Assembly (NCBI RefSeq): GCF_017873415.1
Contig: NZ_JAGGKD010000016.1
Coordinates: forward strand, 1-49,223
Origin: Methanolobus bombayensis
GTDB lineage: Archaea; Halobacteriota; Methanosarcinia; Methanosarcinales; Methanosarcinaceae
DNA: 49,223 bases
Reading direction: 5' to 3'
The notes beneath the pieces were generated by a model that was not told where the DNA came from, ran no database searches, and saw only the letters and a list, made by a program, of their open reading frames with translations. This document shows, one piece after another, positions 1 through 49,223 of this stretch; position 1 is the stretch's first letter; every line of letters begins with the position of its first letter. Both the position numbers and the translations under genes were made by a program.

Positions 1-3000
1 ACACAGGATGTCATCTTCTGTGATATGATGGGCAGCAAGACATTCAACGCCTATAACGGTACCATAAATGATAGTTTCAAGTCTGCACAGGATAACGGAG
101 CAGAACTTTACAGTATCCGTACCAGCAGCACTCCATCCTACTTTGACTATGTCATCTCAGGCGCTGCCTATCCTGATCCAATCTGTACATACTACCAGGC
201 AATCGACACTTCTGAAGAAGGAATCGAGAATGCTGAGAATCTTCTCATGTATCTGGCAACACATGATGACACTTTTGTAGAAACAATTCTTAACGCAGAT
301 GAGAGTACCAGTCTTATTGGCAGTGGTGATGTATTATTCATTCTGGGCACGGATTATAATGAAGCAGACCTGATCAATGCTGCAAACGATACCGAAATTT
401 CATCCATTATGAACATTACTATCCTGACAAATGACAATATTCCAACTGCGGACTATAATTTCTCGGCATATTCATTGATCTTCATGGAATCACTGGATGA
501 AAATGCAGTAGAAGGATGGAATTACAGTATAAATTCTTCAGCCAATGTCATTGGTTATAATCTGTCAGCCAATATTACTTTGCCAAACGTTGACCTGTAT
601 TCAGATGAGTACACAGATATTGAAAGATATTGGATACAGGGCGGAGAGGCCAACATGAAGAATATGCTTCAGTTCATGGCAGGAAGTCCAGCCATAGATG
701 AACCTGAAATTCTTCTTTCAAAGGAAAACCTGACATTCATCCTCAGTTCTGACAGCGCTGTTTCCTATATGAAAAATGTCATTGATGAAAGGGATGTTAT
801 CACAGACCGTTTCAACGTCAACGTAATGGGCACCCTTGAAGCTGTCAACGATTCTGTGGACCTCAGCAATGAAAATGTTATAATAATACATATGATGGGA
901 TCAGATGGAACTGCTGCAATAAAGGACAGGTTGCTTGAAGCAAAAGCCAATGGTGCAGAGATAGGTCATTTCGATAGTGTAGCTGATATCTATGGATTTA
1001 CTACCTTTGATCTGGAAGCCGATTATTCCATATTGCAAGACTATCTGTACAACAATGGATTTACCAATATGGAGTACTGGATACGCTGCACAGGAGCTAC
1101 TTTTACAGATGCATACATCGAATATGCAGATCCAGTAGAACCTGTTGTTCCTGAAGATGGAATTTACCATCCGGATGCATTCCCAAGGATATTCGAGGAT
1201 AGTGCAGAATACCTCCAATGGTATGAAGGCCACGGCTATGATCCTTCAGCACTTACTATAGGTGTAATTGGAAATAAATTCGGTCAAAGTTCCATTGAGT
1301 TTACAACAGAGGATGCAATAATCCAGTACCTGGAATCCCAGGGATGCAATGTTATTCATGCCAGTTACATTGTCACTAGCGAAGATGTGGATATTTTCAC
1401 TAAAGATGGAGAGGTACTGGTTGATGCAATCATTTCCATTAAAGGATTCTACCTGAACTATGGCAACCCGGAGGCAGGTGTGGACTACCTCCAGAATAAA
1501 TACAATGTTCCTGTGTTGAAAGGTGCTACTGACTACTACCAATCACCTGAAGAATACCTTGCGAATGTACAGGGACTTAGTTCCGCATCAATTCCATCTC
1601 AGGTCACACAGCCGGAAATTGATGGTCTTACCGACTACATATGGGTCGCAGGAAGGACACAGGATCCTGATACAGAACAGTATTACTATGAACCACTTGA
1701 CTATCAGCTGGAATGGATATGTGACAGGGCAATAGCCTGGTCAGAGCTCAGAGAAATGCAGAATGCTGACAAGAAGGTTACCATCATCTACTACAACCAC
1801 GAAGGTGGTAAGAACAATATCGGAGCCAGTTATCTTGATATCGGTTCAAGTTTCACACTGCTCCTTGAAGCAATGCAGGAAGAAGGATATGACCTTGGAA
1901 ACAACACCATTCCAAATGGAAGTGAGTTCATTGATCTGTTCATAACCAGCAGGAATGTTGGAACATGGGCTCCCGGAGAGCTTGAAAAGGTTGTCGAAAG
2001 TGGATATGTTACAATGGTTCCTGTAGATGACTATCTACAATATTTCAACGAACTTCCGGAAAGCGTACGTGAAGAGGTCAAGGGTACATGGGGAGAAGCA
2101 CCTGGAGATATCATGACCTATGAGAATGAAAGCGGTGAATACTTTGTCATACCAACAATACAGCTTGGTAACATCAATTTCGTTCCACAGCCAACAAGGG
2201 CAGGACTTTCTGATGAGTCACTGATTTACCACAATGAATCCATACCACCAACACACCAGTATCTTGCAACATACTTCTGGATCAACAATGATTATGATGC
2301 AGATGCGATGATCCACTTTGGTACTCACGGTACTCAGGAATGGTTACCTGGCAATGAAGTAGGACTCTGGAGGTATGATTATCCATCCATAATGGTTGCT
2401 GAAACACCTGTTGTTTACCCATACATCATGGATAATGTGGGAGAAGGTACACAGGCAAAGCGCCGTGGTAATGCAGTCATTATTGATCACCTGACACCTC
2501 CGATTGTTGAAGCCGGACTCTATGGTGAACTTCTTATAATGCATGAAAAGATCCATGAGTACCTTGAAGCAAAAGACGATGATACGGAAATGGCAGCACT
2601 CTATCGTAACACTACCATACAGTTATACGATAATCTCACAATGGGAGAGGATATTGGTGTATCCACCGAGAACCTGACCGCAATGTCGGAGGACGAGTTT
2701 GCAAGCTTTGTCGATACCACTTTGCATAATTACCTGCATGAGCTTCAGGATGAACTCATACCTTACGGAATGCATGTCTTTGGTGTGGCACCGGAAGGCG
2801 AACAATTTGTCACCATGGTCAAATCCATGCTTCGTGATGACTTTGTAGAACACATCTATGATGTGCTGCCAAAGACCAATGGAACAGAGGAAGACTGGAA
2901 TGATGAAGCGGATGCTGATGCCTTCTTGCTTTTGAATGTTACATTGCTGAATGGTACCAACGTCTCTGATGCACAGCTCATGGTCCTTGGTCAGGTCAAT

Positions 3001-4839
3001 GAGACCATCACAGCTGATCTTGAATTAGCTATTGAATATGGCAACAACCTCAACCTTACAACACAGGAGATAGATAATACTCTTAAGGCACTGAGTTCAG
3101 AATATATCGAGCCTGAGACCGGTAACGACCCAATACGTAACCCTGGTGCACTTCCAACAGGTAAGAACTTCTACAGCTTCGATCAAAGGACCATCCCGGA
3201 CGAAGAGACAGAAGTAATGGGACGTGAAGTAATCAATGCATGGCTTGATTCATATTACGCAGAGAACGGAGAATATCCGACCAAGGTTTCCTTTGTACTG
3301 TGGTCTGTTGAAACAATGCGCCACGAAGGTCTGATGGAAGCCCAGATATACGAACTCTTGGGTGTGGAGCCAAAGAGAAGTTCAGGCAGGCTCAATGGAG
3401 AGTTTGACGTGATACCTCTGGATGAACTTGGACATCCAAGGATTGATGTGGTGCTTGTACCTTCCGGACTCTATCGTGATACTTTCCCGTTCCAGCTTCA
3501 ACTATTAGACTCGGCGGTCCGCACAGTTGCTGATCTTGATGAGACTAATGAGACAAACTATGTGAGAATGAATTCACTTGTAATTGAGGATGCTATGCTT
3601 GAAATGGGATACAATGAAAGTATTGCACACTACATTTCAAGGTCAAGGATCTTCAGTGAAGCACCTGGAACATATGGTACCGGTGTTACCGAAGCAGTAG
3701 AAGCAAGTGACACATGGGAAAATTCAACCGAGATTGCTGATCTTTTCCTCTCCAGAATGGCAAATGTCTATGGAGCAGAGGTATGGGGTGAAAACTATGA
3801 GGAAGTCCTCAAGCTCAACCTTGCCGGTGTAGATGCAGCAATACACAGTGACTCATCAAACCTTTACGGTATTATGGACAATGACGATTTCTACCAATAC
3901 CTTGGTGGACTCGGACTGGCTATAAGATCACTTGGTGGTGATGCTTCATTGTTCATTGCAGACTTTACCAGTGTAGACAATCCTGAGGTCATTACTCTTG
4001 ACGAAGCTTTCAGTCAGGAATTGGCAGCCAGATATCTTAATCCTAACTGGGTAAACGGAATGATGGAGTATGATTACGCTGGTGCCAGGGAGCTGATGAA
4101 AACAGTTGAATATATGTGGGGTTGGGAAGCAACTACCCCTGGTCTTGTAACTGATTCGGATTGGGACAAGATCTATAAAACATATATCGAAGACTCACAG
4201 AATATAGGTGTGGATGACTTCCTGAAAGAAAATGCATACCAGTATCAGTCTATTACTTCCAGAATGATCGAAACTATCAGGAAGGAAGGCTGGACCACTT
4301 CAGATGATACCTTGAACAATCTTGTCAAAGAGTATGTTGAATCAGTTGTAAATGACGGTGTTACCTGCTGTCACCACACCTGTGGTAATATGCAACTTGC
4401 TGAATTCGTACAGGGTCAGATGCAGGCAGCAGGACTTACTCCGGAAATGCAAAGACAATATAATGAGTTGATGTATGAAGCAACTCTCCAGGATAACTTT
4501 GTTCAACAGCAACAAACCGAAGATGATTTTGTCCAGGCAAGGGATGATTCGCTCAACTCTGTCCAAAGAGCAATGGCTGCAGGCTCCGGTTCTTCCAACC
4601 AGTCTATGATGACAGAGTCAGGTGGAGCTGGAACAGATTATGACACACCAGTGCAGGATTCCGGAAAATCAACTCCTGACAACTACGTTCAAGGTTATGA
4701 GATGACACAGGAAACTGTCGATAATACCGATAGTACGAATAGTCCTATTATCTCAAGTTCGGATGTTCTTGCATCAGTATTTGTGGTGGGAACTCTCGGA
4801 GCCATATATATAGGATTCTGGAGAAGAAGGAAGTTCTAA
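1..4839 (+). CDS. Secreted, membrane-anchored CobN/BchH-family (cobaltochelatase-like) protein, 5' end cut by window
   Basis: The reading frame is open from base 1, so the gene starts upstream of the window and its first ATG inside (base 25) is not the start. Bases 1-30 read TQDVIFCDMM, matching a segment inside the N-terminal module of the third paralogue (near 10291). The visible N-terminal 1.1 kb holds the end of that module plus two more divergent modules of the same fold (about 320-620 and 720-1110). The CobN/Mg-chelatase large-subunit core follows, with the family signature HFGTHGTQEW at about 2311-2342 and NVGEG...DHLTPP at about 2434-2510. Near the C-terminus lie a cluster TCCHHTCGN (about 4362-4390), a Gln/Ser/Gly-rich linker, the motif STPDNYVQGYEMTQE, one hydrophobic segment and the tail FWRRRKF. 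The family inserts Co or Mg into tetrapyrroles in the cytoplasm, but the anchor and its paralogues' signal peptides place this protein outside the cell, so its reaction is unknown. No ATPase partner is nearby. Confidence 0.85.
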   Translation, partial: TQDVIFCDMMGSKTFNAYNGTINDSFKSAQDNGAELYSIRTSSTPSYFDYVISGAAYPDPICTYYQAIDTSEEGIENAENLLMYLATHDDTFVETILNADESTSLIGSGDVLFILGTDYNEADLINAANDTEISSIMNITILTNDNIPTADYNFSAYSLIFMESLDENAVEGWNYSINSSANVIGYNLSANITLPNVDLYSDEYTDIERYWIQGGEANMKNMLQFMAGSPAIDEPEILLSKENLTFILSSDSAVSYMKNVIDERDVITDRFNVNVMGTLEAVNDSVDLSNENVIIIHMMGSDGTAAIKDRLLEAKANGAEIGHFDSVADIYGFTTFDLEADYSILQDYLYNNGFTNMEYWIRCTGATFTDAYIEYADPVEPVVPEDGIYHPDAFPRIFEDSAEYLQWYEGHGYDPSALTIGVIGNKFGQSSIEFTTEDAIIQYLESQGCNVIHASYIVTSEDVDIFTKDGEVLVDAIISIKGFYLNYGNPEAGVDYLQNKYNVPVLKGATDYYQSPEEYLANVQGLSSASIPSQVTQPEIDGLTDYIWVAGRTQDPDTEQYYYEPLDYQLEWICDRAIAWSELREMQNADKKVTIIYYNHEGGKNNIGASYLDIGSSFTLLLEAMQEEGYDLGNNTIPNGSEFIDLFITSRNVGTWAPGELEKVVESGYVTMVPVDDYLQYFNELPESVREEVKGTWGEAPGDIMTYENESGEYFVIPTIQLGNINFVPQPTRAGLSDESLIYHNESIPPTHQYLATYFWINNDYDADAMIHFGTHGTQEWLPGNEVGLWRYDYPSIMVAETPVVYPYIMDNVGEGTQAKRRGNAVIIDHLTPPIVEAGLYGELLIMHEKIHEYLEAKDDDTEMAALYRNTTIQLYDNLTMGEDIGVSTENLTAMSEDEFASFVDTTLHNYLHELQDELIPYGMHVFGVAPEGEQFVTMVKSMLRDDFVEHIYDVLPKTNGTEEDWNDEADADAFLLLNVTLLNGTNVSDAQLMVLGQVNETITADLELAIEYGNNLNLTTQEIDNTLKALSSEYIEPETGNDPIRNPGALPTGKNFYSFDQRTIPDEETEVMGREVINAWLDSYYAENGEYPTKVSFVLWSVETMRHEGLMEAQIYELLGVEPKRSSGRLNGEFDVIPLDELGHPRIDVVLVPSGLYRDTFPFQLQLLDSAVRTVADLDETNETNYVRMNSLVIEDAMLEMGYNESIAHYISRSRIFSEAPGTYGTGVTEAVEASDTWENSTEIADLFLSRMANVYGAEVWGENYEEVLKLNLAGVDAAIHSDSSNLYGIMDNDDFYQYLGGLGLAIRSLGGDASLFIADFTSVDNPEVITLDEAFSQELAARYLNPNWVNGMMEYDYAGARELMKTVEYMWGWEATTPGLVTDSDWDKIYKTYIEDSQNIGVDDFLKENAYQYQSITSRMIETIRKEGWTTSDDTLNNLVKEYVESVVNDGVTCCHHTCGNMQLAEFVQGQMQAAGLTPEMQRQYNELMYEATLQDNFVQQQQTEDDFVQARDDSLNSVQRAMAAGSGSSNQSMMTESGGAGTDYDTPVQDSGKSTPDNYVQGYEMTQETVDNTDSTNSPIISSSDVLASVFVVGTLGAIYIGFWRRRKF

Positions 4840-4849
4840 AATCAATTTT

Positions 4850-4885
4850 GGCACTTTTCCTGTAAAAGTGCCTTTTATTTTTTTA
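4850..4885 (+). terminator. Hairpin plus U-tract terminator after CobN-like gene 1
   Basis: A perfect 9-bp stem (GGCACTTTT at 4850-4858, AAAAGTGCC at 4864-4872) with a 5-nt loop starts 10 bases after the stop codon and runs into a T-rich tract. The same stem design recurs after the other two CobN-like genes. Confidence 0.75.
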
Positions 4886-4891
4886 ATTCTT

Positions 4892-4931
4892 ATATGTTAA
4901 TTAACATATCATTATATGCTAATTAGTATAA
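4892..4931. promoter_or_regulatory. Two tandem palindromes 22 bp apart (candidate operator pair)
   Basis: Bases 4892-4909 (ATATGTTAATTAACATAT) form a perfect 18-bp palindrome. A degenerate second copy, ATATGCTAATTAGTATAA, occupies 4914-4931, so the two start points are 22 bp apart, about two helical turns. They lie between the gene 1 terminator and the orphan ORF and gene 2, where a repressor dimer pair could bind. The regulator is unknown. AT-rich DNA makes single palindromes common, so the spaced second copy is the main support. Confidence 0.45.
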
Positions 4932-5118
4932 TCAAATAAGCTTATATCTGTTGCATATATACACATATAGATATCCTTAATGCAAATCAAATGGTTTAAT
5001 AATAAGATGCTTATTGACAAATTATTGCTCTTTTATAGTTCTAACTAAAGGAAATCATTGGAAAAAGAAATGTTCTGAAGGAAAGTGGTTATTGAAATAA
5101 GTATCTGATAATAGTTAT

Positions 5119-5159
5119 GAACACTCCTGTGTAGCCGCCAAGCAAGTTCAGGAGTGTTC
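5119..5159 (+). promoter_or_regulatory. Strong stem-loop in leader upstream of orphan signal-peptide ORF
   Basis: GAACACTCCTG (5119-5129) and CAGGAGTGTTC (5149-5159) are perfect 11-bp complements around a 19-nt loop. There is no U-tract after it. It ends 22 bases before the ATG at 5182, so it would sit in the 5' leader and could be a cis-regulatory RNA structure. It does not match a cobalamin riboswitch consensus that I know. Confidence 0.5.
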
Positions 5160-5181
5160 TCACACATCACCGGGTGGTAAT

Positions 5182-5319
5182 ATGCAACATACAAAAGTAA
5201 TTTCATTGATTTTAAGCTTATTGTTTGTTTCAGTACTAACAATTAGTAATACTTTGTGTGCTGCAGGTGCAAATTCAATATCTTACGCCAATGTTTCATT
5301 GAATACCACTACTACCTAA
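5182..5319 (+). CDS. Orphan 45-residue signal-peptide ORF (leader peptide or gene remnant)
   Basis: ATG at 5182 is preceded by GGGTGGT, a fair ribosome binding site. The product has an H/K start, a long hydrophobic core (about residues 6-24), a plausible cleavage site after LCAAG, and only about 18 further residues ending NTTTT. It is followed 97 bases later by the ATG of the second CobN-like gene. It could be a small secreted peptide, a regulatory leader peptide, or the surviving N-terminus of a deleted paralogue. The product shows no other similarity that I recognise, and translation is unproven. Confidence 0.4.
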   Translation: MQHTKVISLILSLLFVSVLTISNTLCAAGANSISYANVSLNTTTT

Positions 5320-5416
5320 GGTTGATGGATCTTTCAAAGATACCTAAATTGAAAATTAACACAAATAAAGTGAACTTAAATCAAACCAGTTGGTTCAAAA
5401 AGTGGTGAAGTACGAT

Positions 5417-8400
5417 ATGATAAAAAATAGCATCAGGAAATGCAAGATTTTAAGTGCATTTTTTTTGATTTTAATGTTGCTGACAACTACGGTTTTAGCA
5501 GATTCGATTGATGACGAACAAAAAATAGCCATAGAGAATAGCATGGTGGAGGAATCTGTTCAGAGTGCATCTGTAAATAGTAATCCTATCATTATTGATG
5601 ATCCTATTGCTGAAGACAGCAGACCAAAGATATGTTATGTCCTTTCTAGGCCATATGCGGTCACTCTAATGCAGAATGTGGCAGAAGATCCCGAAATAAG
5701 TTCCCAGATGAACATTAGCATCTATCTGGGAACATCTTATGCAGATCTTAGTTTTGATCTAAGTGATCAGGACCTTGTTGTCCTGAGAAACCTGGATGCC
5801 TATGTAGTAGATTCAATTACACCTACGGTAAATGAAGCAAAAGCAAATGGTGCAGAGATCGTATCCATAGGTGAAACTCTGCAGGCTTATGATTTCCATA
5901 CAATTAATACATCCGAATCCGAATATTCTGATATTGGATTATATCAGGAATATGCATCAGAGGATAATTTTAAAGGACTAACTACTTTCCTTGGAGTAAA
6001 ACTTTTCAACCTGAACTATACGATCACAGAACCGATGGAAAGACCTGTTTATGGCATTTATCATCCTCTTGGACCTCATATATATGATAACCTAAGTGAT
6101 TATCTTGACTGGTATAGTTCAGAAGGAACCTATGATCCGGAAGAACCTACAATTGCAATCATAACTACCAGCTACAAAAGAGTGGAAAGGGATATGCCTT
6201 TGCTTGATCCTCTTGTTGAGGAAATAGAAGGTAAAGGATACAATGCCATTGTCACAACCTATGCATACAAGGATGACAGGTCACTTAGCTATCTGATGCT
6301 TGATACTAAATCAATTGCTGATGCTGCAATTGTAATATCCCGTGGTTCACGTCTACATTACAAAGATAATGCACAGGGAATTGCCGATCTGGAAACACTG
6401 AATATAACCATGCTCGATGGTGCACGTCTGTTCTCCGGAGTAAGTGTTGAAGAATGGGAGGACAGCATCAAAGGCGTACCACCTGCCCAACAATATCAGG
6501 TTGCATATGCAGAGCTTGATGGTATAATAGAACCAATTGTCATTAGTGGAAAAGCAATAGATGAAGCAACAGGCATTGAATACAACCAGCCAATTGATTA
6601 TCAGGTAGAATGGCTCGTTGACAGGACAATATCCTGGGCAGAGCTGCATGAGAAAGATAATTCCGAGAAGAAAGTTGTAATCCCATATTACAATCCGGAA
6701 GGTGGTAAAGCAGATGTTGGTGCTGATATAGATTATTACCTTGATGCACAGGCAAGTCTTGCAAACCTGCTTGAAGCCATGAAAGAGCGTGGTTATAACG
6801 TTGGAAATGATCCGCTGCCAAATTCCAGCGAACTCGCTGACATGATGGTCGAAAGAGGACACAATGTAGGTAACTGGGCTCCCGGTGAACTGAACAGCAT
6901 GGTAGAGAACGGAACTGTGATACTCATTCCTGAATCTCAATATATGGGATGGTTCGATGAGCTTCCACAGGAAAAGCAGCATGAAATGACCGATATGTGG
7001 GGCGAAGCGCCTGGAAACATCATGGTGTACGAGAATGAGACCGGCAAATATCTTGTCATTCCTGTTCTGGAATTTGGAAACATCCTTCTTTCACCGGACC
7101 CACAGCACGGCTGGTCTTCCAGTGAGCAGGCAATGTATAACAACGGATCATATCCACCAACACACCAGTGTTTTGCATTCTACAAATACATGTCAAGAGA
7201 ATATGATGCTGATGCATTGTTCACCATATTCTCAAGTGTGGAACTGATGCCCGGAAAGGAGTGCGGTCTCTCAGCAAAGGACTGGGGAGCATTGTTGCTT
7301 GAGGATATGCCTCATATTCATGTTCTTCCAATGGACGCAGAAGGTGTCTTTGACAGAAGAAGGGCAAACATGCTCATTATTGATTTCATGACACCAACTA
7401 TAGTTCCTTCAGGTCTTTATGGTGACCTTGCAAATCTCCAGGACGAAATAACACTTTTCAAGCAGGCAACAGATTCTGCAGTTCTGGAAAGTTACAGGGA
7501 GAGCATCCTTAACCAGACAAGGACCCTTTATCTGGATAATGATCTTGGAGCAGACCTTTATTCCATAGAGGGCAATGCTACGATGACAGACGAATTCATT
7601 GATGAATTATCTGATTATCTGTATGAGATCAAGACAGCTTACATGCCATACGGTTCACATATTCTTGGAGAAGTTCCTGACGGAGAAAGTCTTGTAATGC
7701 TCATAAAAAGCATGCTTGGAGATGATTATGTAGAGCATGTGGAAGCACTTGGAGGAAACGAGGATCTTTCTTTTTTGTTATTGAATGAAACAATACTCAA
7801 TGGAAGTTCTCCGTATGATGCACAGATACTAGTACTGGGTCAGAACTCCACAGAGCTTGATGCTGACCTGGAACTTGCACAGGATTATCTTGACAGGATA
7901 CAGGACTCAGAATGTGAGATTACAAAGATACTGGATGCTCTTGATGGAACTTACATTACTCCTGGACCATCAGGCGATCCGATAAGGAATCCGGATGCGT
8001 TGCCAACAGGTAGGAATCTCTACACATTCGATGATCGTCTGATTCCGACAAAGGCAGCCTGGGATGTAGGTTCAGAACTTGCAGAAGAAATGCTTGACCT
8101 TAAACTTGAGGAAGATGGCAAATATCCTGAAAAGATAGCATTCCTGCTGTGGTCTGTGGAAACAACAAGAAATCAGGGAGTGATGGAATCTGAGATTTTC
8201 AAACTACTTGGAGTTGAACCACAATATGATAGCAAGAACAGGGTGTCGGACCTAAGACTTATGAATTCTTCAGAACTTGGAAGATCAAGGATAGATGTTA
8301 TGGTGGTTACTTCAGGTCTTTACCGTGATGTGTATCCAAGCAAGATCGAACTCATTGATGAAGCTATAAAACTAGCAGCTTCAGCAGACGATGACACATA

Positions 8401-9688
8401 TCCAAACTATGTGAGAATTCATTCCAATGAAACATATCAGTCTCTCATTGAAGAAGGATACAATGAATCACTTGCATACAATCTCTCAGTAGCCAAGATA
8501 TTCTGTCCGCCTCTTGGTGGATATACACCAGGAATCCAGGAAGCGATAACAAGTGATACCTGGGAAGACCCCGATGAGATAGCTTCTCTCTACATTGACA
8601 GGATGGGATATGTTTATGGTGAAGGAATCTGGGGTGAGCATTATTCTGACGTTCTGGAAATGAATCTTGCAGATGTGGATACGGCAGTATTCAGTAGGAC
8701 ATCAAATCTATATGGTGTACTTGATCACAATATGGTTGCAGCCTATTTCGGTGGGCTCAGCATGGCAGTGAAATCTGCAAGTGGCTCAGCGCCTGCTATG
8801 TATATCAATGATCTTAGCAGCACTGCAGAGATTGAAACTCTCAGTGAGTTCCTGAATAAGGACCTGCGTTCTAGATATTTAAATCCAAACTGGATAGAGG
8901 GGATGATGGGTAATGGATTTGATGGTACTCGTTACATGGACTCGGTTTATGAGGTAATGAGAGTATGGGATGTAACTGCTCCTTCCCTTGTTACCGATGA
9001 AATGATGGACGACTTGTATAAAACATACTTTGAAGACCAGTATGATATCGGGGTGGATGAGTATCTGGAGTCCACAAACCCTTATGCCTATCAGTCAATG
9101 GCTGCAACGGCATTGGATTCAATAAGGACTGATTATTGGGATGCTTCAGATGATGTGCGTAATAACCTCGTCAAAGAGTATGTAGAATCCACTGTAGAGA
9201 ATGGTGTAACATGTTGTCACCATACTTGTGGAAATCCGCTTTTGAATAAATTCATCCAGAGTGTGATGGAATCTGAAGATCTTGTTGATGATGCAACAGC
9301 AGCAGAATACAAGAGAATAATGCAGGCAGCTATTCTGACAGAGATAAGTTCTTCTGAAGAGACGGATGTATCCACCAGCAGTAGTAGTGGAAGTCACAGC
9401 AGTAGCTCAAAGAATACTGAATTGACTATACGAGAAGCCGTATCCGGCTCAACTAACCAGACAACAGTGTCCGATTCTGGAGCGGGTATGGATATGGCAT
9501 CTTCTGCTCAGGACACTGTGAAATCAACACCTGATAACTATGTTGAAGGCTATGAGATGACACCGGAAACTGTTCCTGAGGTTGAAAGTGGAAGCGGATT
9601 TTCAATGACCGGTTCAGAGCTCATGGCTTCCTTGCTGGTTCTTGCTGGTGTTGGGGCTATATATCTGGGATTCTGGAGAAGAAAATAA
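5417..9688 (+). CDS. Secreted, membrane-anchored CobN/BchH-like protein lacking the family HxGTHGxxEW motif
   Basis: I chose ATG 5417 over the upstream TTG 5390 because GGTGA (5404-5408) lies 8 bases before it and the protein then begins with a clean signal peptide (MIKNSIRKCK, then hydrophobic to VLA, about residue 30). One N-terminal module (ICYVLSRPY onward) precedes the CobN-like core. At residues about 602-610 the expected metal/tetrapyrrole signature HxGTHGxxEW is replaced by FTIFSSVEL, one residue shorter. The downstream NVGEG and DHLTP motifs are changed to MDAEG and DFMTP. Despite this, conservation elsewhere is high (PIRNPDALPTGRN, LLWSVETTRNQG, SRYLNPNWIEGMM), and TCCHHTCGN, STPDNYVEGYEMTPE, a C-terminal membrane helix and FWRRK remain. 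It is probably a non-catalytic binding or scaffold paralogue. Length is 1423 residues. Confidence 0.85.
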   Translation: MIKNSIRKCKILSAFFLILMLLTTTVLADSIDDEQKIAIENSMVEESVQSASVNSNPIIIDDPIAEDSRPKICYVLSRPYAVTLMQNVAEDPEISSQMNISIYLGTSYADLSFDLSDQDLVVLRNLDAYVVDSITPTVNEAKANGAEIVSIGETLQAYDFHTINTSESEYSDIGLYQEYASEDNFKGLTTFLGVKLFNLNYTITEPMERPVYGIYHPLGPHIYDNLSDYLDWYSSEGTYDPEEPTIAIITTSYKRVERDMPLLDPLVEEIEGKGYNAIVTTYAYKDDRSLSYLMLDTKSIADAAIVISRGSRLHYKDNAQGIADLETLNITMLDGARLFSGVSVEEWEDSIKGVPPAQQYQVAYAELDGIIEPIVISGKAIDEATGIEYNQPIDYQVEWLVDRTISWAELHEKDNSEKKVVIPYYNPEGGKADVGADIDYYLDAQASLANLLEAMKERGYNVGNDPLPNSSELADMMVERGHNVGNWAPGELNSMVENGTVILIPESQYMGWFDELPQEKQHEMTDMWGEAPGNIMVYENETGKYLVIPVLEFGNILLSPDPQHGWSSSEQAMYNNGSYPPTHQCFAFYKYMSREYDADALFTIFSSVELMPGKECGLSAKDWGALLLEDMPHIHVLPMDAEGVFDRRRANMLIIDFMTPTIVPSGLYGDLANLQDEITLFKQATDSAVLESYRESILNQTRTLYLDNDLGADLYSIEGNATMTDEFIDELSDYLYEIKTAYMPYGSHILGEVPDGESLVMLIKSMLGDDYVEHVEALGGNEDLSFLLLNETILNGSSPYDAQILVLGQNSTELDADLELAQDYLDRIQDSECEITKILDALDGTYITPGPSGDPIRNPDALPTGRNLYTFDDRLIPTKAAWDVGSELAEEMLDLKLEEDGKYPEKIAFLLWSVETTRNQGVMESEIFKLLGVEPQYDSKNRVSDLRLMNSSELGRSRIDVMVVTSGLYRDVYPSKIELIDEAIKLAASADDDTYPNYVRIHSNETYQSLIEEGYNESLAYNLSVAKIFCPPLGGYTPGIQEAITSDTWEDPDEIASLYIDRMGYVYGEGIWGEHYSDVLEMNLADVDTAVFSRTSNLYGVLDHNMVAAYFGGLSMAVKSASGSAPAMYINDLSSTAEIETLSEFLNKDLRSRYLNPNWIEGMMGNGFDGTRYMDSVYEVMRVWDVTAPSLVTDEMMDDLYKTYFEDQYDIGVDEYLESTNPYAYQSMAATALDSIRTDYWDASDDVRNNLVKEYVESTVENGVTCCHHTCGNPLLNKFIQSVMESEDLVDDATAAEYKRIMQAAILTEISSSEETDVSTSSSSGSHSSSSKNTELTIREAVSGSTNQTTVSDSGAGMDMASSAQDTVKSTPDNYVEGYEMTPETVPEVESGSGFSMTGSELMASLLVLAGVGAIYLGFWRRK

Positions 9689-9713
9689 CTTAAATATTTT
9701 TCTGAGAATTTTT

Positions 9714-9746
9714 GGTACTTTTCTTGTAAAAGTACCATTATTTTTT
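9714..9746 (+). terminator. Hairpin plus U-tract terminator after CobN-like gene 2
   Basis: A perfect 9-bp stem, GGTACTTTT (9714-9722) with AAAAGTACC (9728-9736), encloses the 5-nt loop CTTGT and is followed by ATTATTTTTT. It is the gene 1 terminator with one compensated base-pair change (C-G to T-A). Confidence 0.75.
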
Positions 9747-9763
9747 ACTATTTCAAAACGAAA

Positions 9764-9781
9764 CTTTTATATGATTATCAT
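9764..9781 (+). promoter_or_regulatory. Possible TATA element overlapping a short palindrome, upstream of CobN-like gene 3
   Basis: CTTTTATATG is TATA-like and overlaps ATGATTATCAT (9771-9781), an 11-bp inverted repeat with a single central base. It lies about 245 bases before the ATG at 10024, which implies a long leader. It resembles half of a metal-repressor box, but this is only a visual likeness. Confidence 0.3.
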
Positions 9782-9896
9782 GTGTTAGTTTTAATACTCA
9801 CAAGTCTAAAGTTCAATATTTTGTTCAACGCTTCTGAGTTAATATCTAAAATTAATATGCATACGGTGGTTCGAAAAAAGAATACATTACTTTACA

Positions 9897-9944
9897 TGTT
9901 GGTACAGGATTTTATTTATGAATAGATGAAATCCTGTTTCAACA
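9897..9944 (+). promoter_or_regulatory. Long imperfect stem-loop in leader of CobN-like gene 3
   Basis: TGTTG (9897-9901) pairs with CAACA (9940-9944), and after a 2x2 internal loop ACAGGATTT (9904-9912) pairs with AAATCCTGT (9929-9937). That gives 14 base pairs around a 16-nt loop. No U-tract follows. It starts about 127 bases before the start codon, so a regulatory leader structure is plausible. Confidence 0.45.
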
Positions 9945-10023
9945 GATTTTAGATTCAAGTTAATATGCGAACATTGCGACATTGTGGAGGCTTTGTTTGT
10001 TCGGGTATATTTCGGGGGATAAT

Positions 10024-13000
10024 ATGAAAACAAAAACAAGATCTATATTATTGACAAGTATATTGTTGTTATTATCATTAACAACAATTGTATCGGCGGA
10101 TGAACAACAAATAGATATCATGTATGTAGGATGGGTGCCAAATCCTGCCCTGGAAATGGCAAGTCAGAACGCTACGTTTGCTGAAGATATAAACTACATT
10201 TATATTCCTTCCTATAACACTACAACCTGGGCCGGACCAAGTGACGAACTTATTGAAGCTGCAAATTCCGGACTTCTAGAGGAACAGGATGTCATCTTCT
10301 GTGACATGCTTTCTGCAAGTATTTACGACCCTCTAAATGCTTCATTCTTTGATGCAAAGTATAATGGAGTATCATTGGTTGATATAAGATCCATAAACAC
10401 TCCTGCTTACTTTGACTATGTTTCCAATGGCTCGATAGATGATTCTATATGCAACTACTACAACAGCATGGGTATTGAAAGCGAGGTAGAAAAACAGAAT
10501 GCTGAGAATCTGCTCAACTACCTCGCAACAGAATACGGTAATCATCCGGAGATCACAGATAACTGGGTAACTCTCAAGGTAATGTACATTGCCTGGGCAC
10601 CAAGTGATGCACTTGCAACTGCAAGTCAGACAAATCCATACAGTCAGAATATAGAGTACACTTATATTCCATCATACAACACAACAACCTGGGCCGGACC
10701 CAGTGATGAACTGATAGCCGCTGGCGAAGGAGGTCTTCTGTCTGAACAGGATGTTATATTCTGTGATATGCTCGCAGATAATATATTCAATCCAATGAAC
10801 ATCTCCTTAAGTGCTTCACATGATAACGGTACTGTGCTGGTGGATATACGTTCCATTAACACTCCTGAATACTTCGATTATGTTTACGAAGGTTCAGAGA
10901 ATATCACTTTCTGTAACTACTACAATAATATGGGAACTGCAACCACTTCCCAGTTAATTAATGCAGAGAATCTTCTTATCTATCTTACAAAGGAACTTAC
11001 AAATAATCCTGAGCTCACAGATGAATGGGAATACGTAACACCTGGTCAGATATCGTTGCCTGACATAGGTCTTTATCATCCTGATTATGAAGGCAAGTAC
11101 TTCGAGACAACAGAAGAATATCTTGCATGGTATTCAGATTACGCTGGTTCACACAGAGTATATGATCCAAGCAAGCCCACCATAGGAATGTGGATGCACA
11201 GGTCCGATATCAAAGATGGAAATATAGAAGTTGTTGATGCACTTGTGGAAGATATCGAATCAAAGGACTGTAACGTAATACTAGGATTCGATACCTTTGA
11301 TGATATTATCAAATACTATTGTGATGAGGAAGGTAATCCTCTCGTACAAAGTGTGATCTCACTGAAAAGTTTCAGGCTTAATTATTTCAATAACACAAAA
11401 GGTCTGGAAGAACTTGAGGCTCTGGACGTTCCTGTTCTCAGGGGTATTGTTGTTGAAAGTACAAATACTTACGACCCTGCAGATGAGAATCGTGGAATAC
11501 CTAATGGCCAGGTGGTACGCAAGACCATAGGCCCTAACGTTGATGGTATTTTTGAATACATAGTTGTGGGTGACAGCATATATAATCCTGATACACAGAC
11601 CAGTGTTTTTGAAGCAAGGGATGCACAGGTTGATTGGATTGTTAATAGATCCATAAACTGGGCAGAACTGAAACTTAATGAGAATAAAGACAAGAAAGTT
11701 GCAATCATCTACTACAACTATCCATCAGGAAAAGATAACATCGGTGCAAGTTATATGGACACCATCTCAAGCATGAGACTGTTGCTCAATAAAATGGATG
11801 GAGCCAACTTCACTGTGGAAAGTGTTCCTGATAATAACAGCCAGTTTCTTGAAATGATATGGGCACAGGGTATCAATGCCGGTTCATGGGCTCCGGGTGT
11901 CATGAATGAAATGATTGAGAATAGGACCGAATGGGGACTTCAGCTCATACCAATGGAAATATATCATCAGTGGTTTGAAGAGGAGATACCTGATGATCTT
12001 AAGGATCAGGTCATTCAGGAATGGGGAGAACCATGGAATGAAGACCTTCCACAGAATAAGAGTCTTATGATCTGGGAAGATGATCTTGGTGAGAAATTCA
12101 TTGTCATTCCAACCGTCCAGTTTGGTAATGTATGGATTATGCCGCAGCCAGCAAGGGGTTTCATTCAGAATGACGATGCACTTTATCACAGCAGCATTGT
12201 TCCACCACCACACCAATACATTGCTTTCTATTTATGGCTTAATGATGACTGGGATGCTGATGCGATTATTCATCTGGGCACCCATGGAACACACGAATGG
12301 TTGCCGGGACAGGCATATGGTATGAACCGCTCAGCAGAGTGGGCACCACTTTTGCTGCAGGATCTGCCTAACATCTATCCTTACATCGTGGCAAATGTCG
12401 GTGAAGGACTTACAGCTGAATATCGTGGTAATGCACTGATCATCGATCATCTGACACCTACACTTGAAAGATCAGGAACTTATGGTCAACTGGAAAACAT
12501 GTCACGCTTCATCCAGGAGTACTATGGACCTGAGATGTCATTGCAGACAAAACAGGCATATCAGATGGCTATAATCGATGAAATGGTGGAATCCGGAGTT
12601 GATGTGGACCTTGAGGTCAATGCAACGGAACTTTACCTTTATGATGAATCACAATTTGATGGCTTTGTTAAAGATATACTCCATGAATATCTTGAAGATA
12701 TCGAAGGAGAGAACATACCATACGGAATGCACATACTTGGAGAGGTTCCTTCAACCAATTCCACAGGTCCTTACAGGGATGAGCTTTCAGGAATGGTAAG
12801 GTCAATGATGGGAAGTTATTTTGAGGACAATATCACGGCAGCTTTCTATCCTTTAAATGAATATCCACTTGGAATTCCATTTAATGACACAGATATCGAT
12901 CTTCTGGTATGGGAGGTTATGACCAATGGAACAAGTCCAGATGATGCTCAGTTGATGGTCTATGGAGAGATCAACAAGTCAGTGAATCTGGATCTGGAAT

Positions 13001-14859
13001 TTGGTCTTGATTGCAGGCAGAACCTCCTGGACAGTGCCATTGAGATTGATCGTGTGATATCTGCATTGAGTGCAGGTTTCGTTCCGGCAGGTCCGGGAAC
13101 AGATCCTGTGATGAATCCTAATGCGGTTCCAACTGGAAGGAACTTCTATGGTGTCAATCCAGAACTCTATCCATCAGAAGCAACCTGGAAGCTTGGAAAG
13201 GTGCTTGCACAACAGTTGCTTATAGACTACTATGAGAACCACGGTGAATACCCACGTAAAGTATCCTTCTCCAGGTTTGGAGTAGAGTTCATCAGAGACC
13301 ATGGTACCCTTGAAGCAGAGGCACTGTATCTGATGGGTGTAAAGCCGATATGGGACAGGAATGGTAAAGTTACAGGAATAGAGCTTTTATCTGAAGAAGA
13401 ACTTCTGCCGGACTATGATACCTCTGCACCAGGAAGACCTCGTATTGATATAGTATATACTACTGCTGGTATGCGTGATGCATTCCCGGATAAGTTGAAG
13501 ATGCTCGATGACGCTGCAAAACTTGCGAACCTTGCAGAGCCGGGGAACTATCCGAACTATATTAATATCAGCACACAGGCAATCTACACAGATCTGTATG
13601 CTTCATTCCTGAACAGCACAGGAAATGAGACATATTCAGCTGAGATGGCAGGTAAATTGTCAACAATGAGGTGCTTCGCAGTTCGTGACGGTACTTACGA
13701 GATAGCTGTTGGAAATGCAATTGAAGCTAGTGGTACATGGGAAAATGAATCTGAGATCGCCGAGCTGTATCTTGATAAGATGGGGTATGCTTATGGAAGT
13801 GAACTCTGGGGTTTTGACTGTTCCGAACTTCTCAGAGGTAACCTGATGAATGTGGATGCTTCAGTACACTCCGATTCTTCCAACCTGTATGATACGCTTG
13901 ATAACGATGATTTCTTCCAGTATTTCGGTGGTCTGAATCTTGCTACAAGGTATGTAAGCGGCAAGACACCTGACATGTATGTGTCTGATACAAGGAATCC
14001 TGACCAGGCAGAGATGGTGGAGCTTGGCCGGTATATCAACGTCAACATCCGTTCCAGATATCTTAATGATAAGTGGATCGAAGGTATGATGAATTCCGGG
14101 TATTCCGGTGGCAGAATGATGGCTGAGTTCTTTGACAATCTCTGGGGCTGGGAAGTCTCTAATCCTGAACTCGTCGATGACAGTATGTGGGAAAATGCGC
14201 TTGAAACATACGTCAATGATGATATGAAGGAGTTCTTCAATGCGAACAATCCAGGTGCATACCAGTCCATTACAGCAAGGATGCTGGAAGGTGTACGTAA
14301 AGGCTACATAAAAATGTCGGAGGATTCAGTTAACAAACTTGTAAATGAGTACGTGGAATCAGTTGCAGAATACGGGGCAACATGTTGTCACCACACATGT
14401 GGTAATATGGCTTTGGATGATTTTACAAAGGGTCTTATGTCGGGAGCCGGAGTTCCTCCGGAAATACAGCAAAAATACAATGAAAGAATGTATGAAGCTA
14501 CCCTGCAAGATCAGTTTGTGGCACAACAAGCAACTGATACAAGTTCATTGAAAACAACAAAAGATGATTCGTTCAACTCTGTCCAAAGAGCAATGGCAGA
14601 TGGTTCTGGTTCATCCAACCAGACGATGATGGCTGATTCAGGTGGAGCAGGAACAGATTATGACGCACCATTAAAGGATTCTGGAAAATCAACTCCTGAC
14701 AATTACATTGAAGGATATGAGATGACACAGGAAGCTGTCGAGAATACCGAGAGTTCAAATACTCCGACATTCACGAGTTCAGATATCTTTGCATCAGTAT
14801 TTGTGGTGGGAACTCTTGGAGCCATATATATAGGATTCTGGAGAAGAAGAAAATTCTAA
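10024..14859 (+). CDS. Secreted, membrane-anchored CobN/BchH-family (cobaltochelatase-like) protein with duplicated N-terminal module
   Basis: ATG 10024 follows CGGGGGAT. The upstream TTG at 9982 would add 14 residues ahead of a clean signal peptide (MKTKTRSILLTS to VSA), so I rejected it. The mature protein begins with two tandem modules of about 154 residues (DIMYVGWVP... and KVMYIAWAP...). The CobN/Mg-chelatase core follows, with HLGTHGTHEW at residues 750-759 and NVGEG...DHLTP after it. Near the end come TCCHHTCGN, a Ser/Gly/Gln linker, STPDNYIEGYEMTQE, one membrane helix and FWRRRKF. Length is 1611 residues, longer than a typical cytoplasmic CobN (about 1200-1300). The signature motif is intact, so tetrapyrrole or divalent-metal binding outside the cell is plausible. 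Actual chelatase activity is unproven because no ChlI/ChlD or CobS/CobT gene is here and extracellular ATP is unlikely. Confidence 0.85.
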   Translation: MKTKTRSILLTSILLLLSLTTIVSADEQQIDIMYVGWVPNPALEMASQNATFAEDINYIYIPSYNTTTWAGPSDELIEAANSGLLEEQDVIFCDMLSASIYDPLNASFFDAKYNGVSLVDIRSINTPAYFDYVSNGSIDDSICNYYNSMGIESEVEKQNAENLLNYLATEYGNHPEITDNWVTLKVMYIAWAPSDALATASQTNPYSQNIEYTYIPSYNTTTWAGPSDELIAAGEGGLLSEQDVIFCDMLADNIFNPMNISLSASHDNGTVLVDIRSINTPEYFDYVYEGSENITFCNYYNNMGTATTSQLINAENLLIYLTKELTNNPELTDEWEYVTPGQISLPDIGLYHPDYEGKYFETTEEYLAWYSDYAGSHRVYDPSKPTIGMWMHRSDIKDGNIEVVDALVEDIESKDCNVILGFDTFDDIIKYYCDEEGNPLVQSVISLKSFRLNYFNNTKGLEELEALDVPVLRGIVVESTNTYDPADENRGIPNGQVVRKTIGPNVDGIFEYIVVGDSIYNPDTQTSVFEARDAQVDWIVNRSINWAELKLNENKDKKVAIIYYNYPSGKDNIGASYMDTISSMRLLLNKMDGANFTVESVPDNNSQFLEMIWAQGINAGSWAPGVMNEMIENRTEWGLQLIPMEIYHQWFEEEIPDDLKDQVIQEWGEPWNEDLPQNKSLMIWEDDLGEKFIVIPTVQFGNVWIMPQPARGFIQNDDALYHSSIVPPPHQYIAFYLWLNDDWDADAIIHLGTHGTHEWLPGQAYGMNRSAEWAPLLLQDLPNIYPYIVANVGEGLTAEYRGNALIIDHLTPTLERSGTYGQLENMSRFIQEYYGPEMSLQTKQAYQMAIIDEMVESGVDVDLEVNATELYLYDESQFDGFVKDILHEYLEDIEGENIPYGMHILGEVPSTNSTGPYRDELSGMVRSMMGSYFEDNITAAFYPLNEYPLGIPFNDTDIDLLVWEVMTNGTSPDDAQLMVYGEINKSVNLDLEFGLDCRQNLLDSAIEIDRVISALSAGFVPAGPGTDPVMNPNAVPTGRNFYGVNPELYPSEATWKLGKVLAQQLLIDYYENHGEYPRKVSFSRFGVEFIRDHGTLEAEALYLMGVKPIWDRNGKVTGIELLSEEELLPDYDTSAPGRPRIDIVYTTAGMRDAFPDKLKMLDDAAKLANLAEPGNYPNYINISTQAIYTDLYASFLNSTGNETYSAEMAGKLSTMRCFAVRDGTYEIAVGNAIEASGTWENESEIAELYLDKMGYAYGSELWGFDCSELLRGNLMNVDASVHSDSSNLYDTLDNDDFFQYFGGLNLATRYVSGKTPDMYVSDTRNPDQAEMVELGRYINVNIRSRYLNDKWIEGMMNSGYSGGRMMAEFFDNLWGWEVSNPELVDDSMWENALETYVNDDMKEFFNANNPGAYQSITARMLEGVRKGYIKMSEDSVNKLVNEYVESVAEYGATCCHHTCGNMALDDFTKGLMSGAGVPPEIQQKYNERMYEATLQDQFVAQQATDTSSLKTTKDDSFNSVQRAMADGSGSSNQTMMADSGGAGTDYDAPLKDSGKSTPDNYIEGYEMTQEAVENTESSNTPTFTSSDIFASVFVVGTLGAIYIGFWRRRKF
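10111..11037 (+). repeat. Tandem intragenic duplication of about 460 bp in CobN-like gene 3
   Basis: Copy 1 runs from 10111 to about 10572 and copy 2 from 10573 to about 11037. Aligned landmarks are PSYNTTTWAGPSDELI, EQDVIFCDML, VDIRSINTP and YFDYV in both copies. Several stretches of 10-17 bases are identical, for example AACCTGGGCCGGACC, so the duplication is fairly recent. Confidence 0.8.
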
Positions 14860-14867
14860 AGACTTTC

Positions 14868-14905
14868 GGCACTTTTCAATAAGTGTCTCTTATTTTATTT
14901 TTATG
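14868..14905 (+). terminator. Hairpin plus U-rich terminator after CobN-like gene 3
   Basis: GGCACTT (14868-14874) pairs with AAGTGTC (14881-14887), including one G-U pair, and is followed by TCTTATTTTATTTTTATG. It is a decayed version of the stem after CobN-like gene 1. Confidence 0.6.
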
Positions 14906-15077
14906 TTTGCTCATCTCGCTTGATATTTATATTCATACATTATATATAATATTTTTTTAATAGTCGTTATGTTTTATATACAAGTTTACTTGAATATATT
15001 TACTAATTACATAATATCATGAATATTTCTTTGATTGTTCTATTTCTATACTCAGCACAAAAACAGGAAATGAATAC

Positions 15078-18000
15078 ATGACGGATAGGAAAAAAATTGC
15101 ATTCATCTTCATACTTTTATTGTTTTTTACATCTCTTGCTTCGGCAAACAATGACGACAACATTATCTTTCTGAAAGCAGGTCATATTGATACTGATCTG
15201 AAAAAGGATGCAAACACTACAGAGCCGCATATAATGAGTTCTAGTGTGAATAGTGAATTGCCTGATAGTTCAGAAACATATTATCTGGTTCAATTCAATG
15301 GCATTGTAAAGCCTGAATGGAAAGAAGCGTTGATAACAACAGATGCTGAGATTTTAGATTACGTTCCTGATAATACATTTGTGCTGAAAATGAATGAAAC
15401 CGTCAGGGTTCAGGTTGAGTCTTTTGATTTTGTACGCTGGGTTGGGGGATATTTACCTGATTATAAGTATGTGGAAGAAACAGATTTCTCTATAAATTCA
15501 TTAGATTCTGAAAACACAGGGACTATTGATTTAGTTGTGTATCTTTTCGAACCTGATATCAACGGATATGTTAAGTCTGAAATCGAGGTTTTAGACGGCA
15601 TTATAGTAGACGAATCCGATGAAATGTTGTGGATACGACTTGGTGAAGACCGGATAGAAGAACTTACACAAATCAACAGTGTAAGCTGGATCGAAGAAGT
15701 TCAGGAATTAACAGTATCTAATAATGTTGCATCAGAGATTCTCAAGGTTAACACTGTTCATAATACACTTAGCCTGAAAGGAAATGAGCAAATAGTTGCT
15801 GTTTGTGACATCGGACTTGACAAGGGAGTTAATGACAACTCAATGCACGCAGATCTCAGGGGAAGGATACTTGAGATTATGGATTATTCAGATGATGGTG
15901 CTGAAGATACAACGGGACATGGTACTCATGTAACTGGTTCAGTCCTTGGTAATGGTAATCTGTCAGATGGAGAATATGCAGGAACGGCACCTGGAGCCGA
16001 GCTTGTATTTCAGGCAATAGGTGACGATAATGGAGATATAGTTCCTCTTTACAGTTCGATATCTAATGTTTTCCAGGATGCATATAATGCCGGGGCGAGA
16101 ATACATACCAATAGCTGGGGATCTGATACAGATGGAGTATATGATGGTTATTCTTTTTATTTAGATAAATTTGCATGGGAGCATCCTGATATGTTGATAT
16201 TGTTCTCTGTTGGAAATGAAGGAGAGGACATGGATGATAATGGTGTTGTTGATCAGGGTTCCATTAACTCACCTGCAACTGCCAAAAACTGTCTGGCAGT
16301 AGGTGCTTCTGAAACTGACAGGGGAGAGACTTTTTCTATTAATTCTTATTCTACATGGGGTACACGCTGGTCCGATAAATATGATACTGAACCTATTAAA
16401 AACGATTATTTGGGAGATGATAGTGAAGGTATTGCAGCATTCAGTAGCAGAGGTCCAACAAATGACAGCAGGATAAAACCGGATATCGTTGCACCTGGTA
16501 CTTTCATAATCTCGACCCAGGCAAGTACAAGTACTGCATGGTATGACTGGGACACTTCTTCAACCGGACAGTATTATGCATACATGGGTGGAACAAGTAT
16601 GGCCACACCATTGGTTGCAGGTTCCGCTGCCCTTGTTAGAGAGTATTATAATGACTACGAAAATGTAGCAAATCCAAGTGCAGCTCTTCTTAAAGCAACT
16701 CTTTTGAATGGTGCATACGACCTGACACCCGGACAATACGGAACCGGAGATGATCAGGAAGTAACCGGGAGACCTGATTACTCTCAGGGTTGGGGAAGAC
16801 TTGATGTTGAAAATTCCATTATGGCTGAGTACCCGAAAGTTATAGCATATTATGATGGTGAATCTCTGAGCACCGGTGAATCATGGATTCATACCTATGA
16901 TTATATTGAAAGCGGCAATTCTTTAAGGGCCACTCTTGTATGGACCGACTATCCGGGCCAGGTTTACTCTAGCAAAAATCTCATGAACGATCTTGACTTT
17001 ATTATCACAGGTCCTTCTGAATCATATTATGGAAATGGTGGTTCTACCCCGGATCATATCAACAATGTTGAAGGAATTGAATTAAATAGTGTATCAGGAG
17101 GAGATTATACATTTATTGTTGATGGTTACAGTGTGAGTATTGGTGGAGAACAACCTTTCTCACTAGTAGCTTCCTTCATCTGCGATAATAATGAGTTCCC
17201 TGCACCCGGCACACTGGCTGACAGTAAGAACACTGCGGTGTCCACTGATGTTGTGCATCCACAGGGAGTTGATCTTAGTTCTATTGTCATGAGCATAAAT
17301 AATGTTCCAGTATCATTTGATTCGGTTCAGATTACTGATGGTTATAGTATTGAATACAACAATCCTTCATCTTACCAGACCGGTAAATACAACGTCTCTG
17401 TAACAGCTACTACCGAAAATGGTCTGGATTTCTCATACTCATGGAATTTCACAGTTGATGCTGAAAGCTCAAACACTGCTCCTGTTCTTTCGGCTATCGG
17501 AAACAGGGAGGTCAGTGAAACCTATCCTCTGACAATCGAACTTTCAGCAGAAGATGATGATGGTGACACACTTACTTTTGGCACAAACGCAAGCTTTGGT
17601 GTCCTTGTTGATGACACTTTTACATGGAATACGGGTTACAGTGATGCCGGAGCATATGATTTTGAATTTAATGTTACCGATGGAATCGATGTCGATTCGG
17701 AAATTATTACAATAAATGTAATTAATGTGGATAGGGCACCTGTCCTGTCATATATAGGCAACAAAACTGTAAGTGAGAATAATACACTTGTTTTCAGTAT
17801 CAATGCAACCGATGATGACAATGATACTGTAACGTATTCAGCAAATGGGTTGCCAGAGGGCACTACTTTTGATACAAATAATGGAGATTTCACCTGGACT
17901 CCACAATATGATGAATCAGGAATTTACAACGTAGAATTCATCGCATGGGCAAATGGAATCAATGATTCGGAAACAATTAAAATAACTGTTGTTAACGTGG

Positions 18001-21000
18001 ACCAGAAGCCTATTCTTGCAGAAATTACTAACAAGGAAATTGATGAAAATAAGTCACTGGCCTTTACAATTTCTGCCACGGATCCTGATGGGCCAGCTAC
18101 AATAATATATTCTGCAAATGATATGCCAGCAGGAGCCACACTTGATTCCGATTCCGGTGAATTTGCATGGACTCCCCTGTATAATCAGTCAGGTATCTAT
18201 GATGTGGAATTTATTGCCACTTCAAATGGTCTTACAGATACTCAGATTATAGCCATCACAGTAAATAATATTGATAGGCCGCCGGTATTTGAGACTATTA
18301 TCAATAAAACAGTTAGTGAGAACAATACTCTTACTTTCGCGATATCAGCAATAGATCCAGATGGCGATGACGTAACTTATTCGTCAGGTAATAACCCTCC
18401 AAATTCAATTATTGATTCAGAATCCGGTGAGTTTACCTGGACTCCTGATTTTGATGATGCCGGTTCCTATAATGTGGAGTTCATTGCCAGCTCAAACACG
18501 CTCAATGATTCTGAAATAATCGCTATTACAGTTCTCAATGTTGACAGGCCTGTGGAGCTGGATCCAGTTGATGATATAACGGTAAATGAAAATGAACTTA
18601 TTAATTTCCAGATTGCAGGAAATGATCCTGATGGAGATCAGATAAGTTATTCAGCATCTGTTCTTCCGGGAAATTCTTCACTTGATACTGAATCAGGTGA
18701 GTTCTTATGGATGACAGGTTACACTGATTCCGGTATATATGAGATTGAGTTCAATGCTACCGCAAACGGAACAACAGATTTGGAATCAATGATAATTACA
18801 GTAAACAATGTTGACAGGAAACCGGTATTTGATATAATCGAGGACCAACCAGTTGATGAGAACAGCACTCTGGTTTTCACTGTTTCAGCAACGGATCCTG
18901 ATGGAGATGATGTAACTTATTCATCTGACAATATACCATCAGGTTCTGTTCTGGATTCTAGTTCTGGTGAATTTACTTGGACTCCTGATTTCGATTCTGA
19001 AGGAACTTATAATGTTCAATTCAAAGCAGCTTCTAATTCTTTGAATACTACTACAGATGTCACAATCATTGTAACAAATACTGACAGGGAACCTGTTCTT
19101 GATCCCATAAATAGCAGGTCGGTTAATGAGAATGAAACCCTTGAGTTCAGTATTTCTGCAATCGATATAGACGGTGATGATGTAACTTATTCTGTAAATG
19201 ACCTGCCACATGGAGCTACTTTCAGCTCATCAGGTGACTTTAGCTGGACTCCTTCTTATGGCGAATCGGGCGAGTACATTGTTGAGTTCATGGCATCAGC
19301 CAATGGACTAAACGATTCTGAAACTATCACAATTTATGTTGGTGATGTTGACAGGCCACCTATACTGGATTCGATAGGTGATAAATCAGTCAGTGAGAAT
19401 TCAAATCTTGGATTTGCAATTTCTGCTACTGATCAGGATGTCGATGATGTGATTTCATATTCTATTGAAGGAATACCGGATGATGCTGATTTCAATCCTG
19501 AAACCAGACAATTTACCTGGACCCCGGACTATGACGATTCAGGTTCTTATGATGTGAAGTTCATTGCCAGTTCAAATGATCTTAATGATTCTGAAACTAT
19601 CACAATTACAGTTCTTAATGTTGACAGGCCAGTGGAACTTGATCCTGTTGATGATGTAACTGTAAACGAAAGTGAAGTTATCAATTTTGAGTTAATTGGA
19701 AATGACCCTGATGAGGATGATATTACATACTCCGCATTAGATTTACCTGGAAATTCCACTCTTGATAATGAGTCCGGTGAGTTCTACTGGGTGACAGGTT
19801 ACAACGATTCAGGAATATATGAAATAGAGTTCAATGCAACTGCTAATGGTAAAACAGACTTTGAATCAATGTTAATTACTGTCAATGATGTTGACAGAAA
19901 ACCTGAACTTGCAACTATTGGTAGCAAGAATATAAATGAAAATGCAACCCTCACTTTCACGGTTTCTGCAACAGATCTTGATGGCGATGATATTACATAT
20001 GCTACAAGCGAGTTGCCGGAAGGTTCCGTATTTGATTCTAGTACAAGAGTATTTGAATGGACAACAAATTACACAGATGCAGGTACTTACAGCATTAATT
20101 TCACTGTAAGCTCAAACGGTCTTATTGATTACGAAAATGTCAGTATAACTGTGTTTAATGTAAATGCTCCTCCTATGTTCCATCCAGTATCACCTAGAAC
20201 AATTCAGGTATCCAATAACCTTCAGTTCAACCTTAATGCAACTGACATAGATAACAATCCGCTGACATATTCAGCTGATACTCTGCCTTATGGGGCATAT
20301 TTCAATGTTACAAGTCTTTTGTTCAACTGGACTCCATTGATGAACCAGACAGGAATCCATTATGTCAATTTCACAGTAAATGACAGTCAGTATTCTGATA
20401 TTCTCAACGTTTCAATCACAGTAACCAATACCTCTTCAAGTGTGGTTACCACAAGCTCCGCTACCGGTGGCGGTGGTGGTGGAGGAGGCGGTGGTGGAAC
20501 CTCAGGTGAAGAGTATGAGAATATCGCAGTAAAGGATGTCAGCTCCGTCTTTGTAGGAACAGGTGATGTGAAGTTCGATTTCTACAGAGGTGGTAACGAT
20601 ATCCAGTATGTCAGTTATGAATCACTGAAGAATTCAGGAACCATCTCAGTAACCATTGAGGTACTGGTAGACAAATCGGCGTTTGTTAGTTCAATGCCTG
20701 CAGGAGAGGTTTACAGGAACATAAACATCTGGGTTGGAAAGGTAGGATATGCAACTGAGGATAATATCGCAGATCCTGTGATAGGCTTCAAGGTGCCCAG
20801 AGACTGGATCGAGAACAACAATATTGATCCTGATTCCATAGCTCTTAACAGGTATGACGGAGGATGGAGTAAACTTTCAACCCGACAGATAGATTCGGAT
20901 GATAATTACCTGTACTTTGAGGCCAGAACTCCGGGATTCTCACCTTTTGCAATCACTGGTGAAGTCCGAACTGAAAGCAGTCTAAATTCCGTAGATACCC

Positions 21001-21140
21001 AATTCTCATCAGAAGATGAAGAGCTTGAATCAAATGTTACAGCAGAAGAAGTTGAACCTGAAAGGTCTTTGAACGCACTTTCAGGACTAATTTCATGTCT
21101 GATTCTTAGCTTTGTCTGCTTCCTACATAGGAAGCAGTAA
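15078..21140 (+). CDS. Giant secreted subtilisin-like (S8) serine protease with 11 cadherin-like repeats and PGF-pre-PGF domain
   Basis: The 2020-residue protein starts with a signal peptide (to about SASA, residue 24) and an inhibitor-like prodomain (about 65-210). The S8 catalytic domain has Asp244 (in CDIGLD, where the usual motif is DTG), His281 (GHGTHV), an NSWG/VGNEG region and Ser507 (GGTSMATP), so the triad is complete. A jelly-roll-like domain (about 590-710) and one Ig-like domain lead into eleven repeats of about 90 residues with TDPDGDDVTYS, SGEFTWTP and xITVxNVDR motifs, of the cadherin/He_PIG type. A run of eleven glycines introduces the methanogen PGF-pre-PGF type domain (EEYENIAVKDV...TPGFSPFAI). 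It ends with one hydrophobic segment and HRKQ. Expected role: cell-surface proteolysis or adhesion. It is paralogous to the next gene at both ends. ATG 15078 is the only in-frame ATG ahead of the signal peptide; the nearest upstream ATG (15070) hits a stop at once. Confidence 0.92.
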   Translation: MTDRKKIAFIFILLLFFTSLASANNDDNIIFLKAGHIDTDLKKDANTTEPHIMSSSVNSELPDSSETYYLVQFNGIVKPEWKEALITTDAEILDYVPDNTFVLKMNETVRVQVESFDFVRWVGGYLPDYKYVEETDFSINSLDSENTGTIDLVVYLFEPDINGYVKSEIEVLDGIIVDESDEMLWIRLGEDRIEELTQINSVSWIEEVQELTVSNNVASEILKVNTVHNTLSLKGNEQIVAVCDIGLDKGVNDNSMHADLRGRILEIMDYSDDGAEDTTGHGTHVTGSVLGNGNLSDGEYAGTAPGAELVFQAIGDDNGDIVPLYSSISNVFQDAYNAGARIHTNSWGSDTDGVYDGYSFYLDKFAWEHPDMLILFSVGNEGEDMDDNGVVDQGSINSPATAKNCLAVGASETDRGETFSINSYSTWGTRWSDKYDTEPIKNDYLGDDSEGIAAFSSRGPTNDSRIKPDIVAPGTFIISTQASTSTAWYDWDTSSTGQYYAYMGGTSMATPLVAGSAALVREYYNDYENVANPSAALLKATLLNGAYDLTPGQYGTGDDQEVTGRPDYSQGWGRLDVENSIMAEYPKVIAYYDGESLSTGESWIHTYDYIESGNSLRATLVWTDYPGQVYSSKNLMNDLDFIITGPSESYYGNGGSTPDHINNVEGIELNSVSGGDYTFIVDGYSVSIGGEQPFSLVASFICDNNEFPAPGTLADSKNTAVSTDVVHPQGVDLSSIVMSINNVPVSFDSVQITDGYSIEYNNPSSYQTGKYNVSVTATTENGLDFSYSWNFTVDAESSNTAPVLSAIGNREVSETYPLTIELSAEDDDGDTLTFGTNASFGVLVDDTFTWNTGYSDAGAYDFEFNVTDGIDVDSEIITINVINVDRAPVLSYIGNKTVSENNTLVFSINATDDDNDTVTYSANGLPEGTTFDTNNGDFTWTPQYDESGIYNVEFIAWANGINDSETIKITVVNVDQKPILAEITNKEIDENKSLAFTISATDPDGPATIIYSANDMPAGATLDSDSGEFAWTPLYNQSGIYDVEFIATSNGLTDTQIIAITVNNIDRPPVFETIINKTVSENNTLTFAISAIDPDGDDVTYSSGNNPPNSIIDSESGEFTWTPDFDDAGSYNVEFIASSNTLNDSEIIAITVLNVDRPVELDPVDDITVNENELINFQIAGNDPDGDQISYSASVLPGNSSLDTESGEFLWMTGYTDSGIYEIEFNATANGTTDLESMIITVNNVDRKPVFDIIEDQPVDENSTLVFTVSATDPDGDDVTYSSDNIPSGSVLDSSSGEFTWTPDFDSEGTYNVQFKAASNSLNTTTDVTIIVTNTDREPVLDPINSRSVNENETLEFSISAIDIDGDDVTYSVNDLPHGATFSSSGDFSWTPSYGESGEYIVEFMASANGLNDSETITIYVGDVDRPPILDSIGDKSVSENSNLGFAISATDQDVDDVISYSIEGIPDDADFNPETRQFTWTPDYDDSGSYDVKFIASSNDLNDSETITITVLNVDRPVELDPVDDVTVNESEVINFELIGNDPDEDDITYSALDLPGNSTLDNESGEFYWVTGYNDSGIYEIEFNATANGKTDFESMLITVNDVDRKPELATIGSKNINENATLTFTVSATDLDGDDITYATSELPEGSVFDSSTRVFEWTTNYTDAGTYSINFTVSSNGLIDYENVSITVFNVNAPPMFHPVSPRTIQVSNNLQFNLNATDIDNNPLTYSADTLPYGAYFNVTSLLFNWTPLMNQTGIHYVNFTVNDSQYSDILNVSITVTNTSSSVVTTSSATGGGGGGGGGGGTSGEEYENIAVKDVSSVFVGTGDVKFDFYRGGNDIQYVSYESLKNSGTISVTIEVLVDKSAFVSSMPAGEVYRNINIWVGKVGYATEDNIADPVIGFKVPRDWIENNNIDPDSIALNRYDGGWSKLSTRQIDSDDNYLYFEARTPGFSPFAITGEVRTESSLNSVDTQFSSEDEELESNVTAEEVEPERSLNALSGLISCLILSFVCFLHRKQ
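17472..20434 (+). repeat. Eleven tandem cadherin-like repeats (about 270 bp each)
   Basis: Each unit ends in a variant of ITVxNVDR and starts with PVLxxIxxKxVxEN. The units beginning near 18547 and 19627 are almost the same (PVELDPVDDxTVNE...DSGIYEIEFNATANG) and lie 1080 bp apart, which is exactly four 90-residue units. This points to duplication of a four-unit block. Confidence 0.85.
20464..20500 (+). repeat. GGN-codon run encoding a poly-glycine hinge
   Basis: Consecutive GGT/GGC/GGA codons encode eleven glycines between the last repeat and the PGF-pre-PGF domain. A matching ten-glycine run lies at about 24894-24924 in the next gene, in the same structural position. Confidence 0.8.
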
Positions 21141-21172
21141 TTTTCTTTTTTTCTATATCCTTATCTTTTTAC
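21141..21172 (+). terminator. U-rich terminator-like tract after first S8 protease gene
   Basis: Directly after the stop codon the sequence is TTTTCTTTTTTTC followed by further T-rich bases, with no hairpin. Archaeal RNA polymerase can terminate at such U tracts. Support is by composition only. Confidence 0.35.
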
Positions 21173-21261
21173 TCTATATGTCTATGTATTTTATAGTGCA
21201 ATACATATATATGTATTTATTATAATATTTGCTTATTCTGAATATTATTTGAGGATGGTTT

Positions 21262-24200
21262 ATGTGCACTAAAAACACGTTTTTGATCAGTATGATCATT
21301 ATTTTTCTGTTAATTCCTTTTTCCACATCATCAGCAGCTAATAATAATGATATGGAAAACAATGATATGTTACTTCTAAAAGCAGGGCATTTGAACACAG
21401 CCGATTCCATTGAGAGCCAAAATAAGGTATTATCCATGTCCTCTGTTCTTTCAGAAGAAAAACCAGATTATTATATCGTACAATTTTCAGGTCTGGTAAA
21501 GGAAGAATGGAAAAAGAATGTTACCTCCACGGGTGCAGAACTCTATAATTATGTGCCAAATAATGCTTTCATAGTGAAAATGAACACAAGTGTCAAAATA
21601 CAGGTTCAAGAGCTGGAAGTTGTTAAATGGATCGGCGAATACAAGTCATCTTACAAATACGATCCTGAAACAATAGTTAATAGTGGTACAGAGACAGGAT
21701 TTAAGTCTCTGGGATCTGAAGAAATACAGGAATATTATGTTTCTCTTTTCTCGGAAGATGAATACGTAGAAGTTGTAAAATCACTTGAAGATCTGGGAAT
21801 TAAGGTTATTAGCGGATCAGGAAAAATAATTCGGATTCAGGCTTCAGCTGATCAGATTGGATATATCTCTAAAATTACCGGAATTAGCTGGATAGAAGAA
21901 TACGTCCAGCCAACCATTAATAATGATATTGCTTCTGGAATAATTACCACTGATATTGTTCATGACACATATGATCTCAATGGTAGCGGCCAGGTCGTAG
22001 CTGTTGCAGACACAGGACTTGATACCGGACTTAACGATAATTCCATGCACGCAGATCTGCGGGGAAGGGTACTGAACATTACCGATACGCATGATGGTGA
22101 TCCTGCCGATTATGCAGGACATGGAACACATGTAGCAGGTTCAGTACTTGGAAACGGTTCGCTTTCTGACGGACAATACAGTGGAATGGCACCTGAAGCA
22201 GAACTTGTATTTCAGTCGCTTGGTGATAGTAGTGATTATTTGTACCCTCCGGATAACCTCAATGATCTGTTTCAGGCAGCATATGACAAGGGTGCAAGAA
22301 TACATACCAATAGCTGGGGCTCTTCCCAAAATGGAGTTTATACAGAATACTCACAGCAGATAGATCAATTCATGTGGGAACATCAGGATATGCTGATACT
22401 TTTCTCTGCAGGGAATTCAGGAGTTGATTCTAATAGGGATGGAGTGATAGACGAAGATTCTCTCGGCTCACCGGGAACTGCAAAGAATTGTCTGACTGTG
22501 GGTGCATCAGAAAATGAAAGAGGAAATACATTCTCAATACCTCCTTATACAACCTGGGGAGGTGCATGGTCTGATAATTATCCTTTACTTCCAATATTTG
22601 GCGATTATATGGCAAATAATAGTAATGGAATTGCTGCATTCAGCAGCCGGGGACCAACAAACGATGGAAGGATCAAACCGGATGTTGTTGCTCCGGGTAC
22701 GTTTATAGCTTCTACAAGATCAAGTGTTTCAAGTGGAACCGGTTGGGGTACTGTGAGTGGTAATAGCAACTACCTGTACATGGGTGGAACCAGTATGTCC
22801 ACACCAATCACAGCCGGAGCTGCTGCTCTTGTCAGAGAATATTATACTGATGTTGAAAACCTTAGCAGTCCAAGTGCAGCACTACTTAAAGCTACTATAA
22901 TAAACGGTGCATGTAACATTACACCGGGACAATACGGAACTGGAGATTTTCAGGAGATTGATAGGAGACCTGATTATTCACAGGGATGGGGACGTATTGA
23001 TATTGAGAACTCCATATATCCTCAATCTCCTGTTGTTATGGAGTATTATGACTATGTATTTCTTAATTCCAGTGAATCATGGAATGTCAGTTATGACATA
23101 CTCTATACCTCGGAACCTGTAAGATTAACACTTGTATGGACAGATCATCCACCTGCTGATATTTCCGGTCCTGCACTTGTGAATAATCTTGATCTGATCC
23201 TGGAAGCTCCTGATGATACTTATTATGGAAACGGCGCACCAGATGCTGTGAACAATGTTGAGGGTATTGAGCTGCTTGAACCGGTTGCAGGTACTTACAC
23301 CATAACCGTTAACGGAACAAATATTCCTCAGGGTCCGCAGAATTTCTCACTTGTACTTTCTTATGGTGAACTCAGTAACATCTACATGTATCCTGAACAT
23401 AATTCCTATAAAACCAATGCAAGCACTGAAGTTTACATGAATCTGACACATGTGGATGGAATCAACGCAAGTTCCATAGATATGAAGATCGACGGTTCAT
23501 CGGTTGTACCTTCATTGGAAGCGATCTCAGGTGGCTATAAGATTGAAAACCTGACATCTCAGCCATATTCCGAAGGATTCCACAATGTTTCTGTAAGTGC
23601 ACTTACAGATCTGGGTGAAGAACTGAATTATGGCTGGAGATTCTATGTAAGTGTCGCGGACAATATAATAGCTGTCCAGAATCCTCTGGATAACTCAGTA
23701 ATACAGGATAATAATGTATTCATCAATGCCAGCAGTACCAAATGGTGTGATTTCTGGTATAATATTGACAATGGAGTAAATTCTACAACACAGTCCGGTT
23801 ATACTTTGAATACAAGCACAGAGATTAGTGAAGGAAGTTACAATATCACGGTTTTTGCCGAGGATATATCAGGAATAATAAATTCAACAACTGTGAACTT
23901 CACTGTATTTAAAGAATCAGCAGAAATAGATTCACCTGATTCAGGTTCTATATACTATCTGCCTGACAGCAGTTTCACCCTGAACGGAACCGTGGGAACT
24001 GCAACCAATGTTTCTATTTACGTGAATGGTGCTTTGACCAATTATTCAGAATCGGTTTCAAATGGAATTTTCAATGTAAGCAATATTCCTATTTCAAACG
24101 GGACGAATACAATAAATGTAAGTGCTATGTACAATAACTCCCTGAGGGATTATTTTGCAGAAAATACTACGATATACCTAAGTCTTGGACAGACAGTGGA

Positions 24201-25602
24201 TACAGCTTCAAGAGACCAAATAACCGTAAACGTTCCGGGAATCGATGCAAATGTGAGCAACCCGGTTTTTAATTTCAATGTCAGTGGAACATCCTCTAAT
24301 CCAGGGAATATTTCTGCAGCTGAAGTGAGAGGCACAGAACCAGGAAACGGTTCATCGCTTTCAGGAACTGTGCTTGATATACGGGTCTACAATGAATCAG
24401 ATCCTGATTATTCTTACCAGTTTGGCAGGAATGTGTCGCTTACACTTGGTTATGATCCATATCTTGTCAACAGTACAACTAAACTTACAGTTGCATGGTA
24501 TGACCCTGATGAAGGAGTGTGGGTTCCTTACAGAAGTACAGTCAACAGTACATCGAATACCGTTACTACAAATATTACTCATCTGAGCATTTATGCTCCT
24601 ATGGAGGACAATACGGAACCTGTTATCAACAATGTGACAAACTCCAGTACTTCTTCTACTGTGACACTTGAATGGAACTCTTCAAATGATACTGATCATG
24701 TGGAAGTGTGGAAGAGTGGTTTGCTTCTTGGAAACTATTCAGGTTATGAAATGACAGATATCGGACTTAGTGCAAGCACTATTTATAATTACAGTCTCCG
24801 TGCAGTTGATTACGTGGGAAATGTTGGTGGATGGTATAACACATCAGTAAAAACAAGCGCAGCAATAAGCACAACATCCATAAGCAGCTCTTCCGGCGGC
24901 GGAGGAGGAGGCGGTGGAGGTGGTTCTACAGGTGAGGATTTTGATAACATTGCATTTAAGGATGTGCTTTCTGTTTATGCAGGAAAGGATGACCTTGTAG
25001 ACTTCGACTTCACCAAAGAACATAATGATATTGATTATGTACGTTATACTTCACTTAAGAATGCAGGTAAGATCACTGTAACAATAGAGATGCTGAAAAA
25101 TACTTCTGCATTGGTAAATGAACCTGTCTCCGGATCTGTATATAAGAATATGAACATATGGGTTGGAAAGACAGGTTATGCTACGGAGAGCAATATACAG
25201 AATCCTGTTATTGGTTTCATTGTCAGCAAGGAATGGGTGGATGATACTGATGTCAACATCAGCACTATAGTCTTGAATCGCTATAGTGAAAATGTATGGA
25301 CCACGCTGGAGACCGAACTGACAGGTGAAGATGCAGATTACTATTACTTTGAAGCAAGTACTCCCGGCTTCTCACCATTTGCTGTCAGTGCTGATATTCC
25401 AACAACATCAACTATAGAAAAAGGGACAATAAATGATCAGGTAGAAGCAGGTTCATCCAATGATAGCGGCGATGAAGAGCCCGTTGTTTATGAGAATAAC
25501 GAGGACATTGAAACTGATAAAAGTACTCCTGCAATATCAGGTCTTATAACTTTGTTGATACTTGCAGTTGCATCAGTGCTTATCAGGAAACAGCAAAATT
25601 AA
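21262..25602 (+). CDS. Giant secreted subtilisin-like (S8) serine protease with Ig/FnIII-like modules and PGF-pre-PGF domain
   Basis: ATG 21262 is preceded by GAGGATGG. The 1446-residue protein has a signal peptide (about 1-28), a prodomain closely matching that of the previous gene (YYIVQFSGLVKEEWK and on), and an S8 domain with Asp250 (ADTGLD), His287 (GHGTHVAG) and Ser511 (GGTSMSTP), all canonical. A jelly-roll region follows. The middle is not cadherin-like: it has Ig-like segments rich in N-glycosylation sequons, a domain ending HLSIYAPMED, and a fibronectin-III-like module (about 1117-1205, EPVINNVTNSS to VKTSA). A ten-glycine hinge leads to a PGF-pre-PGF type domain (EDFDNIAFKDV...TPGFSPFAV), an acidic linker, and a C-terminal helix preceded by STPAISG and ending RKQQN. 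It is a surface protease, a paralogue of the previous gene with an exchanged middle. KEOPS genes begin only 38 bases after its stop. Confidence 0.92.
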   Translation: MCTKNTFLISMIIIFLLIPFSTSSAANNNDMENNDMLLLKAGHLNTADSIESQNKVLSMSSVLSEEKPDYYIVQFSGLVKEEWKKNVTSTGAELYNYVPNNAFIVKMNTSVKIQVQELEVVKWIGEYKSSYKYDPETIVNSGTETGFKSLGSEEIQEYYVSLFSEDEYVEVVKSLEDLGIKVISGSGKIIRIQASADQIGYISKITGISWIEEYVQPTINNDIASGIITTDIVHDTYDLNGSGQVVAVADTGLDTGLNDNSMHADLRGRVLNITDTHDGDPADYAGHGTHVAGSVLGNGSLSDGQYSGMAPEAELVFQSLGDSSDYLYPPDNLNDLFQAAYDKGARIHTNSWGSSQNGVYTEYSQQIDQFMWEHQDMLILFSAGNSGVDSNRDGVIDEDSLGSPGTAKNCLTVGASENERGNTFSIPPYTTWGGAWSDNYPLLPIFGDYMANNSNGIAAFSSRGPTNDGRIKPDVVAPGTFIASTRSSVSSGTGWGTVSGNSNYLYMGGTSMSTPITAGAAALVREYYTDVENLSSPSAALLKATIINGACNITPGQYGTGDFQEIDRRPDYSQGWGRIDIENSIYPQSPVVMEYYDYVFLNSSESWNVSYDILYTSEPVRLTLVWTDHPPADISGPALVNNLDLILEAPDDTYYGNGAPDAVNNVEGIELLEPVAGTYTITVNGTNIPQGPQNFSLVLSYGELSNIYMYPEHNSYKTNASTEVYMNLTHVDGINASSIDMKIDGSSVVPSLEAISGGYKIENLTSQPYSEGFHNVSVSALTDLGEELNYGWRFYVSVADNIIAVQNPLDNSVIQDNNVFINASSTKWCDFWYNIDNGVNSTTQSGYTLNTSTEISEGSYNITVFAEDISGIINSTTVNFTVFKESAEIDSPDSGSIYYLPDSSFTLNGTVGTATNVSIYVNGALTNYSESVSNGIFNVSNIPISNGTNTINVSAMYNNSLRDYFAENTTIYLSLGQTVDTASRDQITVNVPGIDANVSNPVFNFNVSGTSSNPGNISAAEVRGTEPGNGSSLSGTVLDIRVYNESDPDYSYQFGRNVSLTLGYDPYLVNSTTKLTVAWYDPDEGVWVPYRSTVNSTSNTVTTNITHLSIYAPMEDNTEPVINNVTNSSTSSTVTLEWNSSNDTDHVEVWKSGLLLGNYSGYEMTDIGLSASTIYNYSLRAVDYVGNVGGWYNTSVKTSAAISTTSISSSSGGGGGGGGGGSTGEDFDNIAFKDVLSVYAGKDDLVDFDFTKEHNDIDYVRYTSLKNAGKITVTIEMLKNTSALVNEPVSGSVYKNMNIWVGKTGYATESNIQNPVIGFIVSKEWVDDTDVNISTIVLNRYSENVWTTLETELTGEDADYYYFEASTPGFSPFAVSADIPTTSTIEKGTINDQVEAGSSNDSGDEEPVVYENNEDIETDKSTPAISGLITLLILAVASVLIRKQQN

Positions 25603-25640
25603 TATTCAAATCCATCCCATTTAGCGCCGGAGATATCAAG

Positions 25641-26660
25641 TTGAAAGGAACAGTGCTAGGCATTGAGGGTACAGCGTGGAACCTCAGTGCTGCCATCGTT
25701 AATGAGAAATATGTTATTGCGGAGGTTTCCGATATGTACAAGCCTCCAACCGGTGGAATACACCCTAGAGAAGCTGCCCAGCACCATGCAAAGTATGCTT
25801 CCTATGTGGTAAAAGGAGTACTTGAGGAAGCAAAAAAGAAAGGAGTCGATGCATCTGATATCGATGCCATATCATTTTCGCAGGGTCCGGGACTTGGAGC
25901 ATGTTTGCGTACAGTGGCAACTGCTGCCAGAATGCTCGCAATTAGTCTTGATGTTCCGCTTGTTGGTGTTAATCACTGTCTTGCCCATGTTGAGGTTGGC
26001 CGCTGGAAAACTCCTGCAAGTGATCCTGTTACACTGTATGTTAGTGGGGCCAATTCACAGGTTCTGGCTTACAGGATGGGAAGATACAGGGTGTTTGGCG
26101 AGACACTTGATATAGGACTTGGAAATGCTTTTGATAAGTTTGCCCGCAGTGCAGGTCTTGGACATCCCGGTGGACCGCAGATAGAGCAATTTTCTAAAGA
26201 TGCTTCAAATTATATTCCGCTTCCTTATGTTGTAAAAGGAATGGATCTCTCATTCTCAGGGCTTTCCACCGCAGCAACAGCAGCACTGAAAGATAATTCA
26301 ATGGAAGATGTGTGTTATTCATTCCAGGAAACTGCTTTTGCAATGGTGGTCGAGGTTACCGAGCGTGCACTTGCTCATACAGGAAAGAATGAAGTGCTTC
26401 TGGCAGGTGGTGTCGGTGCCAACATGAGGCTCAGGGAAATGCTTGATATCATGTGTACTGAACGAGGTGCTAATTTCTATGTTCCTGAAAAGAGGTTCAT
26501 GGGGGATAATGGTGCCATGATAGCTTATCTCGGACTCCTTATGTATAATTCAGGAAATGTCATTGACGTTGAGAACTCACATGTGAATCCGAACTTCAGA
26601 CCGGATGATGTTGATGTAACATGGCTTCCCAGGGACTTTGAGGAAGGGAGGCTGTCATGA
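25641..26660 (+). CDS. kae1: tRNA N6-threonylcarbamoyladenosine synthase catalytic subunit Kae1 (KEOPS)
   Basis: Kae1 transfers the threonylcarbamoyl group onto A37 of ANN-decoding tRNAs within the KEOPS complex. The protein is 339 residues, normal for a stand-alone Kae1. The iron/metal ligand pair His112 and His116 is visible in NHCLAHVEVG, with the ASKHA-fold segments SQGPGLGACLR, LGNAFDKFAR, LSFSGL and GGVGANMRLR. It starts at TTG 25641, with GGAGAT six bases upstream; there is no better ATG. Its stop overlaps the start of bud32 by four bases (ATGA), so the two are translationally coupled rather than fused into one polypeptide, as in some methanogens. The promoter is not obvious in the 38-base gap after the protease gene. 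Confidence 0.95.
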   Translation: MKGTVLGIEGTAWNLSAAIVNEKYVIAEVSDMYKPPTGGIHPREAAQHHAKYASYVVKGVLEEAKKKGVDASDIDAISFSQGPGLGACLRTVATAARMLAISLDVPLVGVNHCLAHVEVGRWKTPASDPVTLYVSGANSQVLAYRMGRYRVFGETLDIGLGNAFDKFARSAGLGHPGGPQIEQFSKDASNYIPLPYVVKGMDLSFSGLSTAATAALKDNSMEDVCYSFQETAFAMVVEVTERALAHTGKNEVLLAGGVGANMRLREMLDIMCTERGANFYVPEKRFMGDNGAMIAYLGLLMYNSGNVIDVENSHVNPNFRPDDVDVTWLPRDFEEGRLS

Positions 26661-27229
26661 ATCTGACAAATGGTGCAGAAGCTGTCGTCAGGGTTGAAGA
26701 CGGTGTGCTCATCAAGGAAAGAGTTCCGAAGAACTATCGTCTGAAAGAACTCGATGAACGTATAAGGAAGGAAAGAACAAAAGCTGAAGCACGGCTTATA
26801 TCTGAGGCAAGAAGAGCCGGTGTTCCAACTCCCATCATCTACGACATTGAGAACTCCACAATAAAGATGCAGTACATAGATGGAATTGCGCTGAAACATG
26901 TGATAGATGAGAAACTCAGCGAGCAAGTCGGTATTCTTGTTGCGGAATTACATGCAGCCGGAATCATCCATGGTGACCTTACAACATCCAATCTCATATT
27001 GTTCAACGATAAGATTTACGTGATTGATTTCGGTCTGTCCTTTTTTGAAAGCAGTATTGAAGCACGCGGTGTGGATGTACATGTCCTTTTCAGGACATTT
27101 GAAAGTACACACAGAAACCATGAGAAACTCATTGAGGCTTTTTGTCGTGGATACAGGAAAGAATTCGAGCAGGCTGATGAAGTGCTCGAAAGAGTGAAAG
27201 AGATAGAGAAGAGGGGAAGATATGCGTAA
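26657..27229 (+). CDS. bud32: KEOPS-associated atypical protein kinase Bud32
   Basis: Bud32 is the small RIO-like kinase/ATPase of KEOPS that works directly with Kae1. This 190-residue protein has the catalytic loop His105-Gly106-Asp107 (HGDLTTSN) and Asp124-Phe125-Gly126 (DFG), and a likely ATP-binding lysine at residue 20. The length is right for a stand-alone Bud32 with no N-terminal Kae1. The start ATG overlaps the kae1 stop (ATGA), and its own stop lies eight bases inside the next gene. Confidence 0.95.
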   Translation: MNLTNGAEAVVRVEDGVLIKERVPKNYRLKELDERIRKERTKAEARLISEARRAGVPTPIIYDIENSTIKMQYIDGIALKHVIDEKLSEQVGILVAELHAAGIIHGDLTTSNLILFNDKIYVIDFGLSFFESSIEARGVDVHVLFRTFESTHRNHEKLIEAFCRGYRKEFEQADEVLERVKEIEKRGRYA

Positions 27230-27776
27230 GATAGTTTTTGTCACAGGTAACAAGGGAAAGTTCAGGGAAGTTAAGGATATACTTGCTGCTAAAGGATTTG
27301 AGGTTATACAGAACACAGATGGTTACCCGGAACTTCAGGAAGATGACCTTGAACCAATTGCAGCCTATGGTGCAAAATGGGCATCTGACAAACTTGGATT
27401 ACCTGTAATGGTAGATGACTCAGGACTTTTTATCAATGTTCTAAATGGTTTTCCGGGACCATATTCCGCTTTTGTGGAAAAGAATCTTGGAAATCCACGG
27501 GTTCTTAAGATAATGGAAGATGAGACCGACAGATCTGCAGTTTTCAAGTCGGTCATAGGATATTGTGAACCAGGAGCTAAACCTCTGACCTTCACAGGAA
27601 CCGTTGAAGGAAAGATATCTTTTGAGGAACTTGGAACAGGCGGCTTCGGATACGATCCGATATTCGATTATAACGGAAAGACATTCGGAGAGCTTGGTGA
27701 TGAATTCAAGAATACGGTTTCACACCGCAGGCGCGCTCTGGATAAATTTATTGAGTGGCTGGATTCACAAAGCTAA
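27222..27776 (+). CDS. rdgB: XTP/dITP pyrophosphatase (Ham1/RdgB family)
   Basis: Hydrolyses non-canonical purine triphosphates (XTP, dITP, ITP) to monophosphates and so cleans the nucleotide pool. Family motifs are all present in 184 residues: TGNKGKF at residues 8-14, VDDSGLFI with Asp65-Asp66, GPYSAF, GGFGYDPIF and the C-terminal SHRRRALDKF. The start overlaps the end of bud32 by eight bases, which continues the operon. Confidence 0.95.
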   Translation: MRKIVFVTGNKGKFREVKDILAAKGFEVIQNTDGYPELQEDDLEPIAAYGAKWASDKLGLPVMVDDSGLFINVLNGFPGPYSAFVEKNLGNPRVLKIMEDETDRSAVFKSVIGYCEPGAKPLTFTGTVEGKISFEELGTGGFGYDPIFDYNGKTFGELGDEFKNTVSHRRRALDKFIEWLDSQS

Positions 27777-27832
27777 CTGCTAATTATAGTGTATTTATTG
27801 TATTTTGTATTTCTTTGATCAGGTACAGGGAT

Positions 27833-28423
27833 GTGAAAAACTTGGGGGTTGAAAACAGTTCTTTTTTCAGGGATACCAGAGGTATTGATACTGTTCCTTT
27901 AAAATTGATATTTTATCTTGCCGTTACAGGAGCTATTATTTTCCTGATGGCTTTTTCATGGAACAATATGGCGCCGGCCTATTCAGGAGCCAAAGACAGA
28001 AAACAGATAAATTCTGCAGCAATTGAAATAATGTCCATACAGGATGGATATGCCAGAAATATTCAGGAAGTGAATTCACCGGAAGGTTCTATCTGCAGTA
28101 TCGAGCTCTCATTATCTGATGTTCGATTTCTGGCATTTGGTGTGGATCCCGATATTGATATGAATGGTAATCTCAGTGATAGCCTGTGGCAGGTTGAAAA
28201 TAACACAATTATATGTCAATATGAGAACGGTGTAAGAAACCTGTATCACATTGACGGTGAAACCATTGTTTTCAAAAAAGGTAAACTGGACAATTCCACA
28301 GATCTATGGGAACCGGATGAAAATGTAGCATCAAAGGGAATTGTGATAGAAGGTCCGATATCAGGTACTTTTAATTTCGAGTTGATACTTGATAACGGAA
28401 AACATACCTTATCGCATTTTTAG
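27833..28423 (+). CDS. Membrane-anchored protein of unknown function
   Basis: About 196 residues. I do not recognise the family. The frame is open from inside rdgB (27755), but the most likely start is GTG 27833, after AGGTACAGGG; TTG 27842 is a close alternative. Near the N-terminus a short segment (FFRDTRGIDTVPLKLIF) precedes a single hydrophobic helix (about residues 30-45), then a soluble, probably extracytoplasmic domain with SICSIELSLSDVRF and a C-terminal beta-rich part (VENNTIICQYENGVRNLYHIDGE). The layout resembles type IV pilin-like or archaellum-associated proteins, but no clear class III signal motif is visible. It may be cotranscribed with rdgB; the gene on its other side is convergent. 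Confidence 0.7.
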   Translation: MKNLGVENSSFFRDTRGIDTVPLKLIFYLAVTGAIIFLMAFSWNNMAPAYSGAKDRKQINSAAIEIMSIQDGYARNIQEVNSPEGSICSIELSLSDVRFLAFGVDPDIDMNGNLSDSLWQVENNTIICQYENGVRNLYHIDGETIVFKKGKLDNSTDLWEPDENVASKGIVIEGPISGTFNFELILDNGKHTLSHF

Positions 28424-28469
28424 ACACAGATGGTAGTTTCTTTTATCTGACAACATTGTAGAAAGTAAT

Positions 28470-28503
28470 AATCAAAAAATGTGTTCAGGTCAACATGACA
28501 CAT
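28470..28503 (-). terminator. Probable aroA terminator
   Basis: On the minus strand a stem (bases 28479-28487 with 28496-28503, one bulged base) is followed by ATTTTTTGATTATT. It lies about 40 bases after the aroA stop in the convergent gap. Confidence 0.5.
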
Positions 28504-28543
28504 AGATCATGCCGACCCTGTTAAGTAAATCTAACCTGAAATA

Positions 28544-29821
28544 TCAGATAAGCTCTACTGCAGCTCCAAGTTTTTTCATTTCATCAAAGAAAGTCGGGAA
28601 TGAAATATCCACAGCTTCAGCTGTATCTATTACCGTATCTCCGGCAACCATTCCTGCAATGGTAAGTGCCATTATTATCCTGTGGTCGTGCCAGCCGTGA
28701 AGTTCAGCTCCTCTTAATTTGCCGCCTGTTATGATAAGCTGGTCAGGTTCTTCACGGACAGAAATCCCCATCTTGGTAAGCTCAAGTGCCATTGCATGCA
28801 GTCTGTCGGTTTCCTTGTAGCGTACATGTTCTGCGTTCTCTATCACAGTTGTTCCCTCGGCACATGCAGCCAGAACTGCAATAGTTGGTACTAGGTCAGG
28901 TGTTGCGCCGGCATCGAATGTTGTTCCCTTCAGTCCGTTACCTGTGATCTGTGCCACACCATTTTCTTTGTCCCATGATATCTTTGCACCCATACGTTCA
29001 AGAACGTCGATGATCTCCACATCTCCCTGTCGTGATGGGAAAAGATTCTTTACAATAATCGTTGAACCTGTCATTGCGGCGGCTGAAAGCAGGTAAGATG
29101 CTGAAGAAAAGTCACCGGGAACAGTATAGTCCTTAAGATTGTACTTCTGGTTTGCAGGAATTATGAATTTGATAGTGGTTCCCTCTTCCACAAGTATCTC
29201 TCCACCGGCCTTTTCTATAAGCTCCATTGTAACGTCCACGTATGGTCTTGACTTCATTTCACCTTTGATTGAAAGTGTTGTGCTCTTTGTGGTCAGCGGA
29301 CAGGCAATAAGAAGTGCGGATATGAACTGTGAACTGATGGAACCATCAATTGTTGTAATGGCACCTTTAAGGCCACCTCTGACAACAAGAGGTGCGCAAC
29401 CGTTCCCTCTGGTGGAAAACGCCTCTACACCGAGTTTTTTGAGTACATCAAGAAGAGGCTGATTTGGCCGGTTTCTTATGGAACTGTCACCTGTAAGTAC
29501 GGTAACTCCGTTTGTAAGTGAAGAAACTGCTGTCATGAAACGCAGTGTAGTTCCGGAATTAGCTACGTCGATAACATTGTTTGGAACATGTGGCTTTCCG
29601 TTAACTCCCTTTACGTGAATTTTATCCTCAAAAGTTTCAATGTTTGCTCCCAGTGCCTCTGCTGCTCGAATACTTGCAAGTGTGTCGGCTGACATAAGAG
29701 GGCGATGAATCACACAGTCATCCGACAGTGCGGCAATAGTGATTGCACGATGAGTATAACTTTTAGACGGAGGTGCGAAGACCTCGCCGCTTATCTTTGA
29801 AGTGCTGACAGATACTTTCAT
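28544..29821 (-). CDS. aroA: 3-phosphoshikimate 1-carboxyvinyltransferase (EPSP synthase)
   Basis: Transfers enolpyruvate from PEP to shikimate-3-phosphate, the sixth step of the chorismate pathway. At 425 residues it is full length. Seen are the N-terminal substrate loop PPSKSYTHRAI (Lys20, Arg25), NSGTTLRF, the DLVPTIAVLAA segment with the likely catalytic Asp, YKETDRL and HDHRIIMAL near the C-terminus. The ATG is preceded on the minus strand by AGAGGATAAA, and a TATA-like TTTTATAG lies about 30 bases upstream. Neighbours are not shikimate genes, so it stands alone. Confidence 0.97.
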   Translation of the reverse strand: MKVSVSTSKISGEVFAPPSKSYTHRAITIAALSDDCVIHRPLMSADTLASIRAAEALGANIETFEDKIHVKGVNGKPHVPNNVIDVANSGTTLRFMTAVSSLTNGVTVLTGDSSIRNRPNQPLLDVLKKLGVEAFSTRGNGCAPLVVRGGLKGAITTIDGSISSQFISALLIACPLTTKSTTLSIKGEMKSRPYVDVTMELIEKAGGEILVEEGTTIKFIIPANQKYNLKDYTVPGDFSSASYLLSAAAMTGSTIIVKNLFPSRQGDVEIIDVLERMGAKISWDKENGVAQITGNGLKGTTFDAGATPDLVPTIAVLAACAEGTTVIENAEHVRYKETDRLHAMALELTKMGISVREEPDQLIITGGKLRGAELHGWHDHRIIMALTIAGMVAGDTVIDTAEAVDISFPTFFDEMKKLGAAVELI

Positions 29822-30151
29822 TTTATCCTCTTTGATTCTCGGATTACTATAAAATGTAATTAGGTAATATTCTAAAATCTCATTCCCTGTATTCAGATAT
29901 GGCTAATTTCTATTTGCTTAATACAAATACTATTCAACCCTTATTACTTTTGACAAAATGCACTTCTCAATGATATTCTTATCGATGTATAGTATTGATG
30001 AAACCTTTTATCCGGGTGTATTATGTTAGCCTTATCCGTGTCTGCATTGCTATTCATTCCGATTTCTTTTTATCATATGCCGGGAAAAGCCAAAAGAATC
30101 AATTAAGCAAACAATATAATAAGTTGTCTATTAAACGCGATGGTGCAAAGG
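29822..30151. other. Divergent intergenic region between aroA and the DUF488 gene
   Basis: An AT-rich 330-base region. It holds the aroA promoter at its left end (minus-strand TATA-like element near 29851-29858). A 27-codon hydrophobic reading frame begins with an ATG near 30021, but nothing supports its translation. I see no RNA gene or hairpin of note. Confidence 0.5.
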
Positions 30152-30586
30152 ATGAAATGTTATACTATAGGATATGGGAACCGCCAGCCTGATGAGTTTA
30201 TTTCGATATTGATAAAGAACGGAATCACACATCTGGTTGATATCAGAAGATATCCTCAGTCAACTTTTAAGGAATATGACAGAGAATCACTTGAGAGTGT
30301 ACTCCCAAAGAATGGAATTCTTTACTATCATTGTGAAGGTGTCGGAGGAATGCGTGAATCCACATACGTAGAGTATATGGATACGGCTTCTTTCGGGAAT
30401 AGTCTGAACAAGCTCATCTCTCTCATTGAAAAAGTGAGCTCTGAGAAGGGAAGTATTGTTCTTATGTGTGCTGAAAAAAGTCCGAAAGGTTGTCACAGAC
30501 ACTATCTTTCAAACAAACTTGAAGAAAAAGGTATAGAGGTTATCCACCTGGTAGAACAGGGGCAGACAAGCCTCTTTAATTTCTAA
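30152..30586 (+). CDS. DUF488 family protein
   Basis: The protein has about 144 residues. It shows the DUF488 pattern: an N-terminal CYTIGYGNRQPDEFI, then LVDIRRYPQSTFKEYD, YYHCEGVGGM, and a central-to-late VLMCAEKSPKGCHRHYLS with a Cys-Cys-His cluster. The function of the family is not established; Cys and His residues hint at a metal or thiol-based role. I prefer ATG 30152, with GGTG six bases upstream, but ATG 30140 in the same frame is possible and adds four residues. It is convergent with htpX. Confidence 0.9.
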   Translation: MKCYTIGYGNRQPDEFISILIKNGITHLVDIRRYPQSTFKEYDRESLESVLPKNGILYYHCEGVGGMRESTYVEYMDTASFGNSLNKLISLIEKVSSEKGSIVLMCAEKSPKGCHRHYLSNKLEEKGIEVIHLVEQGQTSLFNF

Positions 30587-30611
30587 TCCTTGATATTTAT
30601 CAAATTTAGCT

Positions 30612-31469
30612 TTACATTGCTCGAAGACGTCTGATACGTTCTTCTGTTTCAGGATGTGTCCTGAACAGGCTCATCAGTGATTTACCCTTAAGTGGATTTA
30701 CTATGAACATGTGTGCAGTGCTTTCTGATGGCTGTACATCGCCTCTTCTTTGCTGATAACTGCTGCTTCCATATTCAAGTTTTTCAAGTGCACTGGCAAG
30801 AGCCCATGGCTTCTGTGAGATCTGTGCTCCTTCTTCATCAGCCGCGAATTCTCTTGATCTTGAGATTGCAAGCTGGATGATAGTTGCTGCGATCGGTGCT
30901 ACAATTGCAAGGGCAAGAAAACCAATTATATTTCCTCCACCGTTATCATCTCTTCCGCCAATGCCGCCGAATATTGCGGCCCATTGTACCCATGTTGCAA
31001 TCATAGTAATGACGCCTGCAATTGTTGCTGCGACAGCACTTATAAGTGTATCACGGTGCTTTACGTGTGCAAGTTCGTGTGCAATGACACCTTCAAGTTC
31101 TTCGGCTGTCAGAAGGTTGAGTATTCCTGTGGTTGCTGCAACTGCTGCATGTTGAGGATCTCTTCCCGTTGCGAATGCGTTTGGCATTGAAGTGTTCACA
31201 ATGTAGACCTTCGGCATTGGCAGACCTGCACGCATGGCAAGTTTCTGCACAATTCCATATAATTGCGGAGCTTCGGCTGCAGTGACCTCCTGAGCACGAT
31301 ACATTTTCAGTACGATCTTATCACTATACCAGTAGCTTCCAAAGTTCATAATGATCGCAAATATGAATGCGATCACCATTCCTGACGTTCCGCCGATCAA
31401 ACGGCCGACAATGACCAGTAAACCGGTAAGAGATGCCAGTAATAAAGTGGTTTTTAGCATATTTCCCAT
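30612..31469 (-). CDS. htpX: Zinc metalloprotease HtpX
   Basis: M48-family membrane protease that degrades misfolded membrane proteins. The 285-residue protein starts at ATG 31469 (MGNMLKTT), behind AAGGGGAAAA; the frame extends 12 codons further, but a start there would place polar residues ahead of the first membrane helix. Two hydrophobic segments occupy about residues 6-45, the zinc-binding helix is HELAH at 131-135, two more hydrophobic segments lie at about 145-205, and [11 protein letters not shown] supplies the third zinc ligand. A C-terminal [16 protein letters not shown] is typical of the family. Confidence 0.97.
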
Positions 31470-31636
31470 GATTTTCCCCTTAGATATGGTATCATTTCTA
31501 AGCACAATTTTGTTGTTTGTTCTTCTATAAATAAGTTTCTTAACATATGTATTCTTTTTCCTATGAAATAATTGTTCAAAAAAGAATAAAACAGATACAA
31601 ATGACTTGATGCGTGGTCGAAGAATGAATGTGAGAT

Positions 31637-31675
31637 TAAGAAAATAAAAGTAAAATTTGCCGTTTCCGGCAAATT
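31637..31675 (-). terminator. Terminator of the chemoreceptor-like gene
   Basis: Bases 31654-31662 (AATTTGCCG) and 31667-31675 (CGGCAAATT) form a perfect 9-bp stem with a 4-nt loop. On the minus strand it is followed by TTACTTTTATTTTC, 30 bases after the stop. Confidence 0.75.
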
Positions 31676-31705
31676 CCTGACTATTTATTGCTAAATCTCT
31701 TTATT

Positions 31706-34546
31706 TCATATAAGTGCATGCTTTTCTTCCTCATCTGAGAAAGCTTCTTCTTTTTCACTTCCGTCTGCGCATACGATATTAGAGACGCTTACGCTGCTGA
31801 TACCCTTTCCTTCATCCAAGGTGAACTTATCAACAACGGATTTCATGTCATTGGACAGGCATGAAAGCTCATCTGCAGACTTTGAAAGTTCCTGCATAGT
31901 AGCATTCTGTTCCTGTACAGAGGCTGAGGCTTCCTGGGTACTGGCAGCAGATTCCTCTGAAATTGCACTGACCTCTTCAACAGATGATGTGATCTCTTCA
32001 ATGGAAGCTGACTGTTCCTGAGCAGCAGCAGCAATATCCTGTACCATGTTGGCAATAAGTCCGCCGGAATCTACTACCTGTTCAATGTCAATAGCAACAT
32101 TATTCAGAGCCTCTGCTCCGTTTGAAACCTCTTCTGAGCCCTGCTGTATTGAAACCACTGCATTGTCGGTTCCCTCCTGTATTTCAGCGATAAGTGTGGC
32201 AATTTGCTTGGCTGCGTTTCCTGAGTCTTCCGCAAGCTTTCGGACTTCATCAGCTACCACGGCAAATCCTCTTCCATGTTCTCCTGCACGTGCTGCTTCA
32301 ATTGCAGCATTCAAGGCAAGCAGGTTTGTCTGGTCAGCAATATTGGTGATGAGATTTACAATCTCTCCTATCTGCTTTGATTTACCTGCCAGTTCCATGA
32401 TAACATCAGATGACTCCCCAGATGTGTGTTTGATGTTCTCCATCTTCTGAAGCAGGTCGTTTGTCGTAGTTCTGAGATTCTCCATCAGTTCGTTAGAACT
32501 CTTTGCATTTTCTGCAGCTTTACTTGAATTTGAAGCAACTTCCTGAACCGTCATTGTCATATCGATCATTGCCCTTGAGACTTCTTCTGTCTTTGAGGCC
32601 TGATTCTGTGCACCTTTAGCAATCTCTGACACAGTATCTTCTATCTGGTATGATGAAGATGTGATCTCTTCAACAGAGGCTGACATTTCCTCGGCGGTGG
32701 AAGCTACATTCATGGAACTATTGTGTACAAGTGATACAACTTCATTCAGTGATCTTCTGGCGTTTTCGATGCCGTCTGTAAGCTTCCTGACATCACCTTC
32801 AGCAACAAGGGTCAGCGGTTTTGAGAGATCATTATTTGAAATTGCCGCAAGAACTTCACTTGACTCTTCGATCAGGCCCTGCAGCTTATCACCAAAGATA
32901 TTAAGGGCATCGGCAAAGTCCTTGAAATCACCATTTGCCTCTAATTCAAATCTCGCACTAAGAAGACCTTTACTATATTCGTTGACAATATTTATGGCTT
33001 CGTTCATGGGAGTGACAAGAGCATCGATTGCTTCATTCACAGCATCAATTGCATCTTTATATGCACCGCTGTATTCTGAGGAATCAGATCTGTATTCTAG
33101 ATTACCATTCTTTGCTGCATTTCCAAGTTTAACAAATTCAAGGCCCAGATTCTCAATGTTACTCATCATGGCAATGTAACATGGAATTAGTTCATCATTT
33201 TCCGAACGTTTGCCAATTTCTTTGAGTCCTTCAAGATCGCTCAGGTCACCATTTGCTATCTTCTTGTTCACACCCATAACAGTCAATATTCTTTCCCTAA
33301 TGCCATTAGTAGCATCCGCGACCTCTGCATAGATTCCCTGATAATCACCTTCTACTTTTCGTGTGTGGTCATTATCAACCATTAACTGCAGAATCTCATT
33401 GCTTTCTACAAGTCCACCAAGACCGTCAATACATTCGTTGATGTTGTCTTTAATGTGATTGAAGTCACCCATATATTCTTCAGTTATCTTTTCAGGTATT
33501 TCTCCTTTTGAAATCTGTTCAACATAATCGGCAGTCATGTTCAGTGGGTCAATTACAGCATCAAAAGCATTGTTTACAGTTGTAATAGCTTCATTGAACA
33601 GTCCCTTGAACTCACCTGCATTTGCTCTGTAGCTCAGGTTTCCATTTTCTGCTGCATGCCCCAGGTCAATGAACTCATCTGTCATTCCCTTTACATTTTC
33701 CATCATTGCAATGGTGTAAGGGAGAAGTTTGTCATTTTCCGAGCGTTTTCCAACAGCTTTGTATTTCTCAAGGTCACTGAAGTCGCCTGCAACCATGTAT
33801 TCAAAGGTACGCTGTATGTTTAGGAGCCTGTTGCGCACTTCATTCACAGCGTATATGTTGTCTTTGAATACTCCGTTGTACTCTCCTGTTGCTTCGCTTT
33901 CAAAATCGTTTACTGCAAGTTTCAGGAGTACTTCAGTACCTTCATTTAGTGGTTCAGCAATTGAATCCAGAAGTGTGTTCTGCGATTCTATTATCCTTTT
34001 GAAGTCTCCTTCATGTCTGGAAGCATCCGCACGCTTGTTCATATTGCCCTCGATGCCCGCCTGAGCAAGCATTTCCGTATCCTCGATCAGGGCATTGATA
34101 GAATCCACACAGAGGTTGAGGTTGTTTTTGAATTCATTAAATGTACCTTTGTATTCTTTCTCGATTCTTGGAGGAATATCGCCCATTGATATTCTCTTAA
34201 CATATTTGGATGCAGCAAGCAGAGGTTCTACAATAGCATCAAGCAAACTGTTCAGACATCCAGTGATGTCGTTTGCATCACTGCAGGATCTTTCAGTTCC
34301 CATACGTGATTCCAGCTCCCCTTCAAGTGCCTGGCTTAAGAGGTGCTGCATTTCTATTTTTATATTCTCTTGCTCTTTTGCGGCAATTTGCCATTGTACA
34401 GCTTCATCAAGAAATGAGTTCAATGCTTCAACTGCAGCGTTATCGGCTTCACTGCCTGTGGCAGATATCCTGATTTCATTGTTTCCGTTCTTTATAGAAG
34501 CCAGTACATCAGGGATCTCCCTTATAACTTTATTTGTACCAAACAT
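31706..34546 (-). CDS. Soluble methyl-accepting chemotaxis-like protein with poly-HAMP array
   Basis: The 946-residue protein has no signal peptide or membrane helix, so it is cytoplasmic. Residues about 90-600 consist of some eleven HAMP-like units, each with a GDI/GDF/GNL-type turn and a following amphipathic helix. Examples are [38 protein letters not shown] and [25 protein letters not shown]. The C-terminal third is the MCP signalling helix pair, with the hairpin tip [33 protein letters not shown] at about 733-775, and it ends in an acidic tail. Methylation-type Gln/Glu pairs are present. It could sense an intracellular or redox cue, or transmit one from a separate sensor; no che genes are in the window. 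No CheR-docking pentapeptide ends the protein. Confidence 0.9.
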
Positions 34547-34895
34547 AATTTCACCTTACTATTAAAAAACATATTGAGTCGAGACAATTACTGTTTATTT
34601 CTGTATATGTTGAACAGATTGAATCGCAATTTCTTTTCCTAAATTTATGATATTATCAGTATATTAGTAATATTATATATAGATTTCATGGGATTTTTAA
34701 TAGTATTGTTCATCTTAAAAAAAGAGCTGTAAGTCGGTTAAATTTAGAACGTGTGTTAATCTAATCCTTTTTTGTTCAATTAGATTAAATTAAATAATGC
34801 TTCTTATGTAAATAGCTAAAGTGTATTATGCTTGAAAAAACATGTATGAATAGTATCAAAAAATAAAAATATGTATCTCTGCAATATTATCCGTA
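34547..34895. other. AT-rich intergenic region upstream of chemoreceptor gene, with one inverted repeat
   Basis: About 350 bases without a gene. Bases 34756-34765 (TTAATCTAAT) and 34779-34788 (ATTAGATTAA) form a perfect 10-bp inverted repeat with a 13-base spacer. It lies roughly 210 bases before the chemoreceptor ATG. A TATA-like CTATATATAAT on the minus strand lies near 34671-34681. No RNA gene recognised. Confidence 0.45.
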
Positions 34896-34928
34896 AATAA
34901 AAATAAAAAGAATGAGGCCACAGGCCCC
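34896..34928 (-). terminator. Probable terminator after the acidic lipoprotein gene
   Basis: A short stem with one mismatch (GAGGCC...GGCCCC at 34914-34928 on the plus strand) lies just past the stop. On the minus strand it is followed by ATTCTTTTTATTTTTATTTACGG. Confidence 0.55.
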
Positions 34929-34933
34929 TAGCT

Positions 34934-35203
34934 TTATATTTCTTCAATAACTAAATCTTCTTCAAGATCCATTTCATTGATCATTGATTCCAGTTCAGCA
35001 AGTTCAGCTTCAAGATCCTGCATTTCTGTGTCAGTTATACCTACCATTTCTTCATTGAGTAACTCATCGGCAACACTGATATTTTGTTCAGTATCGTTAC
35101 TTAATGTAACTTTCTCCTGAGTATTTTCTTTTTCAGCACAGCCTGAAATTATAAGACCAAAGATTACCACAGCAATGATAATAACGTTTACAGCTTTTGT
35201 CAT
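34934..35203 (-). CDS. Small acidic lipoprotein of unknown function
   Basis: About 89 residues. The ATG at 35203 is preceded by AGGTGG at good spacing; a TTG two codons earlier (35209) is less likely. The N-terminus is a signal with lipobox LIISGC, so the mature protein is lipid-anchored through Cys. The mature part is strongly acidic and looks helical (ELAELESMINEMDLEED). It lies 32 bases after the coiled-coil protein gene and is probably cotranscribed with it. I do not recognise a family. Confidence 0.8.
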   Translation of the reverse strand: MTKAVNVIIIAVVIFGLIISGCAEKENTQEKVTLSNDTEQNISVADELLNEEMVGITDTEMQDLEAELAELESMINEMDLEEDLVIEEI

Positions 35204-35235
35204 AAACAACCACCTATCTTTCGACTCCGATTAAC

Positions 35236-36711
35236 TCAGTTTTCTGTTTCGTTTTGATCGGCGTTGTCTTCTTCATTGTTCTGTTCATCTTCTTCAGACT
35301 CAGTTTCATCTGAATTATCGGACTCCTCCTCAACTGAATCGTCATCTGCATCTTCCTGCTCGTCCTCTGTTTCCGCCTCAAGTTCATCTTCAGGATACTC
35401 AGAGTCTTCATCTTCATCATCTGATACTCTGTTTGCCCATTCTCCGGTTGTTCCTTCGGCACCGTAGGTTCCCTGACCTGCAAGCACTACTGATCCTGTT
35501 CCCTCAGCTACAAGGTTAATTCCGGTTCCTTTGATCATGACAGTAAGGCGGCTTCCTTCAAGGTGGACATCACCTGAAAGTCCGATGAAGACAAATGCGC
35601 GGTTGTTGTCGGTGCTGTTACCTGAATCTATATTAGATTCATTAAACTCTGCTGCTTCTGTGTCTATTGTGGCATCATCTGCAAGATCTTTGACAATGAT
35701 ATTGACATCTTCTGCAGTAACATTTATTGTAACATTTCCTGAAATTACAACAGTCCCGGTTCCATTTGCTTCAAGTGTTCCTTCCCCGCTCAGTGTTATC
35801 AGGCCTTCCCTCTGCTGCTTGATCATACCAAACATATTGCGCAGGAGTGCATTTGCTTCCCTGATCTCCTCACCTGCTTCGGTGAAGTACTGGTTTGCTT
35901 CCCTGATATTCTCAGCATCGGTACCTTCGCCATTCATATAGGCATTTCTTGCCTGTTCCTGCTTTTTTTCTGCTGATGCTATAAGTTCATTGTAACTGGT
36001 AAGCATCTCTTCAAGATCAGTTACATCCTGTCCATTCGCTTCCATTCTGGAAATCTCATTTTCAAGACGTAGTGACAATGCTTTAGATGTTTTTATTACT
36101 GAATTGATCTTATTATCGATGACCTTTCCTTTAGATACTACACGATCTTTGCGTATATCATTCCAGATGCTTCTGATATTCTTCGCAGACTCTGCAAGTT
36201 CCTTCCTGGTGCTTGCTTCTTCTAGATTATCTCTTTCTTCTTCAAGCTGATCTATGTAGTCTTCATCTTCTTCTTCATCAAGGAAAGTAAGCATGTAATC
36301 AATAGAACTGTTCAGATATTCTTTTGTGGCATTGATTGCCTCTTCTGTATCCAGTTTTGGATTCTGGGACTTGACGTTAGCAAAGTTGCTTTTTGCTACC
36401 TGATACTTACCTGCAGCATTAGCAGAGTTCATATTTGCATTTTCAGCTCTTGTAGCATCAACAGTTGCATTTACTCTGTCTCTATCTTTTACCTTGTCTT
36501 TTCCATTGTTTTTTGAGTCAACACTGTCGTCGTCATCAGTAGTATCATCATCAGTAGCTTTTACATTGGCATTATTTGTTTTCAACGTTTTATCTGCGTG
36601 TTCATTTGCATTTTCAGATGCTGCCATTGCACCCATTGGAATGATACTAAATAGCATCATCATTACTGCAAAAATAGTAATTATTCGCATTCCCTTTTTT
36701 GTAATATTCAT
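35236..36711 (-). CDS. Secreted acidic coiled-coil and beta-rich protein of unknown function
   Basis: The start ATG 36711 follows GGAGGGATC. A signal peptide (to about AMAAS, residue 31) is followed by an Asp/Lys-rich linker (about 45-85). A long helical coiled-coil region follows (about 95-300: repeated ELAESAKNIRSIW, ALSLRLENEISRME, EREANALLR patterns). A beta-rich segment at about 305-430 has glycine-turn strands (LSGEGTLEANGTG, GTGSVVLAGQGTY). The last 70 residues are nearly all Asp, Glu, Asn and Ser, likely a cation-binding tail. There is no C-terminal anchor. The structure could suit a cell-envelope or calcium-linked surface protein. I cannot name a family, and length and composition alone cannot give a function. 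Confidence 0.85.
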   Translation of the reverse strand: MNITKKGMRIITIFAVMMMLFSIIPMGAMAASENANEHADKTLKTNNANVKATDDDTTDDDDSVDSKNNGKDKVKDRDRVNATVDATRAENANMNSANAAGKYQVAKSNFANVKSQNPKLDTEEAINATKEYLNSSIDYMLTFLDEEEDEDYIDQLEEERDNLEEASTRKELAESAKNIRSIWNDIRKDRVVSKGKVIDNKINSVIKTSKALSLRLENEISRMEANGQDVTDLEEMLTSYNELIASAEKKQEQARNAYMNGEGTDAENIREANQYFTEAGEEIREANALLRNMFGMIKQQREGLITLSGEGTLEANGTGTVVISGNVTINVTAEDVNIIVKDLADDATIDTEAAEFNESNIDSGNSTDNNRAFVFIGLSGDVHLEGSRLTVMIKGTGINLVAEGTGSVVLAGQGTYGAEGTTGEWANRVSDDEDEDSEYPEDELEAETEDEQEDADDDSVEEESDNSDETESEEDEQNNEEDNADQNETEN

Positions 36712-36918
36712 AAGAGATCCCTCCAGTTCTCTTGTATTTCATTCTGTTATTACTGTCATTTTATGAGTGTAAGTTTGAGTTTAAAATATATAAATAGTTA
36801 TCAATGTTATGAATATAATGTTTAAATGGGATATATCCAGTGAAGGATTATCCCATTCAATTCTCCCTTTTTCTGCTTTCGTTTTATTTTCGTTTTTATG
36901 TTTTTTTTATATCATGTT

Positions 36919-37251
36919 TTATTCTTCAATGCATGATCCATCTCTAAGACCATTGCCAGCTCCCTGTCCATTCCCTGCCCCATGAGGCCCTGTTCCATCA
37001 CAAACTCCATCGTTTTGACAGTTGTCACAGACTCCGTCTCCGTCTTCATCTACAAAGTTGTCGCAGATACCATCACCATTGACTGTTACTCCATCTGTAG
37101 TTTGACCATGTTTCCACATCGGAGCAAGCTCAGGAGCATTGGTGCAGTCCTGATCTCTGTCTCTCTGTTGATCTGCTGCCATAGCAGATACTGCAAACAA
37201 GCTGAACAGCACAAGTGCTGCAGCAATAAGTGAAAGTTTTCTTGTGTTCAT
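36919..37251 (-). CDS. Small secreted protein with EF-hand/thrombospondin-3-like calcium motif
   Basis: The 110-residue product has a signal peptide (MNTRKLSLIAAALVLFSLFAVSAMA). The mature part is Cys-rich and ends in Gly-rich repeats (GTGPHGAGNGQGAGNG). It contains DEDGDGVCDNCQ, which fits the calcium-binding DxDGDG loop of EF-hand or thrombospondin type-3 repeats, preceded by VNGDGICDNF, probably a second partial loop. Six cysteines in the mature part suggest disulfides. ATG 37251 follows GAGGAAGAG. Its function is unknown; calcium-stabilised envelope protein is a reasonable guess. Confidence 0.75.
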   Translation of the reverse strand: MNTRKLSLIAAALVLFSLFAVSAMAADQQRDRDQDCTNAPELAPMWKHGQTTDGVTVNGDGICDNFVDEDGDGVCDNCQNDGVCDGTGPHGAGNGQGAGNGLRDGSCIEE

Positions 37252-37290
37252 TTACTCTTCCTCTATTTGACCTATTTTGTTGACCATAAT

Positions 37291-37380
37291 GCAAATGCAG
37301 GTTTGACATTGTCATGGTGGTATAAATTTACAGCTTGACATTGTCCTTAATCTTGGTAGTCGGTTTCAACCTGCACTTGC
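37291..37380. promoter_or_regulatory. Inverted repeat with nested direct repeats in divergent intergenic region
   Basis: GCAAATGCAGGTT (37291-37303) and AACCTGCACTTGC (37368-37380) are near-perfect inverted repeats (12 of 13). Between them TTGACATTGTC occurs twice (37303-37313 and 37335-37345), 32 bp apart, about three helical turns, with a TATA-like TATAAATTTA (37321-37330) between them. The region separates two divergent genes, so this is a strong candidate regulatory site. Confidence 0.5.
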
Positions 37381-37426
37381 AAATTCTCTATTGGCAGAGT
37401 GGGATATAAGCATACTTTACTTCAAG

Positions 37427-37502
37427 AAAACTTTATGCATGCTTCAATGGTGAAAAAAGGCTTAAAACAGTTTATTTTACTTGATAAAACTTTATCATGC
37501 TT
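37427..37502. repeat. Direct repeat pair upstream of membrane winged-helix regulator
   Basis: AAAACTTTATGCATGCTT (37427-37444) and AAAACTTTATCATGCTT (37486-37502) differ by one inserted base. They lie 59 bp apart, upstream of the TATA-like element of the regulator gene. Confidence 0.5.
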
Positions 37503-37525
37503 TAGATTGTCCTTCAAAGTAACTA

Positions 37526-37532
37526 TTATATG
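37526..37532 (+). promoter_or_regulatory. TATA element for a probably leaderless transcript
   Basis: TTATATG is centred about 29 bases before GTG 37558 and 32 bases before TTG 37561, where transcription would start. No ribosome binding site is seen, as expected for a leaderless message. Confidence 0.4.
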
Positions 37533-37557
37533 GGTGTACTATGTAAATATACATCCT

Positions 37558-38415
37558 GTGTTGAACAAAAAAAGAATTCTGCTCTTAATGAGTCTCACTG
37601 TATTTGTAATTTTAAGCTTTTCAGCTTCTGCCCAGGAGGCAACAATACATGGTGCTGTATATGAGTGGGATTCATTTGCTCCTCTTGAAAATGTCATTGT
37701 GGAGGTTAACTCAACACCTTCTCAGTCAATGCTTGCAACTTACGGACTCTATTCTTTCAATCTTGATCCGGGGAACTATATGATATCTGCAAGCTATTAT
37801 AGTAACAATGAACTTGTAGCTTACACTGAAGAGCAAATCACAATAAGCGATGACGGTGATTACGTACTTGACCTCATACTGTTTCCGGTCTATTCCGATC
37901 CTTTGCTGAACGAAAGTGACTTTTCAGAGCTGGAGGACATAGCGGATTTAGCCGAATCTGGCGACCAGGGATCCTCATCTTTCCTTTCAGAAAGTACCTC
38001 TGTAATCCTTATTATACTTTTGATTCTGCTTCTTTTCGGAGTTGCTGTTTTTGTAAATCAAAAGAAAGATTCTCACATGCCTGGTGGTACTTTATCTGAA
38101 GGCCTGTCAGATGATTTTGTATCTGATGATTCATTGGGTGGCCTGCCTGACGATCTTCGTGAAGTAGTTTCTATCATCGCAGAGAATGACGGCAGAATTA
38201 CTCAGAAAGATCTTCGTACAAAAGTTAAGCATTCAGAAGCAAAAGTAAGTCTAATGATCTCTGATCTTGAAAGCAGGGGAATTGTAAGAAAGTTCAAGAA
38301 GGGAAGAGGCAACGTTATCATTCTAGAGGACAAGAATGAAGAAGATAATTTCATTTGTGAGTCTGCACTGGATAACTCATCACCCGATGACCCGGAAAGT
38401 CATGATAATAAATGA
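37558..38415 (+). CDS. Membrane-bound winged-helix regulator with extracytoplasmic carboxypeptidase-regulatory-like domain
   Basis: The frame is open from 37399, but the first 53 codons look non-coding, and the signal-type sequence begins at VLNKKRILLLMSLTVFVILSF. I therefore take GTG 37558 (or TTG 37561) as start, giving about 285 residues. After the signal segment, residues about 28-100 form a beta-sandwich of CarboxypepD-regulatory type (ATIHGAVYEWDSFAPLENV...YGLYSFNLDPGNYMISA). A transmembrane helix (SVILIILLILLLFGVAVFV, about 147-165) leads to a C-terminal MarR/TrmB-like winged helix (LREVVSIIAENDGRITQKDLRTKV...SLMISDLESRGIVRKFKKGRG). This is the layout of archaeal membrane-tethered regulators. 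It probably senses an extracellular signal and regulates genes, perhaps its divergent neighbour, from the membrane. Confidence 0.8.
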   Translation: MLNKKRILLLMSLTVFVILSFSASAQEATIHGAVYEWDSFAPLENVIVEVNSTPSQSMLATYGLYSFNLDPGNYMISASYYSNNELVAYTEEQITISDDGDYVLDLILFPVYSDPLLNESDFSELEDIADLAESGDQGSSSFLSESTSVILIILLILLLFGVAVFVNQKKDSHMPGGTLSEGLSDDFVSDDSLGGLPDDLREVVSIIAENDGRITQKDLRTKVKHSEAKVSLMISDLESRGIVRKFKKGRGNVIILEDKNEEDNFICESALDNSSPDDPESHDNK

Positions 38416-38448
38416 TCCTGTGCCCGACCTGATTTAAAAACTGAATAC

Positions 38449-38466
38449 TAAACCAAAATATATAAC
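38449..38466 (+). promoter_or_regulatory. Promoter of ACT-protein/homoserine dehydrogenase/ligase cluster
   Basis: TAAACCAAAATATATAAC fits a BRE plus TATA box. It is about 80 bases before the ATG of the ACT-domain gene. Confidence 0.5.
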
Positions 38467-38537
38467 TGCCTTTACGAGTATGATATGCATTCAGAAGTAG
38501 TTCTATTTACATATTTATCAGATTTATGAGGGTATAC

Positions 38538-39050
38538 ATGCGAGTTTCCATGGACATTGAGTTAAAAGATATCCCCGGCCAATTGCTTCTTGCTTTAAGG
38601 CCCGTATCCGAGCTTAAAGGTAATTTGATTTCGGTAGTTCACCATCATGAAAAGAGAACCCCCCGTGGCACAATTCCTGTTCAGCTGGTTTTTGAGATAA
38701 AACCGGATAAGCTTAATGACATTGTTTCAAGGCTTGAAGAGAATGGTATCGGCATTGCACGAATTGATGAAAAGAGATTTTTCGAACATGGTGCAGTAAT
38801 TCTTATAGGTCATATAGTCCACACGGATATTCAGGACACTATAGATACAATTGATAAGACCGGTTATGCAGAAGTTGTGGACCTGAACCTGTCAATGCCA
38901 AAAATAAACATGGCTTCTTCAGCTTCATTGAAAATAGATGCTGTCAGCAAGGAACATCTAGATTCTGCTATTACTTTGTTAAAAGAGATAGCCAGGGAAA
39001 AAGACCTTCTGGTTATTGAACCCATTAAAATTGAACTAGGGGTGAACTGA
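38538..39050 (+). CDS. ACT-domain regulatory protein upstream of homoserine dehydrogenase
   Basis: About 170 residues. ATG 38538 (MRVSMDIELKDIPGQ) has GAGGGT a few bases upstream; in-frame ATGs at 38526 and 38550 are alternatives. The N-terminal half is an ACT-like domain (MDIELKDIPGQLLLALRPVSELKGNLISVVHHH), and the C-terminal half has a second beta-alpha-beta pattern (ASLKIDAVSKEHLDSAITLLKEIA). ACT domains bind amino acids. Its stop (TGA 39048-39050) overlaps the hom ATG, so it is likely the amino-acid-sensing regulatory partner of that enzyme, as in methanogens that carry the ACT protein as a separate gene. Confidence 0.85.
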   Translation: MRVSMDIELKDIPGQLLLALRPVSELKGNLISVVHHHEKRTPRGTIPVQLVFEIKPDKLNDIVSRLEENGIGIARIDEKRFFEHGAVILIGHIVHTDIQDTIDTIDKTGYAEVVDLNLSMPKINMASSASLKIDAVSKEHLDSAITLLKEIAREKDLLVIEPIKIELGVN

Positions 39051-40045
39051 TGAAGACCATAAGTGTATCTATTATTGGTTTCGGTGCAGTAGGTCAGGGT
39101 GTTGCTAAGGTTCTTGTTGATAAAAAAGAGTATCTTGAAAATCTGGGTCTTGATTTCAAGGTAGTCGCAGTTGCAGATTCTAGAACTGCAGCAATCGATG
39201 AGAACGGTGTAGATCTTAATGCAGTCCTTTCCAGAAAACAGGACGAAGGTGTTGTAGGTTCTGAAAAGCTTACAGGACTTGAGATTATAGAAACCATAGA
39301 TCATGATGTTGTGGTTGAGACCACTCCTACTAATATAGTAACAGGCGGCGTAGGTCTTCAGAATATGCTCGCCGCTTTTAAGCATGGAAGGGATGTTGTT
39401 ACATCAAACAAAGGTCCTCTTGCAATGAAATATGGTGAGCTGATGGAAGCTGCTAGTGAGGGAGGCTCCAACTTTAAATACGAAGCAACGGTCGGCGGTG
39501 CAATGCCGGTTCTCAATCTTGCAAAGGATGTCCTTGCAGGTAATTCAATAACCAATGTGGAAGGAATTTTCAACGGAACCTGCAATTATATCCTTACCCG
39601 CATGATGGAGGAACATGCGTCCTATGAGCAGATGCTTGCAGAGGCTCAGGAACTCGGATATGCGGAAACAGATCCGACTTATGATGTTGAAGGTATTGAT
39701 ACTGCCTGCAAACTTGTCATTCTTGCGAATTGCGTTTTCGGCATGAATGCAACACATGAGGATGTTACTGTCTCAGGTATAACCAGAATCACACCTGAAG
39801 CGCTTCTTCTGGCCCAGAATGAGGGATATGTCATCAAACTTATCGGAGAGGTCAATGACAGCAGGATCAATGTCGCACCAAAACTCGTACCAATTGACCA
39901 CCCGCTTGCAGTTGGTGGTTCTCTTAACGTGGCTTCGGTACAGACCGATCTTTCCGGTCCCATAACTGTAACCGGCCGTGGTGCGGGTTCAGTTGAGACT
40001 GCAAGTGCAATTCTCAGTGATATGATATCCATTTACAGGGACTAA
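39050..40045 (+). CDS. hom: Homoserine dehydrogenase
   Basis: Reduces aspartate-4-semialdehyde to homoserine, the branch to threonine and methionine. The protein is 331 residues, shorter than bacterial enzymes with fused ACT domains, since the ACT part is the preceding gene. Seen are the Rossmann motif [13 protein letters not shown] (10-22), the catalytic-lysine region VTSNKGPLA (Lys121), [11 protein letters not shown], and [18 protein letters not shown] with substrate-binding acidic residues and a conserved lysine. GGGGTGA precedes the ATG. The next gene starts 29 bases downstream on the same strand. Confidence 0.97.
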
Positions 40046-40074
40046 ATTCAGCCATCAAATTTAAGGGGCGTATT

Positions 40075-41766
40075 ATGACAAGCTTCAAAGAATTTGCCAG
40101 GGCATGTAAAGTTATTGAAGGAACGCCCGGTTCCCTTGATATGACTGCTCTGGTTGCGGAGTTACTTGGAAAAGTAAGCCCTGAAGAACTTCCTGTGGTA
40201 ACGCATTTTGTAATGGGCGAGATCTTTCCTGCATGGAGCAGTGAGGATATCGGAGTTGGTGCAGGTATTCTTTACAGTGCACTTGCAAAGTCTGCCGGAC
40301 TTTCAGTTGCTGATATAAAGGAAATTGTAAGAGAAACAGGAGATATTGGAGAAACAGCTGTCAGGGCCCTTAAGAAAGTTTCCAGCGGCCAGGCTACTTT
40401 TTCCTCATTTATGGAAGATAACACTGAACTTTCTATTCTGGAAGTATTTGAGAGATTCAAGGCCATATCCAGGGCCGCCGGAAAAGGCTCACAGACATCC
40501 AAGATGAAGAATCTCCAGTATCTTTTCAATTCTGTTTCCCCTGAGGAGGTTGGTTACATAGCACGTATTGTTGTGGAAGAGCTAAGGATCGGAGTAGGCG
40601 AAGGAATTGCCCGTGATGCTATTTCAAAGGCTTTCGATGTGCCTTCTGGAGAAATAGAGAGAGCTTTCATGCTTACAAATGACCTTGGGCTTGTGGCAGT
40701 AACTGCAAGGGAAGGTGGAAGTGAGGCTGTCAGGTCTCTTGGACTTGAACTAAATCGTCCGATCCGTATGATGCTGGCTCAGGTGACTCCTGATTTTGAT
40801 GTAGCACTTTCTGATCTTGGAACTGCCGCAGTTGAATGGAAGTTCGATGGTGCCAGGGTCCAGATCCATAAAGAAGGTGACAATATCACACTTTTCTCCC
40901 GCAGGCTTGAGAACATCACAGATTCTCTACCTGATATTGTGGAAGCTGTAAGAGAAAACATCGATGCTGAATCTGCCATACTCGACGGTGAAGCTGTTGC
41001 AATCGATGGAAATGGAAGGCCAAGGGCATTCCAGGATATACTGAAACGTTTCAGGCGAAAATATGATGTACAGTCCACAGCACGTGAGATCCCCCTCATA
41101 TTGAACCTTTTTGATATTATATATCTGAATGGCGAGGAACTAATTGACCTGCCTCTTGTCCGTAGAAGGGCAAAACTTGAGAGCTGTGTCAAAAACGGGG
41201 ATAAGATCAGGGTAGACACCCAGTATATCACAGATGACATTGTAAAGATAATGGAAGTATACAATGAAGCTCTTAAAGCCGGACATGAAGGTGTGATGAT
41301 AAAGAACCCGGACTCACCGTATTCTCCCGGAAAGCGAGGCAAGAACTGGCTCAAGAAGAAGCCGGTAATGGAGACACTGGATCTTGTTGTTATCGGAGCT
41401 GAATGGGGATACGGAAGGCGTACAAGTTTTCTGGGTTCCTATGCTCTTGCATGCCATGACCCCGAAAAAGGTCTTTTCCTGCCAGTAGGCCGTGTAGCAA
41501 CAGGTTTTTCCGATGAACAGCTTGCTGAGCTGACAGAGCTCTTTTCAGATCTGATAGTGACAGAATCTGGTACGGAAGTTGAGATTAAGCCGGAAATAAT
41601 ATTTGAGGTTGCTTTTGAAGAGATACAGAAAAGTGTAAATTACGAATCAGGATATGCACTTCGTTTTCCAAGGCTTGTTAATGTTAGAACCGATAAATCT
41701 GTTGAAGATGTGGAAACAATAGGCAGACTTGAAGAAATGTATCTTGTACAACGTGAAAGGAACTAA
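40075..41766 (+). CDS. lig: ATP-dependent DNA ligase
   Basis: Seals nicks in replication and repair using ATP. The 563-residue protein has an N-terminal DNA-binding domain (about 1-230), the adenylation motif Lys256 in [10 protein letters not shown], motif III-like LDGEAVAI, motif [14 protein letters not shown], motif [10 protein letters not shown], and the OB-fold C-terminal part with FRLPRLVNVR-like [11 protein letters not shown]. Length is typical of archaeal ligases. ATG 40075 follows AAGGGGCG. A poly-T stretch near 41787-41793 may end the transcript. Confidence 0.97.
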
Positions 41767-41833
41767 ATGACCTTAGTTCTGCTTGTTTTTTTAAATCAAA
41801 AGTGTTATTAGGCAATAACAATTCATCACAACT

Positions 41834-42211
41834 ATGAATCTCAGAAATATTCCTTTTCTTGTTCTACTGGTATTCCTGATAACTCTGGCTTTTTCCGGAT
41901 GTGTTGGTGAACAGACATCTGAAAATGTATCAGAGCAGGAACCAGTGGACGTTGATGCAATAGTATATATTGAAGAATATGCTTTCAAGCCAGAATATAC
42001 AATGATCTCTCCCGATGAGACTGTTATGTGGGTGAATAATGATTCGGTGGCGTTCATTGTAAAGATAAACCTTGTTGGGGGAGACAGTTTCCAGTCTCCT
42101 ACTCTCAGAAAAGATGATACCTTCACCTATACTTTCCAGAACAGAGGCACATACAAATATGAACTTGTGACTCATCCATGGAAAAATAGCGGTTTTATAG
42201 TTGTGGAATAA
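41834..42211 (+). CDS. Cupredoxin-like lipoprotein missing most copper ligands
   Basis: The 125-residue product has a signal with lipobox FSGC. A single cupredoxin-like domain follows, recognisable from IEEYAFKPEYTMISPDETVMWVNND, then FTYTFQNRGTYKYELVTHPW near the C-terminus. In plastocyanin-type proteins the ligands are one His after the WxNxD strand, then Cys, His and Met. Here the first His position reads Phe (SVAFIV), the Cys position reads Leu (YELVTH), only the second His remains, and no Met follows. It therefore probably does not hold a type 1 copper. There is no obvious ribosome binding site, so the transcript may be leaderless or from a nearby start. Confidence 0.75.
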   Translation: MNLRNIPFLVLLVFLITLAFSGCVGEQTSENVSEQEPVDVDAIVYIEEYAFKPEYTMISPDETVMWVNNDSVAFIVKINLVGGDSFQSPTLRKDDTFTYTFQNRGTYKYELVTHPWKNSGFIVVE

Positions 42212-42246
42212 TACACCACTTACAAAGAATTAATTTTTCAGGGTAC

Positions 42247-42286
42247 AGGATTCCAGCTATAATCTGGTTCTATTATCCTTTTTTTT
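42247..42286 (+). terminator. Terminator of the cupredoxin-like gene
   Basis: AGGAT (42247-42251) pairs with ATCCT (42275-42279), and CCAG (42253-42256) with CTGG (42264-42267) inside it. Eight consecutive T bases (42279-42286) follow. Confidence 0.55.
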
Positions 42287-42367
42287 CTTATAATACATTT
42301 ACCTATGCTCCGGGGCATAATCTTTATCAATCATTGTAAATTAATTTTCTACATAGTCTATAGATAC

Positions 42368-42376
42368 TATATAATT
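42368..42376 (+). promoter_or_regulatory. TATA element of PAP2-family gene
   Basis: TATATAATT lies about 35 bases before ATG 42406, which predicts a very short leader. No clear ribosome binding site is seen. Confidence 0.4.
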
Positions 42377-42405
42377 TACAAAACACAAAAGGCCAGATTG
42401 TTAAA

Positions 42406-43263
42406 ATGACAGATATCCGTTTAATATTAATGCTGTTTGTAGTTGTATTGCTTATGAATGTGATAGCCTATTATATTTTCATTCAACGTAACTACAGGAA
42501 AGAGCAAAGTTCATCTGGTGCAAGCAATAGGGATAAATTCACTTTTGTAAGAGAAGTGTTACCATATGTCGGATTTGTTTCATTAATTTACCTTTTAGTA
42601 AAATCACAGGGTATCATTGTCAATAAACTTGTTAAAGTTCCTGGTTTTTCTCTGGAATATGATCTTGCAAGATACATATTTCTCATTGAAGGGAACAGTG
42701 TTAGTATATTTCAGGCTTTTACAAGTCCGGTGCTTACATATATCAGTTCATTTATCTACATATTCGGTTTTGCTTTCCTGTTGACCTTTACATTCTTATT
42801 CTTCCTGCTCACAAACCAGTTGAAAACCTTGAAAGAATATGCCATCGCCATATCTGTTATATACATAGTGGCTTTCCCATTCTACATATTAACACCTGTG
42901 AAGGTTACAGGTTATACACTGCCTGGTGTAACGCCTTTGCTTTACAATCTCAGTCCGTTGATAGTTAATGGTCTCAGAACGGTGGATCCATTATTTGATA
43001 ACTGCTTCCCGAGTCTTCATGCTGCTCTTTCCATACTTGCAATGCTGTTTATAATTTTCAGAACTGATCTCAGGAGCCTGAAAGTACTTGCAGTTTTCAC
43101 GACACTGGCCATTCAGTTCACTATATTTTATCTGGGTATTCACTGGATGACCGATTTTGTTGCAGGTATTCTACTGGCATTTTTAAGTTATTTTATCGGT
43201 ACAAAATATCATTCTTTGATAGCAAATAAACTCCGTCTATTTACAAATACTCAAAACAAATGA
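42406..43263 (+). CDS. PAP2-superfamily membrane phosphatase/phosphotransferase
   Basis: Polytopic protein of 285 residues with about six hydrophobic segments. The PAP2/Aur1-like active site is seen in two places: CFPSLHAAL (Pro-Ser plus His, about 204-212) and GIHWMTDFVAGI with the His-x-x-x-Asp pattern (about 246-257). The N-terminal KxxxxxxRP motif of classical PAP2 is not evident, as in inositol phosphorylceramide synthase-like (Aur1) members. Likely roles are dephosphorylation or head-group transfer on an isoprenoid or archaeal phospholipid; the substrate is unknown. It stands alone with its own TATA element and is convergent with the next gene. Confidence 0.88.
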   Translation: MTDIRLILMLFVVVLLMNVIAYYIFIQRNYRKEQSSSGASNRDKFTFVREVLPYVGFVSLIYLLVKSQGIIVNKLVKVPGFSLEYDLARYIFLIEGNSVSIFQAFTSPVLTYISSFIYIFGFAFLLTFTFLFFLLTNQLKTLKEYAIAISVIYIVAFPFYILTPVKVTGYTLPGVTPLLYNLSPLIVNGLRTVDPLFDNCFPSLHAALSILAMLFIIFRTDLRSLKVLAVFTTLAIQFTIFYLGIHWMTDFVAGILLAFLSYFIGTKYHSLIANKLRLFTNTQNK

Positions 43264-43324
43264 TAAAGCATCTTCCCGGAAACTCCCGATCTGAAAATAA
43301 AGCAGAATGTAAACTGCTCACATT

Positions 43325-44131
43325 TTAACAATAAGAGATATCATAACTATGGAAAGAACGTTCGATTTCTTTCCTGTCTGTTATATCGTAAAAAATGATA
43401 ACTGCGCCAATTATCTCGTTTTTCTTATTGGTTACTGGCGAACCTATTATATCAAGTGGTATACGTGTGTTGTTCTTTGAAATCAGGGTTGTGTTGTCTT
43501 CAAGACCGAAAAAAGCACCTTCTCTTAATACCTTTCTGATGGGGTCTTCTACAACTCTCTCCTCTTCACAAACTATTTTGAACACATTTGTGATTCTGCA
43601 GCCAAGTGCTTCTTTTTTAGTGTAACCTGTGAGTGCTTCGGCAAGAGGATTAATGTATTTGATATTTCCATTTATGTCAGTGGATATAACCGCATCACCA
43701 ATATTGTCAAGGAGCGAATTGACACATTTTTCGCGATCGAACTGTTTTTCTTTTTCCTTTTCCTGTTTATACAGGGCAATTTCTATGTTAGTCCGGAGTT
43801 CTCTCTCATCAAAGGGTTTGAGTATGTGGCCAAAAGGTTCTGTGAGTTTTGCTCTTTGAAGTGTTTTTTCGTCTGAATAAGCTGTCAGGTAGATAACAGG
43901 TATGTTATAATTATCCCGTATCTCCTTTGCAGCTTCAATACCATCGATCTTGCCTTTAAGCACAATATCCATTAATATCAGATCGGGTCGGTATTGATCA
44001 ATGAATTTTATAGCATCTTCACCGCTGTCTGCCATACAGGGCACAGAATATCCGAAATGTTCCAGACTATCTTTAATATCCAGAGCTACTATTTTTTCGT
44101 CTTCGACTATCATTATCTTCTCATTGGTCAT
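43325..44131 (-). CDS. Response regulator: receiver plus PAS domain, no DNA-binding output
   Basis: Residues 1-120 are a receiver domain with acidic pocket VEDEK, phospho-acceptor Asp55 (LILMDIVL), Thr in VIYLTAY and Lys in HILKPF. A linker helix (EKEKEKQFDREK) joins a PAS domain (about 135-255, VNSLLDNIGDAVISTDINGNIKYINPLAEALTGYTKKEALG) with a terminal IIFYDITDRKEIE. There is no kinase, HTH or other effector. The 268-residue protein is encoded right after the histidine kinase, with a TGATG-type one-base overlap, so it most likely receives phosphate from it and passes the signal through protein contacts. Confidence 0.93.
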   Translation of the reverse strand: MTNEKIMIVEDEKIVALDIKDSLEHFGYSVPCMADSGEDAIKFIDQYRPDLILMDIVLKGKIDGIEAAKEIRDNYNIPVIYLTAYSDEKTLQRAKLTEPFGHILKPFDERELRTNIEIALYKQEKEKEKQFDREKCVNSLLDNIGDAVISTDINGNIKYINPLAEALTGYTKKEALGCRITNVFKIVCEEERVVEDPIRKVLREGAFFGLEDNTTLISKNNTRIPLDIIGSPVTNKKNEIIGAVIIFYDITDRKEIERSFHSYDISYC

Positions 44132-46155
44132 CAGTAGTCCCTTCTCTTATAGGATAGTCCTTTGAATTTTATTCTGAATTCCGTACCATTGCTTCTTATT
44201 AGCTCTATGCTGCCTTCTATCTGTTCAACTAATGAAACTACAAGCTGCATGCCCAATGAGTCCGTATTTCTGAAGTCAAGATCTTCCGGAAAACCTATTC
44301 CGTTGTCCCTTATCGTTAACATGTATTGACCATTGACATCCGGAACTATCTCGACAAATATTTCCCCCTTATGGTCTTTGAAAGCATGTTTCAGGGAATT
44401 CGATACGATCTCATTGATGATAAGCCCGAGCGGTATGGCTGTATCAATGTCCTGTGTTATGTTTTTAATCTTTATATCAATTTTGATATTTTCCGGATCG
44501 CAGCCATAAGTATTTAGAAGATATTTAGTAAGATCCTCGACATATGAAAAAAGTCCAATATTCTCCAGATCACTTGACTGGTATAGTTTTTCATGTGCAA
44601 TAGCCATGGATTTAGCACGGTTCTGGCTTTTGCGGAATGCTTCTATTGTTTCTCTGTCGATAAATTTTCTTGACTGGAGTCGCAGCATGCTTGATATTAT
44701 CTGGAGATTGTTCTTCACCCGATGATGAACTTCTTTGAGGAGCAGATCTTTCCGGCGCATTTCCTCTGCTTGTTTCAATTCAGTAATATCCTTGACAACT
44801 GCAAGCACCTCATCATCAGAAATAACAACAAACCTGACTTCAAAGTCTCTCATCTCTCTTTTCACAGGCATGGTGTAATGCATTGTATGGGTTTTCTTTG
44901 TCTTGAGCGCTTCTTCTATTATGTCTAGTTCCATTTCAGCAATGTGTGCAGGAAGAACATCTTCAAGTGTGATATTCAGTTCTTTTTCAGGTGATTCATA
45001 AATACAGTTGTCTGTGGAAAGTTTATAATTACATATTGTTCCGTCCTTTTTTACCTGGAACATCATATCAGGCATAGCCTGCAAAATAGCATTTATGGTA
45101 GCATCTCTTTTTGTAACTAGTTTTTGTGCTCTTTCAAGTGATTCAAGCATTCTGTTAATAGAGGCACTAAGACTTGCAAGTTCATCGTTTCCTTCATCAG
45201 ATACTCTTTTTGTGAAATCGCTTTTATTACCTATGTCTCTGACTTCATTCTGGAGTTCTTTTAGACGGAAAATATGGGACCTTTCCAGAAGTAAAGTCAC
45301 AGATGCTCCGAAAACAATCCCTGTCAGCACAAGGACAAAAAGGAAATAGTTGATCGAATTTATTCCCTGCTGGTGGATATTGCGAAGCATCCCAGCTTCC
45401 AGTGAAAATGCACTATTCCCATATATGTCATTGAAATTCACATAGGAGTATATACGGGTATCATCTGTTATAGTGAATATACTGTCATTATTATTGCCAT
45501 TGTTAAGGGATAATATATTTTCTGCATTATCTGTGTTCTTTATATTTTCAATGTTCACGACAAGGCTTGTAGTTTCATGTAGTCTGGCAATCTCTTCCTT
45601 GTCAATGAACCTGCCCATTATTACTGTTCCGGCTATTGGTCCGCTGAGGTCACTTTTCACAACTGGTTGTGATGTTATCAACAATGGTTTTTCTTCAAAG
45701 ACAAGAAATCCGGTTTTCCTGCTTCCATGATCTTCATGGTCCAAAAGGTATGGATTGCTTTCCAGATGCTTTTCCAGTTCACTTACAGAGGTCGGATTAT
45801 CTATGGATTTTTCAAATAACAATGTTCCGTTTTTATTGTAAAAGAGCATGAAGTCTAGCCTCTGGTTGTGAAAGGTTTCGTCCATGAGGTATTTTTCAGA
45901 ATAGTTGTTACTGTTACCATGGAGAAAGTTGTATGTTTCATCCCATACAGACCAGTCAGCAGCTTTTCTTTCAAGATCCTGGCTGTCAATAATTACAATA
46001 TTTTTGATGCAAACAGCATTCTCGATCGCATCCTGTTCTTCCAGTCTGTCAAAACTGTCAATAACTATGGAATGTGAACTAAGATATATTATCAGTATAA
46101 GCCCTATAAGAGTTGCACCTATAATGCCAAATGTCTTTTTCTGTAGTGTTGTCAT
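44131..46155 (-). CDS. Membrane sensor histidine kinase with CHASE4-type sensor, HAMP, PAS and HisKA_2/HATPase
   Basis: Of the 674 residues, an N-terminal membrane helix (about 9-25) and a second one (about 268-292) enclose an extracytoplasmic sensor with the CHASE4 pattern DWSVWDETYNF (67-77). A HAMP region (about 293-345) and a PAS-like domain (about 350-465) follow. The HisKA_2-type helix EVHHRVKNNLQIISSMLRLQ carries the phospho-His at 477 or 478, and the ATPase domain has NEIVSNSLKHAF and RDNGIGFPED. It is transcribed with the receiver-PAS gene downstream. The signal is unknown. Confidence 0.93.
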   Translation of the reverse strand: MTTLQKKTFGIIGATLIGLILIIYLSSHSIVIDSFDRLEEQDAIENAVCIKNIVIIDSQDLERKAADWSVWDETYNFLHGNSNNYSEKYLMDETFHNQRLDFMLFYNKNGTLLFEKSIDNPTSVSELEKHLESNPYLLDHEDHGSRKTGFLVFEEKPLLITSQPVVKSDLSGPIAGTVIMGRFIDKEEIARLHETTSLVVNIENIKNTDNAENILSLNNGNNNDSIFTITDDTRIYSYVNFNDIYGNSAFSLEAGMLRNIHQQGINSINYFLFVLVLTGIVFGASVTLLLERSHIFRLKELQNEVRDIGNKSDFTKRVSDEGNDELASLSASINRMLESLERAQKLVTKRDATINAILQAMPDMMFQVKKDGTICNYKLSTDNCIYESPEKELNITLEDVLPAHIAEMELDIIEEALKTKKTHTMHYTMPVKREMRDFEVRFVVISDDEVLAVVKDITELKQAEEMRRKDLLLKEVHHRVKNNLQIISSMLRLQSRKFIDRETIEAFRKSQNRAKSMAIAHEKLYQSSDLENIGLFSYVEDLTKYLLNTYGCDPENIKIDIKIKNITQDIDTAIPLGLIINEIVSNSLKHAFKDHKGEIFVEIVPDVNGQYMLTIRDNGIGFPEDLDFRNTDSLGMQLVVSLVEQIEGSIELIRSNGTEFRIKFKGLSYKRRDY

Positions 46156-46259
46156 TCCTTCGCCTATATTTCCTGAATGCTGACCATTTCGCTATCTTCA
46201 TGTTCTAATGTTATATAACTGCCTTATAATTTATATGCATATATAATTGTTTCTGGTAA

Positions 46260-46277
46260 TTGTGCAATCATGCACAA
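46260..46277. promoter_or_regulatory. Palindrome TTGTGCA-N4-TGCACAA upstream of histidine kinase gene
   Basis: Perfect 7-bp inverted repeat with a four-base spacer. It lies 105-122 bases before the kinase ATG and, on the minus strand, about 20 bases upstream of an A/T-rich TATA-like stretch near 46225-46248. This position suits an activator or repressor dimer. Confidence 0.45.
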
Positions 46278-46440
46278 CATCTTTAAAGCAGATTCCAATG
46301 CAGCCTGCAATAAATCGTTAATTGTAGTAATGATGAACAATACTAACGGTAAAATATAGAAACAAATCAAAGAAAAAAGATAGCTTGCAGGATTTTTTTT
46401 CCACAAGCGTCTATAGGATTAAGTAGTCTGAAACTAAATA

Positions 46441-47751
46441 TTAACCAACAACACTCATGTCAGAGATTCTGACAGATGGAGTGATAGTTCCACCAACTTT
46501 ACGAACATCTCTTCCAGCTCCGGTTATATTTTTCAACATCTCAAATATGTTACCTGAGATCATAAGTGATTTTATTGGCTTATCCAGTTTTCCATCTTTT
46601 ATGGTAAATGCATTGCGTGCTTCCACTGAGAAATCTCCTGAGATAGAATTTGCAGTATGGGCACCAATGACGGTATTCACGTAGATTCCGTTATCGGTGT
46701 CAGCTATGATATCACAGGTTGGGAAATCAACGATAAAATTTCTTGAACCTACAGAAGGTGTTGAAAGATATGAATTTCTGGAAGCATTACCTGTGCTTTC
46801 CACGTCATCTTTTCCTGCGGTATAAGTGTCATATAAATATGATTTGAACACTCCATTTTCAATAACTGTTGTTTTACGTGATGCTACACCTTCATCATCA
46901 GCAATTCCAGTATCAATACCACCTTCAAGCAGTCCGTCATCATATATGGACAGTTTCTCATTTGCGATGGTCTCATCCTTTCTGCCAATTAGGCTTGATC
47001 TTCCTTTCTGCACATTATCGGAATCTATGGATGGTATGAATGTATTTTCTATCAGGTCTGAGAATGCAAATGGGTGAAGTATTACTTCTGTCCTGTGCGG
47101 CTCAACAGAAATCGTATCCTGTGATCTCTTTGCAAGCCCAGCTGCATTCTTCCCAATTTCTCCAAAATCAATATCATTTTTTCTTGATATTGCAAAGTCA
47201 TATGCTGTAGATGTTTCACCTTTATTTGTTATAACATCCACAAATCCTGAGATACCTGTGCCTTCTTCTGAAACTTCCACTCCATTTGTGTTCAGTATAA
47301 GCCTTTCACCATAGCTTCGGCTGAAACTTCCGGATGTAACTATAATTCCGGGTGTTTTCCGGGCAGCTTCCATCATTTCCATTGTATGGTCAATACACTC
47401 ATCAAGTTCCATATTCTGTATCTCTCTGTCAAGGATACCTGAAACAGTTGGATATTTCTGGTTGGAAGGAAGTTCCTTCCAGTCAGGGTCAGCATCCTGT
47501 GTCTTTGCAGAACTTACTGCATTTTTAGCAGCTTCATCAATGTAACTCATAATATTGGTGCTGGAAAATCCCACTGCACCGTTGATAATAGCACGAATAC
47601 CAATTCCTGTTGTGATGTTTTCCTTAGCGCCTTCTATCATGTCCTTCTGGATATTGACAGATGTTTTCTGACTTTTTACAATATAGACTTCAGCTTCCTT
47701 AGCACCAAATTTTGTGGCTGCTTTCAGGGCTTTTTCAGCAAGGTCGTACAT
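46441..47751 (-). CDS. pmbA: TldE/PmbA family metalloprotease partner protein
   Basis: Second subunit of the TldD/TldE heterodimer, homologous to TldD but without the zinc motif. I place the start at ATG 47751 (MYDLAEKALKAATKFGA), because GGAGGT lies seven bases ahead, inside the end of tldD; the GTG nine bases upstream (47760) is not supported. The 436-residue protein has the family features SFSRSYGERLILNTNGVEVSEE, EPHRTEVILHPFAFSDLI and the C-terminal GDFSVEARNAFTIKDGKL. It lies immediately after tldD and is surely cotranscribed. Confidence 0.92.
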   Translation of the reverse strand: MYDLAEKALKAATKFGAKEAEVYIVKSQKTSVNIQKDMIEGAKENITTGIGIRAIINGAVGFSSTNIMSYIDEAAKNAVSSAKTQDADPDWKELPSNQKYPTVSGILDREIQNMELDECIDHTMEMMEAARKTPGIIVTSGSFSRSYGERLILNTNGVEVSEEGTGISGFVDVITNKGETSTAYDFAISRKNDIDFGEIGKNAAGLAKRSQDTISVEPHRTEVILHPFAFSDLIENTFIPSIDSDNVQKGRSSLIGRKDETIANEKLSIYDDGLLEGGIDTGIADDEGVASRKTTVIENGVFKSYLYDTYTAGKDDVESTGNASRNSYLSTPSVGSRNFIVDFPTCDIIADTDNGIYVNTVIGAHTANSISGDFSVEARNAFTIKDGKLDKPIKSLMISGNIFEMLKNITGAGRDVRKVGGTITPSVRISDMSVVG

Positions 47752-47752
47752 T

Positions 47753-49084
47753 TTATACACCTCCGACCATTGCTTCGGATATCATAAGATGCGGAGATCC
47801 ATCGGTAACGGGTACAAGCTGACCACCTTTTCCACATCTGCCTGAATTCATTTTCAGGTCATTACCTACCATTTTCACATTGTTCAGAATTTCCAGGATC
47901 TTTCCGGAAAGTGAAACATCCCTGAGGAGTGTTGTAAGTTTTCCGTCCTCAATGAGGTATCCTTTTTCCGCATTGAACTGGAATACGCCTTCTCCTGTGT
48001 TCACCTGTCCACCCCTAGAACCAATAAGATACATGCCATTTCCTATTTCCTCAAGCATTTCCTCAAATTCTGAATTGCCTTTGTCGATGTATGTGTTACT
48101 CATACGGACAATTGGCTTGGAGTGTCCCTGGGCACGGCAATGTCCGGGAGTTCCTCCTAGTTTTGCTGCTGTTTCTCTGGAATGCAGGTAGGACTTAAGA
48201 ATTCCATCCTCTATGACAGTTGTTTTTTCTGTCTGTGCACCTTCATCATCAAATGGGAAGTATCCGTATTCATGCATAGTAGGATCGTCAACTATTGTAA
48301 TAAGAGGGGATGCTATTGACTCGCCTATACGGTTCTCAAGTACTGAGCTTCCTTCAAGTACAAGATCTGCTTCTGAGGCGTGCCCCACAGCTTCGTGAGC
48401 AAAAACACCTGCAAGCTCAGGATCAAGTATCACAGGCATATTTCCACCTTTTGCAGGCTTTGCATCAAGGAGTTGTAATGCACTGTTTGCAGCTTCCTCT
48501 GCAAGTTCAGCTGCATTGTACTTATCAAATATTTCGTACCCCATCACTCCAAAGCGGCTTTCTCTTCCTGCCTGGTATAATCCATCCCTCGATGCCACAG
48601 CACTGATAACAAAACCGGAACGTACAACATCGTATTCGCCTTCAACACCTGTAGAGTCCGTGTACCTGACCTTGTATGACGATTCGCTGTAAGCGGCACT
48701 GGTGCTACTAATACCTTCTTTTTTTGCATATTTGCCGAACTCTTTCAGGTTATTTACCTTCTCTTCAAGTGAAATGTCAAGAGGATTTTTCTTCACTTTA
48801 GGTGTGTTTAAAACCACAGGATTTGCTATGTCCTTCATTTTTACTTTTTCTTTGGGTGATTTCTCATCCATGCTCACAGCAAGCTCAGATGCAGCGCGTA
48901 TTGCTTTTTCAATATCGAAATCTCCATCTGCAGAGGTGAATCCCCAAGAGCCACCTTTCAGGGCTCTAACAGCTGCTCCCTTTGTGAAATTGACAGATAT
49001 CTGTTCTATCCTGTCATTATCGAGGACTATAGACGTTGTTGTCCCCTCAATGATCCTCGTATCAAAAAAGTCTACACTATGCAT
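47753..49084 (-). CDS. tldD: TldD zinc metalloprotease
   Basis: Catalytic subunit of the TldD/TldE protease, which trims unfolded peptides in the interior of the complex. At 443 residues it is full length. The zinc motif HExxxH is in AGVFAHEAVGHASEADLV, and the conserved C-terminal GCG region (RCGKGGQLVPVTDGSPHLMISEA) is present. ATG 49084 follows GTGAGGG. The nearby IS-like end begins roughly 35 bases upstream of the start. Confidence 0.95.
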   Translation of the reverse strand: MHSVDFFDTRIIEGTTTSIVLDNDRIEQISVNFTKGAAVRALKGGSWGFTSADGDFDIEKAIRAASELAVSMDEKSPKEKVKMKDIANPVVLNTPKVKKNPLDISLEEKVNNLKEFGKYAKKEGISSTSAAYSESSYKVRYTDSTGVEGEYDVVRSGFVISAVASRDGLYQAGRESRFGVMGYEIFDKYNAAELAEEAANSALQLLDAKPAKGGNMPVILDPELAGVFAHEAVGHASEADLVLEGSSVLENRIGESIASPLITIVDDPTMHEYGYFPFDDEGAQTEKTTVIEDGILKSYLHSRETAAKLGGTPGHCRAQGHSKPIVRMSNTYIDKGNSEFEEMLEEIGNGMYLIGSRGGQVNTGEGVFQFNAEKGYLIEDGKLTTLLRDVSLSGKILEILNNVKMVGNDLKMNSGRCGKGGQLVPVTDGSPHLMISEAMVGGV

Positions 49085-49095
49085 AATTTAATCCC

Positions 49096-49223
49096 TCACT
49101 TTATGAATGAAACAAAAAGTGAACTACCCCTCCCTGCCAGCCTTCGGCTGTCGAGGAAGGAGCTTCCTACGAGTGTAAGTCTCATTTCGTTATCATTCTG
49201 TTGGGAATGATTCCGATCAACAA
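49096..49223 (-). mobile_element. Right end of a probable IS200/IS605-type (tnpB) element, cut by window
   Basis: On the plus strand, 49138-49150 (CAGCCTTCGGCTG) is a five-base-pair hairpin and 49154-49168 (AGGAAG-GAG-CTTCCT) a six-base-pair hairpin. On the minus strand they are followed by GGCAGGGAGGGGTAGTTCAC. Such double hairpins next to G-rich GGGTAGTTCAC are what I recall at the ends of archaeal tnpB elements. A minus-strand frame is open from the edge to a stop at 49096 (about 41 codons, LVGSSFLDSRRLAGRGSS), which could be the end of TnpB. I cannot see the body of the element. Its outer boundary near 49118-49124 lies about 35-40 bases upstream of the tldD ATG. Confidence 0.5.

Follow-up and report, generated by a model that had tools for sequence, protein, structure and literature searches.

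The window, i.e. the whole stretch of 49,223 nucleotides analysed here from Methanolobus bombayensis, which constitutes all of contig C16, opens with a row of giant CobN/BchH-like proteins that are very likely exported members of the BtuS/HmuS kind. The row extends beyond the contig edge onto contig C8, where genes for a DUF2162 protein, a MotA/TolQ/ExbB protein and a DUF2149 protein directly precede its first member. We propose that the locus could serve PMF-energised scavenging of tetrapyrroles at the cell surface, with removal of the metal where the equivalent of HmuS His538 is kept, a reading for which we see the balance as even.

The three CobN/BchH-like open reading frames of the window lie on the forward strand (ORF1, 1..4839; ORF2, 5390..9688; ORF3, 9982..14859), and profile searches gave a full-length PF02514 match in each of them (1102, 965 and 956 bits, respectively). 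ORF1 (type A), the 5′ end of which is cut by the contig edge, comprises at least four head-type modules, the chelatase body and a C-terminal membrane anchor. ORF2 (type B) is without the catalytic His motif and likely starts at ATG 5417. ORF3 (type C), with a likely start at ATG 10024, consists of two head repeats, the chelatase body and a C-terminal anchor, and its best PDB sequence match is HmuS (9d26). A model of its N-terminal head repeat, built on an alignment of three sequences, was uninformative (pLDDT 40). The last 92 nt of C8 are identical to the first 92 nt of the window (1..92, forward strand). This overlap falls in the tandem head-domain repeat of ORF1, which accounts for the assembly break at base 1, and the number of head repeats in ORF1 may have been collapsed in the assembly. 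In the closed genome of a relative (G001), a row of CobN-like genes is followed by two S8 proteins and a kae1-type gene, in agreement with a C8–C16 join; from the sequences, the join is strongly indicated. An earlier note on this DNA described three tandem giants, which holds for the window, but the row has a fourth paralogue on C8, immediately upstream of ORF1 (hereafter the C8 copy). Lying at the end of C8, this gene is the only other PF02514 gene found in the genome.

Signal peptides are present at the N-termini of ORF2 and ORF3, and ORF1 has its own signal peptide on C8. In all three proteins a C-terminal hydrophobic segment is followed by basic residues. N-glycosylation sequons occur at 13–17 per 1000 residues in the window proteins versus 0.8–3.8 in six cytosolic archaeal CobN proteins, and this high density supports export. 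The two visible signal peptides and three anchors that the earlier note reported were thus seen again, with the signal peptide of ORF1 added, and the extracytoplasmic location that it proposed is supported by the predicted export signals, the anchors and the sequon density. A juxtamembrane Cys motif, CCHHTCGN, is found in ORF1 (4366..4389), ORF2 (9212..9235) and ORF3 (14383..14406), all on the forward strand. Such a motif (TCCHHTCGN, CCCxxCCGN or SCSGFVCDN) occurs almost throughout the exported clade, the exceptions being the Azospirillum protein and one Bacteroides protein, and is absent from cytosolic CobN and ChlH. The C-terminus of the C8 copy (L005, near 18600–19058) has an ORF1-like TCCHHTCGN tail rather than the CCCxxCCGN of the type-D relatives in the genus, a tail that suggests gene conversion within the array.

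Phylogenetic analysis separated ChlH and the cytosolic CobN proteins from a side uniting all exported proteins of archaea with HmuS and the proteins of Trichlorobacter and Azospirillum (UFBoot 100), and the same split was recovered in a FastTree tree (0.99). The archaeal exported proteins grouped with the Trichlorobacter and Azospirillum proteins (97), apart from HmuS. None of the three window ORFs reached the curated cut-off of any CobN or BchH model; for ORF1, the scores were 588 bits against a cut-off of 822 (TIGR02257) and 1242 against 1619 (NF004645) for CobN, and 617 bits against 829 for BchH. The model of ORF1 residues 341–1500 (pLDDT 81, pTM 0.80) best matched HmuS (9d26, TM 0.86) and then CobN (7c6o), a ranking biased towards HmuS because the alignment behind the model was mostly HmuS.

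In relatives, genes matching AAA+ chelatase models (over the cut-off or nearly so) adjoin only cytosolic CobN genes. No CobS/CobT, ChlI/ChlD or cobalamin genes were seen on C16 or in the stretch of C8 that was read, so that neither an ATPase partner nor a cobalamin operon adjoins the row, as the earlier note had maintained. The only AAA+ chelatase-like pair of the genome is an unlinked, split ChlI/ChlD-like pair at C1:189–191.7 kb. If the window proteins were ordinary metal-inserting chelatase subunits, this distant pair is what they would work with. However, the pair is also present in CobN-less relatives, and the proteins carry export signals and sequons, miss the NCBIfam CobN and BchH cut-offs and fall outside the AAA+-linked clade; we regard this possibility as extremely improbable. 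A cytosolic location of the chelatase-like proteins was likewise rejected on the profile scores below the cut-offs, the ATPase linkage pattern, the sequon density and the tree. In one cytosolic archaeal CobN subfamily (L011–L013, L150, L152, L154, L155), GCCCYFGxHGG replaces DxDDxxQYHGG at the metal site.

The upstream flank, in which a CobS/CobT or ChlI/ChlD pair had been thought conceivable, instead contains a predicted transporter of about 225 residues (DUF2162; PF09930, 229 bits), the ExbB-type channel and the DUF2149 protein (PF09919, 121 bits). The absence of an adjoining transporter stated earlier was therefore only apparent and resulted from the contig edge. Two of the three members of this archaeal partner set match proteins of the Bacteroidota hmu operon: B. 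fragilis HmuV matches DUF2149 (E 4e-35) and is 45% identical to the archaeal DUF2149, and the archaeal ExbB shares 38% identity with HmuU. Comparison of HmuT with DUF2162 showed no homology. HmuV was published as having no homology to any known family (PMC13227078), a statement that its predicted assignment to DUF2149 extends. A literature search on DUF2149 and DUF2162 found no title or abstract on their archaeal function.

Wherever the beginning of the array is visible in relatives within the genus, the cassette adjoins CobN-like genes, in one case a decayed copy. CobN-like and DUF2162 genes co-occur in the relatives (Fisher p 2e-6, not corrected for kinship). The exceptions are two genomes (G017 and G018) in which probable CobN N-termini are cut at contig ends, and one (G027) with only a cytosolic CobN and no DUF2162. 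In a draw of 148 genomes from the phylum, 41 have DUF2162, and the stretch around the locus also contains an exported CobN gene at 22 of the 29 resolvable DUF2162 loci outside the genus, leaving 7 without one. The cassette thus recurs across the phylum, and the order DUF2162-ExbB-DUF2149-CobN is identical in Trichlorobacter lovleyi. Cassettes with no exported CobN gene in the stretch read are those of L188, L193, L215, L217, L218, L222 and L226. At L124 (G007:C2:1868772–1872008), a decayed CobN gene with many stops stands beside an intact DUF2162 gene and shortened ExbB and DUF2149 frames, which we read as evidence of gain and loss.

A second ExbB-DUF2149 pair in the genome (L141, G000:C23, 8514–12301) adjoins an S-layer family protein (TIGR01567), as do those of L142 and L164; the motor may therefore energise other surface proteins too. 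The pairing with S-layer proteins would also suit a reading of the CobN-like proteins as structural or adhesive surface components in which the chelatase fold persists with no small-molecule function, and so would the extra Ig-like, PKD and head-repeat parts of several paralogues and the varying copy number of the CobN-like genes among relatives. However, most paralogues conserve the residues of the cleft and metal-related neighbours recur in unrelated families, and a structural or adhesive role seems very improbable.

Archaea have no outer membrane, and the ExbB of the cassette therefore cannot energise a TonB receptor. A separate exbB-exbD-tonB set lies beside the Trichlorobacter cassette, so that the cassette ExbB need not serve a receptor there either. 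The simplest common role of ExbB would be to energise the CobN-like ectodomain or DUF2162. From such a role follows the proposal of a motor swap, in which the cytosolic AAA+ motor of CobN and ChlH has its counterpart in a membrane ExbB-DUF2149 motor in the exported clade. In the proposed mechanism, the four giant, C-terminally anchored proteins would face outward, and corrinoid-, haem- or F430-like molecules would be captured by one to several head modules together with the chelatase cleft. ExbB and DUF2149 would form a PMF-driven motor that powers the ectodomain, in place of the AAA+ motor found in ordinary class I chelatases, and DUF2162 would be the likely conduit for released metal or electrons. 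ORF1, ORF3 and the C8 copy, which keep His538, would be the most likely to extract the metal or hand it over. The full version of this proposal, a motor-swapped chelatase that strips or hands over Co, Ni or Fe with substrate-specialised paralogues and the ORF2 subfamily as a binder, is tentative and more probably wrong in some part than right throughout. The same logic would extend to Bacteroidota HmuUV, whose currently assumed role is to serve the outer-membrane receptor.

Comparison of 36 DUF2162 proteins showed an invariant PCP-x-C motif and a nearly invariant GCG motif, and these Cys residues plausibly form a transmembrane metal or electron site. DUF2162, which we take to resemble CcdA, might alternatively be a CcdA/DsbD-like electron conduit that reduces the CCHHTC motif or a bound metal, in which case the CobN-like proteins would reduce or remodel metallotetrapyrroles outside the cell. 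The invariant Cys, the membrane Cys and the clade-wide juxtamembrane Cys motif are in keeping with such a redox role, as is the finding that HmuS turnover requires a reductant (PMC12583661). However, HmuS loci are without DUF2162 in place of HmuT and no thioredoxin-type partner was seen, and we consider the role improbable.

HmuS is a demonstrated haem dechelatase that converts haem to PPIX and Fe(II), and its H538A variant binds haem with turnover abolished (PMC12583661). Active-site positions are given here in HmuS numbering. Types A, C, D and E retain His538, and the HFG(T/A)HG motif reads HLGTHG in ORF1 and ORF3 and HFGRHG in the C8 copy and is lost in ORF2. The conserved chelatase motif with the His538 equivalent is HFGTHGTQEWLPG in ORF1 (2314..2352) and HLGTHGTHEWLPG in ORF3 (12271..12309), both on the forward strand. 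The Glu577 equivalent is kept in ORF1 and ORF3, and His538 and Glu577 are both present in most paralogues. At the LSLDHxxEFMGG site of HmuS (His1209 and Glu1212), ORF1 and ORF3 have DNDDFxQY, with a CobN-type Asp at the His1209 position (MDNDDFYQYLGG, 3874..3909, and LDNDDFFQYFGG, 13897..13932, respectively, forward strand), ORF2 has DHNMVAAY, and only the C8 copy has the HmuS-type FDHTYEFFGG. The corresponding motifs are DSDDYFQY in M. tuberculosis CobN, SHYFD in Synechocystis ChlH and VDHYFD in BchH, showing that, in these references, the porphyrin enzymes have His and the corrin enzymes Asp. The comparison yields a prediction of the macrocycle on which each paralogue could act: the C8 copy would have a haem-type active site as in HmuS, and ORF1 and ORF3 a corrin-type site as in CobN. 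The substrate code is not clean, because the Azospirillum protein has a haem-type motif, yet a cobalamin riboswitch lies 3′ of its operon. Of the HmuS haem ligands Met79 and His254, ORF1 has a Met at 79 and no His254 and the others differ, in a weak alignment of the heads. The Met-rich insertion of domain IV is missing, with 28 residues and at most one Met in ORF1–3 compared with ~165 residues in HmuS. Demetallation is demonstrated only for HmuS, and we know of no precedent for the removal of cobalt from an intact corrin. For ORF1 and ORF3, we give the removal of Co from finished B12 the same probability as capture and hand-over, or as the extraction of Ni or Co from tetrapyrroles that are less inert.

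In ORF2, LFTIFSSVELMPG (7217..7255, forward strand) replaces HxGTHGTxEWLPG, and together with LDHNMVAAYFGG marks a protein from which His538 is gone, a loss overlooked in the earlier note. Five genomes of the genus share the altered motifs (clade support 1.0), and the same type B motif recurs in three genomes of two other families (L192, 3690; L196, 11235; L207, 3537). The dN/dS of ORF2 orthologues is 0.07–0.14, like that of the neighbouring genes. As judged from these sequences, the ORF2 type is a conserved, ancient subfamily under purifying selection, for which binding of the ligand without turnover would be expected. Decay to a pseudogene was considered for ORF2 and rejected on its open frame, the dN/dS of about 0.1 and the retention of the altered motif across genomes.

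In the closed genome G166 (L192), the sole CobN-like protein is of the His538-less type and is accompanied by the full cassette. The cassette can therefore serve something besides His538-dependent demetallation, and this genome is the strongest evidence against demetallation as the whole function. It fits uptake without demetallation, in which the CobN-like proteins would be surface receptors for corrinoids or other tetrapyrroles and DUF2162 with ExbB-DUF2149 a PMF-driven importer of the intact ligand, as an alternative to BtuCDF. The multiplied head modules suit capture, HmuTUV were proposed as a haem transporter by the P. gingivalis authors (PMC13227078), and the Trichlorobacter cassette lies between two TonB-dependent receptors and beside cobalamin genes, behind two tandem cobalamin riboswitches; the CobN-like protein there has the corrin-type motif. 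However, most paralogues retain counterparts of His538 and Glu577, the CbiMQO genes nearby point to metal in free ionic form, and DUF2162 with about 225 residues is small for a corrinoid channel. We regard uptake of the intact ligand as rather unlikely, though it carries real weight. Scavenging with metal removal where His538 is kept, the reading we prefer, likewise has features of the sequences against it: G166 with its His538-less type only, the missing Met79/His254 pair, His1209 and Met-rich insertion in the window proteins, HmuT rather than DUF2162 at the hmu loci, ExbB-DUF2149 beside S-layer proteins and the mixed signals of Azospirillum.

The genomic context elsewhere points to metals and corrinoids as probable substrates. 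In four families (L158, L194, L195, L219), the cassette forms one contiguous cluster with genes for the cobalt ECF transporter CbiMQO, although nickel may be the substrate of these CbiMQO-type neighbours. Type-D loci of relatives have a DtxR/MntR-like repressor and a flavodoxin. A palindrome, TCCTAAYNNTRTTAGGA, lies upstream of the type-D CobN gene in three genomes, in which all its matches are within that locus; it has no match in three genomes where its locus was not found, and as a metal-repressor site before the array of the window it is absent from the present genome. No riboswitches were found at six cassette loci of archaeal genomes. In a proteome study, the BtuS proteins of M. barkeri change with the iron or sulfur source (PMC10846266). 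An ABC transporter gene pair (membrane and ATPase domains) was observed beside the flavodoxin/type-D CobN locus at L117 (2377–5950) and L127 (13651–17223).

Among known systems, HmuS of the Bacteroidota hmuYRSTUV operon (PDB 9d26, 9p4s; PMC12583661) shares an exported, membrane-anchored class I chelatase fold with no AAA+ partner, the ExbB-like HmuU and DUF2149 HmuV neighbours, His538 (in ORF1, ORF3 and the C8 copy) and the side of the tree. In contrast, no HmuY, HmuR or HmuT was seen at the archaeal locus, which has DUF2162 instead; the window proteins are without the Met-rich insertion and the Met79/His254 pair, and His1209 is present only in the C8 copy; and the archaeal proteins are tandem paralogues (one without His538), sequon-rich and with multiplied heads. 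The 2025 HmuS paper noted many archaeal HmuS homologues of unclear function without complete hmu operons. BtuS1 and BtuS2 of B. fragilis (PMC6460266) and M. barkeri BtuS (PMC10846266) are likewise multi-copy CobN-like proteins for salvage with a periplasmic or exported location, but the portions of these papers at hand do not describe the archaeal DUF2162-ExbB-DUF2149 cassette or types A to E. The 'CobN' cluster on pSZ77 of Trichlorobacter lovleyi (PMC3403914; L135) has the same gene order and a CobN-type DNDD motif; it differs in its Gram-negative host, TonB receptors, separate exbB-exbD-tonB, upstream cobalamin riboswitches and single copy. CobN of CobNST and archaeal cytosolic CobN with a TIGR02442 ATPase share the PF02514 fold and the DSDD/DNDD motif, but are cytosolic and AAA+-linked, have no C-terminal Cys motif or anchor and belong to another clade. 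ChlH/BchH of magnesium chelatase share the PF02514 fold and the HxGxHG motif, but are cytosolic and AAA+-dependent, and the window proteins are under the BchH cut-off.

The BtuS/HmuS kind is thus already known, with bacterial members and M. barkeri BtuS in a proteome (PMC10846266), so that the earlier claim of an undescribed system narrows to the archaeal, multi-paralogue, motor-linked variant, which is not described in the literature as far as it was accessible. Its suggestion of scavenging rather than biosynthesis is supported as the likely role. Since archaea are without an outer membrane, the idea that HmuUV-type motors drive the chelatase itself becomes testable in them. If correct, the proposal would give methanogens a route to recycle scarce cobalt, nickel or iron from the cofactors of dead neighbours, and many 'cobaltochelatase subunit CobN' annotations would be corrected.

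Downstream of the row, an S8 subtilase with Ig-like repeats and a PGF-pre-PGF domain (15078..21140, forward strand) is a conserved neighbour in the genus, and a second S8 subtilase-type surface protein of the same arrangement (21262..25602, forward strand) belongs to the homology cluster of the first. The two also recur behind the array in relatives. Both are possible members of the system, in which they might release tetrapyrroles from proteins.
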